Assembly (NCBI RefSeq): GCF_024054195.1
Contig: NZ_JAMXLB010000001.1
Span: 1,079,646-1,143,645, forward strand
Reading direction: 5' to 3'
Origin: Flavobacterium sp. NRK F7
Lineage (GTDB): Bacteria > Bacteroidota > Bacteroidia > Flavobacteriales > Flavobacteriaceae
Length of the DNA stretch: 64,000 nucleotides
Shown here: positions 1-64,000 of the stretch, one piece after another
Layout of the letters: every line of letters begins with the position of its first letter
How positions within the stretch are numbered: position 1 is the stretch's first letter
Notes under the pieces: model-generated
Told to the model about the DNA's origin: nothing
What the model saw: the letters and a program-made list of their open reading frames with translations, nothing else
The model's database searches: none
Made by a program: the position numbers and the translations under genes

Positions 1-44
1 AGGTACCTTCCAGATTCAGAAAGGTTGCTTGCTGAATGCGGGTG

Positions 45-74
45 CAAATATAGAACCCTTTTTGTAATTTCCAA
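45..74 (-). promoter_or_regulatory. Strong Bacteroidota-type promoter firing off the left edge
   Basis: On the minus strand TATATTTG (45-52) fits the -7 box TAnnTTTG, and TTG (72-74) lies 19 bp upstream as a -33 box. The bases after the -7 box (CACCCGCATTCAG, down to 32) nearly match those after the -7 box of the tRNA-Gln gene at 63682. By analogy the transcript may be a tRNA or other stable RNA whose body lies mostly outside the window. That last step is inference. Confidence 0.6.
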
Positions 75-100
75 AACATTTTTTTAAAAAAATCAATTTG

Positions 101-108
101 TATATTTG
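101..108 (+). promoter_or_regulatory. -7 box of the coaX promoter
   Basis: TATATTTG fits the Bacteroidota -7 consensus TAnnTTTG and ends 19 bp before the coaX start codon. No convincing TTG -33 box was seen at the usual distance. It is divergent from the promoter at 45-74. Confidence 0.5.
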
Positions 109-127
109 TCAGCTCAAAAAATAAAAG

Positions 128-865
128 ATGCTTTTAACTATTGATGTCGGAAATACTAAAATTAAATGTGCTGTATTTGAGCAAAATACACTTTTAGATA
201 AATTTATATTTGACCAAAATGAAGCTTTAAATTTTTTTAAAAAAATTTTTAAAAAATTTAATACAATTCGTTTTTCTATAGCTTCTTCTGTAGGGAAATT
301 AGAAAAAGAGTGTCTTAGTTATGTAGAAAAGCATTCTAAGTTATTAGTAATTACGCATCAATTTTCCTTTCCATTTGAGAATTTGTATAAAACACCTACT
401 ACTTTGGGAATTGATCGAATGGTGTTAGCTTCAGGAGCTAGTTTATCATTTCCGAATACGAATTGTTTAATTATAGATGCAGGAACTTGTATTACTTATG
501 ACTTTTTAAATGATAAAGGACAGTATTTTGGTGGAGCTATTTCACCTGGGTTGCAACTTAGATATAAATCTTTACACAATTACACCGAAAAATTACCGTT
601 ATTAGAAAAAGAAACTATAGATTTTTTTATTGGTCAAAACACAAATGAGTCCATACATTCGGGAATAATTAATGGAATTGTCCATGAAATAGAAGGGTTT
701 ATTTCACAATATTTTCTTAAATATCAACATTTAACAATAATTTTAACAGGAGGCGATGCAGATTTTTTGGCTAAAAGATTAAAAAGCACCATATTTGCCA
801 ATTCAAATTTTTTACTAGAAAGTTTGAATTTATTATTTAATTATGTACAAACACAAAATGATTAA
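128..865 (+). CDS. coaX: Type III pantothenate kinase
   Basis: This is the CoaX form of pantothenate kinase, which phosphorylates pantothenate in the first step of coenzyme A synthesis in the cytoplasm. The ASKHA-fold phosphate loop DVGNTKIK is at residues 6-13, GIDRMVLASGA at about 94-104, and the second metal/ATP motif DAGTCITYD at about 117-125, all as expected for CoaX. At 245 aa it has the usual family length. A TATATTTG box lies just upstream. The last 23 bases overlap the start of the next gene, so translation of the two may be coupled. It heads a run of plus-strand envelope genes, so coaX is probably co-transcribed with them. Confidence 0.93.
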   Translation: MLLTIDVGNTKIKCAVFEQNTLLDKFIFDQNEALNFFKKIFKKFNTIRFSIASSVGKLEKECLSYVEKHSKLLVITHQFSFPFENLYKTPTTLGIDRMVLASGASLSFPNTNCLIIDAGTCITYDFLNDKGQYFGGAISPGLQLRYKSLHNYTEKLPLLEKETIDFFIGQNTNESIHSGIINGIVHEIEGFISQYFLKYQHLTIILTGGDADFLAKRLKSTIFANSNFLLESLNLLFNYVQTQND

Positions 866-2108
866 AAATTGTATAATTTGTTTAGTGCTTCTTGTTAGTA
901 CTATTGCTTTTTCTCAAAGAAATACTTCTTCGCCATATTCATTTTATGGTTTGGGTGAGATAAAATTTAAAGGCACACAAAGTTCTAGAGCCATGGGAGG
1001 GCTTGGTATTGAAGGTGATAGTGTGAGTTTAAATTTATTAAATCCAGCTTCTTATTCTCATTTAAAATTAACTACTCTTGGAATTGGAGGAACAACTACT
1101 TTTGCTAATTTCTACAATGAAAGCACTAGTGAAAATGCTAAAAATACAGGGTTGGATTATTTGGCAGTTGGAATTCCTATGGGAAAATTTGGTGCATCCT
1201 TCGGATTGATGCCATTTAGTGCTGTGGGTTATAATATTTCAAACACTGAAGAGGATGAATTTGGAATCCAAACTATTAAAACAGCCTCTGGTGTGGGAAA
1301 TATAAACCGTTTTTTTATAGGTGGTTCTTATATGTTCAATAAAAACCTAAGCGTAGGTGCCGATATACAATATAATTTTGGTGCAATTGAAACGAAATCT
1401 AATGAAAGAATTTCAAATATTCAGTTGCAATCTAGAGAATTGAATTCTTCTAGAATAACAGGAATGTCTTTGAATTTTGGAGCCTTATATAATAGAAAAA
1501 TTACAGACAAACACTCTTTGTATGCCAGTTTAACCTATGCACCAGAAGCGAAATTAAATTCGGAAAATGAAAGAAATCTTGCAACAGTAACGTATACTGC
1601 AAATGGTACAGAAGTAGTAAATGACTCAGAAGATGTTCCAGTTAATAATACTGATATGGTTATTCCTTCTAAATTAGCGGTTGGTCTTGGTATTGGAGAA
1701 AGAAATAAATGGATGGTAGGAACTGAAGTTACCTTTCAAAATAATAGTAAATTAGTCAATCGATTTGATGATTTTACTGGGGGAACCTATGAAGATTCGC
1801 AAAAATATGTTATAGGAGGTTATTATATTCCTAAATTTGATTCCTACACAAGTTATTTAAACAGAGTAGTTTATAGAGCAGGATTTAGATATGAAAATGT
1901 TGGCTTAGTCATTAAAGATAAAAGCATCCAAGATTATGGCATGACTTTTGGACTTGGATTACCACTTGGGTTTTCTAAAATCGATTTAGGCTTTGAATAC
2001 GGTGTTAGAGGAACTAAGTATTATAACTTAATTAGAGAAAACTATTTCAACATAAGTGTTGGCTTATCATTAAGCGATAAATGGTTTAAGAAACGTAAAA
2101 TTGATTAG
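843..2108 (+). CDS. Outer-membrane beta-barrel protein of unknown function
   Basis: The N-terminus carries a signal peptide (hydrophobic IICLVLLVSTIAFSQ, cleavage likely after the Q). The mature part is rich in alternating polar and hydrophobic strands with Gly and aromatic residues, as in the porin-like or FadL-like barrels of Bacteroidota, and ends on an amphipathic strand (FNISVGLSLSDKW). An early RAMGGLGIEGDS segment resembles the start of many Bacteroidota PorV-type barrels. The start codon at 843 overlaps coaX; an in-frame ATG at 858 gives a more usual signal peptide and is an equally good start. The substrate is unknown. Its neighbours (TPR protein, LptC, foldase) suggest a role in the outer envelope. 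Confidence 0.7.
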   Translation: MYKHKMIKNCIICLVLLVSTIAFSQRNTSSPYSFYGLGEIKFKGTQSSRAMGGLGIEGDSVSLNLLNPASYSHLKLTTLGIGGTTTFANFYNESTSENAKNTGLDYLAVGIPMGKFGASFGLMPFSAVGYNISNTEEDEFGIQTIKTASGVGNINRFFIGGSYMFNKNLSVGADIQYNFGAIETKSNERISNIQLQSRELNSSRITGMSLNFGALYNRKITDKHSLYASLTYAPEAKLNSENERNLATVTYTANGTEVVNDSEDVPVNNTDMVIPSKLAVGLGIGERNKWMVGTEVTFQNNSKLVNRFDDFTGGTYEDSQKYVIGGYYIPKFDSYTSYLNRVVYRAGFRYENVGLVIKDKSIQDYGMTFGLGLPLGFSKIDLGFEYGVRGTKYYNLIRENYFNISVGLSLSDKWFKKRKID

Positions 2109-2131
2109 TAATTTTTTAGAATAGTAATAAA

Positions 2132-3502
2132 ATGAAAACTAAATTATCTTTATTATTTGTAATTGCAGCAGGATTTTTTGCACAAGCACAAAACAATGAG
2201 GCATGTACAGAAACATTAAGCTTAATGGCTTCTTCTGTTAAAGCTAAGGATCCAGCTGGATATGATTATTTAACAACTTTAAGAAAAGATTGTCCTTCTT
2301 TTGATAAAAGAGTTTATTCTTATGGAGAGTTTGCAATCAAACAAAAAATAGATCAAGCATCTGGAGCTGAAAAAGAAAAGTATGTTCGTGATTTAATGAA
2401 ATTTTATGATGAAAATTATAAATATTTTCCAAGTGAAGGTGCTGGTGTAGATATGAAAAAAGGACTTGCGTTATTTAATTATAAAGTAGGTACAAAAGAA
2501 GAAGTTTTTAGTCTTTTTGATAAAGCATTTACTTCAGATAAAGCAAATTTTGATTCAACAAGAGCACTTTATGCTTACTTTGAAATCTTTGTTAAAGATT
2601 ATGAAGCAGGAAATAAAGGAATTGAATTGCAACAAGTTTTTGATAAATATGATGATATCTTAGAAAAATTAAACGGATTAGAAAAAGAGTTCTCTGATGC
2701 TAAAGATGTTTTAATTTCTAAAGAAGAATCAGGACAACAATTAGACAGTAAAGAAGCTAAAGCAAAAAGCAGATACGAAGGGAATTTAGAAGATATTGCA
2801 ACCGTAACTTCTAGTATGGATGCTATTATTGTTCAATTATCAACTTGTGATAAGTTAATTCCATTCTATCAAAAATCTTTTGAGCAAAACAAAACAAATA
2901 AAGTATGGTTGTTAAGAGCAGCTGATCGTTTAGAAGCAAAAGAATGTGATGGAGACCCATTGTTCTCAAAAATTTCTGAAGCTTTGTTAAAAGTAGATCC
3001 AAGTGCTCCTGCATATGAAAAACAAGGAATTGTAGAGTACCAAAAGAAAAATATTTCAAAAGCTGTGGAGTATTTAAACAAAGCGGCTGAAATGTATACT
3101 GACAATTCTAAAAAAGCGAATGTTTACATGAAGATTGCTTCGATTTATTCTAAATCAAACAAAAGCCAATCTCGTAACTACGCTAAAAAAGCATTAGCAG
3201 TTAAGCCTTCTTATGGTAAAGCTTATTTATTAATTGCGCAACTATACGGAAGCAGTATTAATGATTGTGGTTCTGACCAATTCGAAAAAAGAGCGATGTA
3301 CTGGTTAGCTGCTAACTATTGTGATAAAGCAGCTGCAGCTGATTCTTCATTAAAAGCTACAGCGGCTAAAATGGCAGCGGGTTATAGAGCAGCAGCTCCA
3401 TCTAAAACTGAAATTTTCAGTCACCCAAAAGGAAATATGTCAGGAAAAAGAATTGCTTTTGACTGCTGGGTTGGTGAAAGTATAACGGTTCCTACCTTAT
3501 AA
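2132..3502 (+). CDS. Secreted tetratricopeptide-repeat protein
   Basis: A signal peptide (LLFVIAAGFFAQAQ) leads into a 456-aa, mostly helical protein. TPR-like helix pairs are visible around residues 285-375 (for example KQGIVEYQKKNISKAVEYLN, then the similar segment KKALAVKPSYGKAYLLIAQL). The C-terminus contains a conserved-looking FDCWVGESITVP stretch. It probably acts in the periplasm as a protein-interaction scaffold. It sits 23 bp after the barrel protein and one base before lptC, so it is very likely in the same operon. No enzymatic motif was seen; the partner is unknown. Confidence 0.75.
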   Translation: MKTKLSLLFVIAAGFFAQAQNNEACTETLSLMASSVKAKDPAGYDYLTTLRKDCPSFDKRVYSYGEFAIKQKIDQASGAEKEKYVRDLMKFYDENYKYFPSEGAGVDMKKGLALFNYKVGTKEEVFSLFDKAFTSDKANFDSTRALYAYFEIFVKDYEAGNKGIELQQVFDKYDDILEKLNGLEKEFSDAKDVLISKEESGQQLDSKEAKAKSRYEGNLEDIATVTSSMDAIIVQLSTCDKLIPFYQKSFEQNKTNKVWLLRAADRLEAKECDGDPLFSKISEALLKVDPSAPAYEKQGIVEYQKKNISKAVEYLNKAAEMYTDNSKKANVYMKIASIYSKSNKSQSRNYAKKALAVKPSYGKAYLLIAQLYGSSINDCGSDQFEKRAMYWLAANYCDKAAAADSSLKATAAKMAAGYRAAAPSKTEIFSHPKGNMSGKRIAFDCWVGESITVPTL

Positions 3503-3503
3503 A

Positions 3504-4064
3504 ATGAATAAAAAAAATAGAAATATATTGAATATAGTCATGATACTAAGTATCATGACTATATTTTTTTCATGTGAAGGCTCTTTAAAAGATGTGCAAA
3601 AATTCAATCGCTCCTCTTTTTTTCCATCAGGTGAAGCAGATTCTATTAATTTAAAATACACCGATTCTGGAAAGGTAAAATCGATTCTTAGAAGTAAAAA
3701 AATGTTAGATTACAGTAATATTACGAATGCTTTTACTGAATTTCCACAAGGTGTTGTGGTAACCATGTTTGATGAAAAAAATCAAACAACCATTATAGAG
3801 TCGGATTATGCTATTTCTTATAAAAAAACAGACATTATCGACCTACAAGGTAATGTAACTATCACCTCTCATGATGGTAAAAAATTAGAAACACAACAAT
3901 TGTATTTCGACCAAAAAAACGAATGGTTCTTCACAGAGAAACACTTCAAATACTCTGATGGAACAGGTGGTTATCTTCAAGGTCCTGGAGTAGATTTTAG
4001 TAAAGATTTCAAGATTTTCAACATGCAAACCACTAATGGAGAAATAAATAACGTAGAAGAATAA
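3504..4064 (+). CDS. lptC: LPS export protein LptC, lipoprotein form
   Basis: LptC is the inner-membrane-anchored periplasmic bridge that passes LPS from the LptBFG transporter to LptA. Here the usual TM anchor is replaced by a lipoprotein signal with lipobox FFSC (Cys24), followed by a beta-rich domain (about residues 60-180) with the LptC-like strand pattern ESDYAISYKKTDIIDLQGNV. The 186-aa length fits the family. Its start lies immediately after the TPR gene stop. The signal-peptide coding region contains a perfect inverted repeat followed by a T-run (3532-3570), so its own transcription may be attenuated inside the gene. Confidence 0.8.
   Translation: MNKKNRNILNIVMILSIMTIFFSCEGSLKDVQKFNRSSFFPSGEADSINLKYTDSGKVKSILRSKKMLDYSNITNAFTEFPQGVVVTMFDEKNQTTIIESDYAISYKKTDIIDLQGNVTITSHDGKKLETQQLYFDQKNEWFFTEKHFKYSDGTGGYLQGPGVDFSKDFKIFNMQTTNGEINNVEE
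3532..3570 (+). repeat. Perfect 16-bp inverted repeat plus T-run inside lptC
   Basis: Left arm 3532-3547 and right arm 3549-3564 are exact reverse complements around a single A at 3548, and a run of T follows directly to 3570. The arms end in GATACT and begin with AGTATC. This is the form of an intrinsic terminator or attenuator, yet it encodes residues 11-22 of the LptC signal peptide. Pairing is seen directly; function is inferred. Confidence 0.75.
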
Positions 4065-4116
4065 CAATAGTTATAGTATCGAATTTATTTATTATTTTTG
4101 GTGAAAATTAATTAAA

Positions 4117-4302
4117 ATGAAATATACCAAGTATATTCAATACGTGTACATTCTATTTGCTGTGTTTTTTATCTATGATGCATTTGTAAGATATCAAAAC
4201 AATCAAAGCTTCATAATTAGTATTCTATTTGCGCTTTTAGCCACTTTTATGTTCTTCTTTAAAAGGAGATTTTACAACAAATATAAAAACGGTCAAAAAT
4301 AA
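4117..4302 (+). CDS. Small two-helix membrane protein, unknown function
   Basis: A 61-aa protein with two hydrophobic helices (about residues 9-23 and 32-48) joined by a short polar loop (RYQNNQS) and ending in a basic tail (KRRFYNKYKNGQK), so both ends are probably cytoplasmic. It lies 52 bp after lptC and only 2 bp before the CBS/CorC-type gene, which supports a real gene in the same operon. No family was recognised. Confidence 0.6.
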   Translation: MKYTKYIQYVYILFAVFFIYDAFVRYQNNQSFIISILFALLATFMFFFKRRFYNKYKNGQK

Positions 4303-4304
4303 GT

Positions 4305-5573
4305 ATGGAAATAGCCATCATTGTTATTTGCTTACTTTTATCAGCCTTTTTTTCAGGTATGGAAATCGCTTATGTTTCTTCCAACAAAGTTTTCTTATCT
4401 ATTGAAAAGAAACAAAACAACTTCAATGCAAAAATTCTATCAAAACTAACTGAAAAGCCTTCCCAGTTTATAACCGCTATGTTGGTGGGTAATAATGTGG
4501 TTTTAGTAATTTATGGAATTTATTCTGGAGATTTGTTAATGCATTGGATTAATTCGTTAAGTTATCATTTCTCCCCTTTTGCTAGTTTATTGTTGCAAAC
4601 ACTTTTATCTACTGCTGTTATTCTAATGACAGCGGAATTTCTACCAAAGGTTTTTTTTCAAATTTATGCCAATTCTTTTATCAAATTGTTTGCTGCACCA
4701 GCCTATTTGTTTTATCAATTGTTTTATTGGGTTTCCAAATTCATTATTTGGATTTCTGATTTTATTTTAAAAAGATTTTTTAAAACAGATGGTGATCAAG
4801 TGCAAGATTACTTTAGTAAAGTTGAACTAGGAAATTACATTAGTGAACAAATGAACAGTATTTCAGATGAAGATGAAATTGATTCTGAAATACAAATTTT
4901 TCAAAACGCACTTGAATTTTCTGACTTAAAAGCGAGAGATATCATGACGCCTCGTACAGAAATAGCTGGTTTGGATATTTTGGATACCGTTACTGAATTG
5001 AAAGAATTATTTGTTAGTACCGGTTATTCTAAGATTGTGGTATACCAAAATTCCATAGATGATATTTTAGGTTATGTGCATTCTTTTGAATTATTTAAAA
5101 AACCAAAAACGATAAAATCAGTCATGATTCCTATTGAATATGTACCTGAAACTATCTATATCAAAGATTTATTAGACATCTTAACAAAAAAACGAAAAAG
5201 TATGGCTGTTATTTTGGATGAATACGGTGGTACTTCAGGAATTATAACAGTAGAAGACATTATTGAAGAACTTTTTGGTGAAATTGAAGACGAACATGAT
5301 TTAGACGAGGAATTAATTGATGAAAAAATTGAAGAGGATGTGTATTTGTTCTCTGCAAGATTAGATGTAGAGTTCATCAATCAAAAATACAATTTAGATA
5401 TTCCTGAAAATGATTCGTATAGTACTTTAGGTGGTTTTATTGTGCATAATACCAAAGAAATCCCTCAAAATAAAGAAAAAATAAAGATTGAAAACTTTGA
5501 AATTACTATCCATTCTGCGTCAAATAAAAAGATAGAATTGGTGCGACTTTCCATCTTAGAAGAAAAACAATAA
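4305..5573 (+). CDS. CNNM/CorC-type membrane protein with CBS pair (hemolysin family)
   Basis: Domains in order: DUF21/CNNM membrane domain with about four hydrophobic segments (residues 1-170, beginning with the typical SAFFSGMEIAY), a CBS pair (about 205-330, with IMTPRTEIAGLDI and DEYGGTSGIITVEDIIEEL), and a CorC_HlyC domain (about 340-420). Members of this family are linked to magnesium or cobalt efflux; the old name hemolysin is historical. The 422-aa length is usual. Flavobacterial GldE has the same architecture, but the gldD/mutY/ssb neighbourhood of GldE is absent, so this is probably a paralog. Confidence 0.85.
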   Translation: MEIAIIVICLLLSAFFSGMEIAYVSSNKVFLSIEKKQNNFNAKILSKLTEKPSQFITAMLVGNNVVLVIYGIYSGDLLMHWINSLSYHFSPFASLLLQTLLSTAVILMTAEFLPKVFFQIYANSFIKLFAAPAYLFYQLFYWVSKFIIWISDFILKRFFKTDGDQVQDYFSKVELGNYISEQMNSISDEDEIDSEIQIFQNALEFSDLKARDIMTPRTEIAGLDILDTVTELKELFVSTGYSKIVVYQNSIDDILGYVHSFELFKKPKTIKSVMIPIEYVPETIYIKDLLDILTKKRKSMAVILDEYGGTSGIITVEDIIEELFGEIEDEHDLDEELIDEKIEEDVYLFSARLDVEFINQKYNLDIPENDSYSTLGGFIVHNTKEIPQNKEKIKIENFEITIHSASNKKIELVRLSILEEKQ

Positions 5574-5669
5574 AGAAATCGTAAAAAATTAATAGAAATT
5601 ATAACTTTTCTGTTTTATTATTAAATAGATAATTGTATTTTCGCCCACTGAATTAAATTAATATACAAA

Positions 5670-7763
5670 ATGGCAGTTTTAAATAATATTAGAAAACGTT
5701 CTGGATTACTTATCATTATTATTGGTTTTGCATTATTTGCATTCTTAATTCCAGAGTTATTTAAAAGTGGTTTTAGCATAAATAGTAACAACATTGGTGA
5801 AGTAAATGGGACTGACATCAATGGTCAAGAGTTTATGAAGAAAACAGCTCAACTTGAAAAACAAAGTCAACAAGGGCAAATGAGTGCTACACAAGCAATG
5901 AACTCTGTTTGGGAACAAGAAGTAAGAAGTATCATTGTAGAGGAGCAAATTGAAAAAATAGGATTAGGAATTGGGAAAGAGCAATTAATTAATGTAATTA
6001 AAGCCAACCCATATTTCGCTCAAAATCCACAGTTTTTAAATGAAGCAGGAACTTTTGATGAAAATAAATTCAAAGAATTTGTAAAATCTATTCAAAATGA
6101 TCCTAATCAAGACCGTTGGGTACAATGGCAAGAATTTGAAGATCAAGTTGAAAAATCAGCTGTAGAGCAATTGTATTACAATATGCTTAAAGGTGGAATC
6201 TATACAACACAAGCAGAAGGTAAATTCAAACATGTTTTAGATACTAAAAAAGTAGATTTCGATTATGTAACGGTAGCTTTCTCAACAGTAAATGATGATG
6301 AAGTTAAAGTTTCTGATGATGAAATAATGGCTTACATGAAGAAAAATCCTAAAAAATACAAATCTGATCCAACAAGAAACATTGATTATGTATTTTTTGA
6401 AAACAAACCTTCTCAACAAGACGAGAAAGATTTAGAAACACAATTCTATGGTTATATTAATGGAAGTGTGGATGGTACAGATACTATTCCAAGTTTCAAA
6501 AATGTGAAAGTAGAAAATGTTGCCGCTTTTGTAAATAAAGAATCTGAAACGCCATTTGATTCCACATATGTAACAAAAAACAATCTTCCAATTGAATTCC
6601 AAGAGCAGTTATTTAACTTATCTACAGGTGAAGTTTTTGGTCCTTATGTAAATAATGGAACGCAGTCTTTATCAAGAATGATGGGAAGAAAATCAAATGC
6701 TAGTGCTAAAGCAAGTCATATTTTATTGGCTTACGAAGGAGCACAAAGCTCTTCTGCAACGAGAACAAAAGAAGAAGCACAAGCTTTAGCTAATTCTTTG
6801 ATGGCTCAAGTAAAAGCAGATCCAAACAGTTTTGCAGCATTGGCTTTAGCAAACTCTGATGATCCAGGGTCAAAAAATAATGGTGGTGAATATGACAATA
6901 TTACTCCAGGTCAAATGGTACCCACTTTCAACGACTTTGTATTCAACAATCCTGTAGGAAGTTTAGGAGTAGTTGAAACAGATTTTGGTTTCCACGTAAT
7001 TAAAGTATTAGCAAAATACGATGCGGTTCAATTAGCTACTATTACTAAAAAAGTAGAGCCTTCTGATAAAACTATCGATGACAACTACAATATGGCAAGT
7101 AAATTTGAGTCGGATGCGGCTGACAAAAACTTTGAAGAAGTTGCTAAAAATGCGAAAGCAACCATTGTACCAGCAAACAACTTAAGACCATCTGACGAAT
7201 ATGTACAAGGTTTAGGCGCTCAAAGAGAAATTGTACGTTGGGCATTTAATGACGAAACAAACAAAGGAGATATCAAACGTTTTGAAACACCTAAAGGTTT
7301 TGTGGTTGCTACGTTAAAAGATAAGAATGAAACAGGTTTATTAAGCATGGAAATTGCAAGACAATCTGTAGGATCTATCTTAAGAAATGAGAAAAAAGCA
7401 GAAGCGATTAAAAAGAAAATGAACGGAACTACATTAGAAAATGTAGCGAAAGCAACAGGAGGTTCAGTAAATACGGCAACCGATGTAGCTTTAGGAAATC
7501 CAACTATTATGAATATTGGTGCTGAGCCAAAAGTTGTAGGTACTGCTTTTGATTTAGAAGCTGGTAAAACTTCTGGATTAGTAGTAGGTAACAGTGGTGT
7601 ATTCATGGTAAAAACTAAAAAAGTAACCAACGCTCCTGAAACTAAAGATTTCTCTAACTTGGTAAGCCAAAAACAAATGCAAGAAGCAAATTCAGCACAA
7701 CAAAGAGCGTATCAAGCGTTAAAAGACAAAGCAGATATTACCGATAACAGAGGTAAATACTAA
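5670..7763 (+). CDS. Membrane-anchored periplasmic peptidyl-prolyl isomerase (PpiD/SurA-type)
   Basis: This is a 697-aa foldase of the PpiD/SurA class that helps outer-membrane proteins fold in the periplasm. One TM anchor is at residues 12-30 (GLLIIIIGFALFAFLIP), then a SurA_N-like helical region (about 35-200), then a PpiC/parvulin rotamase domain at about 343-450 (ASHILLAYEG, GEYDNITPGQMVP, DFGFHVIKVL). A second, degenerate parvulin-like region may follow at 500-680. A TATTTTCG box at 5636-5643 may be its own promoter, and a strong terminator follows at 7787. It ends the plus-strand envelope block. Confidence 0.88.
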   Translation: MAVLNNIRKRSGLLIIIIGFALFAFLIPELFKSGFSINSNNIGEVNGTDINGQEFMKKTAQLEKQSQQGQMSATQAMNSVWEQEVRSIIVEEQIEKIGLGIGKEQLINVIKANPYFAQNPQFLNEAGTFDENKFKEFVKSIQNDPNQDRWVQWQEFEDQVEKSAVEQLYYNMLKGGIYTTQAEGKFKHVLDTKKVDFDYVTVAFSTVNDDEVKVSDDEIMAYMKKNPKKYKSDPTRNIDYVFFENKPSQQDEKDLETQFYGYINGSVDGTDTIPSFKNVKVENVAAFVNKESETPFDSTYVTKNNLPIEFQEQLFNLSTGEVFGPYVNNGTQSLSRMMGRKSNASAKASHILLAYEGAQSSSATRTKEEAQALANSLMAQVKADPNSFAALALANSDDPGSKNNGGEYDNITPGQMVPTFNDFVFNNPVGSLGVVETDFGFHVIKVLAKYDAVQLATITKKVEPSDKTIDDNYNMASKFESDAADKNFEEVAKNAKATIVPANNLRPSDEYVQGLGAQREIVRWAFNDETNKGDIKRFETPKGFVVATLKDKNETGLLSMEIARQSVGSILRNEKKAEAIKKKMNGTTLENVAKATGGSVNTATDVALGNPTIMNIGAEPKVVGTAFDLEAGKTSGLVVGNSGVFMVKTKKVTNAPETKDFSNLVSQKQMQEANSAQQRAYQALKDKADITDNRGKY

Positions 7764-7786
7764 TAAAGATCTATTTCTTACATACA

Positions 7787-7817
7787 AAAGCCCTTACAAT
7801 CTGTAAGGGCTTTTTTT
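7787..7817 (+). terminator. Intrinsic terminator after the foldase gene
   Basis: The stem AAGCCCTTACA/TGTAAGGGCTT is followed by a T-run, 23 bp after the foldase stop codon. Confidence 0.88.
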
Positions 7818-8069
7818 ATGTCTCAATAGTTTCAATTGAATCGTTGTTTTATCTTTGAATTCATCATTGTTCCAAAAAGAATTAAAACGGCTTACAATCG
7901 CTTTTAAATAACAAATAATGCTATGGTTTGATTGTAATTATAAACAAACATATACAAGTTGTCTTGTTCCTTACTTTATTTGTGTAGTGAAACTGGTATA
8001 TAAAGTGTGTTATTTCTCTTTTCCAATTCAAAGATTCCCTACTCTGAGTCTTCGATTTCGTGAAGTAGC

Positions 8070-8311
8070 GGTACAACAGTTAGACTACTACAGTATGTGA
8101 CGTTGTTTACAAGTGCAAGAAAGCATACTCCTGCAGTATTTTTCAAATATACAAGTGCAAGAAGGTATACTCCTGCAGTATTTTTAAAATTTACAAGTGC
8201 AAGAGAGTATACTCCTACAGTATTTTTAAAATTTACAAGTGCAACAAGGCATATTCCTACTGTAAGTGACATTAGTGACAAGTGTATTAGAGTAGGTTAC
8301 AGTAGTATGTG
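8070..8311 (+). repeat. Tandem repeat array 1 (42-bp A units, then one B unit)
   Basis: Units start at exactly 8108, 8150, 8192 and 8234, each 42 bp and beginning TACAAGTGCAA; the core is CTCCTGCAGTATTTTT. The fourth unit changes halfway to the sequence GTAAGTGACATTAG and is followed at 8276 by one B-type unit (TGACAAGTGTATTAGAGTAG). A degenerate B-like unit precedes the array (8070-8107). Many units can form a small hairpin, ATACT/AGTAT around CCTGC. The same family, with the same A-then-B order, recurs at 21557-21935. Units abut directly, so this is not a CRISPR. The rest of the gene-free stretch 7818-8428 shows only this array and the terminator at 8365. Confidence 0.9.
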
Positions 8312-8362
8312 TCTTAAAAACCATTTACCTTTAGATTAGGTGTTGATGACTCTTTTAAAATA

Positions 8363-8395
8363 ACAAAAGCCACAGTGATGTGGCTTTTTGTTTTT
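8363..8395 (+). terminator. Terminator hairpin following repeat array 1
   Basis: The stem AAAGCCACA/TGTGGCTTT with loop GTGA is followed by a T-rich tract. It lies about 50 bp after the last repeat unit. Its sequence closely matches the hairpin after repeat array 2 (21982-22011), differing by a paired C-G to T-A change. Confidence 0.85.
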
Positions 8396-8408
8396 GTATA
8401 CTTTGCGG

Positions 8409-8436
8409 GCACGGAAAACATTTCCGCGCTATCGGG
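8409..8436 (-). repeat. REP-like hairpin element, copy 1
   Basis: Read on the minus strand this is CCCGATAGCGCGGA, a 7-base loop, then TCCGTGC. It is an inverted copy of the element at 9129-9156: arms and the CCCGATA tail are identical, only the loop differs. It supplies the last codons and the TAG stop of the lipoprotein gene at 8429. Confidence 0.85.
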
Positions 8437-9004
8437 GTATATCATCAATAAATTCTATTTTGGAAATATTGTCTTTTTTAATAAAAGTAATTTGATGATG
8501 GTTATTAGAAAAAAGACTATCACAAATTATTTTGAAATCCGATTTTAAAATCCATTCATAATTTTTATTAATTTCTTTTAAAGATAAACCCATTATTTTT
8601 TCTGAAATTGAAAATTCTAAATCAGCACATTGAAAGGGTAAAATTAACTTTGGTTTTTTTAAGAGTGTAACATGAACAGTTTGATTAGCATTTGATATGT
8701 TCCAGATTTCAGGTCTTTTACTATTATCTATTCCAGTGATATAGCCGCATTTAGATTCTGTTAAATCACAAAAATCAATCTCACCATAATCATTTAAATG
8801 TAAGGTATCTTTTGATTTATTTAATATTTCTGCTTTAAAAGTTATCTTTGAAAATCGACACCAATCTCTTTTTAATTTTACAAAATCTATAATAATTTCG
8901 TTAATTCTACCCTTAATAGCACTTTCATTATTTTCCTTTTTGCAACTTAATAAGATAAACAGTAATAAACCTAAAAAATGAATGTAGTATTTATTTCTTT
9001 TCAT
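8429..9004 (-). CDS. Lipoprotein of unknown function between inverted REP-like elements
   Basis: A 191-aa protein with a lipoprotein signal peptide and lipobox LLSC (Cys21), followed by Lys/Glu-rich sequence (KKENNES) and a beta-rich body. No family was recognised. Its final codons (Pro, Arg, stop) are read from a REP-like hairpin, so the C-terminus may be truncated or replaced. The start overlaps by 14 bases the end of an open frame that has lost its 5' part (8991-9143). That tight coupling and the REP frame are typical of the toxin-immunity modules that flavobacteria shuffle, so an immunity-type role is possible, but this is inference only. Confidence 0.6.
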   Translation of the reverse strand: MKRNKYYIHFLGLLLFILLSCKKENNESAIKGRINEIIIDFVKLKRDWCRFSKITFKAEILNKSKDTLHLNDYGEIDFCDLTESKCGYITGIDNSKRPEIWNISNANQTVHVTLLKKPKLILPFQCADLEFSISEKIMGLSLKEINKNYEWILKSDFKIICDSLFSNNHHQITFIKKDNISKIEFIDDIPR

Positions 9005-9143
9005 TTGTTTCTTCTTTAAATATTATTTCTTGTTGAAAATCTTTATCCCAATCTTTTGGAAGAACCTCAATAGGTTTTAAATTGACAAAAGGGCTTGGTA
9101 AAGCTGGATTTTCATCTTGATTGACACTCCCGATAGCGCGGAT
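8991..9143 (-). pseudogene. Orphan C-terminal fragment of a lost gene
   Basis: An open frame of 50 codons without a start codon ends at TAA 8991-8993. It reads through SVNQDENPALPSPFV, then LKPIEVLPKDWDKDF, and ends KEETNEKK. Upstream the frame enters the REP-like element and meets a stop there (9144-9146). It overlaps the lipoprotein start by 14 bases, as a real upstream gene in an operon would. The coding-like composition and coupling suggest the tail of a larger gene whose body was lost when the REP element became the new boundary. The original product cannot be told. Confidence 0.5.
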
Positions 9144-9156
9144 TTATAATCCGTGC
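9129..9156 (+). repeat. REP-like hairpin element, copy 2
   Basis: CCCGATAGCGCGGA, loop TTTATAA, TCCGTGC. The stem GCGCGGA/TCCGTGC has one G-T wobble. It is in opposite orientation to copy 1 at 8409-8436, so the two bracket a block of about 750 bp as inverted ends. Confidence 0.85.
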
Positions 9157-9338
9157 TTCTAAATTTAGTGTTATTACAAATATAAAGTAAACTTTTGCGT
9201 CAATATTTGAAAAAAAATGGGGTTATTGGGAGTAGTTGTATTATTATTTTATTTGAATTCAGTACGGATTAAATCCTTGATAATTTCTCTAATGGCGTAA
9301 ATAAATCAGAGCTGTTTAGTCTATTTACTTTAAACTGA
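9157..9338. other. Intergenic stretch with a minus-strand -7 box
   Basis: No gene seen. TATATTTG on the minus strand (9177-9184) fits the -7 consensus, with a possible TTG at 9201-9203 (spacing 16). It would transcribe the REP hairpin, the orphan fragment and the lipoprotein gene. The remaining bases show no structure I could recognise. Confidence 0.4.
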
Positions 9339-9722
9339 TCAATACGGTTTAAAAAACACAACAGTTGTTTTACATTCGTTATATTTTCCTAGATCTATCA
9401 TACTATTTTTTGGATTTTTAACAGAATAATAAACCTTAAATTTTTTATTTAAATATTTCAATTTAAGCGATTTTGATCCAATAAAATCAACTCCAACTCT
9501 TCCTTCTAAAGTGTCATTCCCAACAATATAATTGTAATACAGATAACTTTTTCTGCTTGCTTCTACTGTTACTCTAGTCACTACGCCATAAGTTTTGATA
9601 CTATTCTGTTTGAGACTAAATTGATTATAAGCTTGATATGATAAAGCGTACACAAATAGTATAAAGATAATAATCCCAAAAATAATTTTAAGTAAAGTAT
9701 CTTGCTCTTTGCTTATATTCAT
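9339..9722 (-). CDS. Single-pass membrane protein, unknown function
   Basis: A 127-aa protein with one TM helix (about residues 11-28, IIFGIIIFILFVYALSY) and a soluble beta-rich domain beginning YGVVTRVTVEASRKSYLYYN. The pattern of a short beta domain after one helix, with a VYYSVKNPKNSMID segment near the end, resembles DUF3592-like proteins, but the match is weak. It lies 24 bp after the stop of the lipoprotein gene at 9747-10178 on the same strand, so the two may be co-transcribed. Confidence 0.5.
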   Translation of the reverse strand: MNISKEQDTLLKIIFGIIIFILFVYALSYQAYNQFSLKQNSIKTYGVVTRVTVEASRKSYLYYNYIVGNDTLEGRVGVDFIGSKSLKLKYLNKKFKVYYSVKNPKNSMIDLGKYNECKTTVVFFKPY

Positions 9723-9746
9723 ACTTTTTTCTGAGGAATATATCGA

Positions 9747-10178
9747 TTAATTGTATACGCGTAAAGTGCTTGAGTTTACTTGTTGCACTCGATATTGTTT
9801 CATCGGATATTGCTTACCTTGGGCCTGACCCGTAAAAAAACTATATTCAGCATCATCACAAGCACAAACTGCTTTGATACCATTAATAGTCATGGTAGAA
9901 CATGTGCTTAAAGGTTGGTTTGGGCAAGCCGCATCAAATGCCACATAATTATTACTTCCTGCATTAAAAACAAATACGCCTCTGATTCCAGCAGCGCCAT
10001 TATTGATATAAACCGAATTACTTACAAATTGTAAATTATTATATTCTGGTAAATTCAGATTGATAGTTAAATCAACCGGATAATTTGGTAAATAAGGATT
10101 GTTATTGTTTATTCCATTGTCTTTACTGCAACTTAAAAAAAGTGCGATAAATAAAGAGAAAATCAAGTGTCTTTTCAT
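9747..10178 (-). CDS. Lipoprotein with a Rieske-like fold lacking histidine ligands
   Basis: A 143-aa protein with lipobox FLSC (Cys17). The second half has the layout of a small Rieske domain: FVFNAGSNNYVAFDAACPNQ, a spacer, then AVCACDDAEYSFFTGQ and a KQYRVQQVNSSTLRVYN end strand. A true Rieske centre needs CxH and CxxH. Here the first site reads CPN and the second CACDD, with no histidine in either, so a standard 2Fe-2S cluster is unlikely. A disulfide or structural role is possible. A TAAATTTG box on the minus strand at 10202-10209 may be its promoter. The family link is by pattern only. Confidence 0.55.
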   Translation of the reverse strand: MKRHLIFSLFIALFLSCSKDNGINNNNPYLPNYPVDLTINLNLPEYNNLQFVSNSVYINNGAAGIRGVFVFNAGSNNYVAFDAACPNQPLSTCSTMTINGIKAVCACDDAEYSFFTGQAQGKQYPMKQYRVQQVNSSTLRVYN

Positions 10179-10270
10179 TTTTTAGGATGGATTTTAAATT
10201 TCAAATTTAATTTATTTAATTTTGACTCACTAAAAAACCGTCATAAATTAATTTTAAAAAAAATAATTAT

Positions 10271-10306
10271 TACCTTTGCGTAAAGGAATCCCATCAAATG
10301 GGATTC
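10271..10306 (+). promoter_or_regulatory. greA -7 box and leader hairpin
   Basis: TACCTTTG (10271-10278) fits TAnnTTTG. Directly downstream is a perfect 9-bp stem GAATCCCAT/ATGGGATTC with loop CAA (10286-10306), followed by TTTCTATTT. The hairpin would be at or near the 5' end of the greA mRNA. It may stabilise the RNA or act as an attenuator. Confidence 0.55.
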
Positions 10307-10332
10307 TTTCTATTTATATAAACGATGAAGTT

Positions 10333-10809
10333 ATGAGCACAGTATCTTATTACACAGCAGAAGGATTAAAAAAACTAAGAGAAGAATTAGATCAATTAAA
10401 AAGTATAGAACGTCCAAAAGCATCACAAGCAATTGCGGAAGCGAGAGATAAAGGAGATTTGTCTGAAAATGCGGAATACGATGCCGCAAAAGAAGCACAA
10501 GGTCTTTTAGAAATGAAAATTGCAAAAATGGAAGAATTAGTGGCAAATGCTCGTTTAATTGACGAGTCTCAATTGGATGTTTCCAAAGCTTTGGTGTTAT
10601 CTACCGTTAAAATTAAAAACCAAACGAACGGTATGGAGATGAAATATACTTTAGTTGCAGAAAGTGAAGCAGATTTAAAGTCTGGAAAAATTTCTGTAAC
10701 ATCTCCAATTGGGAAAGGTTTGTTAGGTAAAAAAGTAGGTGAAATTGCCGAAATAAAAGTACCAAATGGAACCTTGAATTTTGAAGTTTTAGAAATTACA
10801 AGAGACTAA
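10333..10809 (+). CDS. greA: Transcription elongation factor GreA
   Basis: GreA binds the RNA polymerase secondary channel and stimulates cleavage of backtracked transcripts. The N-terminal coiled coil (residues 1-75) has the family motif YYTAEGLKKLREELD, and the loop motif ARDKGDLSENAEYDAAKEAQ carries the acidic tip residues Asp and Glu needed for cleavage. The C-terminal FKBP-like domain ends in GTLNFEVLEI. An earlier in-frame ATG at 10276 lies inside the promoter and hairpin, so the ATG at 10333 was chosen; it gives 158 aa, the E. coli length. The HIT gene follows after 3 bp and is surely in the same operon. Confidence 0.95.
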   Translation: MSTVSYYTAEGLKKLREELDQLKSIERPKASQAIAEARDKGDLSENAEYDAAKEAQGLLEMKIAKMEELVANARLIDESQLDVSKALVLSTVKIKNQTNGMEMKYTLVAESEADLKSGKISVTSPIGKGLLGKKVGEIAEIKVPNGTLNFEVLEITRD

Positions 10810-10812
10810 AAT

Positions 10813-11202
10813 ATGGCTTCTATTTTTACAAAAATTATTGAAGGAGAAATCCCCTGTTATAAAATTGCAGAAGATGAAAATTATATTGCTTTTTTAGATG
10901 TGAACCCGAATGCGAAAGGACATACATTATGTGTGCCAAAGCAAGAAATCAATAAGATTTTTGACATGGAAGAAGATTTATATCTGCAATTAATGTCTTT
11001 TTCTAGAAAAGTAGCCAAAGCCATAGAAAAAACAATAGAATGTAAAAGGGTAGGTGTTGCAGTCGTAGGTTTAGAAGTACCTCATGTTCACGTACATTTA
11101 ATTCCTTTACAAGATATGGATGATATGCGTTTTCAAAGAAAAGTAAGCCTTGAAAAAGCTGAATTTGAAAGTGTTGCACAAGCTATAGCAGCTAATTTAT
11201 AA
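10813..11202 (+). CDS. HIT family nucleotide-binding protein
   Basis: A 129-aa histidine triad protein of the HINT/protein kinase C-interacting group, which hydrolyses nucleoside phosphoramidates or similar adenylates. The triad motif HVHVHLIPL lies near residues 95-103, and the N-terminal FTKIIEGEIPCYKI with FLDVNPNAKGHTL is typical. The physiological substrate is not known. It follows greA by 3 bp and ends at a strong bidirectional terminator. Confidence 0.9.
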   Translation: MASIFTKIIEGEIPCYKIAEDENYIAFLDVNPNAKGHTLCVPKQEINKIFDMEEDLYLQLMSFSRKVAKAIEKTIECKRVGVAVVGLEVPHVHVHLIPLQDMDDMRFQRKVSLEKAEFESVAQAIAANL

Positions 11203-11203
11203 T

Positions 11204-11234
11204 AAAAAAATCCCGATTTATTCGGGATTTTTTT
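11204..11234. terminator. Bidirectional terminator
   Basis: The stem AAATCCCGA/TCGGGATTT with a short loop has A-runs on one side and T-runs on the other. It lies between the convergent HIT and histidine kinase genes and can serve both. Confidence 0.88.
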
Positions 11235-11235
11235 A

Positions 11236-12390
11236 TTAGTGATTGGTTTTAAAATAACTCACCTGTATGGTGGTTCCTTTTCCAATTTCTGAGTGTACCA
11301 CTCTGATGTTGCCTTTATGATATTCTTGTACAATTCTTTTCGTTAAGGATAATCCTAAACCCCAACCTCTTTTTTTAGTAGTAAAGCCTGGTTCGAATAT
11401 TTTTGAAAATTGATTTTTAGGAATACCTTTTCCGGTATCGGTTACTCTAATTCGTACTTTGTTTTTATCCTCTGTAATAGAAATATCTAATTTTCCTTTA
11501 CCTTTCATAGCATCAATAGCATTTTTGACTAAATTTTCAATGGTCCAACTGTGTAAAATAGGATTTATTGAAATTTCAATAGGATGTTTAGGTGCGGTAA
11601 ATTGGAAAACCACATGATTCGAAGATCGTGATTTTAAATATTCAAACGAATTTTTAGTTTCTTCTACAATGTCTACCAATTCTAAGACGGGTTCACTACC
11701 AATTTTTGAAAAACGATCTGTAATTGTTTGTAGTCGATTAATATCTTTCTCAATTTCTAAAATGGTTGAAGGCTCGACATTATCTAATTTTAAAATTTCT
11801 AACCAACCAATTAAAGAAGATAGTGGCGTTCCAATTTGATGTGCGGTTTCTTTTGCCATACCTGCCCAAAGTTTATTTTGTGTGGCCATTTTAGTGGCTC
11901 TATAAAAATTATAAACAACGGCTCCAAATAAAATGATAATTAAAACTAACGCAATCGGATAATATTTTAACTTGTTTAATAAGGCCGAATTTCCATAGTA
12001 AATTAAGCGATAATCATCATTAGAAAGATCCATTTTAATCGGTTGATTCTCCGATTTTATTTTTTCAAAGAGCTTTTTTACTTGAATACTGTCATTTTCG
12101 ATTTCGGGATCTAAATTATTACTGTTTAAAATCATACCCTCATTGTTCACTTCTATCATTGGATTGGAACCATTTGCTTGTATAATTTTAAAAGGCAAAC
12201 CAACGTCGGTATCCCCATCAGCATTCGCTAAGGTTTTTTGGGCTGCAACCCAAAGTTCCATTTTTTTTCTTTCATCATTCTTGAAGATTTGAAAAAAAAC
12301 ATAGGTGTTCCATAAAATGACAATAACGATTAAGAAGGAGGCTAAAATGATAAACCAACGGGTTATATTTCTTTTTTCAGAAAATTGCAT
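11236..12390 (-). CDS. Membrane sensor histidine kinase
   Basis: Two TM helices (about residues 9-31 and 143-163) frame a periplasmic sensor region of about 110 residues. The cytoplasmic part has an H-box AKETAHQIGTPLSSLIGWLE (His near 182), an N-box NLVKNAIDAM, G1 DTGKGIP, an F-box FEPGFTTKKRGWGLGLSLTK and a final GKGTTIQVSY strand, so the catalytic parts are complete. The H-box is the HQIGTPLSS form common in flavobacterial orphan kinases. No response regulator is adjacent. An upstream in-frame ATG at 12426 would prefix 12 atypical residues; the ATG at 12390 fits better. The signal is unknown. Confidence 0.88.
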   Translation of the reverse strand: MQFSEKRNITRWFIILASFLIVIVILWNTYVFFQIFKNDERKKMELWVAAQKTLANADGDTDVGLPFKIIQANGSNPMIEVNNEGMILNSNNLDPEIENDSIQVKKLFEKIKSENQPIKMDLSNDDYRLIYYGNSALLNKLKYYPIALVLIIILFGAVVYNFYRATKMATQNKLWAGMAKETAHQIGTPLSSLIGWLEILKLDNVEPSTILEIEKDINRLQTITDRFSKIGSEPVLELVDIVEETKNSFEYLKSRSSNHVVFQFTAPKHPIEISINPILHSWTIENLVKNAIDAMKGKGKLDISITEDKNKVRIRVTDTGKGIPKNQFSKIFEPGFTTKKRGWGLGLSLTKRIVQEYHKGNIRVVHSEIGKGTTIQVSYFKTNH

Positions 12391-12516
12391 ATTTAATATT
12401 TGTAAGTAAAAATAGTAAAATCCCAATCAAGATGATAATGGTCTATAGATAAAACGTAAAATAGATTTAGATATTTTATAAAGAGCTTCTTGTTAAAGAT
12501 ATTCTCCGAAATCCAT

Positions 12517-12546
12517 TTGGGTTGGTCTTAAAAATATGTAAATTTG
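12517..12546 (+). promoter_or_regulatory. Promoter of the flavin reductase gene
   Basis: TTG (12517-12519), 19 bp spacing, TAAATTTG (12539-12546): full match to the Bacteroidota consensus. It lies 18 bp before the start codon. Confidence 0.7.
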
Positions 12547-12564
12547 TAAAAATCTTATTTACGA

Positions 12565-13440
12565 ATGATATCTATTAATCCAAAAGACGTTACACCAGCT
12601 AAATTACAAGGCTATTTGCAAGGAGCTGTAGCACCTAGACCTATTGCGTTTGCAAGTACTATTGATGAAAATGGAAATCCAAATTTATCACCATTTAGTT
12701 TTTTTAATGTTTTTAGTGCCAATCCACCGATATTAATTTTTTCACCAGCAAGAAGAGTACGGGATAATACGATTAAACATACTCTAATTAATGCACATAG
12801 TACAAAAGAAGTAGTGATTAATGTGGTAAATTATGATATAGTGCAGCAAATGTCACTTTCTAGCACCGAATATCCTGATGGTGTGAATGAATTTGAAAAA
12901 GCGGGTTTAACAATGCTTCAATCAGATATAGTAAAGCCTTTTCGAGTAGCAGAAAGTCCCGTGCAATTTGAATGCAAAATAAATGAAATTATAGCATTAG
13001 GAAATGAAGGTGGAGCTGGAAATTTAGTGATTTGTGAAGTGGTAAAAATACATATTGCGGAATCCGTTTTAGATGCAAATGGAGGTATCGATCAGCATAA
13101 GATTGATTTGGTAGCGCGTTGTGGTGGGAATTGGTATTCTAGAGCCAATAGCGGTTTATTTGAAGTTGAAAAACCGCTTTCAACTATGGGAATTGGGGTA
13201 GATGCTATTCCCGAATTTATTAAGAAAAGTACGGTTTTCTCTGGAAATGATTTAGGAATTTTAGGAAATGTCGAAAGTATTCCAAACGAAGAAGAAATTA
13301 CTATCTTTGTAAACGAAAATTTTGGAGTAAAAGCCGTTTTGAGCAGTGATGACGAAATCAAAAAACACGAACTTGCCAAGCAGTATATTGATAAAAATGA
13401 GGTTTTAAACGCTTGGAAAGTATTATTAGCAAATAAATAA
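12565..13440 (+). CDS. Flavin reductase family protein (FMN-binding split barrel)
   Basis: A 291-aa protein whose N-terminal 200 residues match the flavin reductase-like split barrel: GAVAPRPIAFASTIDENG with NLSPFSFFNVFSANPP binds FMN, and a later NLVICEVVKIHIAE strand completes the barrel. Family members reduce flavins with NAD(P)H or act as flavin-dependent oxidoreductases; the partner here is unknown. The last 90 residues (after about 200) form an extra helical tail often seen in this subgroup. The DUF3127 gene follows after 11 bp, suggesting co-transcription. Confidence 0.88.
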   Translation: MISINPKDVTPAKLQGYLQGAVAPRPIAFASTIDENGNPNLSPFSFFNVFSANPPILIFSPARRVRDNTIKHTLINAHSTKEVVINVVNYDIVQQMSLSSTEYPDGVNEFEKAGLTMLQSDIVKPFRVAESPVQFECKINEIIALGNEGGAGNLVICEVVKIHIAESVLDANGGIDQHKIDLVARCGGNWYSRANSGLFEVEKPLSTMGIGVDAIPEFIKKSTVFSGNDLGILGNVESIPNEEEITIFVNENFGVKAVLSSDDEIKKHELAKQYIDKNEVLNAWKVLLANK

Positions 13441-13451
13441 AATTATAAGAA

Positions 13452-13829
13452 ATGGAAGTAACAGGAAGAGTAAAAGTGATTAACCCAGTACAACAGGTTA
13501 GTGCAACATTTAAGAAAAGAGAGTTAGTGGTTACCACAGAAGAACAATATCCACAACATATTATGATTGAGTTTACTCAAGATAAAACAGATTTATTAAA
13601 TAATTATACACCTGGGGAACAAGTTAAAGTTTCTATTAATTTAAGAGGAAGAGAATGGGTAAACCCACAAGGTGAAACTAAATATTTTAATTCTATTCAA
13701 GGTTGGAGAATTGAAAAATTACAACCTGAAGCACCAGTAACTGGGCAAATGCCTCCAATGCCAGCTGCAGATGCTTTTGAACCAGCAACTAATTTTAATG
13801 AAGAAGAACACGACGATCTTCCTTTTTAA
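13452..13829 (+). CDS. DUF3127 domain protein
   Basis: A 125-aa protein of the DUF3127 family common in Bacteroidota. The family core starts MEVTGRVKVINPVQQVSATF and includes KRELVVTTEEQYPQHIMIEF and REWVNPQGETKYFNSIQGWR, which has the look of an OB-fold single-stranded nucleic-acid binder. The C-terminus is a Pro- and acid-rich tail ending EEEHDDLPF, much like the protein-interaction tail of SSB. That similarity is an observation and its function is not established. Confidence 0.85.
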   Translation: MEVTGRVKVINPVQQVSATFKKRELVVTTEEQYPQHIMIEFTQDKTDLLNNYTPGEQVKVSINLRGREWVNPQGETKYFNSIQGWRIEKLQPEAPVTGQMPPMPAADAFEPATNFNEEEHDDLPF

Positions 13830-13850
13830 AAACAATACAATATCAAGTAC

Positions 13851-13892
13851 AAGTCAGAAGTTTTAGTGAACACTATAATTTCTGACTTTTTT
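13851..13892 (+). terminator. Terminator after the DUF3127 gene
   Basis: The stem AAGTCAGAA/TTCTGACTT encloses a loop of about 20 nt and is followed by a T-run. Confidence 0.78.
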
Positions 13893-13924
13893 AATACCAA
13901 ATTTTTAATTTCGAATTTTATAAC

Positions 13925-14581
13925 ATGCATTTTTTAACAAAAGACATTTATTTTCCACCAGTGGAGGAAGCTTCACCTGAAGGTATATTGGCTGTAGGTG
14001 GTGATTTATCCATAGAGCGTCTTTTGCTAGCTTATAAAAGTGGTATTTTTCCTTGGTTTGAAGAGGATGAACCTATTCTTTGGTGGGCACCTGAGGAACG
14101 TATGGTATTGTTTTTTGAAGATTTGAAAATTTCAAAAAGTATGCGAAACGTACTCAATCAAAATAAATTTAAAGTCACATTTAATACGGCTTTTAAAGAA
14201 GTGATTTCCCATTGCAAAAAAATAGTTAGAAAAGACCAACCGGGCACTTGGATTACCAATGAGATGGTGGAAGCCTATTGTAAACTACATGAAATAGGAG
14301 TGGCTAAAAGTGTGGAAGTCTGGTTAAATAATGAATTAGTAGGTGGCTTATATGGTGTCGATTTAGGTCATATCTTTTGTGGTGAAAGTATGTTTTCCAA
14401 AGTTTCCAATGCAAGTAAAGTCGCATTTATTCATTTGGTAAAATTTTTGGAACAAAACAACTATCGCATTTTGGATTGCCAAGTCTATAATGATCATTTA
14501 GCCTCATTAGGTTGTGTGGAAATTGATAGAGATGATTTTATGATGGTTTTGCAACATGGTATATCCAATTTAAAAACGTAG
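13925..14581 (+). CDS. aat: Leucyl/phenylalanyl-tRNA--protein transferase
   Basis: Aat attaches Leu or Phe from tRNA to N-terminal Arg or Lys of proteins, marking them for the ClpS/ClpAP N-end-rule pathway. Motifs are clear: FPPVEEASPEGILAVGGDLS, SGIFPWFEEDEPILWWAPE, GTWITNEMVEAYCKLHE, VGGLYGVDLGHIFCGESMFS and the end motif DCQVYNDHLASLG. The 218-aa length is standard. Its 3' end overlaps that of thiF by 12 bases on the opposite strand. Confidence 0.96.
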   Translation: MHFLTKDIYFPPVEEASPEGILAVGGDLSIERLLLAYKSGIFPWFEEDEPILWWAPEERMVLFFEDLKISKSMRNVLNQNKFKVTFNTAFKEVISHCKKIVRKDQPGTWITNEMVEAYCKLHEIGVAKSVEVWLNNELVGGLYGVDLGHIFCGESMFSKVSNASKVAFIHLVKFLEQNNYRILDCQVYNDHLASLGCVEIDRDDFMMVLQHGISNLKT

Positions 14582-15280
14582 CTTCCTAAATTGCCATTCC
14601 AAAGTATTCAACACAATCAGTTCATTAGTTAAACAAGGTAAATCGGTAATTACTTTTAAGGTTTCATGAGCCATCATTGTACCAATAATACCTGGTAAAG
14701 TACCTAAAACACCGTTCAAGCTACAATTAGGAACGTCTTCTGGATTCGGTGGTTCTGGAAAAATATCTCTAAGATTTTTACTTCCTTTATGATTGAACAC
14801 AGCAACTTGTCCTTCAAATTTTAAAATACTACCATAAACTAATGGCTTTCCTAGTTTTACACAAGTATCGTTTACCAAATAACGCGTCGTAAAATTGTCA
14901 CAACCATCAATCACAATGTCAAAAGAAGCAAGAATAGACTCACAAGTAGCAGTTGTAATTTTTTCATTAAAGACACTATAATTTAGGTTCGGATTTAACT
15001 CTTTCAATAGTTCTAAGGCAATAGTAGCTTTTGGGGAACCAATCTGATTTTCGCGATATAAAATTTGACGGTGTAAATTGGATAATTCAATTACATCAAA
15101 ATCAACAATACCAATTGTCCCTACACCTGATGCTGCTAAATATTGTAAAATAGGACAACCTAAACCACCAGCTCCAATTACTACTACTTTAGCCTTTTTA
15201 ATTTTTTCTTGACCTTCGTTTCCTATTTCAGGAAGTAACATGGGTTTTGTGTAACGTAAATAATCTTCAATTTCAAGCAT
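14570..15280 (-). CDS. thiF: ThiF-type sulfur carrier adenylyltransferase (HesA/MoeB/ThiF)
   Basis: It adenylates the C-terminal Gly of ThiS to prepare it for sulfur transfer in thiazole synthesis. The nucleotide-binding loop VVIGAGGLGCPILQYLAASG, the Arg-finger region ELSNLHRQILY, DGCDNFTTRYLVNDTC and the catalytic-cysteine region PNCSLNGVLGTLPG are present. The 236-aa length is short. The CxxC pairs that hold structural zinc in many MoeB/ThiF proteins are not visible. It is the last gene of the thi operon and lies 5 bp after thiH. Confidence 0.9.
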   Translation of the reverse strand: MLEIEDYLRYTKPMLLPEIGNEGQEKIKKAKVVVIGAGGLGCPILQYLAASGVGTIGIVDFDVIELSNLHRQILYRENQIGSPKATIALELLKELNPNLNYSVFNEKITTATCESILASFDIVIDGCDNFTTRYLVNDTCVKLGKPLVYGSILKFEGQVAVFNHKGSKNLRDIFPEPPNPEDVPNCSLNGVLGTLPGIIGTMMAHETLKVITDLPCLTNELIVLNTLEWQFRKLRF

Positions 15281-15285
15281 AGTTT

Positions 15286-16401
15286 TTAAGAATTATAATT
15301 TGCATCCCAATCTTTCCATACTGGTTCGTATCCTTGTTGTTTGATGATTGCAGCGATTACATCAGCCGAACGTTCGTCACTAGTTTCAAATTGTTCCAAA
15401 GATTGTTTGTCTACACTATAACCACCAGGATTGGTCTTTGAACCTGCGCTCATGGTAGTTGTTCCAATAGGAATAATATGATTTCTGAAATTCTCATTTT
15501 CTCGAGTTGAAATCGAAATTTCTAAATCGGGATTCCAAATGCGATAAGCACAAATTAATTGTGTAAGGTCTTTATCGTGCATAATAAAGTTAGGCTCTAT
15601 TATGCCTTCTGCTGGTCTAAGTCTAGGAAAGGATACCGAATATTTAGTTTGCCAATAGTTTTTCTGTAAATAATCGATATGTAAGGCATTAAAGAAACTA
15701 TCGGTTCGCCAATCTTCCAAACCTAATAATACGCCCAAACCTATTTTATGAATACCCGCTTTTCCAATGCGATCTGGTGTTTCTAAACGAAATTCAAAAT
15801 TTGACTTTTTCCCTTTTGGATGATAGTGCTTGTAGACTTCTTGATGATAGGTTTCTTGGTAAACCAAAACGGTATGTACACCCGCTTGATGCAAACTGAT
15901 ATATTCAGATTCACTAAGTGGCTGTACTTCTACTGAAATAGTAGCAAAATGTTTTTTTATGATTTCTATGGTATTTAAAAAATAGTTGATGTTAACGGTA
16001 TAATTGGCTTCTCCTGTAACCAATAAAACATGATTAAACCCAGCTTTTTTTAACACTTCAATTTCTGCTTTTATTTCCGTATCTGTTAGTGTTTTTCTTT
16101 TTATCTTATTGTCTAAACTGAAACCACAATAGGTACATATATTTTGGCATTCGTTGCTTAAATATAATGGAGCATACATTTGTATGGTTTTTCCAAAGCG
16201 TTGTTTCGTTAGCAAATGACATTTTTGTGCCATAATTTCTAAATATTCAGAAGCTACGGGCGCAATAAGATGCAAGAAATCTGTTAACGTGCATTTCTCT
16301 TTCGAAAGGCTTTTTTCCACATCTGCTGCTGTAGTTTGATATATTTTTTTTTGAATGGTTGCCCAATCATATTGTTTGAATATTTCGTTAAAGGTGCTCA
16401 T
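15286..16401 (-). CDS. thiH: 2-iminoacetate synthase (tyrosine lyase) ThiH
   Basis: This radical SAM enzyme cleaves tyrosine to p-cresol and dehydroglycine, the glycine-derived precursor of the thiazole ring. The cluster motif CxxxCxxC is seen in CQNICTYCGFSLDN (about residues 85-98). Other family segments are MYAPLYLSNEC, NHVLLVTGEANYTV, VLLGLEDWRTDSFF and SFPRLRPAEG. The 371-aa length is standard. The choice of ThiH over the oxygen-dependent ThiO fits an organism able to live at low oxygen. It is in the thi operon, downstream of thiG. Confidence 0.96.
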   Translation of the reverse strand: MSTFNEIFKQYDWATIQKKIYQTTAADVEKSLSKEKCTLTDFLHLIAPVASEYLEIMAQKCHLLTKQRFGKTIQMYAPLYLSNECQNICTYCGFSLDNKIKRKTLTDTEIKAEIEVLKKAGFNHVLLVTGEANYTVNINYFLNTIEIIKKHFATISVEVQPLSESEYISLHQAGVHTVLVYQETYHQEVYKHYHPKGKKSNFEFRLETPDRIGKAGIHKIGLGVLLGLEDWRTDSFFNALHIDYLQKNYWQTKYSVSFPRLRPAEGIIEPNFIMHDKDLTQLICAYRIWNPDLEISISTRENENFRNHIIPIGTTTMSAGSKTNPGGYSVDKQSLEQFETSDERSADVIAAIIKQQGYEPVWKDWDANYNS

Positions 16402-16440
16402 CTGTTTTGGTTTAGAAAAAAGGACTAATTAAGAATGTCT

Positions 16441-17211
16441 TTATTCATTTAAAAAAGCGGTTAAAGGGCTAGAAGCTTGTGCTAAATCAGATACCTGACC
16501 TAACTGCGCCTCATACGCTTTTCTTCCAGCAAATACGGCTTCTTTAAAAGCTTCTGCCATTAATTTTGGGTTTTGTGAAACGGCAATTGCTGTATTTACC
16601 AAAACAGCATCGGCTCCTATTTCCATTGCTTTTGCCGCATCAGATGGGGCGCCAATACCAGCATCAACTATTACGGGTACTTTGCTTTGCTCTATAATAA
16701 TTTCTAAAAAGTCGATTGTTTTTAATCCTTTATTACTCCCAATAGGCGAACCTAAAGGCATAACTGCAGCCGTGCCAGCATTTTCTAAAAGTTTGCATAA
16801 AACGGGATCTGCATGAATATAAGGTAAGACAATAAAACCTTCTTTTGCCAAAACTTCAGTAGCTTTTAGGGTTTCAATAGGGTCAGGTAATAGGTATTTA
16901 GGGTCGGGATGAATTTCTAATTTTAAGATTGAGGTTTCAAATGCATCTCTGGCCAATTGAGCGGCAAGAACTGCCTCTTTAGCATTCCGCGCACCAGAAG
17001 TATTGGGTAACAAATGAATATGTTTATGATTCAGATGAGACAGAATGCTATCAGTTTCAGTTTCAAAATCGACTCTTTTTAAAGCTACAGTGACTAATTC
17101 ACTTTCTGAAGCCAAAATAGCTTCTTCCATTTGTTGGTTGGAACCAAATTTACCCGTTCCTAAAAATAATCGAGAAGTGAAGGAAGTTGTTCCTATTTTA
17201 AATGGTGACAT
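16441..17211 (-). CDS. thiG: Thiazole synthase ThiG
   Basis: ThiG builds thiazole phosphate carboxylate from deoxyxylulose phosphate, dehydroglycine and ThiS thiocarboxylate. Its TIM-barrel motifs are [14 protein letters not shown], the region [12 protein letters not shown] that carries the Schiff-base lysine environment, [33 protein letters not shown] and [20 protein letters not shown]. The 256-aa length is standard. It overlaps thiE by 14 bases, supporting coupled translation. Confidence 0.97.
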
Positions 17212-17821
17212 GTATTTTTTCGTTTAGTGTTGTTATAAGTGATGGGTTTTGGGTAAGTAGACTAGAGATTGCCACCCCATAAAGACCAGTCTCAATTAGT
17301 AAATCGATATCTTCTAAAGTAATACCTCCAATGGCTATTACTGGTATAAAAATGTTTTCTTGTTTCATTCTCTGAAGCAATGTCTGGTAACCTTCTAATC
17401 CTAGAATAGGACTTAGTTTTTGTTTGGTATTAGTAAAACGGAAAGGGCCAAGACCAATATAAGTACAGTTTTCGTGTGTTCTTTGTACTATATGTTCCCA
17501 TGTATTTGCTGTTCCACCAATAATTTTTTGGTTGCCTAAAATATTCCTTGCGGCTTTAATAGGCATATCTTCTAGTCCTAAGTGCACACCGTCTGCATCT
17601 AGTTGATAAGCCAAGTCTACCTTGTCATTAATAATGAAAGTAGCTTCATACGATTGACAAAGAGCTTTGGTTTGTTCTGCAACGGTATAAAAATCTTGTG
17701 CATTGGCATTTTTAAAACGCAATTGAATCCATTTACAACCATGATCCAAAACATTTTTAATGTTTGAAAGTTGTTCTTCTATGGTGTTTCCTTGTGAAAT
17801 ATACTGTAGTTTGTTATGCAT
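17198..17821 (-). CDS. thiE: Thiamine-phosphate synthase ThiE
   Basis: ThiE joins hydroxymethylpyrimidine pyrophosphate and thiazole phosphate to thiamine phosphate. Diagnostic segments are present: [58 protein letters not shown] and [12 protein letters not shown]. The DADGVHLG metal and pyrophosphate motif marks this copy as the true synthase, in contrast to the paralog at 18536. It overlaps thiD by 8 bases and thiG by 14. Confidence 0.94.
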
Positions 17822-18569
17822 AATGATATCCTAATAAAGTGGGATTGGAATTGAGATAGTTTTCAATATATAATTTGGCTTTTTTACAGGAAAAGTATAC
17901 ATCTTCTCCTAAAGCAAGATGTGCGGCAATAGCAGTCGCTAAGACACATCCTGAACCGTGTTTTGGATACAGAACCTTATGGGTTGGTGGTATACTTGTT
18001 TTTTTATTTGCAATGAATAAATCATCTGTACCAGTGTTTGCTTTGTTGTGACCTCCTTTTAAAAGTACAGCACAATAGTCGGATAGGGCTAAAGCTCCGT
18101 TTTCGATACTGTAACCCAACGGAATTAATTTTACAATCTCTTGATAATTCGGTGTAATTATATCTACTTGTTTGAGTATATGGTACAATTGCATTTGGTT
18201 TTCAATCTTTAAAAAGTCGAAAGCTGTACTGGAGCGCAAAACTGTATCCCAAACGATTTTTACTTCTGGAGCCCATTTTTTGCAAGCAAAAATCACTTTT
18301 TCTAAATAGTCTAAAGAAGGCACAATACCAATTTTAACCACTGAAACAGGATAAGTTTCTAAAAGTACATGTATAGATTCCAAAACAAAGTCAAGGGGTA
18401 TCCATGTTGTTTTTACAAAGGTACTTTCGGTTTGAATCGTATTTGCAGTTAAAACGGATAAACCATATACTTGAAGTTGTTCCAATGTTTTAATGTCTGC
18501 TAAAACACCAGCACCTCCAGAAGGATCTAAACCAGCTATGGTAAGTAGGTATGGACGATTTTTTGACAT
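17814..18569 (-). CDS. thiD: Hydroxymethylpyrimidine/phosphomethylpyrimidine kinase
   Basis: ThiD phosphorylates HMP and HMP-P to the pyrophosphate used by ThiE. The ribokinase-like fold is seen in LTIAGLDPSGGAGVLADIKT (substrate and P-loop-like region), WDTVLRSSTAFDF, ITPNYQEI, VLLKGGHNKA and the catalytic GSGCVLATAIAAHLALGE. The 251-aa length fits. Its start lies within the end of the TenI-like gene (34-base overlap). Confidence 0.94.
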   Translation of the reverse strand: MSKNRPYLLTIAGLDPSGGAGVLADIKTLEQLQVYGLSVLTANTIQTESTFVKTTWIPLDFVLESIHVLLETYPVSVVKIGIVPSLDYLEKVIFACKKWAPEVKIVWDTVLRSSTAFDFLKIENQMQLYHILKQVDIITPNYQEIVKLIPLGYSIENGALALSDYCAVLLKGGHNKANTGTDDLFIANKKTSIPPTHKVLYPKHGSGCVLATAIAAHLALGEDVYFSCKKAKLYIENYLNSNPTLLGYHYA

Positions 18570-19129
18570 TTTTTAAAATTTTTAATAGGGTTGGTACTGT
18601 TCCAAATGGAGCCAAGCAAAGCCACGTCATCGAAGCCCTCTGTTAGAGTTGCTGCTATATTTTCGGCTGAAATTCCTCCTAAAGCAATCCATTTAGTTTT
18701 CCAGTTGGTTCGTTCTTTTGTTTGTTCTAAGAGGTTTTGTGTAGGCTTATAATCTACTTTAGAAATACTAGGATAAATCGGACTTATAAAAGCAGCATCG
18801 TATCGTTCGGATAAAAAGTTAAAATCAACTATTGTATGAACAGAAGTTGATAAAAACGGAACTGGTTTTTGAAAGTCATCAGGAATAGAGCGCCTTACTT
18901 TTTCTGTAAAATGTAGCCTTTCCAACTGAAATTCTTCCACTAAATGATGCTGTTGATGCAATACCAATTTAGAATGGTATTTTGGATCAATAGCATTTAT
19001 ATAGAACCGTAATTCTTCTTCGGATGCATCTGGTTTACGAATATGAAACAACTCCAAACCTTCTTCAAAAAGCGCTTGGATTATTTGGTGTTCGTTTACT
19101 ATTTCCGTTGGATTTGAAATTACTATCAT
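18536..19129 (-). CDS. TenI-like thiamine-phosphate-synthase paralog
   Basis: A 197-aa TIM-barrel protein of the ThiE/TenI family. It keeps the fold segments (LELFHIRKPDASEEELRFY, AAFISPIYPSISKVDY, KWIALGGISAENIAATL) but has lost the metal and pyrophosphate motif: where ThiE reads DADGVHLG this protein reads LERLHFTEK, and where ThiE reads GTANTWEH it reads STSVHTIVDF. TenI proteins that lost these residues catalyse aromatization of the thiazole carboxylate tautomer, and this gene sits in the thi operon, so thiazole tautomerase is the likely role. An earlier TTG/ATG context (19165) is possible; ATG 19129 gives the family-like start MIVISNP. Confidence 0.72.
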   Translation of the reverse strand: MIVISNPTEIVNEHQIIQALFEEGLELFHIRKPDASEEELRFYINAIDPKYHSKLVLHQQHHLVEEFQLERLHFTEKVRRSIPDDFQKPVPFLSTSVHTIVDFNFLSERYDAAFISPIYPSISKVDYKPTQNLLEQTKERTNWKTKWIALGGISAENIAATLTEGFDDVALLGSIWNSTNPIKNFKKCQKIVHTYLP

Positions 19130-19210
19130 GATTTTTCTTTTATGAAATCTAAGTTCTCGATACATTTTTTATTCCGTTTCTCTCCATAAAATCACTCGAA
19201 CTGACGATTT

Positions 19211-21037
<1,827 letters not shown>

Positions 21038-21075
21038 TTATTTAGTTGAAAGATTGAAAGATTAAAATAACCCTA

Positions 21076-21282
21076 TTAACCACCTTGAGTAGCAGTAATA
21101 ATTAGTATTGTATCTGTTGGAGAAAGAAAATAATGTTCCCATTGATTTTTGGGTACCACCATTTCGTTTACGGCAATAGCAATGCCGTTTTGTTTCGTAG
21201 GAAGTTCGACATCGATTAATTGTTGAATAGTAATCGATGGGCGATCGAAGGTCTTGTTTTTGTCGTTGATTTTTAATTCCAT
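21076..21282 (-). CDS. thiS: Sulfur carrier protein ThiS
   Basis: A 68-aa ubiquitin-fold protein that carries sulfur as a C-terminal thiocarboxylate to ThiG. It starts MELKINDKN, has the central IAIAVNEMVVPKNQW segment, and ends in the required Gly-Gly (ITATQGG). It is the first gene after the TPP riboswitch. The start codon lies 28 nt after the closing helix of the riboswitch, with AGGA directly before the ATG, so control could act at translation initiation. Confidence 0.94.
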   Translation of the reverse strand: MELKINDKNKTFDRPSITIQQLIDVELPTKQNGIAIAVNEMVVPKNQWEHYFLSPTDTILIITATQGG

Positions 21283-21310
21283 TCCTGAGTGATTTTAGTA
21301 TATAGGTATA

Positions 21311-21440
21311 CTTTAGGAATGGCTGTAACGGTACTAATAAGTACCAAGAAGTCATCTTACTTTTCCCTACGCTAGTATGAACTAGATCAGGTTCAGAGGG
21401 TAAAATCTCAGCCTGTAACATTACAGACACCCCTAAAGTG
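21311..21440 (-). ncRNA. TPP riboswitch (THI element)
   Basis: On the minus strand the hallmark segments of the TPP aptamer appear in order: GGGGTGTC, GGCTGAGA, ACCCTCTGAACCTGATCTAG, GCGTAGGGAAAAGTAAGATG, then the closing strand. The closing P1 helix pairs CTTTAGG (21432-21438 on the reverse strand) with CCTAAAG (21311-21317), a perfect 7 bp. It sits in the 5' leader of thiS and controls the whole thi operon through thiamine pyrophosphate. Confidence 0.95.
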
Positions 21441-21445
21441 TGAAA

Positions 21446-21453
21446 CAAATGTA
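21446..21453 (-). promoter_or_regulatory. -7 box of the thiamin operon
   Basis: TACATTTG on the minus strand fits TAnnTTTG and would start transcription almost exactly at the 5' end of the TPP aptamer. No clear -33 TTG was found. Confidence 0.5.
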
Positions 21454-21556
21454 GTAAAATGAAATGAAAAAAAACTGGAAAACAAAATAAAATAACAAAA
21501 TAGCAGCAAGAGGTTTTATTTGTTTTGTAAGCATTAATTTTAATTTTTTATAGAAT

Positions 21557-21935
21557 TACAAGTGCAACAAGGCATCCTCCTGCAGTATTTTTCAAATATA
21601 CAAGTGTAATAGAGCATATTCCTACAGTATTTTTGAAATATACAAGTGCAATAGAGCATCCTCCTATAGTAAGTGATACTAATTGCAAGTGTATTAATGT
21701 AGGTTACAACTGTATGTGATACTAATTACAAGTGTATTAATGTAGGTTGCAACTGTATGTGATACTAATTACAAGTGTATTAATGTAGGTTGCAACTGTA
21801 TGTGATACTAATTACAAGTGTATTAATTTAGGTTGCAACTGTATGTGATACTAATTACAAGTGTAGTAGAGCAGGTTACAATTGTATGTGATAGTAGTTA
21901 TAAGTGTAGTAGCGTAAATTACTATAGTATATGGA
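21557..21935 (+). repeat. Tandem repeat array 2 (three 42-bp A units, six 43-bp B units)
   Basis: A units start at 21557, 21599 and 21641 (42 bp; TACAAGTGCAACAAGGCATC type). The third switches halfway to GTAAGTGATACTAAT. B units start at 21684, 21727, 21770, 21813, 21856 and 21899 (43 bp; TACAAGTGTATTAATGTAGG then TTGCAACTGTATGTGATAC), the last two more diverged. Adjacent B copies are nearly identical, so expansion looks recent. The same A-to-B switch is found in array 1 at 8070-8311. This array fills the gap between the thi leader and the terminator at 21982; the remaining bases 21454-21556 and 21936-21981 show nothing else. Confidence 0.92.
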
Positions 21936-21981
21936 TAAAAAAATTAACTTTAAAATGTGTTCGTAAGATTGTTTTTTAAAC

Positions 21982-22011
21982 AACAAAAGTCACAATGAAG
22001 TGACTTTTGTT
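21982..22011 (+). terminator. Terminator-like hairpin following repeat array 2
   Basis: A 12-bp stem, AACAAAAGTCAC/GTGACTTTTGTT, encloses loop AATGAA. It is almost the same sequence as the hairpin after array 1 (8363-8395), with a paired change (C-G there, T-A here) that keeps the stem. It could also end the minus-strand FG-GAP gene only if read in reverse from outside that gene, so its natural partner is the repeat array. Confidence 0.75.
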
Positions 22012-22046
22012 ATCGCTTTTAGGGTATATAAGTTATTGTATTTCTT

Positions 22047-24050
22047 TTAGTTTTTAATTATTTTTTTAGAGGTGTTGCCTAAGTCTGTTGCAATAGTTAA
22101 AAAGTACATTCCTTTTGCTAAATTAGTTATATCTACTATATTCTTTCCCTTTACGAATGTTCCCTTTTGAATTACTTGTCCGTTTACCGTTATGAGTTCA
22201 TAGATTGCCTCAGTAGTAAGATCTACGTTAAGAATATCGGAAGTTGGATTCGGATATATACCTGTATTCGATAGGATAGGATCTTCCAGCTCTAAAACAT
22301 CATTTAGGCCATATATTTGGGTTCGATTGCCAGCGGCATCTTCCAGAAACAAATAGATGTCAAAAGGGGTGTTTTCAGATAAAGGAGAGATGCTATGGGT
22401 AACGTTTGTATTTTGAATATTCATGGCAAAGTTACCACTTGTAACGGCTCCAGTTCCAGTAAGGATAGTGTTGTAGTTAACGGATGGTGAACTGTGATAC
22501 CATGGAAAAACTGCATAATGAATGGTTCCCGCTTCTGGACCATTTACGACTAAATTAATTGAAGTAGGCGTCCCGTTTTCTGTTTGAGGATAGCCTGAAT
22601 TTAAAGGCTTAATATAATGATCTCCTCCGAAAATTACATAGGATTTTCCTATTTCTGTGGTTGGAGTATAAGGGCTACCTACAACAAAATCCGAGATTCC
22701 ATCTCCATTGACATCTCCATTTCCACTAGCAGGACGCGCAATATTACTCGGGTTTAATCCATTAATAATAAACCCATTTATTCCATTTAAAGTAGATTCG
22801 TTCATTGGATTTGGAAAACCGTTGGCAGTACCAAAAACAATATAAGCTTTACCGTTATTTCCATATACAGAAATGAAATCGTCAATACCATCTAAATTGA
22901 TGTCACCTATGCCAGCAGATGCTAATGTTCCTGGAAGGGTGAAACCCTCAGTTCCATTCAGACTACTTTGAGGAAAATGAGATGGGAAAGGGGTAGTCCT
23001 TCCGAATATTGCATTTGTTTCTGAGAAAAAATCATCAATTCCGTCATTATTAATATCACCTAAAGAGCCTACGAAGGTTAAAAAATTACCGCCATTATTA
23101 TCAATACTAAATCCATCGGTTCCATTTAAAGAGATGAGGTCTACTAAAGGAGAAAAAGGAGATCCTTTACCAAAAAGGCAATAGCTCACAGCAGGATTGC
23201 TGGAATCCCAATTGCCAATAAGAATGTCTTGATAACCGTCATTGTTGATGTCACCAGCAGCACCAACATTGTATGAAGGTCTATCGCCTGGAAAACTACT
23301 TGTTTTAAACCCTTTGGTACCATCCAACCAAGAAGCATCAATAGAAGCGGGGAAGTTACTGGAACGACCAAAAAGAATCCAAGCTTGTCCAGACCAATGT
23401 GGTGTAGCAATAATAAAATCGTTAATTCCATCTCCATTCACATCACCTAAACCCGCAATTTGATTACTTCCAGGGGTGTCGATTAAAAAGCCATTAGTAC
23501 CATTAATGTCATTAATAGTAAGTACCGCAGGAAAAGATGGTTTTCCATAAATGACCATATCGTCTGGAGAAGTACTACTCGAACCAATTATTAGATCATC
23601 AATTCCATCTCCATTAATGTCACCTGGTCCTGCTATTGTTGCCCCACGTCTTTCATCATAGGCAATACCCTTAACTATAAATCCATTCGTTCCGTCTAAA
23701 GTAGTTAAATCAAATGGATTAGGATAAGGAGTACTCGATCCAAAAATAATATAAGCAGCACCTGCATATTGTAAGCCATTTGCAGTTGCAATTTCAGAGC
23801 CAAAAGCCATGTCTTCTAATCCATCGTTGTTGATATCTCCTATAAATTGACTTTCCGCGCCAAATTGTAAATCGGTTGGAAGGCCACTAACTTCAAAGCC
23901 ATTACTGCCATTTAACGAGTTGAGGTTGAAAGTTGCAGGATACAATTGATTTTGAGCTGCTATTTCGGAAATAGGACTGAAAAAACAACTTACTAAAAGG
24001 AGAAAGGTATAATTTGTTTTTTTAAAAATTTTGATCTTTAGTTTTTTCAT
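22047..24050 (-). CDS. FG-GAP repeat protein with T9SS sorting tail
   Basis: A 667-aa secreted protein. After a signal peptide (LLLVSCFFSPISEIAA) come seven FG-GAP/integrin-alpha-like repeats to about residue 470, each with a calcium-loop motif of the type DINGDGIDDLIIG. A beta-rich region (about 475-580) follows, then a type A T9SS sorting domain: NTGIYPNPTSDILNVDL, a GQVIQKGTF turn, and LAKGMYFLTI with a basic end (SKKIIKN). It is probably exported by the type IX system and fixed to the surface. The repeats form a beta-propeller, often used for adhesion; the ligand is unknown. A TAAATTTG box lies upstream at 24078-24085. Confidence 0.9.
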   Translation of the reverse strand: MKKLKIKIFKKTNYTFLLLVSCFFSPISEIAAQNQLYPATFNLNSLNGSNGFEVSGLPTDLQFGAESQFIGDINNDGLEDMAFGSEIATANGLQYAGAAYIIFGSSTPYPNPFDLTTLDGTNGFIVKGIAYDERRGATIAGPGDINGDGIDDLIIGSSSTSPDDMVIYGKPSFPAVLTINDINGTNGFLIDTPGSNQIAGLGDVNGDGINDFIIATPHWSGQAWILFGRSSNFPASIDASWLDGTKGFKTSSFPGDRPSYNVGAAGDINNDGYQDILIGNWDSSNPAVSYCLFGKGSPFSPLVDLISLNGTDGFSIDNNGGNFLTFVGSLGDINNDGIDDFFSETNAIFGRTTPFPSHFPQSSLNGTEGFTLPGTLASAGIGDINLDGIDDFISVYGNNGKAYIVFGTANGFPNPMNESTLNGINGFIINGLNPSNIARPASGNGDVNGDGISDFVVGSPYTPTTEIGKSYVIFGGDHYIKPLNSGYPQTENGTPTSINLVVNGPEAGTIHYAVFPWYHSSPSVNYNTILTGTGAVTSGNFAMNIQNTNVTHSISPLSENTPFDIYLFLEDAAGNRTQIYGLNDVLELEDPILSNTGIYPNPTSDILNVDLTTEAIYELITVNGQVIQKGTFVKGKNIVDITNLAKGMYFLTIATDLGNTSKKIIKN

Positions 24051-24166
24051 GATAACTATTTGTTTCTAATTAGGAAACAAATTTAATTTACCCATGAAGT
24101 GTCCACATCACTAGAAATGATGATATTTTTTATTTAAAATCATGTTGTAGTGTTTGTAAAAGTTTT

Positions 24167-24382
24167 TTAAGGAAATTTTGGTAAGGTTTTAATATATAAG
24201 TCTTCCACTTTTTTTCGGGCCCAATCTGTTTTTCGTAAGAAAGTTAAACTTGATTTTACAGAAGGATTTTCATTAAAACATTTAATTTTAACGAGTTCGC
24301 CTAAAGTATCAAAACCGTAGAAATCGACTAATTGTTCTACGATGGTTTGTAAAGTTTTTCCGTGTAAAGGATCGTTACTCAT
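24167..24382 (-). CDS. VF530 family (DUF2132) DNA-binding-like protein
   Basis: A 71-aa protein matching the VF530/DUF2132 family: [40 protein letters not shown] and a final [17 protein letters not shown] segment. The family has a SAP-like helical fold and is thought to bind DNA, though its role is not known. It is encoded 49 bp downstream of tag, on the same strand. Confidence 0.82.
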
Positions 24383-24431
24383 TGTTTTTTGTGCTAAGAT
24401 AAATTAAGAATACCCATGTTACAGTTTACAA

Positions 24432-24986
24432 CTAGGCTCTGGTAAAGCAATCTGCTATATGATCATTTACCATACCAGTCGCTTGCATGTGGGCGTACAC
24501 TACAGTAGAACCTACAAACTTGAAGCCTCTTTTCTTCAAATCCTTACTTAGCGCATCCGATAAGGGAGTAGTAGCTGGAACCTCTTTTAAGGTTTGCGGT
24601 TTGTTGTCGATGGGCTTTCCATCCACAAAGCCCCAAATGTATTTGGAAAAACTACCAAACTCCTCTTGAATTTTTATAAAAGCTTGTGCATTGGTAACAG
24701 CTGCTTTAATTTTTAATTTGTTTCTAATGATACCTGTGTCTTGGCAAAGCGCTTCAATTTTTGCTTCATCATATTGCGCAACTTTGGTAAGATCAAAATG
24801 GTCAAAAGCCTTTCTGAAATTTTCACGTTTGGCTAGGACGGTGTACCAACTTAAGCCGGCTTGAAAGGTTTCCAAAATTAAAAATTCAAATAGTGTAGGG
24901 TCGTCATACACTGGTTTTCCCCATTCGTTATCGTGATAAGCGCGATATAAATCGTCTTTTTCACACCAAGCGCATCTTGTTTTCAT
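24432..24986 (-). CDS. tag: DNA-3-methyladenine glycosylase I
   Basis: Tag removes 3-methyladenine from alkylated DNA in base-excision repair. The N-terminal zinc-site start RCAWCEKDDLYRAYHDNEWG, FEFLILETFQAGLSWYTVLA, and the C-terminal GFKFVGSTVVYAHMQATGMV with HIADCF are all typical. The 184-aa length is standard. Its start codon overlaps the stop codon of the TraB/GumN gene upstream, so it is co-transcribed with that gene. Confidence 0.95.
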   Translation of the reverse strand: MKTRCAWCEKDDLYRAYHDNEWGKPVYDDPTLFEFLILETFQAGLSWYTVLAKRENFRKAFDHFDLTKVAQYDEAKIEALCQDTGIIRNKLKIKAAVTNAQAFIKIQEEFGSFSKYIWGFVDGKPIDNKPQTLKEVPATTPLSDALSKDLKKRGFKFVGSTVVYAHMQATGMVNDHIADCFTRA

Positions 24987-27900
24987 TAATAATCGTCGTA
25001 TAAGTAATTAGGAAGATAATCTTCTTCGTCTTCTTTTTCGTAACTCGCTCTAAAATGATTGTTATTAAGCGATTCTTTGATAATTGCTTCTAGTTTTGCT
25101 TCCACATCTTCTTCTTCATTAATTGTTCTTGCATAAAATGTGGTATACGCTTTAGGATTGATTTTTTTTCCATTCATAAAGAAGGCTATCGTATGGATAC
25201 TTTTTGAAAAAGTAGCGTTGTCTTTCTCTTTAACCGAATAAAAATAGAAAACAATTTGTTCTTTATGATAATCCACCATCTTTTTTTCAATGAAAGCTAC
25301 CGAATCTGTAGACTTGATTGTGTAGAAATTATAAAGTGCAGCCAAAGCGATACTGTCATTTTCTATTTCAAGTGGTACGCTTTTGTGTGCCAACAATTGC
25401 ATGGTTATAAAAGCGGTCTTTTTATCCTTTAAAGCGTTATTCACTGCTTTGGTTGTGTAGGTTTTAGTGACAAAGTCCAAACGTAGTATTTCAATATTTA
25501 ATTCGGGTATGTTTAATGCTTTTATTTTTGCAATAAAATCATCTCTATCTTTATTTTTTGGATATTTATAAATGATGTTTAAGAAGGTAATAATATCTTC
25601 AACAGGTGCATTTTCTTCATAATAATCCTCTGGATCTTTTTCGTCTTCTTCTAAGATATTGTTGGTTTTCCAGCTTTTAATTCTTTTGTATTCTAGTTTT
25701 GCATTGGTTAGAATCATTTTTTGATAGGTCTTGAATTTTTTAATAGAGATTAAATCTTTTTCAAGTAAATCAGAACAAAAGTTGAGTAATGGATTTTGAT
25801 ATTCTTTAATACTGTAGAATTGAAAAATATTAGGAAATAATTCTTTCGCATTTTCGGCATTTTTACTGAAATTATTAAACATATTTGCGATATCATATCT
25901 ATTATCGGAAAGCGGTAAATCATATTCTAGCAATTGAATTATTTTTTGATAGCTTTCTTTTGAATTATGATTGGATAAAGCAATGAGTGTGTTAATTTGA
26001 GTTTCAGAATTAGAAGTTTCCGCTTTGTATGTTTTTTCCAAATAAGGAATAACGGAATTGTTTTTAAGGTATCCGATTTTCTTAATCAAATTATTTTTTG
26101 CAAACAATTCACTTTTTTTGAAAGGATAGTTGTCTATAAAAGAAGTGATGCTTTCAAAATCCTTTTCGGTAAAATTTAATTTGTAAATAGAGCCAAAAGT
26201 ATTTTTACGTAAGGTGTCGTTAGTGCTAGAAGCATCTTCTATGAAGCGTTGGATTTTAGTATCAAAGATGGAATTTGATTCTTTACTTTCGAATGGTTCA
26301 AAACTTGTAAATGCATTTTCAATAAAAGTGTCATTGTGTTTGTACTCTTTAGGGACTAAAGATTGTAAAATATAGTATTGGTTTGTATTAAACTGGAGTT
26401 TGTATTTTACCGCTTGAGAAGCTTTTTTAGTAGAAACTAAGGCTTCGTAAGTATAGGTGTTCATTGTTTCGCTTTCCTTTTCTTCTAAAAGTATTTTAGG
26501 ATCTTCCTCTTCTTTTTGAAACAAATTGAACCATTCAGTTAGGCCCAATCCTTTTTTGGAATACATATAGGAATTCAGCATGGAAGTATCATTTGTTGCA
26601 TAATCATCATAATCATAGCCATCATAGTCACCAGTTCTGTTAAATTGATACATGTTGTCTCTTAAATCTAATACATAATCTTTGAAAAATCGTTTGATAG
26701 AATCCAGATTTTGAATGGATTCGTATTCGTGAAATTTGTGATATTCTAGAGATACCGTCTTGCCGCTTTTCGACTTAAAGGTGTAATCTTTATACTTCGC
26801 TAATAAATTGTTTTTAGTTGTTGTGTAACTATCTTTTTTGATATTTAGAAAAAGTTTTTTGTTTTGGATTTCTGGAATATCAATTCTAAAATGAGCAAGA
26901 GTATCGGTGTAGGTTACAAAAGTCTCTTTAGAAGAAGTTGTTTTCAATTCAAAGGAATCAAAAAAAGTTTTTTTGTTTTTTTCTGATGCATTTATGGTGC
27001 CTAATAGATAGTATTTATTTCCAGAAATGAATGATTTTAATTGGATGGCTTTATTGCCAATTTTAGATTCAGAGACAAATGCTTCCTTGTCAAAAAAAGT
27101 ATGTGTTGAATCGATGTCGTGTTGTAAATAAAATTGATAATGAATTTGTTTGTGTTCAAATTTAGCATTCTCTAAAGTCCTATTGTCTTCTAAATTGCGT
27201 TCCATAACAAAATAAAAACTATTGTCATCAGCTAAATAAGATTGAATGGTATGACTATTGTTTTTGTTGTTATCGTTTTCACGAATGGTATAGAAATTTG
27301 GTAATGTAATGCTAAAAGAAGCGTTTTCTGCTTGAAGTTTTTCCCAATTGGATTGGGTTTTCTTTAATTTAATTTTTTCAAATACTTCATTTTCAAACAA
27401 GGTAGTGTAATTATTTAATCCCGACATGGAAATCATAATAATTTCAAGAGGCGTAATGTAGAAACGATATCTTTGATTGTTACCTGTTTTTGTTTTATTT
27501 TTAATGTCATAGTACGCAATACCGTCTTTTTCAAAAAAGTCTTTTTGTAAAATCGTACCTGGAATATTTTCATAAAATAAGCTGTCTAATGACTTAGGAT
27601 TATAAAGATTGGTGTTTGGATTGATAAAGTAATTATGATTGGTTCGGATTACTCGAATAAGTCCACCATTTGCATAATCTGGTGAACCAATGACTCCTTC
27701 TTCAGTAATTTCATTTGCTAGTAAAGGAATTTCAATCATTTTATCCGATGTAATATAAGGAGAGAAGCGAGGGGTTTTGAAATACGTTTCAATCTCCTTT
27801 TTTTGTTTTTCACCTTTTTCGGTTAATTGGCTGAAAACAGGTTTAACGGTATAGCCTTTTTGAATTAATAAATTAATAATTCCTTCTTTTCCTGCTAAAT

Positions 27901-28663
27901 GAGCGGCACCCACAGCAGCAAAAAGACTACCTCTTTTAGAAATGGAAGCAATGCTATCTGTCATTACTTTGTTTCTATTTATAATTAGTGCATCATGTGC
28001 TTTTTTAGAAAAGGCGAGTTTGTAGATGGAGTCTAGGATAGTAATGTTTTTTTCCCTGTAATAATCAACAGTTGCTTCTCCGAACGATTTTCTTTTTAAA
28101 ATTTTATAAAGTAATTGAATGTTTTCCTCTTTTGGAGTGGCATCAGTAGCATTAATTTGTAGAATAGGGATCATTGATTCAACAGCATCTTCCAAACCTG
28201 TAATTTCTTTACCGTATTTTCTTCCTGCCTGGCTGATGAACATATCTAATACTGCATTTTCTTCGTAATCTGCATTTTTATTATCGGAAAGCGATAGATA
28301 ATTGTAGAAAAAATGACTTTTATTGGTAAACAAAGCCGTCACTTCTTTTTTTGTAATAGGTTTAATATAGAAGGATTGATATAGTTGTGCTGAATGGAGG
28401 TATTCTTTTTCTTTCATTAAATCGGAAACAGTTCCCCAAGTTTCTGGGTTACTTTCGTTAGCTACGATATCTGCGTTTAGCAAGGCATCAAAAAAAGAAT
28501 CGGATAAGTTGTAGGATACTTTATCACTCACATGCATGGTTCCATAGAGGTACGATTTTTTTTGTAAACCATTTCCGCTAATTTCCCAAAGCATACTGTT
28601 TTCAGTTTGTGAAAAAAGAAAAGTATAAAATAGTAGGGTAAAGGTAAGGGCAGTTTTTTTCAA
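24986..28663 (-). CDS. Very large TraB/GumN-family protein with long extra region
   Basis: A signal peptide (ALTFTLLFYTFLFSQ) leads to a TraB/GumN domain at about residues 20-290, with the conserved GTMH (41-44) near the start and GAAHLAGKEGIINLLIQKGY near 253. TraB/GumN domains are erythromycin-esterase/Tiki-like folds with protease or hydrolase relatives. The remaining 930 residues have no family I recognise: a beta-rich middle (about 300-780) and a helical, HEAT-like part (about 800-1100; for example IPYLEKTYKAETSN and similar). At 1225 aa it is far longer than ordinary GumN proteins (about 300 aa). The start codon is TTG. A TATATTTG box (28682-28689) lies just upstream. Confidence 0.72.
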   Translation of the reverse strand: MKKTALTFTLLFYTFLFSQTENSMLWEISGNGLQKKSYLYGTMHVSDKVSYNLSDSFFDALLNADIVANESNPETWGTVSDLMKEKEYLHSAQLYQSFYIKPITKKEVTALFTNKSHFFYNYLSLSDNKNADYEENAVLDMFISQAGRKYGKEITGLEDAVESMIPILQINATDATPKEENIQLLYKILKRKSFGEATVDYYREKNITILDSIYKLAFSKKAHDALIINRNKVMTDSIASISKRGSLFAAVGAAHLAGKEGIINLLIQKGYTVKPVFSQLTEKGEKQKKEIETYFKTPRFSPYITSDKMIEIPLLANEITEEGVIGSPDYANGGLIRVIRTNHNYFINPNTNLYNPKSLDSLFYENIPGTILQKDFFEKDGIAYYDIKNKTKTGNNQRYRFYITPLEIIMISMSGLNNYTTLFENEVFEKIKLKKTQSNWEKLQAENASFSITLPNFYTIRENDNNKNNSHTIQSYLADDNSFYFVMERNLEDNRTLENAKFEHKQIHYQFYLQHDIDSTHTFFDKEAFVSESKIGNKAIQLKSFISGNKYYLLGTINASEKNKKTFFDSFELKTTSSKETFVTYTDTLAHFRIDIPEIQNKKLFLNIKKDSYTTTKNNLLAKYKDYTFKSKSGKTVSLEYHKFHEYESIQNLDSIKRFFKDYVLDLRDNMYQFNRTGDYDGYDYDDYATNDTSMLNSYMYSKKGLGLTEWFNLFQKEEEDPKILLEEKESETMNTYTYEALVSTKKASQAVKYKLQFNTNQYYILQSLVPKEYKHNDTFIENAFTSFEPFESKESNSIFDTKIQRFIEDASSTNDTLRKNTFGSIYKLNFTEKDFESITSFIDNYPFKKSELFAKNNLIKKIGYLKNNSVIPYLEKTYKAETSNSETQINTLIALSNHNSKESYQKIIQLLEYDLPLSDNRYDIANMFNNFSKNAENAKELFPNIFQFYSIKEYQNPLLNFCSDLLEKDLISIKKFKTYQKMILTNAKLEYKRIKSWKTNNILEEDEKDPEDYYEENAPVEDIITFLNIIYKYPKNKDRDDFIAKIKALNIPELNIEILRLDFVTKTYTTKAVNNALKDKKTAFITMQLLAHKSVPLEIENDSIALAALYNFYTIKSTDSVAFIEKKMVDYHKEQIVFYFYSVKEKDNATFSKSIHTIAFFMNGKKINPKAYTTFYARTINEEEDVEAKLEAIIKESLNNNHFRASYEKEDEEDYLPNYLYDDY

Positions 28664-28693
28664 AATAATATCTTTTTATAACAAATATATTAT

Positions 28694-28729
28694 AAAAAAA
28701 CCTCAATCAGAACTCTGATTGAGGTTTTG
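28694..28729 (-). terminator. Terminator of the rplM-rpsI-rpsB-tsf transcript
   Basis: On the minus strand the stem ACCTCAATCAGAG/CTCTGATTGAGGT (centre near 28711) is followed by a run of T. It lies 25 bp after the tsf stop. Confidence 0.9.
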
Positions 28730-28753
28730 TATATAATTTTGGTAACTAGAGGA

Positions 28754-29578
28754 TTAACCTAAAGCAACTCTTTTGAATCCTGTAACAGTTAAATCAGCAT
28801 TTACTGATTTTACATAAGAAGCCACATTCATAGAACCATCTTTAATATAATCTTGGTTTACTAAGGTGTTATCTTTGTAAAAACGTTGGATTTTACCTTT
28901 AGAAATGTTATCTAACATTGCTTCTGGTTTTCCTTCAGCTCTTAATTGTTCTTTAGCGATTTCAATTTCTTTTTCGATGATAGCAGCATCAACACCAGCC
29001 TCATTTAAAGCGATTGGGTTCATTGCAGCAGCTTGCATAGAAACATTTCTTGCCGCTTCTTCAGCACCTTCTACATTAGCAGATAAAGAAGTTAAAACCG
29101 CAATTTTGTTACCAGCGTGGATATAAGAACCTACGAAAGCACCTTCTAATCTTTCGAAAGAACCGATTTCGATTTTTTCTCCAATTACACCAGTTTGCTC
29201 AATTAATTTTTCAGCAACAGTGATTCCGTTGAAATCAGAAGCTAATAATTCTTCTTTAGTTGCGTAATTTAAAGCTTGGTTTGCTAAATCTGTAGCTAAT
29301 TTTACGAAGCTTTCATTTTTGCCTACGAAATCAGTTTCACAGTTTAATGTGATTACTACACCAGCAGTTTTGTCAGCATTTACAACAGCAATTGCAGCAC
29401 CTTCTGTAGATTCTCTATCAGAACGGTTTGCAGCTACTTTTTGTCCTTTTTTACGAAGGTTTTCGATTGCTAAATCAAAATCTCCGTCTGCTTCAACAAG
29501 TGCTTTTTTGCAATCCATCATACCAGCACCTGTAATAGTTCTTAATTTATTTACGTCTGCAGCAGTAATTGTTGCCAT
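28754..29578 (-). CDS. tsf: Elongation factor Ts
   Basis: EF-Ts exchanges GDP for GTP on EF-Tu. The N-terminal UBA-like segment VNKLRTITGAGMMDCKKALV and the EF-Tu contact motif ETDFVGKNESF are present, followed by the two core subdomains, ending FYKDNTLVNQDYI and a final TGFKRVALG. The 274-aa length is usual for Bacteroidota. It lies downstream of rpsB, as in most bacteria, but a large inverted repeat occupies the gap. Confidence 0.97.
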   Translation of the reverse strand: MATITAADVNKLRTITGAGMMDCKKALVEADGDFDLAIENLRKKGQKVAANRSDRESTEGAAIAVVNADKTAGVVITLNCETDFVGKNESFVKLATDLANQALNYATKEELLASDFNGITVAEKLIEQTGVIGEKIEIGSFERLEGAFVGSYIHAGNKIAVLTSLSANVEGAEEAARNVSMQAAAMNPIALNEAGVDAAIIEKEIEIAKEQLRAEGKPEAMLDNISKGKIQRFYKDNTLVNQDYIKDGSMNVASYVKSVNADLTVTGFKRVALG

Positions 29579-29618
29579 ATGTTTTTTATTTTAAGATTAA
29601 ATTTTTTGTAAAAAAAAG

Positions 29619-29712
29619 AAATTCCAATCTCAAAACCCAAATTCCAACTTTATCAAATCATCAACAATTGTTTCTGATTTTTTTGGAATTTGGAATCTTG
29701 ATATTGGAATTT
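29619..29712. repeat. Large inverted repeat between rpsB and tsf
   Basis: Left arm 29619-29647 and right arm 29683-29712 are near-perfect reverse complements (29 and 30 bases, about 4 differences), with a 35-nt loop. Each arm contains two AAATTCCAA-type motifs. In RNA this would be a long hairpin spanning nearly the whole 141-bp gap. Sequence is seen directly; role is open. Confidence 0.85.
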
Positions 29713-29719
29713 ATAGTAT

Positions 29720-30484
29720 TTATTCTTCAGTTTCAGTTTGAGGCGCTTGTACCGCTTCTACTTCTTTAACTGGTTGCTCTTCATCTTTATCAGACTTTCT
29801 ATCAGAAAGACCTTCAATGATAGCGCTAGATACTAAACCTAGAACTTTTTCAATTGATTTAGAAGCATCATCATTTGCAGGAATAACAAAATCAATAGGA
29901 CGTGGATCCGAGTTTGTATCAACCATTGCAAAAACTGGAATGTTTAATTTTTGAGCTTCTTTTATTGCGATGTGTTCAGCTTTAACGTCTACAACAAATA
30001 GAGCAGCAGGTAGTCTAGACATATCTGCAATAGAACCTAAGTTTTTCTCTAATTTAGCACGTAGACGATCTACTTGTAATTTTTCTTTTTTAGAAAGTGT
30101 ATTAAAAGTACCATCTTTTTTCATTCTATCGATAGAAGCCATTTTCTTAACCGCTTTACGAATAGTAATGAAGTTGGTTAGCATACCACCTGGCCATCTT
30201 TCAGTGATGTAAGGCATGTTACAAGCTGCTGCTTTTTCAGCAACGATATCTTTAGCTTGTTTTTTAGTAGCTACGAATAATATTTTTCTTCCTGATGCAG
30301 CGATTTTTTTCAAAGCTTCGTTAGCTTCTTCGATTTTTGCTGCAGTTTTATATAGATTAATAATGTGAATACCATTACGTTCCATATAAATGTAAGGAGC
30401 CATGTTTGGGTCCCATTTACGAGTCATGTGTCCAAAGTGTACACCTGCTTCTAATAATTCTTTAACGTCAATTTTGTTTGCCAT
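29720..30484 (-). CDS. rpsB: 30S ribosomal protein S2
   Basis: S2 binds the 30S head-body junction. Typical motifs are LLEAGVHFGHMTRKWDPNM, YMERNGIHIINLYKT, GRKILFVATKKQAKDIV, ERWPGGMLTNFITIRK, PAALFVVDVKAEHIA and AMVDTNSDPRPIDFVIPAND. The 254 aa end in an acidic, low-complexity tail (EVEAVQAPQTETEE), common in this phylum. No full promoter was seen in the 188-bp gap before it, so it may be read through from rplM-rpsI. Confidence 0.98.
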   Translation of the reverse strand: MANKIDVKELLEAGVHFGHMTRKWDPNMAPYIYMERNGIHIINLYKTAAKIEEANEALKKIAASGRKILFVATKKQAKDIVAEKAAACNMPYITERWPGGMLTNFITIRKAVKKMASIDRMKKDGTFNTLSKKEKLQVDRLRAKLEKNLGSIADMSRLPAALFVVDVKAEHIAIKEAQKLNIPVFAMVDTNSDPRPIDFVIPANDDASKSIEKVLGLVSSAIIEGLSDRKSDKDEEQPVKEVEAVQAPQTETEE

Positions 30485-30525
30485 TGTGTAATAGTTTACG
30501 TTCCGTGTTATAGCAATGTTCCGTT

Positions 30526-30560
30526 TGGCTTTAAGCTTTTGACTTTAGGCTTTGGGCTTC
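30526..30560. repeat. Low-complexity GGCTTT/GACTTT stretch upstream of rpsB
   Basis: The run contains repeated variants GGCTTTAAG, GACTTTAGG, CTTTGGGCTTC. On the minus strand it reads as degenerate AAAGCC/AAAGTC units. It lies in the rpsI-rpsB gap and has no evident coding role. Confidence 0.5.
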
Positions 30561-30672
30561 ATTTAGATGCTAAACTAATTCCCTTTTTAATAAGGAATAT
30601 CGACAACTTGTTTTTAAATTCAATTTTAATTGTAATAATTTGTTGAAAAAATACTCGGAAAATATTCGAATA

Positions 30673-31059
30673 TTAACGTTTCGAGAATTGGAATCTCTTA
30701 CGTGCTTTTTTCTGACCAAATTTCTTACGCTCAACCATTCTAGGATCTCTTGTTAATAATCCTTCTGGTTTTAAAATAGCTCTGTTTTCAGCTTCAACTT
30801 CACACATTACTCTCGCTAAAGCCATTCTCACAGCTTCTGCTTGTCCTGTAGTTCCTCCTCCATATACATTTACTTTTACATCAAAGTTTTCTGCATTTTC
30901 AGTCATAGCTAAAGGTTGCATTACTTTGTATTGTAAAGTTGCAGTTGGGAAGTAAGTTGTAAATTCTCTTTTGTTTACAGTAATTTTTCCTGTTCCTTCT
31001 GTAACATAAACACGTGCAACAGCACATTTTCTTCTACCGATTTTGTGAATAACTGCCAT
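30673..31059 (-). CDS. rpsI: 30S ribosomal protein S9
   Basis: S9 lies in the 30S head, its C-terminal tail reaching the P-site tRNA. Typical segments are GRRKCAVARVYVTEGTGKIT, VYGGGTTGQAEAVRMALARV and the basic end ERKKFGQKKARKRFQFSKR. The 128-aa length is standard. It overlaps rplM by one base, the usual rplM-rpsI pair. Confidence 0.98.
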   Translation of the reverse strand: MAVIHKIGRRKCAVARVYVTEGTGKITVNKREFTTYFPTATLQYKVMQPLAMTENAENFDVKVNVYGGGTTGQAEAVRMALARVMCEVEAENRAILKPEGLLTRDPRMVERKKFGQKKARKRFQFSKR

Positions 31060-31514
31060 TACTTAAGATCGTTTAGGTTTACGGTTTTAGGTTTTTGAGC
31101 CTCATGTTTGTGCTCAGTACCTACATATACATTTAAATTTCGGAATAATTCAGCACCTAATTTGTTTTTAGGTAACATTCCTTTTACAGCCTTCTCTACT
31201 AATACAGCTGGGTTTTTTTGTTGCTGTACTTTAGCAGTTAAAGTTCTTTGACCTCCTGGGTAACCTGTATGACGCATGTAGATTTTGTCGTCAAGCTTGT
31301 TACCAGTAAGGTTGATTTTTTCTGCGTTGATAACAATTACGTTATCACCACAATCAACGTGTGGGGTATAACTTGTCTTGTATTTACCTCTTAATAGCAT
31401 AGCTACTTTTGAAGCAAAGCGACCTAAGTTATGACCTTCAGCATCAACAACAATCCACTCTTTTTGAGCAGTTGCTTTATTAGCCGATACTGTCTTGTAG
31501 CTTAATGTGTTCAC
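31059..31514 (-). CDS. rplM: 50S ribosomal protein L13
   Basis: L13 is an early-assembling large-subunit protein. Typical segments are WIVVDAEGHNLGRFASKVAM, LLRGKYKTSYTPHVDCGDNV, YMRHTGYPGGQRTLTA and KAVKGMLPKNKLGAELFRNL. The 151-aa length is standard. The start codon is GTG. A full promoter lies upstream at 31560-31589, and the leader contains TCCCTTAATTGGGA, a small hairpin that could belong to an L13 autoregulatory leader. Confidence 0.98.
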   Translation of the reverse strand: MNTLSYKTVSANKATAQKEWIVVDAEGHNLGRFASKVAMLLRGKYKTSYTPHVDCGDNVIVINAEKINLTGNKLDDKIYMRHTGYPGGQRTLTAKVQQQKNPAVLVEKAVKGMLPKNKLGAELFRNLNVYVGTEHKHEAQKPKTVNLNDLK

Positions 31515-31806
31515 AATAATTTATTTAAATTAAACATTCCATTCCCAATTAAGGGAGTGCAAAAGTACAATTATTTATTATAAATACAAATGCTCATGCT
31601 ATAATATTTTTATTTTGTTGATTTACATAATAGATTGATAGTAAATAGTTTTAGGAATTGAATGTGTATTATCATGTAAACTTCAGATAAATTATTATTT
31701 TTACGCATTGAATTTTTATTATAAACCACCTATTTGCTAAAATTTTTAATAGTTGCAGATACTAAATAGGAGTTGTAGAATTCATTACAAACAAATTTGA
31801 AAGCAT
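31515..31806. other. Divergent intergenic region between rplM and the LacI regulator
   Basis: No gene seen. It holds the rplM promoter (31560-31589), the small TCCC/GGGA hairpin of the rplM leader (31543-31556) and, on the plus side, a short inverted repeat CCTATTT/AAATAGG (31729-31735, 31764-31770) with a 28-nt loop just before the LacI gene. That could be an operator, but the arms are too far apart for a typical LacI site. Confidence 0.4.
31560..31589 (-). promoter_or_regulatory. Promoter of rplM-rpsI
   Basis: On the minus strand TTG (31587-31589), 19-bp spacing, TACTTTTG (31560-31567): a full match to the Bacteroidota consensus. Confidence 0.78.
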
Positions 31807-32832
31807 ATGAAAGCCAAAGCAACCTTAAAACAAATTGCTAAAGAATTAGGAGTTTCTGTTTCAACAGTTTCTAAAGCATTGAGTGATAGTCAAGAAATCA
31901 GTCAAGCGACTAAAGATAAAATCAAAGAATTTGCTGCTTTAAAAAATTACAAGCCCAACTTGATGGCTAAAAACTTAAAATATCAAAAAACGAATACCAT
32001 TGGTGTTATTATACCCAATATATTAAATTCTTTTTTTGCAAAAGTGTTTAGTGGTATTGAAGACGCTGCTAGAAAAAGAGGTTACAATATAGTTACTGCA
32101 ATTTCTAATGAATCGCTAGAAAGAGAAAAGCAATTAATGGAGATGCTAAACAATGGTGCAGTAGATGGCTTTATTCTATCTATAGCGGAAGAAACTCAAA
32201 TGACTAAAAATTTTCAACATTATAATTCCATCATAAAAAGTGGTACTCCAATTGTTATGTTTGATCGAATTACCGATTTAGTAAAATCAGATAAAGTAAT
32301 TGTTGACGATTTAGACTCTGCTTTTGATGCTACTCAGCATTTAATTAATATAGGGTGTAAACATATTGCCTTGCTTTCAACTATTGATAACTTAAGCGTA
32401 GGAAAGCTGCGTTTTGAAGGTTACAAAAAAGCGTTAGAGTTAAATAAAATGGTTTTGGACATGGATTTAATATTAATTGGAGAAGAAGATGAAGCTTTTG
32501 ATTTAAAAATTGAAAAACTTTTAAAAGCTAAAAAAGTGGATGGTATTTTTGCAGTAGATGAGCATTCGGCTACCAAAGCAATGAAATTAGCTTTACAAAA
32601 AGGATATCAAATTCCAAAAGAATTAAACATAATTGGTTTTGCTGATGGAGCTTGGTCACGTAGATTGACCCCTAGTCTTTCTACAGTAAGTCAGCATGCA
32701 CCTGAAATAGGTGAAAAATCTGCTAATTTATTAATTGATCGGTTATTGGCTAAGAAAGAAGAAAGTTTAGAATACAAAACAGTAGTTATTAAAACCGAAC
32801 TACGTCAAAGAGATTCCACTAGAAAATTATAA
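31807..32832 (+). CDS. LacI-family transcriptional regulator
   Basis: A 341-aa repressor or activator. The N-terminal helix-turn-helix and hinge (residues 4-56) reads LKQIAKELGVSVSTVSKALS, followed by LMAKNLKYQKTNTIGVIIPN, where the periplasmic-binding-protein-like sensor domain begins. The sensor has GAVDGFILSIAEE, VIVDDLDSAFDATQHLINIG and LTPSLSTVSQHAPEIGEKSA, typical of sugar-responsive members. No sugar-use genes are adjacent, so it probably acts on distant targets. Its last six bases overlap the end of the convergent PnuC-like gene. Confidence 0.93.
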   Translation: MKAKATLKQIAKELGVSVSTVSKALSDSQEISQATKDKIKEFAALKNYKPNLMAKNLKYQKTNTIGVIIPNILNSFFAKVFSGIEDAARKRGYNIVTAISNESLEREKQLMEMLNNGAVDGFILSIAEETQMTKNFQHYNSIIKSGTPIVMFDRITDLVKSDKVIVDDLDSAFDATQHLINIGCKHIALLSTIDNLSVGKLRFEGYKKALELNKMVLDMDLILIGEEDEAFDLKIEKLLKAKKVDGIFAVDEHSATKAMKLALQKGYQIPKELNIIGFADGAWSRRLTPSLSTVSQHAPEIGEKSANLLIDRLLAKKEESLEYKTVVIKTELRQRDSTRKL

Positions 32833-33534
32833 TTGCTTGGCTTTGTCATCACGCCATGTAATATAGCCAAGAGTTGCATTAAATAAGTAGAAGACATATT
32901 TTACGGTATTGGCAATATTTAATAACATTAGGTTTTGAATAATTTTAAAAACATTATAGGCTTGCCAATTAATCCAATTATCAGGATACATGCGTCCTAA
33001 ATTAAATGTCCCTCCAAAACTGATTCCTGCTGGAATAGCTATAGCGAAAAATAATTTCCAATCGATAGCTTTATCAGATAGGTAGGCAAAGGCGATGTAA
33101 TTTAGAAGTAAAGAAAGGAATAACCCTAAAAACATATTTTTGAAGAAAATAAAATCGATGCTGTTTAGGTATTTTTTTTTCTTCCAAATTTTGAAAGCAA
33201 TATAATTTCCTAAAAAGGAGATAGGATACGTTAAAATAGCACCTACATTTCCTAAAAGATAATCAATAGCGCCACTTAGAAGCGTATTGCAAGTGCTAAT
33301 TAAATTTCCAAAATTATTTTTTTTAGTTACTAAACGTGTAGCAGTCATGGACAAACACGTGTTTAAAATAGAAAAATAACCCAAATAAAAGATATACTCT
33401 TTATTGTTGATGTGAAATGTAAATGTGGTTTTGTAATATTCTAAATAAACAGAAACACTTATGACTAGTAAGACACCAATAATATCTAAATATTTACTAT
33501 TAGTAATGCTTTTTATTGATGTAAGTAGCGACAT
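32827..33534 (-). CDS. PnuC-like membrane transporter
   Basis: A 235-aa protein with about seven or eight TM helices. The last third has a layout typical of the PnuC (nicotinamide riboside transporter) family: a Trp-rich segment DNWINWQAYNVFKIIQNLML, then TVKYVFYLFNATLGYITWRD, with a short charged end. The N-terminal half is less clear and more divergent. If it is PnuC it would import a pyridine nucleotide precursor. The usual neighbours (nadR, ATPase kinase) are absent. It starts at the stop of the serine hydrolase, so the two are co-transcribed. Medium certainty. Confidence 0.5.
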   Translation of the reverse strand: MSLLTSIKSITNSKYLDIIGVLLVISVSVYLEYYKTTFTFHINNKEYIFYLGYFSILNTCLSMTATRLVTKKNNFGNLISTCNTLLSGAIDYLLGNVGAILTYPISFLGNYIAFKIWKKKKYLNSIDFIFFKNMFLGLFLSLLLNYIAFAYLSDKAIDWKLFFAIAIPAGISFGGTFNLGRMYPDNWINWQAYNVFKIIQNLMLLNIANTVKYVFYLFNATLGYITWRDDKAKQL

Positions 33535-34844
33535 TATTCTTTAATAAAGTTGAATTTTCCACCACCTTGATGTAACTCAAGCGTGTTTTCACCGAAAATG
33601 ATTTCTATTCCAGCTTGTGCAAAAATAAACGTTTTTTCGTCTTTTAGTGTAAGCGGAAACGAACTTTGTCCGGTAGCTTGTGCGAATAGTTCTCCCTCTT
33701 TTTCAAAAATGGTAATTTTTAACGGAATATCTTTGGAAGCATAGGTTCCAGAATATTTATCTATGAGCGTTTGATTGATTTTTTCAAAACTAGGAAAGGG
33801 ATACGGTATTTTGTAATAGATGCTTAAAATACCAATCATCATATCATTGATACTATAATTATCTCCATTTACAATTAAGGAAATACCTAATTTTTCAGTT
33901 GGATAATAAGCTGCTTGAGATCGATAGCTTTCGATGCCTCCAGTATGACCGTAAAAACGTCTTTCTCCAAAAGGGAATTGGAATAACGCTTTTCCATAGC
34001 CTTCTTTAATAGTAGTCATAGCGTCTAAACTTGTTTTCTTGACTAATTTACCTTGAAATAAGGCTTCCATGAATGAAGTTAAATCATTTGGAGTTGAAAT
34101 GAGAGCTCCTGCTGCAAAAGCGGTATCAAAATCCCATTCTTCTACTTTTTCCCATTGGTTATCTTTAAAAATATAGGAATAACATTCGTTGTTTTTAGTT
34201 TGTACTTTTTCTGTTGGATAATAGGTGTTTTTTAAACCTATTTTACGGCAAATTCTTTTTTCAATGTTTTCGCCGTATGTCATTTTGGTTATCCTTTCAA
34301 TAATACCTCCTAAGAGATAGTAATTGGAATTGCTGTATTGAAATTTGCTGTCAGGTTCAAACAAAGAGTCATAATTTGCGATTTTAGTATAGATAGCTTC
34401 TTTAATATTAGGAGCATTTAACTCTTCTTTCGTTAAGGAATCTTGATTGATATAATCAGGAATACCCGTACGTTGATGTAATAATTGAGAGATTGTAATT
34501 TGTTCTGCATTTTTTACTTTGGGAAAAAAGGTAGCTAATGGTGTTTCTAATTGTAACTTTTTTTCTTCTATAAGTTGCATAATGATAATGGCTGTAAAAG
34601 TTTTACTAATAGAGCCAATTTTGTATTTGGTATTTGAGTCCGCTTTTTCTTTTGTAGCTACATTGCGAAGGCCATAGGCTTTAGAAAAAACCAACTTTTC
34701 TCCTTCGCGAATTGCTAACGAACCCATAAATTTGTTATTACTTTCTAAGTATTGTAATAAACTGTCTATACGTTGTAATCTAGGTTCTATTTGAGCGGAT
34801 GCAGTAACTCCAATAAAGAGAAAAAGTAGTGCTATTTTTTTCAT
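33534..34844 (-). CDS. Secreted serine hydrolase (class C beta-lactamase fold)
   Basis: A signal peptide (IALLFLFIGVTASAQ) precedes a beta-lactamase/DD-peptidase-like domain at about residues 25-350. The catalytic SxxK is in KIGSISKTFTAIIIMQ, the YxN motif in FQYSNSNYYLLGGII, and the third motif is HTG in FYGHTGGIESYRS. The last 80 residues form a beta domain typical of this family. Such proteins are esterases or peptidases acting on cell-wall or small substrates; the substrate is unknown. It overlaps the PnuC-like gene by one base. Confidence 0.87.
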   Translation of the reverse strand: MKKIALLFLFIGVTASAQIEPRLQRIDSLLQYLESNNKFMGSLAIREGEKLVFSKAYGLRNVATKEKADSNTKYKIGSISKTFTAIIIMQLIEEKKLQLETPLATFFPKVKNAEQITISQLLHQRTGIPDYINQDSLTKEELNAPNIKEAIYTKIANYDSLFEPDSKFQYSNSNYYLLGGIIERITKMTYGENIEKRICRKIGLKNTYYPTEKVQTKNNECYSYIFKDNQWEKVEEWDFDTAFAAGALISTPNDLTSFMEALFQGKLVKKTSLDAMTTIKEGYGKALFQFPFGERRFYGHTGGIESYRSQAAYYPTEKLGISLIVNGDNYSINDMMIGILSIYYKIPYPFPSFEKINQTLIDKYSGTYASKDIPLKITIFEKEGELFAQATGQSSFPLTLKDEKTFIFAQAGIEIIFGENTLELHQGGGKFNFIKE

Positions 34845-34911
34845 GTTTTTTAGTTTGCTTTTATTGTTGTGCGTTATTTAATAGCGATATTTTTTACACT
34901 CAAATATATTC

Positions 34912-35571
34912 TTAATTTATCGAAAAAATATAACTTTTTTCATTAAAAACCGTTTTACTAATAATGAGTTCAAAAGTTAGTCTGTTTTTTGTTGCAATAT
35001 TTTTTATCCTTTCAATAGCACAGTCTTCTGACAAAATCATAAACGTATTTTGGAAATTAACTTCATGTTTTAATTGATAAAATAGTTTTTCAAAGTATTC
35101 AAAATTGGCTCCACAGAACCAAGCTTTTTCTGAAGTGTTTTTAGGATTTTTAGGATAGTAAGGCGGATTTATAATGATATAATCAAATGATTTTTCTTCT
35201 ATAGAATCAAATAAATCAGATCTTACACTGGTTACTGAGAGATAGTTCTTTCCAGCATTTTTATTCAAAAAATCGATTGCAATTGGATTAATATCTGATG
35301 CAGTAACTAAAGCTCCTTTTTTTGCTGCGAACAGAGCAATAATACCACTTCCACAGCCTAATTCTAAAAAGGTCTTGCTTTTTAAATCTAGCGTTTGAAT
35401 AAAATCTAATAGTATTTTAGTACTAAATGTTAAATGGGGTGGGAAAACTTTTGGATGAACTTGAATACAAATAGAGTTGTAACAATACTTTCTAGGTTTA
35501 GAATAATACAATTTTAAACCAATTTTAAGAAAAGGATGCACTATTTTTTTAAAGAAACCTCTCATATTCAT
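34912..35571 (-). CDS. Class I SAM methyltransferase (PrmC-like fold)
   Basis: A 219-aa methyltransferase with motif I FLELGCGSGIIALFAAKKG, motif II ASDINPIAIDF and motif IV YIIINPPYYPKNP. The NPPY signature is typical of amino-group (N) methylation, as in HemK/PrmC or rRNA enzymes, and the N-terminal half lacks the PrmC helical domain. An upstream TTG (35595) is possible; the ATG at 35571 is preferred since it begins just after the stop of the upstream gene (35573). It is the last gene of the minus-strand glycan/radical SAM cluster. Substrate unknown. Confidence 0.8.
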   Translation of the reverse strand: MNMRGFFKKIVHPFLKIGLKLYYSKPRKYCYNSICIQVHPKVFPPHLTFSTKILLDFIQTLDLKSKTFLELGCGSGIIALFAAKKGALVTASDINPIAIDFLNKNAGKNYLSVTSVRSDLFDSIEEKSFDYIIINPPYYPKNPKNTSEKAWFCGANFEYFEKLFYQLKHEVNFQNTFMILSEDCAIERIKNIATKNRLTFELIISKTVFNEKSYIFSIN

Positions 35572-35572
35572 T

Positions 35573-37093
35573 CTATTCCGAATAAAAACCTTCAATTTCT
35601 GGTTGGCGATATTTCCATAGTTTATGCAATGCTTTTATTTCATATGGGTACTGATACATTCCTGTTTTATAGCGAATCCCAGAAACCAATTTTAGTAGTA
35701 GTTTTTTATAACCTTTAATTCTAAAATCGGAAGTTGTGGGATAATAGCCATTTAATACAATTTCAAAGTTCTTTATAGTATCAATCATATAAGGTTTTAG
35801 CCAAGGAGTTAAAGGGTTTTTTCTTAAATCAAAATTTTCCCAACTTGGTGAAATCCAGTCTTCTAATTGTTCTGGAAACGAAAATCCAGCATCTAAAATT
35901 TGTTGGTATAATTCAGAACCTTCAGTAGGAACTGGACTGAACAAATAAATGATTATTTCTGCATTAGGGTTAATTTCTTTAATCTCTTTAATAAAATTAA
36001 TATCCCATAAAATTTGTTCATACACTTCTTTCTCAGTTTTGGCTGGCATACCTAATACAAAAGAAAGTTCCGGAATAATATCGGCATGTTTCATACGAAG
36101 TACAAAATCTTTAATCATTTGTCCCGTTTGTGTGCCACCTTTATTCATTTGTTTTAATACCTTGTCATTACCTGTTTCCGCTCCTAAAAAAATCATTTTA
36201 CAACCGGCTTTTCGCATCAGCTTTAGGTCATCATCACTATACATATTGATGGTATCAATTCTACCTTCTCCCCAATAACTAATGTTATCATTTAAAACTA
36301 ATTCGGAAAACTCTAAGACTCTTTTTTTTGAAGTGAAGAAATTATTGTCATGAAATTCAATGGCATCAATATCATATTTTTCTTTAAAATATTGTATGTC
36401 TTCATAAATTCTTTGAGCAGACATTCCTTTCCATTTGGCATTATATATAGGTACAACGGCACAAAAAGAACAGGAAAAAGGGCATCCCATACTAGAATGA
36501 TACGATAATGTTTTGTTTCCCATGAACGTTTTTGCCAAATAATTTTTAACAGGATAAAAGCTGTTTAAGTGTGCGTAAGGTAATTTTGGTAACGTATCTT
36601 GGTCTAATAATGCTTCAACAGCAGTCTTTATGATTTCACCTTTCTCATCTTTAAAAATTAAGTTTTTAATGAGGATTAAATTTTCCTTTTGATTGGTTTC
36701 TAGTGCCTGAATTAATTCAGGGAAAGTATTATCACCAGGGCCATTAATTACATAATCTACGTATCCAGAATGTAAACATACTTTATACTGGTTGGACGCA
36801 AAATAGCCTCCCCAAACCGTAATAATGTGAGGAAATTGTTGTTTGATTTTTTTTGTAAAAGGAATTGCCTGACGTAATTGCGGACCAGGCATAACGGTAG
36901 AACCAAAATATTTAAATTCACCCGTTTTTAAGTAATCTTCAATGGTTTGCCATGGGTCTTTCTCTAAATTTCCATCTACAAATACATACTCATATTTACC
37001 ATGAATTGATGCGCCTACTTGTAGAATAGAATTCGGAATTCTATGTTTGCCATTGGCACTCCTAGGATTGAATATGATGATTTTGTTATTCAT
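35573..37093 (-). CDS. B12-binding-type radical SAM protein 1
   Basis: A 506-aa protein with an N-terminal Rossmann-like cobalamin-binding-type domain (about residues 1-150; IIFNPRSANGKHRIPNS, FGSTVMPGPQLRQAIPF, ITVWGGYFAS) and a radical SAM domain with cluster motif CxxxCxxC in GCPFSCSFC (about 202-210). The domain ends near 400 and is followed by a C-terminal helical tail. The His of the usual DxHxxG motif is absent (VDGNLEKDP), as in other His-off members. Relatives include BchE-, HpnJ- and methyltransferase-type enzymes. It shares more with the copy at 45007 than with those at 47171 and 49304. It overlaps the ASST-like gene by one base. Confidence 0.88.
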   Translation of the reverse strand: MNNKIIIFNPRSANGKHRIPNSILQVGASIHGKYEYVFVDGNLEKDPWQTIEDYLKTGEFKYFGSTVMPGPQLRQAIPFTKKIKQQFPHIITVWGGYFASNQYKVCLHSGYVDYVINGPGDNTFPELIQALETNQKENLILIKNLIFKDEKGEIIKTAVEALLDQDTLPKLPYAHLNSFYPVKNYLAKTFMGNKTLSYHSSMGCPFSCSFCAVVPIYNAKWKGMSAQRIYEDIQYFKEKYDIDAIEFHDNNFFTSKKRVLEFSELVLNDNISYWGEGRIDTINMYSDDDLKLMRKAGCKMIFLGAETGNDKVLKQMNKGGTQTGQMIKDFVLRMKHADIIPELSFVLGMPAKTEKEVYEQILWDINFIKEIKEINPNAEIIIYLFSPVPTEGSELYQQILDAGFSFPEQLEDWISPSWENFDLRKNPLTPWLKPYMIDTIKNFEIVLNGYYPTTSDFRIKGYKKLLLKLVSGIRYKTGMYQYPYEIKALHKLWKYRQPEIEGFYSE

Positions 37094-38541
37094 TAGAAAT
37101 TGATGTTGTATTTTAAGGCTCTATAAGAATAGGTAAATCGGTTTGGGTTATTGGTAAAACTGATGTCCAATTGAATATTTCCGTTAAAGTCAATTTCTGT
37201 AATATCCGATTTATTGGCATTGATTTGTGAATAAACGTTTCCTCCCCAACCAATGAAATAATTGTTATTTAGCTTTTGTACGGATCCCATAATATCAGAA
37301 TAACGACCATTTTCATGATATTCGTATACTAAGTTAGCGGTTAAATTTGTTTCATCTAAATTAAATTCAGCTATTCTACTTTCTTGAGGAGTTTTAGTTA
37401 CACCATTGTCAAAGAGAAGTAAATTTCCATTATTTAAAATGGTAGCATGATGAGGATGTGAAATAATTTGATTACCAGATAAATTAAAATCATCATTATT
37501 GCCACCAAAACGCCAAATGATAGTTCCAGTTGTTCGATCTATTTTATAAATTTGATTGGTATGTCTAGCAGAAAGAATAAAATTCTGATCATTTGGGTCA
37601 ATGCTTAAAGAATTAAAATGAAAATAATCGACTCTTTCACTAGTCGCATATTGCTCGTAATAGATAGTGTCTGTAGCGCCAAGTAATTCAGGATGTTCTG
37701 CGGAATTCCATTCAAAAACAACTTGATTGTTTACAATTTCTTGAAAAACTAATTCAACTAGTTTAACCGAGTTACTTCCTCCATAGGAAGTCATATCTAC
37801 ATTTTCTCTAACATATACTCCAGGTACAATGTAATGATTGTCATTTAAGTATATGAAATCATGATTTTCAACATTATAAATGTATGAACTATTCGTTTGA
37901 ATTAAATCAATTTGATTTATTTCTTCAAAATTTTCATTCAATATAACTACTTTATTAAGTTCAGTAACACTATACGAATAGCGTCTTCCTGAAGGTGTTT
38001 CAAATGATTTGAAATTGATTACTCCTTTATAAGGAATACGTTTGTAATATACTGGAAAACCATCATTGTTTAAGATAGCCACGTAAGAATAGTCTAATGT
38101 AGAAGATAGAGAAAAATCAAAAAGATTTATAAGAATATATCCATCAGAAGGGTTGTTTTTAGTAATTAAATTTGTTTTCGGAAGATCCGTTGGTAGATAA
38201 TGAATGGTGTAGGTTTTATTTGTTGGTAATCCTGTTTTAATTGTAATATCATTACCTGGACTGAGTTTCAAAGTGGTGATTTTATTAGTAACCCTTTGAT
38301 TGTTTATAAAAAATGTTTTAGAGGAATTATAGTTTTCAAGAGTTATTTCTATATTTTTTAAAGTATTTAAAGAAGTAATGTAATAATCCGTTACCTCGGT
38401 ATTAAATGCTGGATATATTTCACCTGTAGAAATTGTAATAGAGGTGATTTCATTATTAATTATTCCATCATCTTCTGAACAAGAAGATACCATAAAAAGC
38501 AGTACTAATAAAAGGCAAAAATTGGAAAAAAAGTTATTCAT
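37093..38541 (-). CDS. Arylsulfotransferase-like lipoprotein with cadherin-like N-terminal domain
   Basis: Lipobox SSC (Cys21) follows a hydrophobic signal. Residues 25-110 look like a cadherin-like beta-sandwich (SITISTGEIYPAFNTEVTDY). The rest is a beta-propeller of the aryl-sulfate sulfotransferase (ASST/ArsT) family: NHDFIYLNDNHYIVPG, YFHFNSLSIDPNDQNFILSA, KIDRTTGTIIWRFGGNNDD and ISHPHHATILNNGNLLLFDN. In ASST enzymes the His and Arg residues of these motifs transfer sulfate between phenols without PAPS. Inside the glycan cluster it could act on the surface product, by sulfation or binding. Activity is not proven by sequence. Confidence 0.75.
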   Translation of the reverse strand: MNNFFSNFCLLLVLLFMVSSCSEDDGIINNEITSITISTGEIYPAFNTEVTDYYITSLNTLKNIEITLENYNSSKTFFINNQRVTNKITTLKLSPGNDITIKTGLPTNKTYTIHYLPTDLPKTNLITKNNPSDGYILINLFDFSLSSTLDYSYVAILNNDGFPVYYKRIPYKGVINFKSFETPSGRRYSYSVTELNKVVILNENFEEINQIDLIQTNSSYIYNVENHDFIYLNDNHYIVPGVYVRENVDMTSYGGSNSVKLVELVFQEIVNNQVVFEWNSAEHPELLGATDTIYYEQYATSERVDYFHFNSLSIDPNDQNFILSARHTNQIYKIDRTTGTIIWRFGGNNDDFNLSGNQIISHPHHATILNNGNLLLFDNGVTKTPQESRIAEFNLDETNLTANLVYEYHENGRYSDIMGSVQKLNNNYFIGWGGNVYSQINANKSDITEIDFNGNIQLDISFTNNPNRFTYSYRALKYNINF

Positions 38542-38614
38542 ACAAGTTTTTTATATAATAAAATCAAACTATTACAAGCAAATATACTTACTGTAATAAA
38601 TAAATACTAATTAT

Positions 38615-39445
38615 TTAAATAGATTGTTTTTTATAAATGCTATAATAAGAGTTAAAGCTTTTTCGATTGAGAATACGTTTAATTAGAAACTTAAATGGTC
38701 CATACTTATAATTTTTAAAAGCATTCTTTTTTAGAAACTTTAAATCTTCGGTTTCTAAATACCCTTTAGTTTGATAAATAAGAAGAGGTATTGAATACAG
38801 TTTGAAAAAATCTTCTTGTATTTTTTTAAAAGCTAAATTTATTTTTTCTGGAAAAGTATAAACCGCCAAACCAGTGATAATAATAATTCCATCTTTTTTT
38901 AGAAGCCTTTTAGCATGATTTAGTATCTCTTCTTTATTTTCAAGATAAGCCCAGTTTCTATTAAAAATAATTACATCAAAAGTTGCTTCTATTCTCCAAA
39001 TATCTGTTGGTAAAAGTTGTATGGCTATAAAATTGTTCTTGTAATATTTCCTTGCTTTTAGGCCATCAAATTCATCAATAAAGAGGTCAGTAGTAACTAA
39101 TTGATGTCCTTTTTGGGACAAGTAATTGCTTAACCACCCATTCCATCCACCATAATCTAGAATATGTAAGTTTTTTCTGTCTTTAATTTTGTTTTCGATT
39201 ATTTTTAAATCCTTTCTTTTTGATTTCCAAGAATTATCATGTATTGAAAAGGGTAAATTTTCATATAAAGCGGTATCCTTTATTCTTTCCCCTCTTTGTT
39301 CTCTGAAATCTGTAAAGCAATTTAAAAAACGATCAAGTTGCTCTTTTTTTTCATTTGGAATAAAATCATAAACGCCCTCCAGCTGATACTGTTTTAAATC
39401 ATTTAAATCTTGAGCTTCCTTAAAATCAGGATGACGAACTTTCAT
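38615..39445 (-). CDS. Class I SAM methyltransferase with degenerate motif I
   Basis: A 276-aa protein. Motif I reads LHILDYGGWNGWLSNYLSQ, where the usual GxGxG is replaced by GGWNG; motif II is TTDLFIDEF; later motifs are FDVIIFNRNWAYL and KRLLKKDGIIIITGL. The N-terminal 90 residues (helical) and the basic C-terminal end are extra. It overlaps the flippase gene by 20 bases. It could methylate a glycan or lipid headgroup in the cluster. Substrate unknown. Confidence 0.75.
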   Translation of the reverse strand: MKVRHPDFKEAQDLNDLKQYQLEGVYDFIPNEKKEQLDRFLNCFTDFREQRGERIKDTALYENLPFSIHDNSWKSKRKDLKIIENKIKDRKNLHILDYGGWNGWLSNYLSQKGHQLVTTDLFIDEFDGLKARKYYKNNFIAIQLLPTDIWRIEATFDVIIFNRNWAYLENKEEILNHAKRLLKKDGIIIITGLAVYTFPEKINLAFKKIQEDFFKLYSIPLLIYQTKGYLETEDLKFLKKNAFKNYKYGPFKFLIKRILNRKSFNSYYSIYKKQSI

Positions 39446-40568
39446 ATTTTTTTATTATGATTAAATAAATCCACTGTGTGATGCAAACACTAATAAAAAT
39501 ACCTACAACCCCTAGTTTTTTTAATAATACAAAACCAAGTATAAAGTTAATTAATGTAGCAAAAAGATTAGAATATAGTACTTTTTTTTCAAGATGTTTT
39601 TTATACAAGCTATAAATAGGTATAATATAGTAAAATGAAGGTAAGGTGGAAAAGAAACAAATTATATAAACGGGCCATTCTAAACCTAACTTGACATATT
39701 TTTCTAAGAATAACCAAATGCAAAAAGACCCTAAAAGTGCCATAGGAATAGCAATTTTTCCAGCTATTTTCATTAGTTTATCAAATACCTGTTTATTGGA
39801 TCGATATAATGATTTATTGATAGGTGCGGTAATCAAAAATGCCATAGATTGAAGCATTAAAAACGCTGTCGTAATCGTTTGATAACTAGAAATAATTTCC
39901 TTAGATAAAAATAAGTTCACCAAATATAAATCTATTTTAGAGTTTATCATTCCGCTAAACCCTAAAATGAAAAAGAATAAGCTAAACAATAATTGTTGAG
40001 ATGAAATTTGAAAGCTTAATTTTTCTTTCCAAATTTTAAATAAAATTATACTGGATACTACTTTAACTAAAATACTTAAGCTATATATTCCTAAAATAAA
40101 TTCTAAATCGAATTTTTCTTGATAATTTAAGGCGATAAAAAAAATCAAAAAGCCAAGAATTTCTATGAAAAGTTGCTGCGCAAATTTCTGTTGATAGATA
40201 ATCAAACTTTCAAAAGAATTATAGGTGTGCATCAGAAATATAATTAGAATAGCACTTAATGAAATTTTTATTGGGAAAAAGAAAAAAAGAATACTGGTCG
40301 TAAAAATTAAAAGACTCCTTGTGAAAAAATTAGAAAAAAAATGAAAATAGACTTTTGATGGTTGATGACTATAGATTCGTATTAAATATTCTTTATTACC
40401 CCAGTTAAGTATGAAAACAAAAAGTGAAATCCATATTTGAATACTGATATATTCTCCCCAATTTTGTTTTCCAAAATGTTGTATACCAAAAATTATAATT
40501 ATAAAATTTAATAAGGGAATAGTAAAACCACGTATGATATTAGTACAAATTTTAATTAATCTCTCCAT
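39426..40568 (-). CDS. Wzx-like polysaccharide flippase/MATE-type membrane protein
   Basis: A 380-aa protein made almost entirely of TM helices (about 11-12), ending in KKYESSSS. It has the features of the polysaccharide-transporter (MOP/Wzx) class: repeated short loops, KQNWGEYISIQIWISLFVFI early on, and KIDLYLVNLFLSKEIISSYQ in the middle. Such proteins flip undecaprenyl-linked glycans from the cytoplasmic to the periplasmic face. At 380 aa it is shorter than typical Wzx (420-500), missing part of one end or with short loops. It overlaps the GT4 gene by 17 bases. Confidence 0.75.
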   Translation of the reverse strand: MERLIKICTNIIRGFTIPLLNFIIIIFGIQHFGKQNWGEYISIQIWISLFVFILNWGNKEYLIRIYSHQPSKVYFHFFSNFFTRSLLIFTTSILFFFFPIKISLSAILIIFLMHTYNSFESLIIYQQKFAQQLFIEILGFLIFFIALNYQEKFDLEFILGIYSLSILVKVVSSIILFKIWKEKLSFQISSQQLLFSLFFFILGFSGMINSKIDLYLVNLFLSKEIISSYQTITTAFLMLQSMAFLITAPINKSLYRSNKQVFDKLMKIAGKIAIPMALLGSFCIWLFLEKYVKLGLEWPVYIICFFSTLPSFYYIIPIYSLYKKHLEKKVLYSNLFATLINFILGFVLLKKLGVVGIFISVCITQWIYLIIIKKYESSSS

Positions 40569-41610
40569 GGTATAAAGTTAGATAGTCAATTAAAACAGAC
40601 TCTAGATTAAATAAAAGCTTGCGTTGTTTTGTATTACTTTTTTGGTCTAACAATAAAAGACAATTCATTATTAAATTTTCTTTAGAATCACCTATTTTCC
40701 ATTCTGGAATAGCAGTGCTAAAACCTACATCAAAAGAAACTAGTTTCATTCCAGAATAGAGTGCTTCTAAAAAAACAAATCCAAATGATTCATAGCTGCT
40801 AGTGTGTAATAAGATATTGGAAATACTCATTTTTTCCAAAACCTTTTTTCTTGAAAGTTTGCCTTTTAATTGAATGGTATTTTTTAAATTATAAGTTTCA
40901 ATTAATTGATTGATTTTTGCATATTCGGTTCCATTGCCTATGATTTCAACTTTAATGTTAGGTTTTATTTCAACTAAATTTTTAATGATTTCAACAAATA
41001 AGGTATAATTTTTAATCGAAGTTAAAGAACCTACTCCCAAAATATCAATTTTATTTTCTTTTAAGTTAGGGAAATTGTTCTCGTCTAAAACCCAAGGAAT
41101 AATTTGAGAATTTATAGTATGATTTGTAAATAAAGCAGTTTGATGATGATGTGATAAGGTAACAAGCGTAGCGTTCGATTTTTTTAAATGATATGCATAT
41201 TTGTTTTTTTTATAAACATCTTGTCCCATAGCAGTTACAATATGTTTTATATTGTATTTTTTTGAAAATAGTTCTCCAATAAAAGAGCATTCTCCTATCC
41301 AAAAACTATGTAGTGCCGTTATAGGTTGCTGAAAATGCATTTTTTTAAGTAAAGAATACGCTTTTTTCCAAATTATAATTTTTTTAAACTTACTGTTCTC
41401 TCCATTTAGAGGGACAACAAGGATTCCATTCCAATAGTATTTTTGTTTTGTAAATGGATATTGGAAAGTGATTATGGTTATTTTCAAATATGGTGCAAAA
41501 GTAACTAAGGCTTTCAAATAAACTTGTAAGGCAGGAATTGCTGTAGAATCCTCTTCACATTCAGGGAAGCCGGGTGTTAAAAAAACAAGATGTGTATTGC
41601 TGTTTTGCAT
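40552..41610 (-). CDS. GT4-family glycosyltransferase
   Basis: A 352-aa GT-B fold enzyme. The EX7E catalytic motif is visible in ESFGFVFLEALYSGMKLVSF, the donor-site region being HTSSYESFG. Other segments are HIVTAMGQDVYKKN, ILGVGSLTSIKNYTLFVEII and VEIIGNGTEYAKINQL, all typical of GT4. It would add a sugar to a lipid-linked acceptor on the cytoplasmic side. It lies 22 bp after the GNAT gene and overlaps the flippase. Confidence 0.9.
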   Translation of the reverse strand: MQNSNTHLVFLTPGFPECEEDSTAIPALQVYLKALVTFAPYLKITIITFQYPFTKQKYYWNGILVVPLNGENSKFKKIIIWKKAYSLLKKMHFQQPITALHSFWIGECSFIGELFSKKYNIKHIVTAMGQDVYKKNKYAYHLKKSNATLVTLSHHHQTALFTNHTINSQIIPWVLDENNFPNLKENKIDILGVGSLTSIKNYTLFVEIIKNLVEIKPNIKVEIIGNGTEYAKINQLIETYNLKNTIQLKGKLSRKKVLEKMSISNILLHTSSYESFGFVFLEALYSGMKLVSFDVGFSTAIPEWKIGDSKENLIMNCLLLLDQKSNTKQRKLLFNLESVLIDYLTLYHGEIN

Positions 41611-41632
41611 TATTTTTCTCTACTTATGTTTT

Positions 41633-42559
41633 TTAATAAGTATCTAAATTAGAATAACTAAAGGTGAAATTTTTAATTTCTATTTCAGAATCAAAGTTTA
41701 AATAACCTATTAACCATGATTCTTTTGACGAATTAAAATTATTTAATTGTAAAGCCATTTTTGATAAGGAATCTACCTGAAAAAGAATTTCATTTATGCC
41801 TAGAAAAAAAGCTTTTGTTTTTAATTTTTGTATGGTTTTTTTTAAGGCAAATTCAGAAGGTGCATAAAAAATCCCAACATGTATAATGGCTTCAATTTTA
41901 AACCAAATTAAGCAACCCTCATCTTCCATAAAATAATGGGGTTGTATTTTGTTTTTATATGATATAAATTTATCATTAAAGACTTGTTGAAACTGTTTTG
42001 TTTCATTTGTGTTTATTTTTTCAAGACTTCCAATAGGAGGTTTTTGTTTAAAAAAGTAGGAATAAATAAAATTAAAATGCAATTTGTTCACCATTTTTGC
42101 AAAAGGGATGGTGGGAATTTTTATATGATAGCGCTGCATAGGTAGATGCTCTTTCCAATCTAATTTTTTTGTACTATGATAGGTGTTCTCACTATGAAAA
42201 GCATATACAAATTTTATATTCTCTTGTTTCATTATCTCGTAAGAAAACTTTGCTAATTGAAAGTGTAATCCTTGACCTTGATATTCTTTTAATGTAAACG
42301 AATCACAGGCATGAGCCACAAAAATAGTTTTCTCTTTATTAGCAAACTGTTGCGGTAAGGCTCCATAAAAAGCTACGGGTAAATTTTCGAAATATGCAAT
42401 ACTACATATGTTTTGTATTCCAAGATATGATGTGTCATATTTATTCTTTAGATAGTTTATGGAAACTTTTTTATTGAATACCTTAAAGAAAAGAGTTTTT
42501 ACAGCGAAAAAATCTTTTTCTTCTAAACGTTTTATTAAATAGTTTTTTGGTATACTCAT
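41633..42559 (-). CDS. GNAT-fold acyltransferase
   Basis: A 308-aa protein with an N-terminal GNAT domain. The acetyl-CoA loop is in CDSFTLKEYQGQGLHFQLAK (about residues 75-95, with Q-x-x-G-x-G/A form QGQGL), preceded by the strand VAFYGALPQQFAN. The second half (about 150-308) is a less conserved region that may be a second, degenerate GNAT domain. In this cluster it could acylate an amino sugar. It lies 5 bp after the deacetylase gene, which could expose such an amino group. Confidence 0.75.
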   Translation of the reverse strand: MSIPKNYLIKRLEEKDFFAVKTLFFKVFNKKVSINYLKNKYDTSYLGIQNICSIAYFENLPVAFYGALPQQFANKEKTIFVAHACDSFTLKEYQGQGLHFQLAKFSYEIMKQENIKFVYAFHSENTYHSTKKLDWKEHLPMQRYHIKIPTIPFAKMVNKLHFNFIYSYFFKQKPPIGSLEKINTNETKQFQQVFNDKFISYKNKIQPHYFMEDEGCLIWFKIEAIIHVGIFYAPSEFALKKTIQKLKTKAFFLGINEILFQVDSLSKMALQLNNFNSSKESWLIGYLNFDSEIEIKNFTFSYSNLDTY

Positions 42560-42564
42560 TATAA

Positions 42565-43554
42565 TTAGAAATAGGAACCTTTTAATAAAAAAGCAATTTG
42601 ATTTTCTAATGAAATATAAGGATTTATTACGAATCGACTTTGAGTGTAGGGATTATTTTTTCCATAAGTTGTTGTATAATCAACTAAAAGAATTTTTTCA
42701 AACCCTATTGAAGTACAATATGCCAATAATTCATCACTGTAATAACCAAAAGGGAATGCAAATGTTTTAATATTTGTTTTACAAATTTCTTCAAGGATGA
42801 ATTTACTTATTACAATTTCTTTTTTTGCTTCATCCAAAGGGATTGTACATAAATTAGCGTGGGTATGACTGTGAGATCCAAAGCTAAAAAGTGCATTTTT
42901 ATGGATGGATTGGATTTGCTCCAATGACATTAGTTGCCAATAATCATTTAAATCTTTTTGTTGTATATCCTTCCAGTCTTCTTCAAAAACAGTATAAATT
43001 TCTTTTATTTTATCAAATGAATGACTTTTTAAAACTGTTTTTAAAGTCATTCCATTTGACAAAAAATCATTTTTGCTTTTGGTATACGTTATTCCATCAA
43101 AAATAATTTTTGTTTTTGAGGTAAAATAAGAAACTAGATCAATAAAATCAGCCCAAAGATAGTCATTGTTCTGATGAATTGTAGTTATAAAAAAATGAGC
43201 AGGAATTTCATACTTTTCTAAAATGGGGATTGCATATTTATAGTTATTTGCATAACCATCATCAAATGTAATAGCAATATTTAAAGTGTTTTTTTTAAAT
43301 TTTTTGTTATAAAAATCGTCTAAAGAGATAACATTAAAATGAGTCGTTAGATATTGTATTATTTTTTCAAAATAAGAAACGGATATAAATTTACTATTAA
43401 ATATATTTTTTTCATTTTGATTAATGCCGTGAAATACTAAAATTCGCTCACCATATCTATTCTTAAATAGGTGTTTTTGAAGCTTTAATTTGATAAAAAC
43501 GGTATGTAGTGTCAGCCAAAAAAGATAGTTGATCTTTATCCAATACTTACTCAT
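42565..43554 (-). CDS. Polysaccharide deacetylase (NodB-like) 1
   Basis: A 329-aa carbohydrate esterase 4-type protein. Motif 1 is ITFDDGYANNYKYAIPILEK with the catalytic Asp pair; the metal motif is FGSHSHTHANL (HxxxH); motif 3 is FAFPFGYYSDE. The N-terminal helix (about 1-22, INYLFWLTLHTVFIKLK) may anchor it to the membrane. It would remove acetyl groups from N-acetyl sugars of the glycan. The next gene upstream overlaps it by 8 bases. Confidence 0.88.
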   Translation of the reverse strand: MSKYWIKINYLFWLTLHTVFIKLKLQKHLFKNRYGERILVFHGINQNEKNIFNSKFISVSYFEKIIQYLTTHFNVISLDDFYNKKFKKNTLNIAITFDDGYANNYKYAIPILEKYEIPAHFFITTIHQNNDYLWADFIDLVSYFTSKTKIIFDGITYTKSKNDFLSNGMTLKTVLKSHSFDKIKEIYTVFEEDWKDIQQKDLNDYWQLMSLEQIQSIHKNALFSFGSHSHTHANLCTIPLDEAKKEIVISKFILEEICKTNIKTFAFPFGYYSDELLAYCTSIGFEKILLVDYTTTYGKNNPYTQSRFVINPYISLENQIAFLLKGSYF

Positions 43555-44971
43555 TCTTCAATGGTTTTATTTTATATAGCATCCAGCCATCAGGAAATTC
43601 TTTTAAACAAATTAAATTGTATTCATTATTTAATTTATTCCAATTAAGTAAAGGATTTTGACCTTCCCATTGTTTTTGAAATTTTGTTGGATGGAAAAGT
43701 ACCAATGCATCTTTTTCAAAAGTAGCATATTCAATAACCCATAAATTTTTATAATCAAAATCTAATCCTCTTCCTTGTAATGCAACATCGATATCAAAAC
43801 TATATAAAGTATTTTTTTTATAATTGTGCAATTCTTTAGCGATTGTTTTTTCTAAAATATTTCGGTTCAAAATAGGTTTCAAACTCAAATAACTCAAGCA
43901 TACTTGAAGGAATAATAAAGTTAAAATCAAAAATTTTTCCATTTTATAAGTTTCCATTTTATCTACTAAATAAAGATAACTAGGATATAAAACAATTATT
44001 CCTAATGGATAAGAAAGTAATAAAAAACGATTGTTTTGATATGGAATTCCTGCTAAAAACAAACTATAGGTTAGCAACGAAAAAAGTACTATTTTTATTT
44101 CTGTTGTTATTATTTTGGTCTTGAAATAAAGTAATACTAAAACAATTCCAAAAAATAGAAATCTTGGATGAAATAAAGAGGAAAAGGCATAAATTATATT
44201 AGGAAAATTATAATTATTTACTCCTTCACTAGTCGTAAAAGATAGTTTAAAAAAATTAATAACTGACCATAATGTTAAGGCGTTGTGGTTCAAAAAGCCT
44301 ATTGCGTTCTTTTGAATAAAAACGTGTGGCAATAAAAGAACTACACCAACTAGTACTAGTACAGGTAGGTGAAGAAAGTGTTTTTTTGTTTTAAAAAAGG
44401 AATAACAAATAGTTACAGCTAAAGGAGATAAAACTACAAATGCTACATAACGAGTCATTACGGCACAAATACTAAACACTACTACTAAATATAGATGTTT
44501 GATGGTTTCTTTTTTGTAATAACTAAATCCATGGTAAAAGCTAAGCACTATTAATGCAGTACAAAACATATCTGACATATTGGTAATGCCAAGACGGAAT
44601 ACCAATGGAGAAAATACAAAGGTTGCTAAAACATACAAAGAAATATAATTTGTTCTAGGATATAAGAGTAGAATGGTTTTTGAAATAAAATAACCACTTA
44701 TCACTAAAGCGGCTATGCTAATCAATTGAAGCGCTATTGGAGGGGCAAATAGTAAGCTTACAATAGAACCTGTAATAGGGTAATAAAGAGGCCAAAAAAA
44801 GCTGCCTGGTGGTTTTCCTGATATTAAATACGTATGTAATGCTTTAGTGTATCTCAGGTATTCATACGAATCTTGGCCATATAATCCATCAAAGTCAAGA
44901 ATAAAATGAATCACAATAAATAAAACTAAAATGAAACTTATTGTAATTAGGGTGGATTTATAGCTAAACAT
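43547..44971 (-). CDS. GT-C membrane glycosyltransferase (GT39/ArnT-like)
   Basis: A 474-aa protein with about 10-11 TM helices. The first periplasmic loop has the acidic motif GLYGQDSYEYLRYTKAL, with the Asp needed by GT-C enzymes, and there is a soluble-looking C-terminal end. Relatives use polyprenyl-phosphate sugars to decorate lipids or proteins on the periplasmic side. It is the first gene of the minus-strand part of the cluster and is divergent from the radical SAM gene at 45007, only 35 bp away. Confidence 0.8.
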   Translation of the reverse strand: MFSYKSTLITISFILVLFIVIHFILDFDGLYGQDSYEYLRYTKALHTYLISGKPPGSFFWPLYYPITGSIVSLLFAPPIALQLISIAALVISGYFISKTILLLYPRTNYISLYVLATFVFSPLVFRLGITNMSDMFCTALIVLSFYHGFSYYKKETIKHLYLVVVFSICAVMTRYVAFVVLSPLAVTICYSFFKTKKHFLHLPVLVLVGVVLLLPHVFIQKNAIGFLNHNALTLWSVINFFKLSFTTSEGVNNYNFPNIIYAFSSLFHPRFLFFGIVLVLLYFKTKIITTEIKIVLFSLLTYSLFLAGIPYQNNRFLLLSYPLGIIVLYPSYLYLVDKMETYKMEKFLILTLLFLQVCLSYLSLKPILNRNILEKTIAKELHNYKKNTLYSFDIDVALQGRGLDFDYKNLWVIEYATFEKDALVLFHPTKFQKQWEGQNPLLNWNKLNNEYNLICLKEFPDGWMLYKIKPLKNE

Positions 44972-45006
44972 TACTTATTTTTGGATAAATAAAGATACAA
45001 TTATTT

Positions 45007-46422
45007 TTGAAAAAAACAGTTTTATTATATAACCCGAAAGCAGTCTTTTTTGACATGCCATTGGCTTTGTTAGCCATTGGTTCTGTTTTAGATTCTGAAA
45101 AATATGAAGTCATCATTATTGATGGGCGAATAGAGGAAAGACCTATTGAAAAAATTAAAGAGTATCTTGTAAACGCAGTTTGTTTTGGAGTAACAGTTTT
45201 AACAGGAAGTCCTATTAAAGATGCGTTGTATGTTACTGGGGAAGTTAAAAAGATGCATTCAAAGCTACCCGTAATTTGGGGTGGATGGCATACATCCCTT
45301 TTTTCAGAACAAACTCTTAGAGATGAGAAAAATATAGATATAACGGTACAAGGACAAGGAGAACAAACTTTTAAAGAATTAGTTGAAATCATTAGCAACA
45401 ATCAATCCTTATCGTCAGTTAAAGGAATTTGTTATCGTAATGAGATCAATCAAATTGTTAGAAATCCTCCAAGGACAATTGTTCCAATGGATACTTTTGC
45501 GGATGTAAATTATGACTTAATAGATGTAGAAAAATATTTTCAAAAAAAAGGTAAACGTCAACTCGATTACATTTCTTCAACAGGTTGCCATTTTAGATGT
45601 ACTTTTTGTGCTGATCCTTTTGTTTATGAAAGAAAATGGACCGCAATTTCAGCTGAATTCATGGTGGATAAATTGGAACAACTACAAAAAAAATATAGCT
45701 TTACTGATGTAAATTTACAAGATGAAACTTACTTTACCTTTAGAAATAGAGTAGTAGAAATTGCTCAGCGAATTATTGATAAAAACTTAAAATTTTCTTG
45801 GGCTGCAACTATGCGAGCCGATCAAGGAGCGAGATTGAGTGATACAGATTTTGAAACATGTGTTGCTTCAGGATTAAGAAGATTATTAATTGGAGTAGAG
45901 TCGGGCTCACAAGAGATGATGGATTGGTTAAAGAAAGATATCAAAATGGAGCAGGTGTATCTCTGCGCTGAAAGATGTAAGAAACACAATATTGCTGTTA
46001 TTTTTCCATTTATTGTTGGTTTTCCAGAAGAAAGTGCCCAAAGTGTTACAGCAACAATAAATATGGTTAATGAATTAAATCAAATGCATCCTAGTTTTTC
46101 AACACCCATATTTTATTTTAAACCTTACCCAGGTTCTACAATTACAGATGAAGTAGTTAAAAAAGGATATACATTACCTCAAACGATTCAAGAATGGTCA
46201 GACTTTGATTATATTGGTTCTTCAGGTCCTTGGGTTAGTAAAGAGAAATATGATTTTTTCGAAAATTTTAAGTTTTATTTGAAGTTAGCCTATACCAATC
46301 AAAAGCTGGTTTTCAAACCAATTCAATATATAGCAAGATTTAGATGTGGGGCTAATTTTTTTAAATTTTCTATAGAAAAGAAACTTTTTGAAATGTTCTT
46401 TAAGAAGGAAAAGTTATCCTAA
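45007..46422 (+). CDS. B12-binding-type radical SAM protein 2
   Basis: A 471-aa protein, the only plus-strand gene in the cluster. N-terminal Rossmann-type domain (residues 1-140; TVLLYNPKAVFFDMPLALLA, DIDGRIEERP-like strand IIIDGRIEERP), then a radical SAM domain with CxxxCxxC in GCHFRCTFCADPFVYE (about 195-202). The DxHxxG His is absent. The start codon is TTG at 45007, inside a TATTTTTG box (45002-45009) that also fits the promoter -7 consensus, so the start or the box is uncertain. It shares the short IDGRIEERP-like region with the copy at 35573. It ends 4 bases into a convergent methyltransferase gene. Confidence 0.88.
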   Translation: MKKTVLLYNPKAVFFDMPLALLAIGSVLDSEKYEVIIIDGRIEERPIEKIKEYLVNAVCFGVTVLTGSPIKDALYVTGEVKKMHSKLPVIWGGWHTSLFSEQTLRDEKNIDITVQGQGEQTFKELVEIISNNQSLSSVKGICYRNEINQIVRNPPRTIVPMDTFADVNYDLIDVEKYFQKKGKRQLDYISSTGCHFRCTFCADPFVYERKWTAISAEFMVDKLEQLQKKYSFTDVNLQDETYFTFRNRVVEIAQRIIDKNLKFSWAATMRADQGARLSDTDFETCVASGLRRLLIGVESGSQEMMDWLKKDIKMEQVYLCAERCKKHNIAVIFPFIVGFPEESAQSVTATINMVNELNQMHPSFSTPIFYFKPYPGSTITDEVVKKGYTLPQTIQEWSDFDYIGSSGPWVSKEKYDFFENFKFYLKLAYTNQKLVFKPIQYIARFRCGANFFKFSIEKKLFEMFFKKEKLS

Positions 46423-47168
46423 TCATTCTTGAAAATAGCAATCCAAAGAAAAGGAGAGTCGTTTCTGTTAAAAATGAGATTGTAAATTGATTTTTTAGGT
46501 TTGTACAAGATTTTATAAGTACTGATTTTTGGATATGTGTGATGAAAATAGTGATTTGCCATTTCTGGAAAGCCTAAATTAGTATAGTAATCTCGAGTTC
46601 TTTTTTTTGCATCTTGAATTTCTTCTTTTTCGTAAAAGGGACTATCTATGATATGAATTTCTCCATTTGGTTTTAAAAAAGATTGTAAGGTAGATATTAC
46701 AATATCAAAATCGGAAAAATATTGAATTACACCATTCAGTACGATTATGTCAAATTTTTCTAAAAAGGAATGAGGTATTTTGAAAATATCACCATAAACA
46801 AATTGTAGGTTTTTCTTTTTAAAAACTCGTGTTGCTTGTTCTAATTCTAAAGAATTAACATCAAGTCCTATAACAAAGTGATTAGGAGAAACAGAAGCTA
46901 ATTGGTTGGAAAACCATCCATTCCCACAGCCTAAATCTAGTATGTTTAAGTTGTTGTTTTTTGTGGTGAGATACGAAATAAATCGAGAACAAGATTTGGT
47001 TCTAGTAGGCCATTCTTTTGTTTTTAGAAAAGGTAATTGAGCAACTTCATTATCGGTTAAAATTCTATTTTCTTTTGCACGAACAGCAATATATGCAGTT
47101 TCTTTTTCAATCTTTTTTTCTGAAAGATAACAAACGTTTTTTTGGATATATAAGTATTCTAAATGCAT
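46419..47168 (-). CDS. Class I SAM methyltransferase
   Basis: A 249-aa methyltransferase: motif I LNILDLGCGNGWFSNQLASV, motif II VIGLDVNSLELE, motif IV FDIIVLNGVIQYFSDF, motif V LKPNGEIHIIDSP. It resembles small-molecule or lipid methyltransferases (UbiE/Methyltransf_11 type). It lies 2 bp after the radical SAM gene at 47171. Methyltransferases alternate with radical SAM genes in this part of the cluster, which suggests joint action on one substrate. Confidence 0.83.
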   Translation of the reverse strand: MHLEYLYIQKNVCYLSEKKIEKETAYIAVRAKENRILTDNEVAQLPFLKTKEWPTRTKSCSRFISYLTTKNNNLNILDLGCGNGWFSNQLASVSPNHFVIGLDVNSLELEQATRVFKKKNLQFVYGDIFKIPHSFLEKFDIIVLNGVIQYFSDFDIVISTLQSFLKPNGEIHIIDSPFYEKEEIQDAKKRTRDYYTNLGFPEMANHYFHHTYPKISTYKILYKPKKSIYNLIFNRNDSPFLWIAIFKND

Positions 47169-47170
47169 TT

Positions 47171-48541
47171 TTATCGGTTTAATAGCATCAATCCATTCGC
47201 TAAAACAGCTTTTACCTTGTGTTTTAAAGCTTGTATTACATTAGTATTTTTCTTTTTATAAAATTCAACTTCATTCACGACTTTAGAAACCGCATAATTA
47301 TAATATTTTCTAGAATAGGTACGCTCAAAATCAATATCTCTGTCGGTTGAGGTTTCCCAATCAGGAGCTTTTGTTATTTTATTTTCTATTTCATTATAAA
47401 GTGAAGTTCCTTTTATTGGATAAGCAATGGTGATAGTGTAATGCGTTGGGTTGGCATCTTTTAAATAATGTATGGTTTCGGTGATGTCCTTTTCTGTTTC
47501 TCCAGGATAACCCAGCATAATAAAGGTGCCTGTTTCAATGCCTAAAGCATTGGTTTTTTGAATCGCTTCTTTAACCACATTTACATCTACGCGACGATCC
47601 ATCAAGTCAATTATTTTTTGAGAACCACTTTCTGCACCAATCCAAATTCGAAAGCAGCCTACTTCTTTTAATACCTTTAATATTTCATCATTTAATCGTT
47701 CGGCTCTTGTAATACATTCAAATGGAATTATAGCGTCTTGTTGTACTACTTCTTCTTTAAAAGCAAGCAACCATTTATGGCTAACTGTAAAAACATCATC
47801 CACAAACCAAATGGCATCAGGATTAAACTTGTTTTTTAGCTGTTTCATTTCAGCAGCCACTTGATGGGCAGGTCTTCTTCTATAGCTTTGACCATAAACT
47901 GCTGTACTGCACCATTTACATGTATAAGGACATCCTCTCTGCGTGGAAATTGTCATGGAACTTTGACCGTGATTTTGTTTCCAAGTATCCAAATAGATTT
48001 GCATGTCTATTGCTTCTCTATTGGGTAAGGGTAATTCGTCTAACTCTTTAAACTTTTTTCGACTTGGGGTTTGGACCAGATTGCCTTCTTCTAGAAATGC
48101 GATTCCATCAATTGTTGTGTACACGATATTTTGAAGTATAGCATTGCATAACTCATAAGTTGTTTCTTCTCCTTCACCAATCACCAAAAAATCGGCGCCT
48201 GATTTTAAATAATTTTCAATATTGTAGGAAACATCCGGACCACCAAGGATTATTTTGGGAAAACCAAATGGTTCCGTTTTTAAAATCTTAATAAGTTTAA
48301 TGACTTCTACTTTAGTCATCAAGTTGGTATAAATACAAATGATTTTAGGTTGCTGTCCCAAGAGATACTGTAATTGTTCTTCTTGTGAAGTGAACGTAGT
48401 ATCAAAAACTAAATTGTCTAAATTTTTACTTTTTAAATAAGCAGATACATACAATAAGCCTAACGGAGGATAAGGTTTCATTATCTTCAGTTCTTTTGGG
48501 TCGTCAGATAAATAATAGGCATGTGTGAATAAAATACTCAT
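47171..48541 (-). CDS. B12-binding-type radical SAM protein 3
   Basis: A 456-aa protein: N-terminal cobalamin-type domain (ILFTHAYYLSDDPKELKIMK, then PPLGLLYVSAYLKSKNL and VFDTTFTSQ without the DxHxxG His, IILGGPDVSYN), then a radical SAM domain with CxxxCxxC in RGCPYTCKWCSTAVYG (about 202-209). The VYGQSYRRR region is typical of BchE/PhpK-like enzymes. Its closest relative in the window is the copy at 49304 (same N-terminal layout, same GCPYxCxWC). It overlaps the methyltransferase at 48538 by 4 bases. Confidence 0.9.
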   Translation of the reverse strand: MSILFTHAYYLSDDPKELKIMKPYPPLGLLYVSAYLKSKNLDNLVFDTTFTSQEEQLQYLLGQQPKIICIYTNLMTKVEVIKLIKILKTEPFGFPKIILGGPDVSYNIENYLKSGADFLVIGEGEETTYELCNAILQNIVYTTIDGIAFLEEGNLVQTPSRKKFKELDELPLPNREAIDMQIYLDTWKQNHGQSSMTISTQRGCPYTCKWCSTAVYGQSYRRRPAHQVAAEMKQLKNKFNPDAIWFVDDVFTVSHKWLLAFKEEVVQQDAIIPFECITRAERLNDEILKVLKEVGCFRIWIGAESGSQKIIDLMDRRVDVNVVKEAIQKTNALGIETGTFIMLGYPGETEKDITETIHYLKDANPTHYTITIAYPIKGTSLYNEIENKITKAPDWETSTDRDIDFERTYSRKYYNYAVSKVVNEVEFYKKKNTNVIQALKHKVKAVLANGLMLLNR

Positions 48542-49314
48542 TTTTTCTGTAAAATTATAGCGTAATGATCGGCATACTTAGAAAGAAACGAAAAATTTCG
48601 AATTCGCAATTCCAATTTTTTTAAAAGCTTTAAAAAGCCTTTTTTATTAGTAAAAAAAGGTTCTAAATAAGAAGGAGGAATAAAAAAACCAATAGGTTTA
48701 TATTCTATACACTCCAGTTTTTCTTCTGTTAAATGTACTATTTCTTTTGGATTATAATAGTAGGTAGGTATTTTTTCTCCATCGACATTTGCTAAAACAA
48801 GCTTTTTTTTTCTTCTGAAAGCTTTGTTCCATTTGCCTTTGGTTAAAAAATAAAATTGTTCCCAAATCGTGTTTTTAGGCATTAGTACCAAAACCATTTT
48901 ACCTTTTTCTTTTAAAAAATGAGGTGCTGTTTTAAAAAACAAAGATAATTCTTCTGGTGACAAACAGTTTAAACCTCCAAAATTAGAAAACAATAAATCG
49001 TATTTTTCTTCTTTTTGAAAGGAAGAAAGACGGGTGATGTCTAAGGTTGAAAAAGTAAGATTTTGATGTTGATTTTTTGCTTTACCAATGGCAATCATCT
49101 TTTCTGAAATATCGGTAGCCATTACATCGAAATTTTGTGAAGCCAACCAAAGGGCATCTTCACCTGTACCACAATTGATTTCAAAAATAGTTTTAACAGT
49201 TAGTAAATGCTGTGATAAAATGTTGTAGACAGTTTCTCGTTGTGATTTACCAATAACAGTTTGTGTAAACGATTGGTCATAAGTAGCAGCAGCACTATCA
49301 AAACTAGCTTTCAT
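48538..49314 (-). CDS. Class I SAM methyltransferase
   Basis: A 258-aa methyltransferase: motif I IFEINCGTGEDALWLASQ (Cys-Gly-Thr-Gly form), motif II VMATDISEKMIAIGKAK, motif IV YDLLFSNFGGLNC, motif V LKEKGKMVLVLMPK. This is the UbiE/Methyltransf_25 type. It overlaps the radical SAM gene downstream (47171) by 4 bases and the one upstream (49304) by 11, so the three are translated together. Confidence 0.85.
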   Translation of the reverse strand: MKASFDSAAATYDQSFTQTVIGKSQRETVYNILSQHLLTVKTIFEINCGTGEDALWLASQNFDVMATDISEKMIAIGKAKNQHQNLTFSTLDITRLSSFQKEEKYDLLFSNFGGLNCLSPEELSLFFKTAPHFLKEKGKMVLVLMPKNTIWEQFYFLTKGKWNKAFRRKKKLVLANVDGEKIPTYYYNPKEIVHLTEEKLECIEYKPIGFFIPPSYLEPFFTNKKGFLKLLKKLELRIRNFSFLSKYADHYAIILQKK

Positions 49315-50758
49315 TTTCTAATGTTTTGAGTTTAATTTTATCCCAATAAGCACTCGGAATGTAATACATCAGTTTTAGAATGGCTTTCAATTTATTGCTG
49401 CTAATTTGAGAATTGAACAGATGTTTTAAATAATAAAATCCCTGACTTTTTCGATATTCTTTATGAACAAACCGTTGTAATTTTCGATAATAGTTAGAGG
49501 AATATGTACCATGGAACATCAAATCTAAATCATCTGAATCTTTCCAATTGGCTTTTAATTGTAAGTCGTCTTTAACTTTATCATAAAATTTAGTTCCAGG
49601 TAAAGGATAGGATACCGAAATACCTATATTATCGGGTAAAAGTTCCTTTACCATTTGTATGGTTTTTTGAATGTCTTCTTGAGTTTCTGTTAAATACCCA
49701 AACTGTAAAAAGAAGGCTACTTTTATATTTTTTTGCTTTAGTAAATGGGTGGCTTCATAAATTTCTGACACTTGGGTACCTTTATCCATAGCATCCAAAA
49801 TTTTTTGAGAGGCACTTTCTGCACCTACCCAAACTTCCTCTAGTCCTGAGGCAGCTAATGCATTAATAGTATCTTCTTTTAATAATAAATCCACTCTGCT
49901 TTGAATGAAATAGCTTATTTGGAGATTTCTATTTTGTAATTCTATATTAAATTCTTGAACCCAATTTGTTTTTAAACCAAAAATATCATCACACATCCAA
50001 AATCGTTTTACTCCAAAATTTTCTTTTAAATACGCAATTTCTTTAACAATATATTCTGGAGAATGTGCATTATAGCGATTGCCGTAAATTGGCTTAGCAC
50101 ACCAGTTACATTTGTAAGGACAACCTCTAGTAGTTGCAATGTTTAAAGTAAATTCTTGACCGCTTTGTTTCCAAATGTTACGATAGGAATCTATATTTAT
50201 TAAATCCCATGCTGGGAAAGGTAATTCGTCAAGGTTTTGAAGCACTGCACGAGCTGGGTTTACTTGTGTTTTCTTGTCTTTTTTATAAGCAATTCCTTTG
50301 ATGTGTTCTACTGAGTTTCCTTTTTCTAAAGTTGCAATCAATTCTTCTAAGGTTATTTCTCCTTCCCCTTGAATAATATAATCAGCACCTTTTTCTAAAT
50401 ATTCTTCATAATGATCTGTAGCATCAGAACTGCAAACGATTACACAACAATGATTTCTTTTACCAATCTGAATCATCTCAAAACAAGCTTCTCTCATATT
50501 GGTCAGGCACATTTTGGTCAAATAATTAAAACCGTCATCATAAATTACCAAATAATTAAATGCCTCTTTTTTAATAAGAGTTTCCACTTCTTTTGGAGAA
50601 TCTAATAAATTGGTGTCAAATAAACGTACTTGATACCCTTTATTTCTCATCAAAGCTGCCGCATAGATTGTTCCTAAAGGAGGAAAAGGCATTTTGTTTT
50701 TCCATTGTTTAGGATCTAATTTGTAATAATAGGAATGAGAGAAAAGGATATTAGACAT
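49304..50758 (-). CDS. B12-binding-type radical SAM protein 4
   Basis: A 484-aa paralog of the protein at 47171. N-terminal domain: ILFSHSYYYKLDPKQWKNKM, then PPLGTIYAAALMRNKGYQV and LFDTNLLDSP (no DxHxxG His). Radical SAM cluster motif CxxxCxxC in RGCPYKCNWCAKPIYGNRY (about 210-218). The C-terminal tail is about 120 residues. The paired copies suggest duplication followed by specialisation, perhaps on successive steps. It overlaps the nucleotidyltransferase-fold gene by 8 bases. Confidence 0.9.
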   Translation of the reverse strand: MSNILFSHSYYYKLDPKQWKNKMPFPPLGTIYAAALMRNKGYQVRLFDTNLLDSPKEVETLIKKEAFNYLVIYDDGFNYLTKMCLTNMREACFEMIQIGKRNHCCVIVCSSDATDHYEEYLEKGADYIIQGEGEITLEELIATLEKGNSVEHIKGIAYKKDKKTQVNPARAVLQNLDELPFPAWDLINIDSYRNIWKQSGQEFTLNIATTRGCPYKCNWCAKPIYGNRYNAHSPEYIVKEIAYLKENFGVKRFWMCDDIFGLKTNWVQEFNIELQNRNLQISYFIQSRVDLLLKEDTINALAASGLEEVWVGAESASQKILDAMDKGTQVSEIYEATHLLKQKNIKVAFFLQFGYLTETQEDIQKTIQMVKELLPDNIGISVSYPLPGTKFYDKVKDDLQLKANWKDSDDLDLMFHGTYSSNYYRKLQRFVHKEYRKSQGFYYLKHLFNSQISSNKLKAILKLMYYIPSAYWDKIKLKTLENES

Positions 50759-51695
50759 GTTCTTTAGGGATATCTATTTGAAAGTTTTCTTTAATAAAAT
50801 CATATTTTTTATTGAGTGTATCAATCACTCTTTTCTGAAAATTGGAGGGGTGATGTTTCGATACTTTTTTAGAAGATTTGAAAGCTAATTCAAAATCTTC
50901 GGGAAGCATTTTATGTTTGAATTTCTTTTTCCAAAAAAAGAGAGTCGTTTTAAAAGCAGTTTTTTCTAAAATGTTGCCAAGAGAACTAGAAAAAGTTTTT
51001 TCAGATAATCGTGTAAAACTATTTTTATTTAGTGGTAAAACGGTTTCAATATTGGTTTTTTTATTGGGGATGAAATCTTTATACCATTCATTTTTTTTAA
51101 AAAATTCTTTAAAAATAGTATCTCCATATAAAGGAATCAGAGTTGCGATTTCTGTAGCAGTAAAAATATTTTTTTCTTCTATTTCTAAATATTCAGAGGT
51201 TATAAAATAATTCATGCAGAAATATTTTCTGGAATTCAAAAGAAAAATTTTTTTAAATAAAATTAAAAAAGTTCTACAAGTCCAAAGATGATTGGGTTTT
51301 GTAATAATGAAATAATCCACATCACTATTTTTATCAAAATAGCCTTTGGATAAGGAGCCTGAAATGGCTATCCCTTCTATAAATGGAAAACAACGCGATA
51401 TAAATTGGGCTCTTTTTTTAGCTTTAATTAATGCAATTGCAGCATTTTGATTTCCTTTTTTTCTTTTTTCGATGCAGTCACTTGAAAGATGAGTATGGTA
51501 AAAATCTTCTGTTTTTTCAATAATTCCCTTTGAAAGAGCAGTCTTTAATTCTTCGTGTACGATACGTAATTCCCTATGAGGAGAATATTGGTAAATTTCC
51601 TCCTCTTTTAATGGGTGGTTAAATATTGAAAAATACAATATTGGCTTTAAAATTTTCAAGTTTTTTTGTTTATAGATGTTTGTTTTGTTTTTCAA
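50751..51695 (-). CDS. Nucleotidyltransferase-fold protein with N-terminal winged-helix-like part
   Basis: A 314-aa protein. Residues 1-75 look like a winged-helix module (ILKPILYFSIFNHPLKEEEI). The polymerase-beta-like nucleotidyltransferase signature GSxxx(S/D)xDxD appears as ISGSLSKGYFDKNSDVDYFI (about 108-127), and the C-terminal helical part is basic. Such proteins transfer a nucleotide to a protein, RNA or small molecule, but the acceptor cannot be guessed. The start codon is TTG (51695), overlapped by TAAATTTG (51693-51700), which also fits a -7 box; TTG at 51659 is an alternative start. It heads the 46419-51695 operon. Confidence 0.7.
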   Translation of the reverse strand: MKNKTNIYKQKNLKILKPILYFSIFNHPLKEEEIYQYSPHRELRIVHEELKTALSKGIIEKTEDFYHTHLSSDCIEKRKKGNQNAAIALIKAKKRAQFISRCFPFIEGIAISGSLSKGYFDKNSDVDYFIITKPNHLWTCRTFLILFKKIFLLNSRKYFCMNYFITSEYLEIEEKNIFTATEIATLIPLYGDTIFKEFFKKNEWYKDFIPNKKTNIETVLPLNKNSFTRLSEKTFSSSLGNILEKTAFKTTLFFWKKKFKHKMLPEDFELAFKSSKKVSKHHPSNFQKRVIDTLNKKYDFIKENFQIDIPKEHV

Positions 51696-51750
51696 ATTTA
51701 TTAAATCAACAGTTGTAAAGATAAGGAAACTGAAATATTAACATAAGATA

Positions 51751-52872
51751 TTAATTTGTTTTAAAATCATATGGAAATTCTACATTTTTATATTCGTGTA
51801 GCTTGGTAAATGGAATTAAAAAACTAGTTTCACAACTTCTAATAACCCGAGCAAATGTTGGTGTAAATTCTATACCTTGTTCTGTAAAGTTCCATTGTGG
51901 GAACGTCCAAATGCTTAAGTCTTTATAATCGCAATAATCCTCTTGATAGGTAGGAGTTTCAAATTTTTCATTTTGATTGATTAATTCAAATACTTTTGGT
52001 CCAAAGTAATTCGTCCTGTAATCTGAAAACTGCATAAAATTTTCATGATTATAAGACGTAACGGATTTGTCAAAGGCTAAAATATCATCAATTTCATACT
52101 TTTTTCCAGAATGTAAGTCGATTACATTTCCTTCACCACCAAAATCAGGATGTGCACCGCCACAATAATAAGAAAGGAAAATATGATATCCTAAAAGATT
52201 ATTGTCTAAATATGTGATGGTTATGTTGTATTCAATACCTCCACCTGTATTGTAGCTAAATGGAGAAGAACAACTTAATTGGTTTAAAGTCATTTCAATG
52301 TGTTTCTTTTCCAGAATAGAATTTATCATGTTTCTTGTTTCTTCTGGAAAAGTATTTCCTAATCTAAAAAAGGGTGTAGCACAATGCTTTTCAGTAAACC
52401 AAATAATTTCTTGGTTCTTATAACTGGCAATAGAATCTTGAGAAAAATGAATATAATTTGTTTTAACAGCATCTAAATTACGATCTGTTTCTTCATCAAA
52501 TTCAAATTTAGGGTATTTTGAAAACTCAATTTTTTTTAAGGTAACTGTTATATTTTTGCCTGCTTTATTTTTCCATTGCCCTATAAAGTCTGAATTTACT
52601 TTAGTTAATTCAAATTTTTCTTCAAAGTCAGTCTCTTCATAATCATTACCAAAATATAGGTTGTAAGATTGTTCCTTAAATTTTCCATTTAAACGAATAT
52701 CTTTTAATGATTTTTCATAAAAATAATTTCCCTCAAGGTAGTTGTTATCGTATTCTGATATTTCCATGAAAATAACAGATTTCCCTAATTTTCCCTCTAA
52801 ATAATAAGTGTTTTGAGAGAAATTTAGAATTGGAACTAGTAAAAAGAATAGTATTTTAAAAGTCATTTTCAT
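51751..52872 (-). CDS. Secreted protein, possibly DUF3298-like, unknown function
   Basis: A signal peptide (ILFFLLVPILNFSQ) precedes 350 residues. The first half is a beta-rich repeat-like region (YYLEGKLGKSVIFMEIS, GNYFYEKSLKDIRLNGKF). The second half contains FLSYYCGGAHPDFGGEGNVI and ends in a strand-rich SCETSFLIPFTKLHEY segment, which has the look of a DUF3298/RsiV-type C-terminal domain. The family link is uncertain. An in-frame ATG at 52866 is an alternative start. Confidence 0.55.
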   Translation of the reverse strand: MKMTFKILFFLLVPILNFSQNTYYLEGKLGKSVIFMEISEYDNNYLEGNYFYEKSLKDIRLNGKFKEQSYNLYFGNDYEETDFEEKFELTKVNSDFIGQWKNKAGKNITVTLKKIEFSKYPKFEFDEETDRNLDAVKTNYIHFSQDSIASYKNQEIIWFTEKHCATPFFRLGNTFPEETRNMINSILEKKHIEMTLNQLSCSSPFSYNTGGGIEYNITITYLDNNLLGYHIFLSYYCGGAHPDFGGEGNVIDLHSGKKYEIDDILAFDKSVTSYNHENFMQFSDYRTNYFGPKVFELINQNEKFETPTYQEDYCDYKDLSIWTFPQWNFTEQGIEFTPTFARVIRSCETSFLIPFTKLHEYKNVEFPYDFKTN

Positions 52873-52962
52873 GTGTAAGTTTATATGCTATTTGTGTGTA
52901 ATACTATCCAAATGTAAGAAGAGAAATCATTTTAATTTCTCTTGTTAAATAAAACGATTTTA

Positions 52963-53352
52963 TTAATTAATTATTGTACAAATTCCGTTAATACAACCCA
53001 CCTGCTCAGGTGGATTAACTATCGCACAATCAGAAAAAATTTCGAATTCACTATTGTAGGAGTTTTCTAGTTGATTGTAAGTATTTACCATTTCAGTTAA
53101 ATAAGCTTCATCTACAGCATTAGAATAAATTAAATATTCCCAAGGACCGCCACATGGTTTTGAACCAAAAGCAATGAAATTGCAACCTGTAGTTTCGTCA
53201 CAGGGAAATGAAGCAATATAATCTAAAATGACCTGTTTGTTATTACGTAATTCATTACTGTAATCATTTCTACTTTTTTCTACTATAGGTTTTTCACATT
53301 GAAAACTTTGAAGTAGTAGACATATCACAAATACATTTAAAATCTTTTTCAT
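52963..53352 (-). CDS. Small cysteine-rich lipoprotein, unknown function
   Basis: A 129-aa protein with a hydrophobic leader (VFVICLLLQSFQC) whose Cys19 may be lipidated. The mature part holds six further Cys in spaced pairs (PCDETTGC, KPCGG, SDC, GCINGIC), so disulfides are likely. The GSKPCGGPWEYLIYS and QVGCINGIC segments look conserved, though no family name is known to me. It lies 65 bp downstream of nothing but polA on the other side; it may be transcribed alone. Confidence 0.55.
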   Translation of the reverse strand: MKKILNVFVICLLLQSFQCEKPIVEKSRNDYSNELRNNKQVILDYIASFPCDETTGCNFIAFGSKPCGGPWEYLIYSNAVDEAYLTEMVNTYNQLENSYNSEFEIFSDCAIVNPPEQVGCINGICTIIN

Positions 53353-53416
53353 AGCTATTTTTTTTATTAAGATGGGTTCCCTTCAATTAGGTTGCGTAAA
53401 TAGCTTAAAAATCGTA

Positions 53417-56257
53417 TTAATGTGCTTCTAGCCAGTCTCTTCCCAAACCTAAATCAACAGTAAGTGGAACTGATAATGTAAAAGCATTTTCCATTTCTTG
53501 TTTGATCATGGGTTGGATTTTTTCTAGCTCACTGTTGTGTACATCAAATACCAATTCGTCATGCACTTGTAATAACATTTTTGATTGCCAATTTTCTTTT
53601 TTTAAACGGTTATGAATATTAATCATAGCTAATTTGATAATATCTGCAGCACTTCCTTGAATGGGAGCATTAACTGCATTTCGTTCTGCACCACCTCTTA
53701 CCACAGCATTAGCCGAATTAATGTCTTTTAAGTAACGTCTTCTACCTAAAACAGTTTCTACATATCCTTTTTCTCTTGCCGTATCGATTTGATCATGTAT
53801 GTAAGCCTTTAATTTAGGATATGTTTTGTAATAGGCATCTATTAATTCAGCACTTTCGCTACGTGTTAAATCGGTTTGATTACTTAATCCAAAAGCGGAA
53901 ACGCCATATATAATACCAAAGTTTACGGTTTTAGCATTGCTACGTTGTTCTTTGGTTACCTCTTCTAAAGGTACATTGAATACTTTAGAGGCTGTGGAAC
54001 GGTGAATGTCTTCTCCTTTTTGAAAAGCTTCTATCATGGTTGTTTCGCCAGATAAAGCAGCAATAATTCGTAATTCAATTTGTGAATAATCGGCTGCTAA
54101 TAAGGTGTGATTTTCATCTCTTGCAATAAATGCTTTTCTAATTTGTCTTCCACGTTCTGTACGAATAGGAATGTTTTGTAAATTTGGATTGTTAGAACTT
54201 AAACGACCTGTAGCAGCAACCGTTTGCATGTAATCGGTATGTACACGATGCGTTTTAGGATCTACTTGGTTTGGAAGCGCATCAACATAAGTGCTTTTTA
54301 ATTTAACAAGTTGTCTCCATTCTAAAATATGACGCACAATTTCGTGGTCTTTGGCTAAGTAACTTAGAATTTCTTCCCCAGTTGCATATTGACCAGTTTT
54401 GGTTTTCTTTTGCTTGGTACCGCCAATTTTTAGCTTATCAAACAAAATATCCCCTAACTGCTTTGGAGAAGCTAAATTAAAGGTTTCACCAGCTAGCTCA
54501 TATATTTTTTGTTCGAAAGTGTCTATTTCAATTTGCATGTCTTTCGACATTTTTTGTAAGAAATCAACATCTAAATTTATTCCTTCACTTTCCATAGCTG
54601 CAAGTACTTCAAGTAACGGAATTTCTATTTCGTCAAATAATTTTTTGGTTCCTACTCTTTCTAATATAGGTTGGAAGTGTTCTTTTAATTGAAAAGTAAT
54701 ATCTGCATCTTCAACAGCATATTCTTTAACCTCTTCAATAGCAACTTCTCGCATCGATTTTTGATTTTTCCCTTTCTTGCCAATTAATGTTTCAATTGAC
54801 TTTGGAGCATATTTTAAATACGTTTCTGATAATACATCCATATTATGTCGCATATCAGGATTGATTAAATAGTGTGCAATCATGGTATCAAAAAACTTTC
54901 CTTTTACAGTAATGCCATAATTTGCTAAAATTTTTAAATCGTATTTTAAATTTTGGCCAATTTTTTCAATTTGCTCGTTCTCAAAGAAAGGAAGTAGTTT
55001 TTCAGCTAAAGCTTTTGCTTCTTCTTGATTCTCAGGAAACGGAACATAGAAACCTTTTCCTTTTTCCCATGAAAATGCGATACCTACTAATTCTGCATGC
55101 AAAGCATCTAAACCTGTAGTTTCTGTATCAAAACAAACGGAAGTTTGCTTTTGTAAATTTTGTAATAGTAATTTTAGAGCTAAATCCCCTTGAACAATTT
55201 GATAGAAATGCTCGGTATTTTCTAATGTATTGTAGTATGAATTTGTAGTGCTTTCTTCAGAAGGATCGTCTGAAAAGCCAAATAAATCCATTTGATTTTC
55301 TGCTGTTTTTTTAACGGGACTTTTCTTTGCTCCACTCTGGTTTAAAGGTGTGTCTTCCTCATTTGAATTTCCATTAGCACCAAAAAGTTTGTCAAATTGT
55401 GCTTTCATTTGACGGAACTCTAACTCTTGAAAAATAGCATCTGTTTTTTCAACATCAGGATGCGAAAGTTCAAAATCCTTTTCATTAAATTCCACTGGGC
55501 AATCTAAAAGTATAGTGGCTAATTTTTTAGACAGCAATCCTTTTTCTTTATTAGCTTCAATATTTTCTTTCATTTTTCCCTTTAACTGATGCGTGTTGGC
55601 TAATAAATTTTCCATCGAACCATACTCTGCTAAAAATTTCTTAGCAGTTTTTTCGCCTACGCCAGGTAATCCAGGAATATTGTCTACAGCATCTCCCATC
55701 ATTCCTAAAAAGTCAATAACCTGTTCAGGACGTTCTACTTCAAATTTTTCCTGTACTTCAGGAATACCCCAAATTTCAATTCCATTCCCCATTCTTGCAG
55801 GACGATACATGAAAATATTTTCAGAAACTAATTGCGCAAAATCTTTATCTGGAGTAACCATAAAAACTTGGTACCCTTCTTTTTCAGCTTGTTTGGCTAA
55901 GGTTCCAATTAAATCATCCGCTTCAAAACCTGCTTTTTCCATAATTGGTATATGCATGGCTTTTAGTAATTCTTGAATGTAAGGAACGGCAATTTTTATT
56001 GCTTCTGGAGTTTCATCTCGGTTTGCTTTGTATTCTTGAAACATTTCTAAACGAAAATCACTTCCTCCTTTGTCAAATGCTACGGCTAGATGGTCTGGTT
56101 TCTCTCTTTTTATAACATCCATTAAGGAATTCATAAATCCCATTATAGCAGAAGTGTCCATTCCTTTAGAATTAATTCTTGGATTTTTAATAAAAGCATA
56201 ATAACCTCTAAAAATTAACGCATAAGCATCGAGTAGGAATAATCGTTTTTGTGACAT
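53417..56257 (-). CDS. polA: DNA polymerase I
   Basis: A 946-aa polymerase with all three parts. Residues 1-290: 5'-3' exonuclease (FLLDAYALIFRGYYAF, GFEADDLIGTLA, GMMGDAVDNIPGLPGVGEKT). Residues 350-540: 3'-5' exonuclease with intact acidic motif FDTETTGL. C-terminal polymerase: motif A LLAADYSQIELRIIAALSG, motif B RSNAKTVNFGIIYGVSAF, motif C LLQVHDELVFD. All catalytic Asp/Glu are present, so proofreading is retained. It fills gaps in repair and Okazaki fragments. It stands as a single gene. Confidence 0.98.
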   Translation of the reverse strand: MSQKRLFLLDAYALIFRGYYAFIKNPRINSKGMDTSAIMGFMNSLMDVIKREKPDHLAVAFDKGGSDFRLEMFQEYKANRDETPEAIKIAVPYIQELLKAMHIPIMEKAGFEADDLIGTLAKQAEKEGYQVFMVTPDKDFAQLVSENIFMYRPARMGNGIEIWGIPEVQEKFEVERPEQVIDFLGMMGDAVDNIPGLPGVGEKTAKKFLAEYGSMENLLANTHQLKGKMKENIEANKEKGLLSKKLATILLDCPVEFNEKDFELSHPDVEKTDAIFQELEFRQMKAQFDKLFGANGNSNEEDTPLNQSGAKKSPVKKTAENQMDLFGFSDDPSEESTTNSYYNTLENTEHFYQIVQGDLALKLLLQNLQKQTSVCFDTETTGLDALHAELVGIAFSWEKGKGFYVPFPENQEEAKALAEKLLPFFENEQIEKIGQNLKYDLKILANYGITVKGKFFDTMIAHYLINPDMRHNMDVLSETYLKYAPKSIETLIGKKGKNQKSMREVAIEEVKEYAVEDADITFQLKEHFQPILERVGTKKLFDEIEIPLLEVLAAMESEGINLDVDFLQKMSKDMQIEIDTFEQKIYELAGETFNLASPKQLGDILFDKLKIGGTKQKKTKTGQYATGEEILSYLAKDHEIVRHILEWRQLVKLKSTYVDALPNQVDPKTHRVHTDYMQTVAATGRLSSNNPNLQNIPIRTERGRQIRKAFIARDENHTLLAADYSQIELRIIAALSGETTMIEAFQKGEDIHRSTASKVFNVPLEEVTKEQRSNAKTVNFGIIYGVSAFGLSNQTDLTRSESAELIDAYYKTYPKLKAYIHDQIDTAREKGYVETVLGRRRYLKDINSANAVVRGGAERNAVNAPIQGSAADIIKLAMINIHNRLKKENWQSKMLLQVHDELVFDVHNSELEKIQPMIKQEMENAFTLSVPLTVDLGLGRDWLEAH

Positions 56258-56436
56258 GAAATTATTTTTTAATTCGAAATGTAAAAATACAATTCTTTAA
56301 AACATTTATTCCTTTTTTCATTGTAAAATATAATTAACATAAACTATAGAAAAAATGTAATTAAAGTTAAACTTTTGATAATCAATGCCTTTAATAAGTC
56401 TTTTGATTACTTTTAATCTAAAAATAATAGAAGATT

Positions 56437-57900
56437 ATGAAAAAAAAATGGCCCCATTTTAAATTGTTTTTTTTGGTAACATGCATGAGTTTTTTAATGC
56501 AGTACTCTGTTGCTCAAGTAGGGATTAACACCACTTCTCCAGATGCTTCATCAGTACTTGAAGTAAATTCAAATTCCAAAGGATTTTTAACTCCAAGAAT
56601 GACAACAGCACAAAAGAATGCAATTACCTCACCTGCTAATGGTTTGATGGTATTTGATACAGATACTAAAGAATATAGTTACTACGATGCTTCAGCTAGT
56701 ACTTGGATAAACATTAAACAAGGAAGGTCTAAATTTAAGCGTATTAAATCAACGGATGTTTTGGCAACCGTTTTGGCTGCAGAGTTAGCTGCTGGAGGAG
56801 GAACTAAGTATTTGTTAGACTCACAAACGTTATATGAAATTAATGGTACTGTTTTAGTTAATTTGCCAATAGAATTAAATAATGCGTATTTAGTTGGTTT
56901 AGATGCTGGTGATGATAAATTAGTAAAAGCAACAGGAGATTTGTTTACAGGAAGTACAGGAGGTACAATCAAAGTGCTTACACTAGTAGCTTCGGCTGGT
57001 AATGTTTTTAATATAAATGGAGGAGGAACGCAGTCGATGATATTCAGGGACTGTGTTATTGCAAATTCAAGTAATGTAGGTGTTTTGCAAAGTTTTACTT
57101 TAGTTTTTGGAAGTGTGATTCAATTTGTAAGCAATTCTAACGGTTTAATTTATAGGAATATTGGAAAATTGCTATTGGATAACCAAGCTTGGTTTGGTAA
57201 TAACCTAGGTACTTTTGAAAAATATGAGGGAACTTTTACCTCTATTCAAAAGCAAGGCGGTTTTATGGATGTAAATGGAACAGCTATTGGTATGGACATG
57301 TCTTCAAACCCAACGGTTTCATCAGATGGAACGTTATATGGCGTAAATTTTGCAGGAACTTTATCTACTGGTTTGTATGTGAAAGGGTATACGACAGGTT
57401 CTTATACCGGTTTTAATTTTAATAATACTTGGAATGTGAATTGTTCAGGAATCCCTTTTGAAGGAGATAGGGTTGCAGTGGGAGATATCAATTACGATTA
57501 TCCTGTAGGTTCTGGAGTATCAACTACGGTTTCAGGGAGTCCTGCGAAATTAGCTGGTACGACTACATCAGATAATCTTTTTCGTTTTTCAAGGGGTGGA
57601 ACAGACAATAGATTGCAATATTTAGGGAAAGCAAAGCGGTTTTTTAAAGTTAGTGGATCAGTTTCATTTCAATCTTCTACAAATGGTATTGTCTATATAC
57701 TTTATATCGCAAAAAATGGAACAGTAATTAATAAATCTAAAGTATATGTAAAAGCGAATTCAACTTCAGATATTCTTGCAACTCCAATTAATGCGATTAC
57801 AGAATTAAGTCCGAATGACTATTTAGAAGTTTATGCTGAAAAATATGGAGGAGGTAGCGGAAGTATCTTTATTGTATCGCTAAACTTACTCGTGTACTAA
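56437..57900 (+). CDS. Secreted surface protein with a flavobacterial VGINT start motif
   Basis: A 487-aa protein with signal peptide (LFFLVTCMSFLMQYSVAQ). The mature protein starts VGINTTSPDASSVLEVNSNS, then GFLTPRMTTAQKNAITSPAN and GLMVFDTDTKEYSYYDA, a repeat type seen at the start of many Bacteroidota surface or fibre-like proteins. The remaining 390 residues are rich in Gly, Ser, Asn and Thr with a beta-helix feel (for example GGGTKYLLDSQTLYEINGTV), and the end (SIFIVSLNLLVY) is a hydrophobic strand. No sorting tail is seen. It may be an adhesin or fibre tip. A terminator follows at 57929. Confidence 0.65.
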   Translation: MKKKWPHFKLFFLVTCMSFLMQYSVAQVGINTTSPDASSVLEVNSNSKGFLTPRMTTAQKNAITSPANGLMVFDTDTKEYSYYDASASTWINIKQGRSKFKRIKSTDVLATVLAAELAAGGGTKYLLDSQTLYEINGTVLVNLPIELNNAYLVGLDAGDDKLVKATGDLFTGSTGGTIKVLTLVASAGNVFNINGGGTQSMIFRDCVIANSSNVGVLQSFTLVFGSVIQFVSNSNGLIYRNIGKLLLDNQAWFGNNLGTFEKYEGTFTSIQKQGGFMDVNGTAIGMDMSSNPTVSSDGTLYGVNFAGTLSTGLYVKGYTTGSYTGFNFNNTWNVNCSGIPFEGDRVAVGDINYDYPVGSGVSTTVSGSPAKLAGTTTSDNLFRFSRGGTDNRLQYLGKAKRFFKVSGSVSFQSSTNGIVYILYIAKNGTVINKSKVYVKANSTSDILATPINAITELSPNDYLEVYAEKYGGGSGSIFIVSLNLLVY

Positions 57901-57928
57901 AAAAGACTTTTTTAAAGTTTAAAAATAG

Positions 57929-57960
57929 AAAGCATTATTCGAAAGGGTAGTGCTTTTTTT
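57929..57960 (+). terminator. Terminator after the surface protein gene
   Basis: The stem AAAGCATTA/TAGTGCTTT (one G-T wobble) with a 10-nt loop is followed by a T-run. Confidence 0.8.
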
Positions 57961-58033
57961 ACGTTCGTTAAAGTTTTAATAATTCCTACTTGCTACTGCT
58001 TGATTATTCGTTACTTTGTCTAAAAAATAGAAA

Positions 58034-59254
58034 ATGCTTCGTTGGTTAATACCGCTGTTATTAATTTCTTTATTAGAGTTTTATTCTTTTCAGGCTGTAA
58101 AAACAGTAATAAAGTCAAAATGGGTACTTGGAATTTATCTTTTACTTTCTTTAAGTGTTATCCTATATATAACCTATTTCTTTTTAACTCACGATAGAGG
58201 ATCGGGTCAAAATAAGCAATCTTTGTTTACTGTTGGTTTGTTTTTGATTACTTTTTTGCCAAAAATTTTTATAACAGTCATTCTCTTAGGAGAAGACATT
58301 TACAGATTACTGGCGGGCTGTTTGAATTATTTTATTGGAAATAATAATAGCGATTATTTTTTCCCGCAAAGGCGAAAATTTGTTAGTCAAATTGCACTTA
58401 GTTTAGCTGCAATTCCTTTTGGGTCATTGTTATATGGGATGACAATAGGAAAATATAATTTTAAAGTTAGAAAAAAAACATTGTATTTTTCAGATTTACC
58501 AGAGTCATTTGATGGTACTACGATTACACAAATATCTGATATTCATAGTGGAAGCTTTGATGATAAAGAAAAAATTGAATATGCTATTGATTTGATTAAT
58601 CAACAGCAATCGGACTTGGTTTTGTTTACGGGAGATATTGTAAACACCCATGCGAAAGAAATGGAACCTTGGATTGATACCTTTAAAAAAATTCATAATC
58701 CAAAATTGGGAAAATATTCTGTTTTAGGGAACCATGATTATGGAGAATATTTTGATTGGGATTCTAATGAAGCGAAACAACAAAATTTCGATGCTATCAA
58801 AGATCTGCATCGTCAAATTAATTTTGATTTATTGTTGAATAGAAATGTAACGATTACCAAAGGAAATGATAGCATAAAATTAATAGGTGTTGAAAATTGG
58901 GGAAGGCATTTTAAAAAAGCTGGAGATTTAAAAGTGGCTTCAAAAGATGTGAAAAAAGAAGATTTTAAAATTTTAATGAGTCACGATCCTAGTCATTGGG
59001 ATGCTGAGGTTCAACATCATGAAGATCATTATCATCTAACACTTTCTGGCCATACCCATGGGTTTCAGTTTGGAATTGAAATTCCAGGTTGGATTAAATG
59101 GAGTCCTGTACAATATGTATACAAGCAATGGGCAGGTTTATATGAAAATACAGGAAAATATATTTATGTGAATAGGGGTTTTGGATTTCATGCCTATCCA
59201 GGTCGAGTAGGAATTATGCCTGAAATAACTGTAATAGAACTAAAAAAAGGTTAA
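58034..59254 (+). CDS. Membrane-anchored metallophosphoesterase
   Basis: A 406-aa protein with about four TM helices (residues 1-150), followed by a calcineurin-like phosphoesterase domain. All five metal motifs are seen: TQISDIHSGSFDD, FTGDIVNTHAKEM, VLGNHDYGEYF, MSHDPSHWDAEV and LTLSGHTHGFQFG. Relatives act on UDP-diacylglucosamine-like lipids or cyclic nucleotides; the substrate here is unknown. It lies 64 bp before the thioredoxin-fold gene, so the two may be co-transcribed. Confidence 0.92.
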   Translation: MLRWLIPLLLISLLEFYSFQAVKTVIKSKWVLGIYLLLSLSVILYITYFFLTHDRGSGQNKQSLFTVGLFLITFLPKIFITVILLGEDIYRLLAGCLNYFIGNNNSDYFFPQRRKFVSQIALSLAAIPFGSLLYGMTIGKYNFKVRKKTLYFSDLPESFDGTTITQISDIHSGSFDDKEKIEYAIDLINQQQSDLVLFTGDIVNTHAKEMEPWIDTFKKIHNPKLGKYSVLGNHDYGEYFDWDSNEAKQQNFDAIKDLHRQINFDLLLNRNVTITKGNDSIKLIGVENWGRHFKKAGDLKVASKDVKKEDFKILMSHDPSHWDAEVQHHEDHYHLTLSGHTHGFQFGIEIPGWIKWSPVQYVYKQWAGLYENTGKYIYVNRGFGFHAYPGRVGIMPEITVIELKKG

Positions 59255-59318
59255 AATGTGGCTTAATTCAGTAAAAATGCTACATTTGTATATTATTTTT
59301 GCTTAAAAATTTCGATTT

Positions 59319-59615
59319 ATGTCAAAATTTGGTGAACTTATCGATGCACGTGTACCTGTATTGATAGATTTTTTTACAGAATGGAATGAACCTTCTGTTG
59401 CTATGAATGAAGTAATTCGTGATGTTGCTGCGGCTTTAGGAGATAAAGCTAGAGTAATAAAAATTGATGTGGATAAAAATCGAGAGCTTGCGGAAGCTTT
59501 ACGAGTAAAAGGTTTGCCTACACTGATGATTTATAAAGAAGGTCAAATGGTTTGGAGACAAAGCGGTGAAATGGATGCAAATACTTTAATTGCTCTTGTT
59601 CAAGAGCAAGCCTAA
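59319..59615 (+). CDS. Thioredoxin-fold protein lacking the catalytic cysteines
   Basis: A 98-aa protein with the full thioredoxin fold: PVLIDFFTEWNEPSVAM (helix start), KIDVDKNRELAEALRVKGLP with the cis-Pro motif GLPT, and a final IALVQEQ helix. The active-site position WCGPC is replaced by WNEPS, and there is no Cys in the whole protein, so it cannot act as a disulfide reductase. It may serve as a binding or chaperone module. A TATTTTTG box (59294-59301) lies upstream. Its stop overlaps that of the convergent deacetylase gene. Confidence 0.85.
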   Translation: MSKFGELIDARVPVLIDFFTEWNEPSVAMNEVIRDVAAALGDKARVIKIDVDKNRELAEALRVKGLPTLMIYKEGQMVWRQSGEMDANTLIALVQEQA

Positions 59616-60268
59616 TCAAGCGTTTCAAACGTAAACCCTTTTTCTTTTAATTTTTGTATTGCTTTAGGTAAAGCGTACTCTACGTTTTTTCTAGCTTTTA
59701 AGCTGTCGTGAAAAACAATAATACTTCCAGTTGTAGTGTTTTTTAAAACATGGTCTAAACATTTTTCAGGACTAGTACTTTGATCAAAGTCATAGCTTAA
59801 AACATCCCACATTATTATTTTAAATCCTTTTTCTCTAAGTCTATTTGCTTGTTTGTTTTTTATTTTGCCATATGGGGGACGAAATAGAAAAGAAGTATCA
59901 TATTCTTTTTTTAAAATTTTAAATTGATCTTTAATTGCTTCCTGGCAATAATCTGTATTTGTAATATATTCTTTTGAATTCGTTTTCCAACCATTAAGAT
60001 GATTAAAAGTATGGTTGCCAATACTATGCCCTTCTTTTATTATACGAAGAAATATATCGGAGTGTTTTGATATGTTTTCCCCAATACAAAAAAACGTAGC
60101 TTTTATATTTTCCTTTTTTAATATATCCAATACCCATTCGGTAACTTCAGGAATAGGTCCGTCATCAAAAGTTAGAAAAATTTTTCGTGACGTATTTTTA
60201 ATTTTCCAATGGTATTTAGGAAATACATATTCAAAAAAAAAGGGTGTTTTAATCCAAAATCGGTTCAT
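59612..60268 (-). CDS. Polysaccharide deacetylase (NodB-like) 2
   Basis: A 218-aa carbohydrate esterase 4 domain. The NodB motifs are all present: FLTFDDGPIPEVTEWVLDIL (Asp pair), HSIGNHTFNHLNGW (HxxxH), and FRPPYGKIKNKQANRL plus a later IIMWDVLSYDFD. A further GSIIVFHDSLKARKN motif completes the site. An upstream start at 60316 would lie inside the terminator hairpin of the next gene, so ATG 60268 was chosen. It likely acts on peptidoglycan or a surface glycan. Confidence 0.9.
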   Translation of the reverse strand: MNRFWIKTPFFFEYVFPKYHWKIKNTSRKIFLTFDDGPIPEVTEWVLDILKKENIKATFFCIGENISKHSDIFLRIIKEGHSIGNHTFNHLNGWKTNSKEYITNTDYCQEAIKDQFKILKKEYDTSFLFRPPYGKIKNKQANRLREKGFKIIMWDVLSYDFDQSTSPEKCLDHVLKNTTTGSIIVFHDSLKARKNVEYALPKAIQKLKEKGFTFETLD

Positions 60269-60284
60269 TTTGTAAATGTAAAAA

Positions 60285-60322
60285 TAAAAAAGTGAGACCT
60301 GTAAATAAGATCTCACTTTTTT
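60285..60322 (-). terminator. Terminator of the DUF2723 gene
   Basis: On the minus strand the stem AAGTGAGATC-type arms (GTGAGA 60291-60296 and TCTCAC 60311-60316), with A and T runs on both sides, follow the DUF2723 stop at 60350. Confidence 0.85.
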
Positions 60323-60349
60323 ATTTAGGATGATGAGGTATGTTTAGTT

Positions 60350-63300
60350 TTATTCCATATCTCTGTCAAACTCAGGAAACATCTTGTTGTAATTATTGAA
60401 TTTAACTTTTTCTTCATTATAAAAAGAGGTGTCATTCGCTCGTTTCATAATTTTTAAGAGACTTCTGTAGCGCTCAATATTTGAAATGATGACCATCATA
60501 TCATCTCTTTCCATATTTGCTTTATTTAAGCCTTTGTAATAGGTTAATTCTTCTTGGTACTTCGTAATTAGCTTTTTAATGATTGCTTGTGCCTTTTCTT
60601 TTTTTCCAACTTCATAATAGCCTTCTGCAAATGGGTCTACTAGAGTATAGTACTCAAAATAATCAATTGGCATTTTTTCCATCGCCAAATCAATTATCTT
60701 TTCTGCCTGATTCATTTTGCCTTCATTAATTAAAGTTTCCATTAAACGAGCTAAATTCGTTCTATAGGTTATCCCGTTTTTACGCGTTTCTGGATCATAA
60801 TACATATTTGTGTTTCCGCTATTGCCCCAATCCCATTTGCGAATAATGTTGTACATTTTGTCGGAGTCAATGAATCCCATTTCTAATGGATTTGGACCGT
60901 CATTATTCTTTTTGGTTTTAATCGGAACCAATTTAAAACACATAGCATCTAATTCCAGATAATCTTTCATCCATAAATAATCATCATCTCCAAAGCTACC
61001 ACCAGTGAAATAAATAGGTCTTTCCCAATTATTTGCGTTAATAATATCTAACATCATTAATCTGTTTTTGTACAAAGCATCTCCTTTGATTTTGAATTCG
61101 ATGTACGGTACAATTGAATCGTAATATTTTGGTGAAACAACTTTGTTTTTTATAATGGTTTCTTTATCAATCGGAATGATAATTTTATTCGATGGGAAAT
61201 AATTTACAGATTGACCACTTCGTAGTTCGATTTTGGCTCTTTCATCTTCTAAAGATAGAAAACGAATTAGATCTTGTAAGAGTATAGAGTCTTTCGTTTT
61301 TTCAATAAAGAAACTATAATCTCTATTACTACCTTTATACAAGTCGCGAGACATAGTCAGTGGAATCGGATCAGATTCATACGCTTTTCTCCTCATTTGA
61401 TCAATGTACCAATCGGTCATAAATAAACTCGTATTTACAATTCGAACATCCGTACGATAACCTTCAATTTCTTGTGCATACCATAAAGGGAAAGTGTCGT
61501 TGTCGCCTATCGTAAATAGAATGGCATTTTCATCACAAGAATCTAAATACGCTTTTGCGTTTGCTAATGCAGTGTATTTGTTAGCACGAGAATGATCATC
61601 CCAATTTTGAGAAGCCATAAGCACAGGTGCAGCTAATAAAGTTAATCCTAAAACAATAGGAATCGTAAGCTTTGGGCTCAGGTATTTTTTTATTCCATCA
61701 TATAAAGAATAGACTCCAAAAGCAATCCACATTGCAAAAATATAGAAAGATCCAACTAAAGCATAGTCTCTTTCTCTAGGTTCAAATGGGCGTTCATTCA
61801 AATATACTTTTAGTGCTAAACCTGTAAATAAAAATAGAACAAGTAAAACGTAAAAACTTTTAATGTCTTTTTTTGCATGATATATGATACCAATTACTGC
61901 TAAAATAAAAGGTAAAAAGAAGTAGGTATTTCTTCCTTTGTTGTTCAACATGTCAGAAGTTAAATTGTCTTGAGAGCCTAAACGTATAGCATCTAAGGGT
62001 TTGATACCGCTAATCCAGTTTCCATCTGTATTGTCTCCTTTCCATTGATTGTCGCTTTGTCTTCCAGTGAAATTCCACATTAAGTACCTCCAATACATAT
62101 AGCCAAATTGGTATTCAAACATGAATTTCATATTGTTAAAGAAGCTTGGTTTTTCAACGATTAAATAGTCTCCATATCCTTTTAAAAATTTATCATAATC
62201 TTCATAATCTAAACGGTGGCTGTTAAATGCACTTCTAAATTCAGCAACTATTTGAATCAATTCTTGTTCGTCTGCATATTCCGGCTTAATTCTGAAATCT
62301 AACGGTTCTGTAAATAGCATGTAATTTTCACTATGATCGCTACTCCACATTCTAGGCAAAAAAGCTTTGTGGTTGTCGTCAGTATTTTGATTGGCGTTTT
62401 TATAATTATTAGTAATTATATATTTTCCAGATTTGTAATCTCTTTCATAATTTGGTTTTCCATCTGTATAAGGATTATTTTCGTCTAATCCAGAATAACT
62501 ATCAGAAAATTGAGGGCCATAAAAAAGATGCTGTTCTCCATATTGTTCTCTGTTGTAATAGGCTAAGACTTCAGCTGCATCAGAAGGTTTATTTTCATTT
62601 ATAGGAGGATTTGCATTGGCTCTAATGGGGAGCATTAACCATGTTGAGAATCCAATTAATATGAATAAAACGGATAAAATAATGGTATTGTAAAACACAT
62701 GACCTTTCGCTTTTGTATATCGCAAACCAAAATAAAATAAAGATAATAATACAAGGAAAGCAATTATAGTTCCTGAATTAAAAGGTAGTCCTAAGTTATT
62801 TACTGCAAAGATTTCTGTTTTTCCAAAAAAAGCTAAAGTATAGGGAAGTAATAATTTAAAAATAAAAAGCAAAATTGCAACTATGACCACATTAGCAATG
62901 AGGAAACTTTTTAAAGTAATATTTTTATATTTCTTGAAAAAATAAAGAAAACCAATGGCAGGTAAAGTTAATAATGTCATAAAGTGAACTCCAAATGATA
63001 ATCCAATTACTAAGGATATAATTAAAAGCCATTTATTTCCTTTGGGCTTATCCATGTCTTGTTCCCATCGTAAGCCTAACCAAAATAAGATTGCAATTAA
63101 GAATGAAGCCATTGCGTATACTTCTGCTTCAACGGCATTGAACCAAAAACTATCTGAAAACGTAAATGCTAATGAAGCTACAAAGGCGCTACCTAAAATC
63201 ATAATAGCGTTCTCTGTTGAGGCATTTTCTTCTTTTATAAAAATTCTTCTCATTAAAAGTGTCAGTGACCAAAACATGAACAGTATGGTAAAAGCACTTG

Positions 63301-63559
63301 AGAATACCGACATCATATTTACCATTAAAGCAATTTTTGAGGTACTGGTTGCAAACATGGCGAAGAAAGCACCTAACATTTGGAATAAGGGAGCACCTGG
63401 AGGATGTCCGATTTCGAGATTGGCAGAAGTAGCAATATATTCACCACAATCCCAAAAACTCATTGTAGGTTCAACGGTTAAAGAGAAAGTTACCAAAGCA
63501 ATTGCAAAAGTGAGCCATCCAATAATCGTATTCCATTTTTTAAAATTAAATGCAGTCAT
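60350..63559 (-). CDS. DUF2723 family protein (O-mannosyltransferase-like)
   Basis: A 1069-aa protein of a family typical of Bacteroidota. The N-terminal half has about 12 TM helices, with the acidic first loop EPTMSFWDCGEYIATSANLE and IGHPPGAPLFQMLGAFFAMF typical of GT-C glycosyltransferases related to protein O-mannosyltransferases. A long soluble C-terminal region (about residues 660-1069) holds TIGDNDTFPLWYAQEIEGYR and helical repeats. The start at 63595 would add 12 residues; the ATG at 63559 (MTAFNFKKW) is better. The family is assumed to glycosylate proteins, as known for Bacteroidetes O-glycosylation, though the function of DUF2723 is not settled. Confidence 0.9.
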   Translation of the reverse strand: MTAFNFKKWNTIIGWLTFAIALVTFSLTVEPTMSFWDCGEYIATSANLEIGHPPGAPLFQMLGAFFAMFATSTSKIALMVNMMSVFSSAFTILFMFWSLTLLMRRIFIKEENASTENAIMILGSAFVASLAFTFSDSFWFNAVEAEVYAMASFLIAILFWLGLRWEQDMDKPKGNKWLLIISLVIGLSFGVHFMTLLTLPAIGFLYFFKKYKNITLKSFLIANVVIVAILLFIFKLLLPYTLAFFGKTEIFAVNNLGLPFNSGTIIAFLVLLSLFYFGLRYTKAKGHVFYNTIILSVLFILIGFSTWLMLPIRANANPPINENKPSDAAEVLAYYNREQYGEQHLFYGPQFSDSYSGLDENNPYTDGKPNYERDYKSGKYIITNNYKNANQNTDDNHKAFLPRMWSSDHSENYMLFTEPLDFRIKPEYADEQELIQIVAEFRSAFNSHRLDYEDYDKFLKGYGDYLIVEKPSFFNNMKFMFEYQFGYMYWRYLMWNFTGRQSDNQWKGDNTDGNWISGIKPLDAIRLGSQDNLTSDMLNNKGRNTYFFLPFILAVIGIIYHAKKDIKSFYVLLVLFLFTGLALKVYLNERPFEPRERDYALVGSFYIFAMWIAFGVYSLYDGIKKYLSPKLTIPIVLGLTLLAAPVLMASQNWDDHSRANKYTALANAKAYLDSCDENAILFTIGDNDTFPLWYAQEIEGYRTDVRIVNTSLFMTDWYIDQMRRKAYESDPIPLTMSRDLYKGSNRDYSFFIEKTKDSILLQDLIRFLSLEDERAKIELRSGQSVNYFPSNKIIIPIDKETIIKNKVVSPKYYDSIVPYIEFKIKGDALYKNRLMMLDIINANNWERPIYFTGGSFGDDDYLWMKDYLELDAMCFKLVPIKTKKNNDGPNPLEMGFIDSDKMYNIIRKWDWGNSGNTNMYYDPETRKNGITYRTNLARLMETLINEGKMNQAEKIIDLAMEKMPIDYFEYYTLVDPFAEGYYEVGKKEKAQAIIKKLITKYQEELTYYKGLNKANMERDDMMVIISNIERYRSLLKIMKRANDTSFYNEEKVKFNNYNKMFPEFDRDME

Positions 63560-63659
63560 AAAATGTATATTTGTCTTTTTTAATTTGTAATACAAAGAAA
63601 CTACTTTTTTGTTAGTAGAAAAGATTTAAAATAAATTTTAATATTTTTTTTAGAAAAAC

Positions 63660-63689
63660 TTGCAGATTAAAAAATATGTTTTAAATTTG
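63660..63689 (+). promoter_or_regulatory. Promoter of tRNA-Gln
   Basis: TTG (63660-63662), 19-bp spacing, TAAATTTG (63682-63689): a full match to the Bacteroidota consensus. The following CACTCGCATTCAG matches the sequence after the promoter at 45-74 in 12 of 13 bases. Confidence 0.8.
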
Positions 63690-63708
63690 CACTCGCATTC
63701 AGGAAATA

Positions 63709-63779
63709 TGGCCCATGGTGTAATGGTAACACTCCGGTTTTTGGTACCGTCATTCAAGGTTCGAGTCCTTGTGGGCCAA
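63709..63779 (+). tRNA. tRNA-Gln (anticodon TTG)
   Basis: A complete cloverleaf: acceptor TGGCCCA (63709-63715) pairs with TGGGCCA (63772-63778), D-arm with GTAATGGTAA, anticodon loop TTTTGGT (anticodon TTG, so CAA codons), T-arm GGTTCGAGTCC. The CCA end is not encoded. Followed at once by a terminator. Confidence 0.97.
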
Positions 63780-63780
63780 C

Positions 63781-63814
63781 AAAAAAAGCCTCTCATTTGA
63801 GAGGCTTTTTTTTA
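63781..63814. terminator. Bidirectional terminator after tRNA-Gln
   Basis: The stem AAAGCCTCTC/GAGAGGCTTT with loop ATTT has an A-run before and a T-run after, so it can serve both the tRNA and the convergent stress protein gene. Confidence 0.9.
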
Positions 63815-63826
63815 TGTTTTTTTAAG

Positions 63827-64000
63827 TTATATTTTGAAGGTAATAACAGGTCTTTTAGCATGATTTACAAGATCTTCACTAATACTTCCATTAAAGAAGT
63901 GTGAAAGCCCTTTTCTTCCATGTGTGCTCATTCCAATAATATCTGCATCAATGCTTTTAGCGAAATGAAGGATTCCTTTCTCTACATTGATGTCGTTATA
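63827..64000 (-). CDS. Universal stress protein family, C-terminal part (cut by right edge)
   Basis: The last 57 residues of a UspA-domain protein, open at its 5' end at the window edge. The frame reads NDINVEKGILHFAKSIDADI, then IIGMSTHGRKGLSHFFNGSI and EDLVNHAKRPVITFKI. The GMSTHGRKG(L/x)xxxxxGS motif is the ATP-binding loop of the UspA family. Such proteins respond to starvation or stress. Nothing more can be said without the rest of the gene. Confidence 0.9.
   Translation of the reverse strand, partial: YNDINVEKGILHFAKSIDADIIGMSTHGRKGLSHFFNGSISEDLVNHAKRPVITFKI

Follow-up and report, generated by a model that had tools for sequence, protein, structure and literature searches.

The tandem repeat at 21558-21933 of the window (the whole stretch of 64,000 nucleotides analysed, C1 1079646-1143645 of genome G000) is probably one locus of a clade-restricted, dispersed and non-coding minisatellite, which would change by slippage or unequal crossing-over and act as a substrate for ectopic recombination. 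We consider this account the most economical one. Its units stand head to tail and are of similar length, several related arrays are present in the genome and they lie outside protein genes, all of which characterises a satellite family. In the following, this locus is named gamma, alpha is the copy upstream of the window, beta is the array known as cassette 1 and delta is a distant copy made of A units only.

Architecture of the gamma array

The first-pass annotation of this DNA had described a repeat at 21557-22011 made of three A units then six B units with near-identical neighbours. The repeat is real, as it was recovered by Tandem Repeats Finder, by a second repeat search and in the letters themselves. 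Tandem Repeats Finder displays a period of 42 with 2.7 copies (21557-21671, score 167) and a period of 43 with 5.6 copies (21669-21908, score 389), and the separate search gave the 42- and 43-base registers again. The units, each of 42 or 43 bp, abut without gaps across the array and start at 21558, 21600, 21642, 21685, 21728, 21771, 21814, 21857 and 21900 (Table 1). The described composition has to be amended, given that only two of the A units are true 42-bp units and that the supposed third one is a 43-bp A/B hybrid forming the junction; of the B units, all five before the partial sixth are complete. In the same way, the near-identity of neighbours holds for four of the six B units, B1 to B4 (0-3 differences, B2 and B3 being identical), because B5 differs from them at 8-9 positions.

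Table 1. Coordinates of the repeat loci and of neighbouring features (window positions unless C1 is given)
Feature	Position	Strand	Basis or remark
alpha	C1:1076.3-1076.7 kb		just upstream of the window; DNA search, pattern
beta, degenerate left-edge B-like unit	8064..8108	+	lacks the CAAGTG anchor, outside the unit counts
beta array: three 42-bp A units, one hybrid, one B unit	8109..8310	+	
beta tail and hairpin	8311..8393	+	terminator-like on both strands
TPP riboswitch, outside the element, left of gamma	21347..21444	-	RF00059, 75.9 bits
gamma, two 42-bp A units	21558..21641	+	letters, Tandem Repeats Finder
gamma, 43-bp hybrid junction unit (A-type head, B-type tail)	21642..21684	+	unit alignment
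gamma, B1-B4, four near-identical 43-bp units	21685..21856	+	0-3 mutual differences
gamma, B5	21857..21899	+	8-9 differences from B1-B4
gamma, B6, partial, merges into the tail	21900..21933	+	unit alignment
gamma tail, about 48 bases	21934..21981	+	aligns with the cassette 1 and upstream-copy tails, diverged
gamma hairpin, two 12-base arms, 6-base loop	21982..22011	.	terminator-like on +; end of the element
gene with FG-GAP repeats and Por secretion tail, 3' end right of gamma	22047-24050	-	search match
delta, A units only	C1:2355.8-2356.0 kb		DNA search, pattern

The gamma tail shows an identity of 0.51 and 0.54 to the two other tails of the genome and of 0.92 to its F. profundi orthologue, and the hairpin sits just past the stop codon of the FG-GAP gene. 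The loops of the gamma hairpin here and in the F. profundi orthologue are reverse complements of each other, as would be expected after a small inversion between the arms. On the other side of the array, the genes behind the TPP riboswitch would be thiamine genes, a label that was assigned by reading translations, as were the guaB-like and ppiD-like labels.

The repeat family within the genome

Searched with the element as DNA query and with a degenerate pattern, the genome shows the family at four intergenic loci, with alpha, beta and gamma at three sites within 25 kb and delta at 1.25 Mb from this cluster. The three clustered loci have a common order of A units, hybrid, B units, tail and hairpin, and a hybrid junction unit of the same kind as that of gamma is found in both cassette 1 and the upstream copy. 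The membership of gamma in the family of cassette 1, already proposed, is hence confirmed by the like hybrid junction unit and by the homologous tail and hairpin. A degenerate left-edge unit is common to alpha and beta, i.e. to two of the three composite loci.

All 16 matches of the exact pattern fell inside the four arrays, and a reversed-pattern control gave 1 match. With up to 2 mismatches allowed, the pattern had 15 matches in the genome (10 places among the matches listed), which equals the count of units with an A head. For the hairpin, a pattern with a fixed 6-base loop and up to 2 mismatches, applied to both strands, matched three places of the genome, each beside an array (alpha, beta and gamma). 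Outside this genome, hairpins of this type are not restricted to the element: among 101 genus genomes, a DNA search returned this genome and four others with hairpin-like pieces of 22-37 bases over the hairpin only, without arrays, a search of 60 relatives returned this genome and one of these four, and one further such place exists in Flavobacterium sp. 9AF.

Another palindrome-like element (CACGGA, 7 bases, TCCGCGCTA) was observed near two of the loci. It forms an inverted pair around a 191-residue orphan gene right of cassette 1, at window 8410-8431 (+) and 9134-9155 (-), and it occurs twice right of alpha (L007 2177-2198 and 2255-2276). Stretches similar to it match several places in genome G257, and it looks like a separate REP-like family.

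The position of the arrays relative to dnaA was also considered. The single match to the DnaA C-terminal domain is at C1:1794501. The three arrays of the cluster are 0.69-0.72 Mb away from it and delta 0.56 Mb, and all four arrays are oriented towards dnaA. A role as origin or terminus marker was rejected, since these distances show no special position and the orientations are mixed in 9AF.

Other species and unit numbers

Pattern scans of named genomes revealed arrays in F. profundi TP390, Flavobacterium sp. 9AF and Flavobacterium sp. J27, the last of which was reached through its locus alone. Among 398 genus genomes, 15 match the A-unit pattern at up to 2 mismatches (3 genomes for the reversed-pattern control); four of them carry arrays, namely this genome, F. 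profundi and 9AF (recognised by their coordinates) and G257, and 11 have one match each. No tandem arrangement was seen in the six single-match genomes inspected, a set that excludes G134, G315, G318, G378 and G421.

Flanking sequence shows that the loci are orthologous among species, and the number of units was compared, counting anchor-bearing units only, in collections with one genome per species. At the gamma site there are 9 units here, 6 in F. profundi, 3 in 9AF (a hybrid array), 2 in J27 and 5 in G257. Alpha has 5 units here and in F. profundi and 4 in both 9AF and J27, with no strong match to the region in G257. Beta has 5 units both here and in F. profundi, and no array is listed at its site in J27, 9AF or G257. 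Delta has 4 units in each of this genome, F. profundi and J27, with no array listed in 9AF. The 9AF genome bears an additional array of two units. A fixed unit number without any other copies, the outcome against which the first-pass annotation had set its claim, is contradicted, as far as a comparison between species goes, by the variation among the five species at the gamma site, and also by the three further loci of the genome.

The A and B blocks vary separately. Indeed, at alpha the steps are three of 42 bp and one of 43 bp here vs one of 42 bp and three of 43 bp in F. profundi. The gamma-orthologous site holds 2 B units in F. profundi and 1 in both 9AF and J27, and G257 has five differently built units. 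Among these orthologous sites the B1-B4 block with its 0-3 differences is found in this genome alone, which supports the suggestion that the B block has recently expanded. Homogenisation within arrays is slight, with a mean unit identity of 0.766 within arrays, 0.742 between orthologous ones and 0.727 between loci. In two species pairs delta is better preserved than the DNA on either side of it (96.8 and 97.5% vs 91.5%), but in a third it is not (96.8 vs 97.0%).

Rearrangement and apparent exchange at the arrays

The order of blocks in this genome is guaB-like gene, alpha, P (window 1-7816), beta, Q (9748-12420), R (12509-21517), gamma and F. The same order is found in F. profundi and, without beta, in J27. 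The blocks of 9AF follow one another as inverted F, P, R, gamma array, Q, extra array and inverted alpha. The left flank of the 9AF gamma array is 92.2% identical to that of gamma here, and its tail has an identity of 0.78-0.92 to six alpha/beta tails, of 0.73 to the tail of the extra 9AF array and of 0.44 to both gamma tails. Given this gamma left flank and this alpha/beta-type tail, the 9AF gamma array is a hybrid with the joint inside the array. It is followed by about 2.5 kb of other DNA and then by block Q, the one found right of cassette 1 here. In 9AF the P/R joint, the expected place of cassette 1, shows no array, none is listed at the F/P joint of the far inversion, and assembly errors could account for part of the joints of this genome.

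The blocks also differ in their identity, since over R 9AF is 90-96% identical to this genome and over P and Q 82-83%. J27 is likewise more alike over R (85-92%) than over P and Q (84-85%), so that part of the 9AF contrast corresponds to gene conservation and only part may reflect exchange between lineages. The tails of alpha and beta look as if they had been exchanged between the two loci. Over about 51 columns, the alpha tail here is 0.90 identical to the F. profundi beta tail vs 0.82 to its own orthologue, and the beta tail here 0.90 to the J27 alpha tail vs 0.74 to its F. profundi orthologue. At delta, J27 carries 1.75 kb with two open frames where the left edge of the array is here separated from the upstream gene by 83 bp.

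In a post hoc test, which took in only gaps with data on both sides, in which neighbouring broken gaps were counted twice and from which two spurious open frames had been removed beforehand, gene adjacency was broken at 3/3 array gaps vs 6/44 others in F. profundi (p 0.005) and at 3/3 vs 8/40 in 9AF (p 0.013). The enrichment is weak or absent in J27 (2/3 vs 7/46, p 0.08) and G257 (1/2 vs 6/29, p 0.41).

Several further observations were made in these regions. The 436 bases right of the F. profundi alpha array (L036 507-942) are 97.7% identical to a stretch beside the 9AF arrays (L038 7565-8000), which exceeds the identity of the neighbouring blocks and hence suggests a recent exchange between F. 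profundi and 9AF. Between the 9AF gamma array and block Q (L104, contig 1473680-1476140), a regulator-like gene fragment lies between two copies of another palindrome, and the same stretch holds what looks by eye like an Rhs core end whose C-terminal part is altered. Elsewhere in the window, about 12 kb (34854-47168) lack any long nucleotide match to the contig of F. profundi, where about 10 kb of other DNA are found instead; the first 2 kb of this block are present in J27 and 9AF.

Taken as a minisatellite, the element would follow the plan [degenerate left unit] - A units - A/B hybrid - B units - tail - terminator-like hairpin. Whole steps of 42 or 43 bp would be gained or lost, most simply through replication slippage or unequal crossing-over, and new loci would arise by copying of the whole composite, as the junction, the tail and the hairpin are common to the loci. 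Since similar sequence is found at several chromosomal sites, the arrays would recombine with one another and swap tails between loci, and they would end up at the joints of rearrangements and of gene insertions and losses; in both cases the pattern is seen in the sequences and the mechanism is presumed from it.

Coding, RNA and other origins considered

A protein-coding repeat was rejected. Two forward frames do read through the A block as 14-residue repeats, but a 43-bp unit moves the frame, the B units bring a stop into the tyrosine-lysine-cysteine frame that the A units leave open, and in a 94-codon frame over alpha the third codon positions change least; furthermore, the arrays lie between longer open frames. 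The units abut with no spacers, which rejects CRISPR, and in each array all of them have one orientation, which rejects a BIME with its alternating REP palindromes. Alpha used as query had no match among phages and plasmids and the exact A-unit pattern had none in viral contigs, so that a phage, plasmid or viral origin is rejected for these searches.

Transcription of the array into a structured non-coding RNA, with the hairpin as its terminator, was considered as well and appears highly improbable to us. At cassette 1 the hairpin indeed resembles a terminator on either strand and at gamma on the + strand, the gamma stem has been maintained through a paired change of GCC/GGC to GTC/GAC, and minus-strand folding reaches z < -2 in 8 of the 15 arrays. 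On the plus strand, however, this value is reached in just 2 of 15, and for gamma itself, with 80 shuffles each, z is +0.65 on the plus and -1.78 on the minus strand. Sigma-70-like sites number 6 around cassette 1 vs 3.0 (sd 1.9) in shuffles, but 3 vs 4.6 expected at gamma, and the Bacteroidetes promoter motif had 13 matches over the window as a whole but none in the three intergenic regions that were scanned. Moreover, cassette 1 is flanked by two terminator-like hairpins, and no Rfam match over the array reached the gathering score. A structured RNA family was accordingly set aside for want of an Rfam match and of a consistent fold, the mild minus-strand signal being kept as a doubt.

Possible protein binding and gene exchange

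A DNA-level constraint is suggested by the rigid spacing of the units and by the core CAAGTGYA, which is nearly invariant across them. In 67 units from 15 arrays, all 52 interior steps measure 42 (30) or 43 (22) bp, a count restricted to anchors that have another one 42 or 43 bp away; an unfiltered split into units returned the same units in the 14 arrays that it covered. The array edges are looser, with degenerate left units and a last J27 gamma unit with apparent deletions of 1-2 bases, about two bases being lost in that unit. A length of 42 bp corresponds to four turns of the helix. Together, the phasing of the units and their conserved core hint at protein binding, and as a guess, something acting at the DNA level, most plausibly a sequence-specific DNA-binding protein, may also hold the units in shape.

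A more specific form of this idea, which we regard as unlikely, is a phased array of binding sites, where a dimeric DNA-binding protein (nucleoid, partition or regulator type) would bind each half unit of about 21 bp on one face of the helix and where the number of units would tune its occupancy. The half-sites at 21 bp and the absence of any indel in the interior steps are consistent with such an array, and so is the uneven distribution of substitutions over the columns (128 parsimony changes, 32 columns, chi2 81.5 vs a maximum of 70.5 in 20,000 simulations), which persists without the nine anchor columns (23 columns, chi2 40.5, p 0.011). In B units a perfect 10-bp palindrome is often seen at the second half-site. 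The inner pair of this half-site co-varies, being complementary in 49 of 60 distinct units when 40.6 are expected by permutation (p 0.0005, a value overstated by the relatedness of the units); this pair cannot close an RNA hairpin because just two bases separate it. Both tests used 66 of the 67 units (60 distinct), the last J27 gamma unit with its deletion having been dropped. The first half-site, however, is not a full palindrome in most A units, and the recognition of units by the CAAGTG anchor inflates the conservation of this motif at the array edges, where units lacking it exist, although no interior unit was skipped. With the patterns used, the sites are also confined to the arrays, which speaks against a dispersed regulon. 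The possibility that the arrays are recognition sites where a recombinase exchanges small gene cassettes draws on the variable neighbourhood of the loci: the gene right of cassette 1 is absent from all four other stretches and the one right of alpha from two of three, the FG-GAP gene right of gamma did not turn up in the stretches of J27 and 9AF, F. profundi has about 0.6 kb of other DNA left of gamma and J27 its two open frames left of delta. Given that some 9AF joints have no array and that homologous recombination accounts for the hybrids without a dedicated enzyme, we hold such gene capture to be extremely improbable. A combination of both ideas, where the arrays would be phased operators of a clade-confined DNA-binding protein and at the same time preferred exchange points that swap small genes between loci and species, seems quite improbable on the sequences at hand. 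For the minisatellite itself, the data point to no function of the array.

Relation to known repeats and significance

The BIMEs of Escherichia coli consist of REP palindromes in alternating orientation. Like the present family they are intergenic mosaics of more than one unit type with possible protein binding, but here the units of an array all point one way.

Dispersed non-coding satellites are called rare in prokaryotes in PMC6749651, where non-coding satellite families are given for Leptospira interrogans (37-nt, 46-nt and other repeats) and Methanocella conradii (37 nt). Compared by description, these are, like this family, tandem, non-coding and dispersed as several related arrays per genome; they belong to other phyla, and here two unit types in fixed order, a hybrid junction, a tail and a hairpin are found. 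Within the genus, table 2 of the same paper includes Fam_23_69_6 of Flavobacterium psychrophilum, with six satellites of a 69-nt repeat, and the paper relates repeat lengths that are multiples of 3 to protein-gene repeats in most families. By description, Fam_23_69_6 is also a satellite family and differs by this 69-nt, multiple-of-3 repeat. The MIRUs of Mycobacterium tuberculosis, described in PMC3635867 as minisatellites with variable copy number, are likewise minisatellites of varying number, by description, in an unrelated organism, and the variation seen here is between species. The F. psychrophilum VNTRs, tandem and mostly intergenic too, have units of 4-9 bases, vs 42/43 bp here, with a different sequence at each listed locus (PMC4501049). 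No description of this repeat family was found in openly licensed PMC papers, which is no proof of its being unpublished.

The family hence belongs to a known but thinly populated and seldom described class of bacterial DNA. Its five related genomes form a natural series, with shared loci at different unit numbers, unit types typical of each locus, a hybrid array and seemingly exchanged tails, and they thus offer a usable case for studying the spread of such arrays, the pace of their change and their possible role in driving rearrangement. Thanks to the strict helical spacing of the units, a binding protein could be tested for cheaply and, if the combined operator and exchange-point reading were true, the arrays would amount to a chromosomal gene-exchange platform built from a minisatellite.
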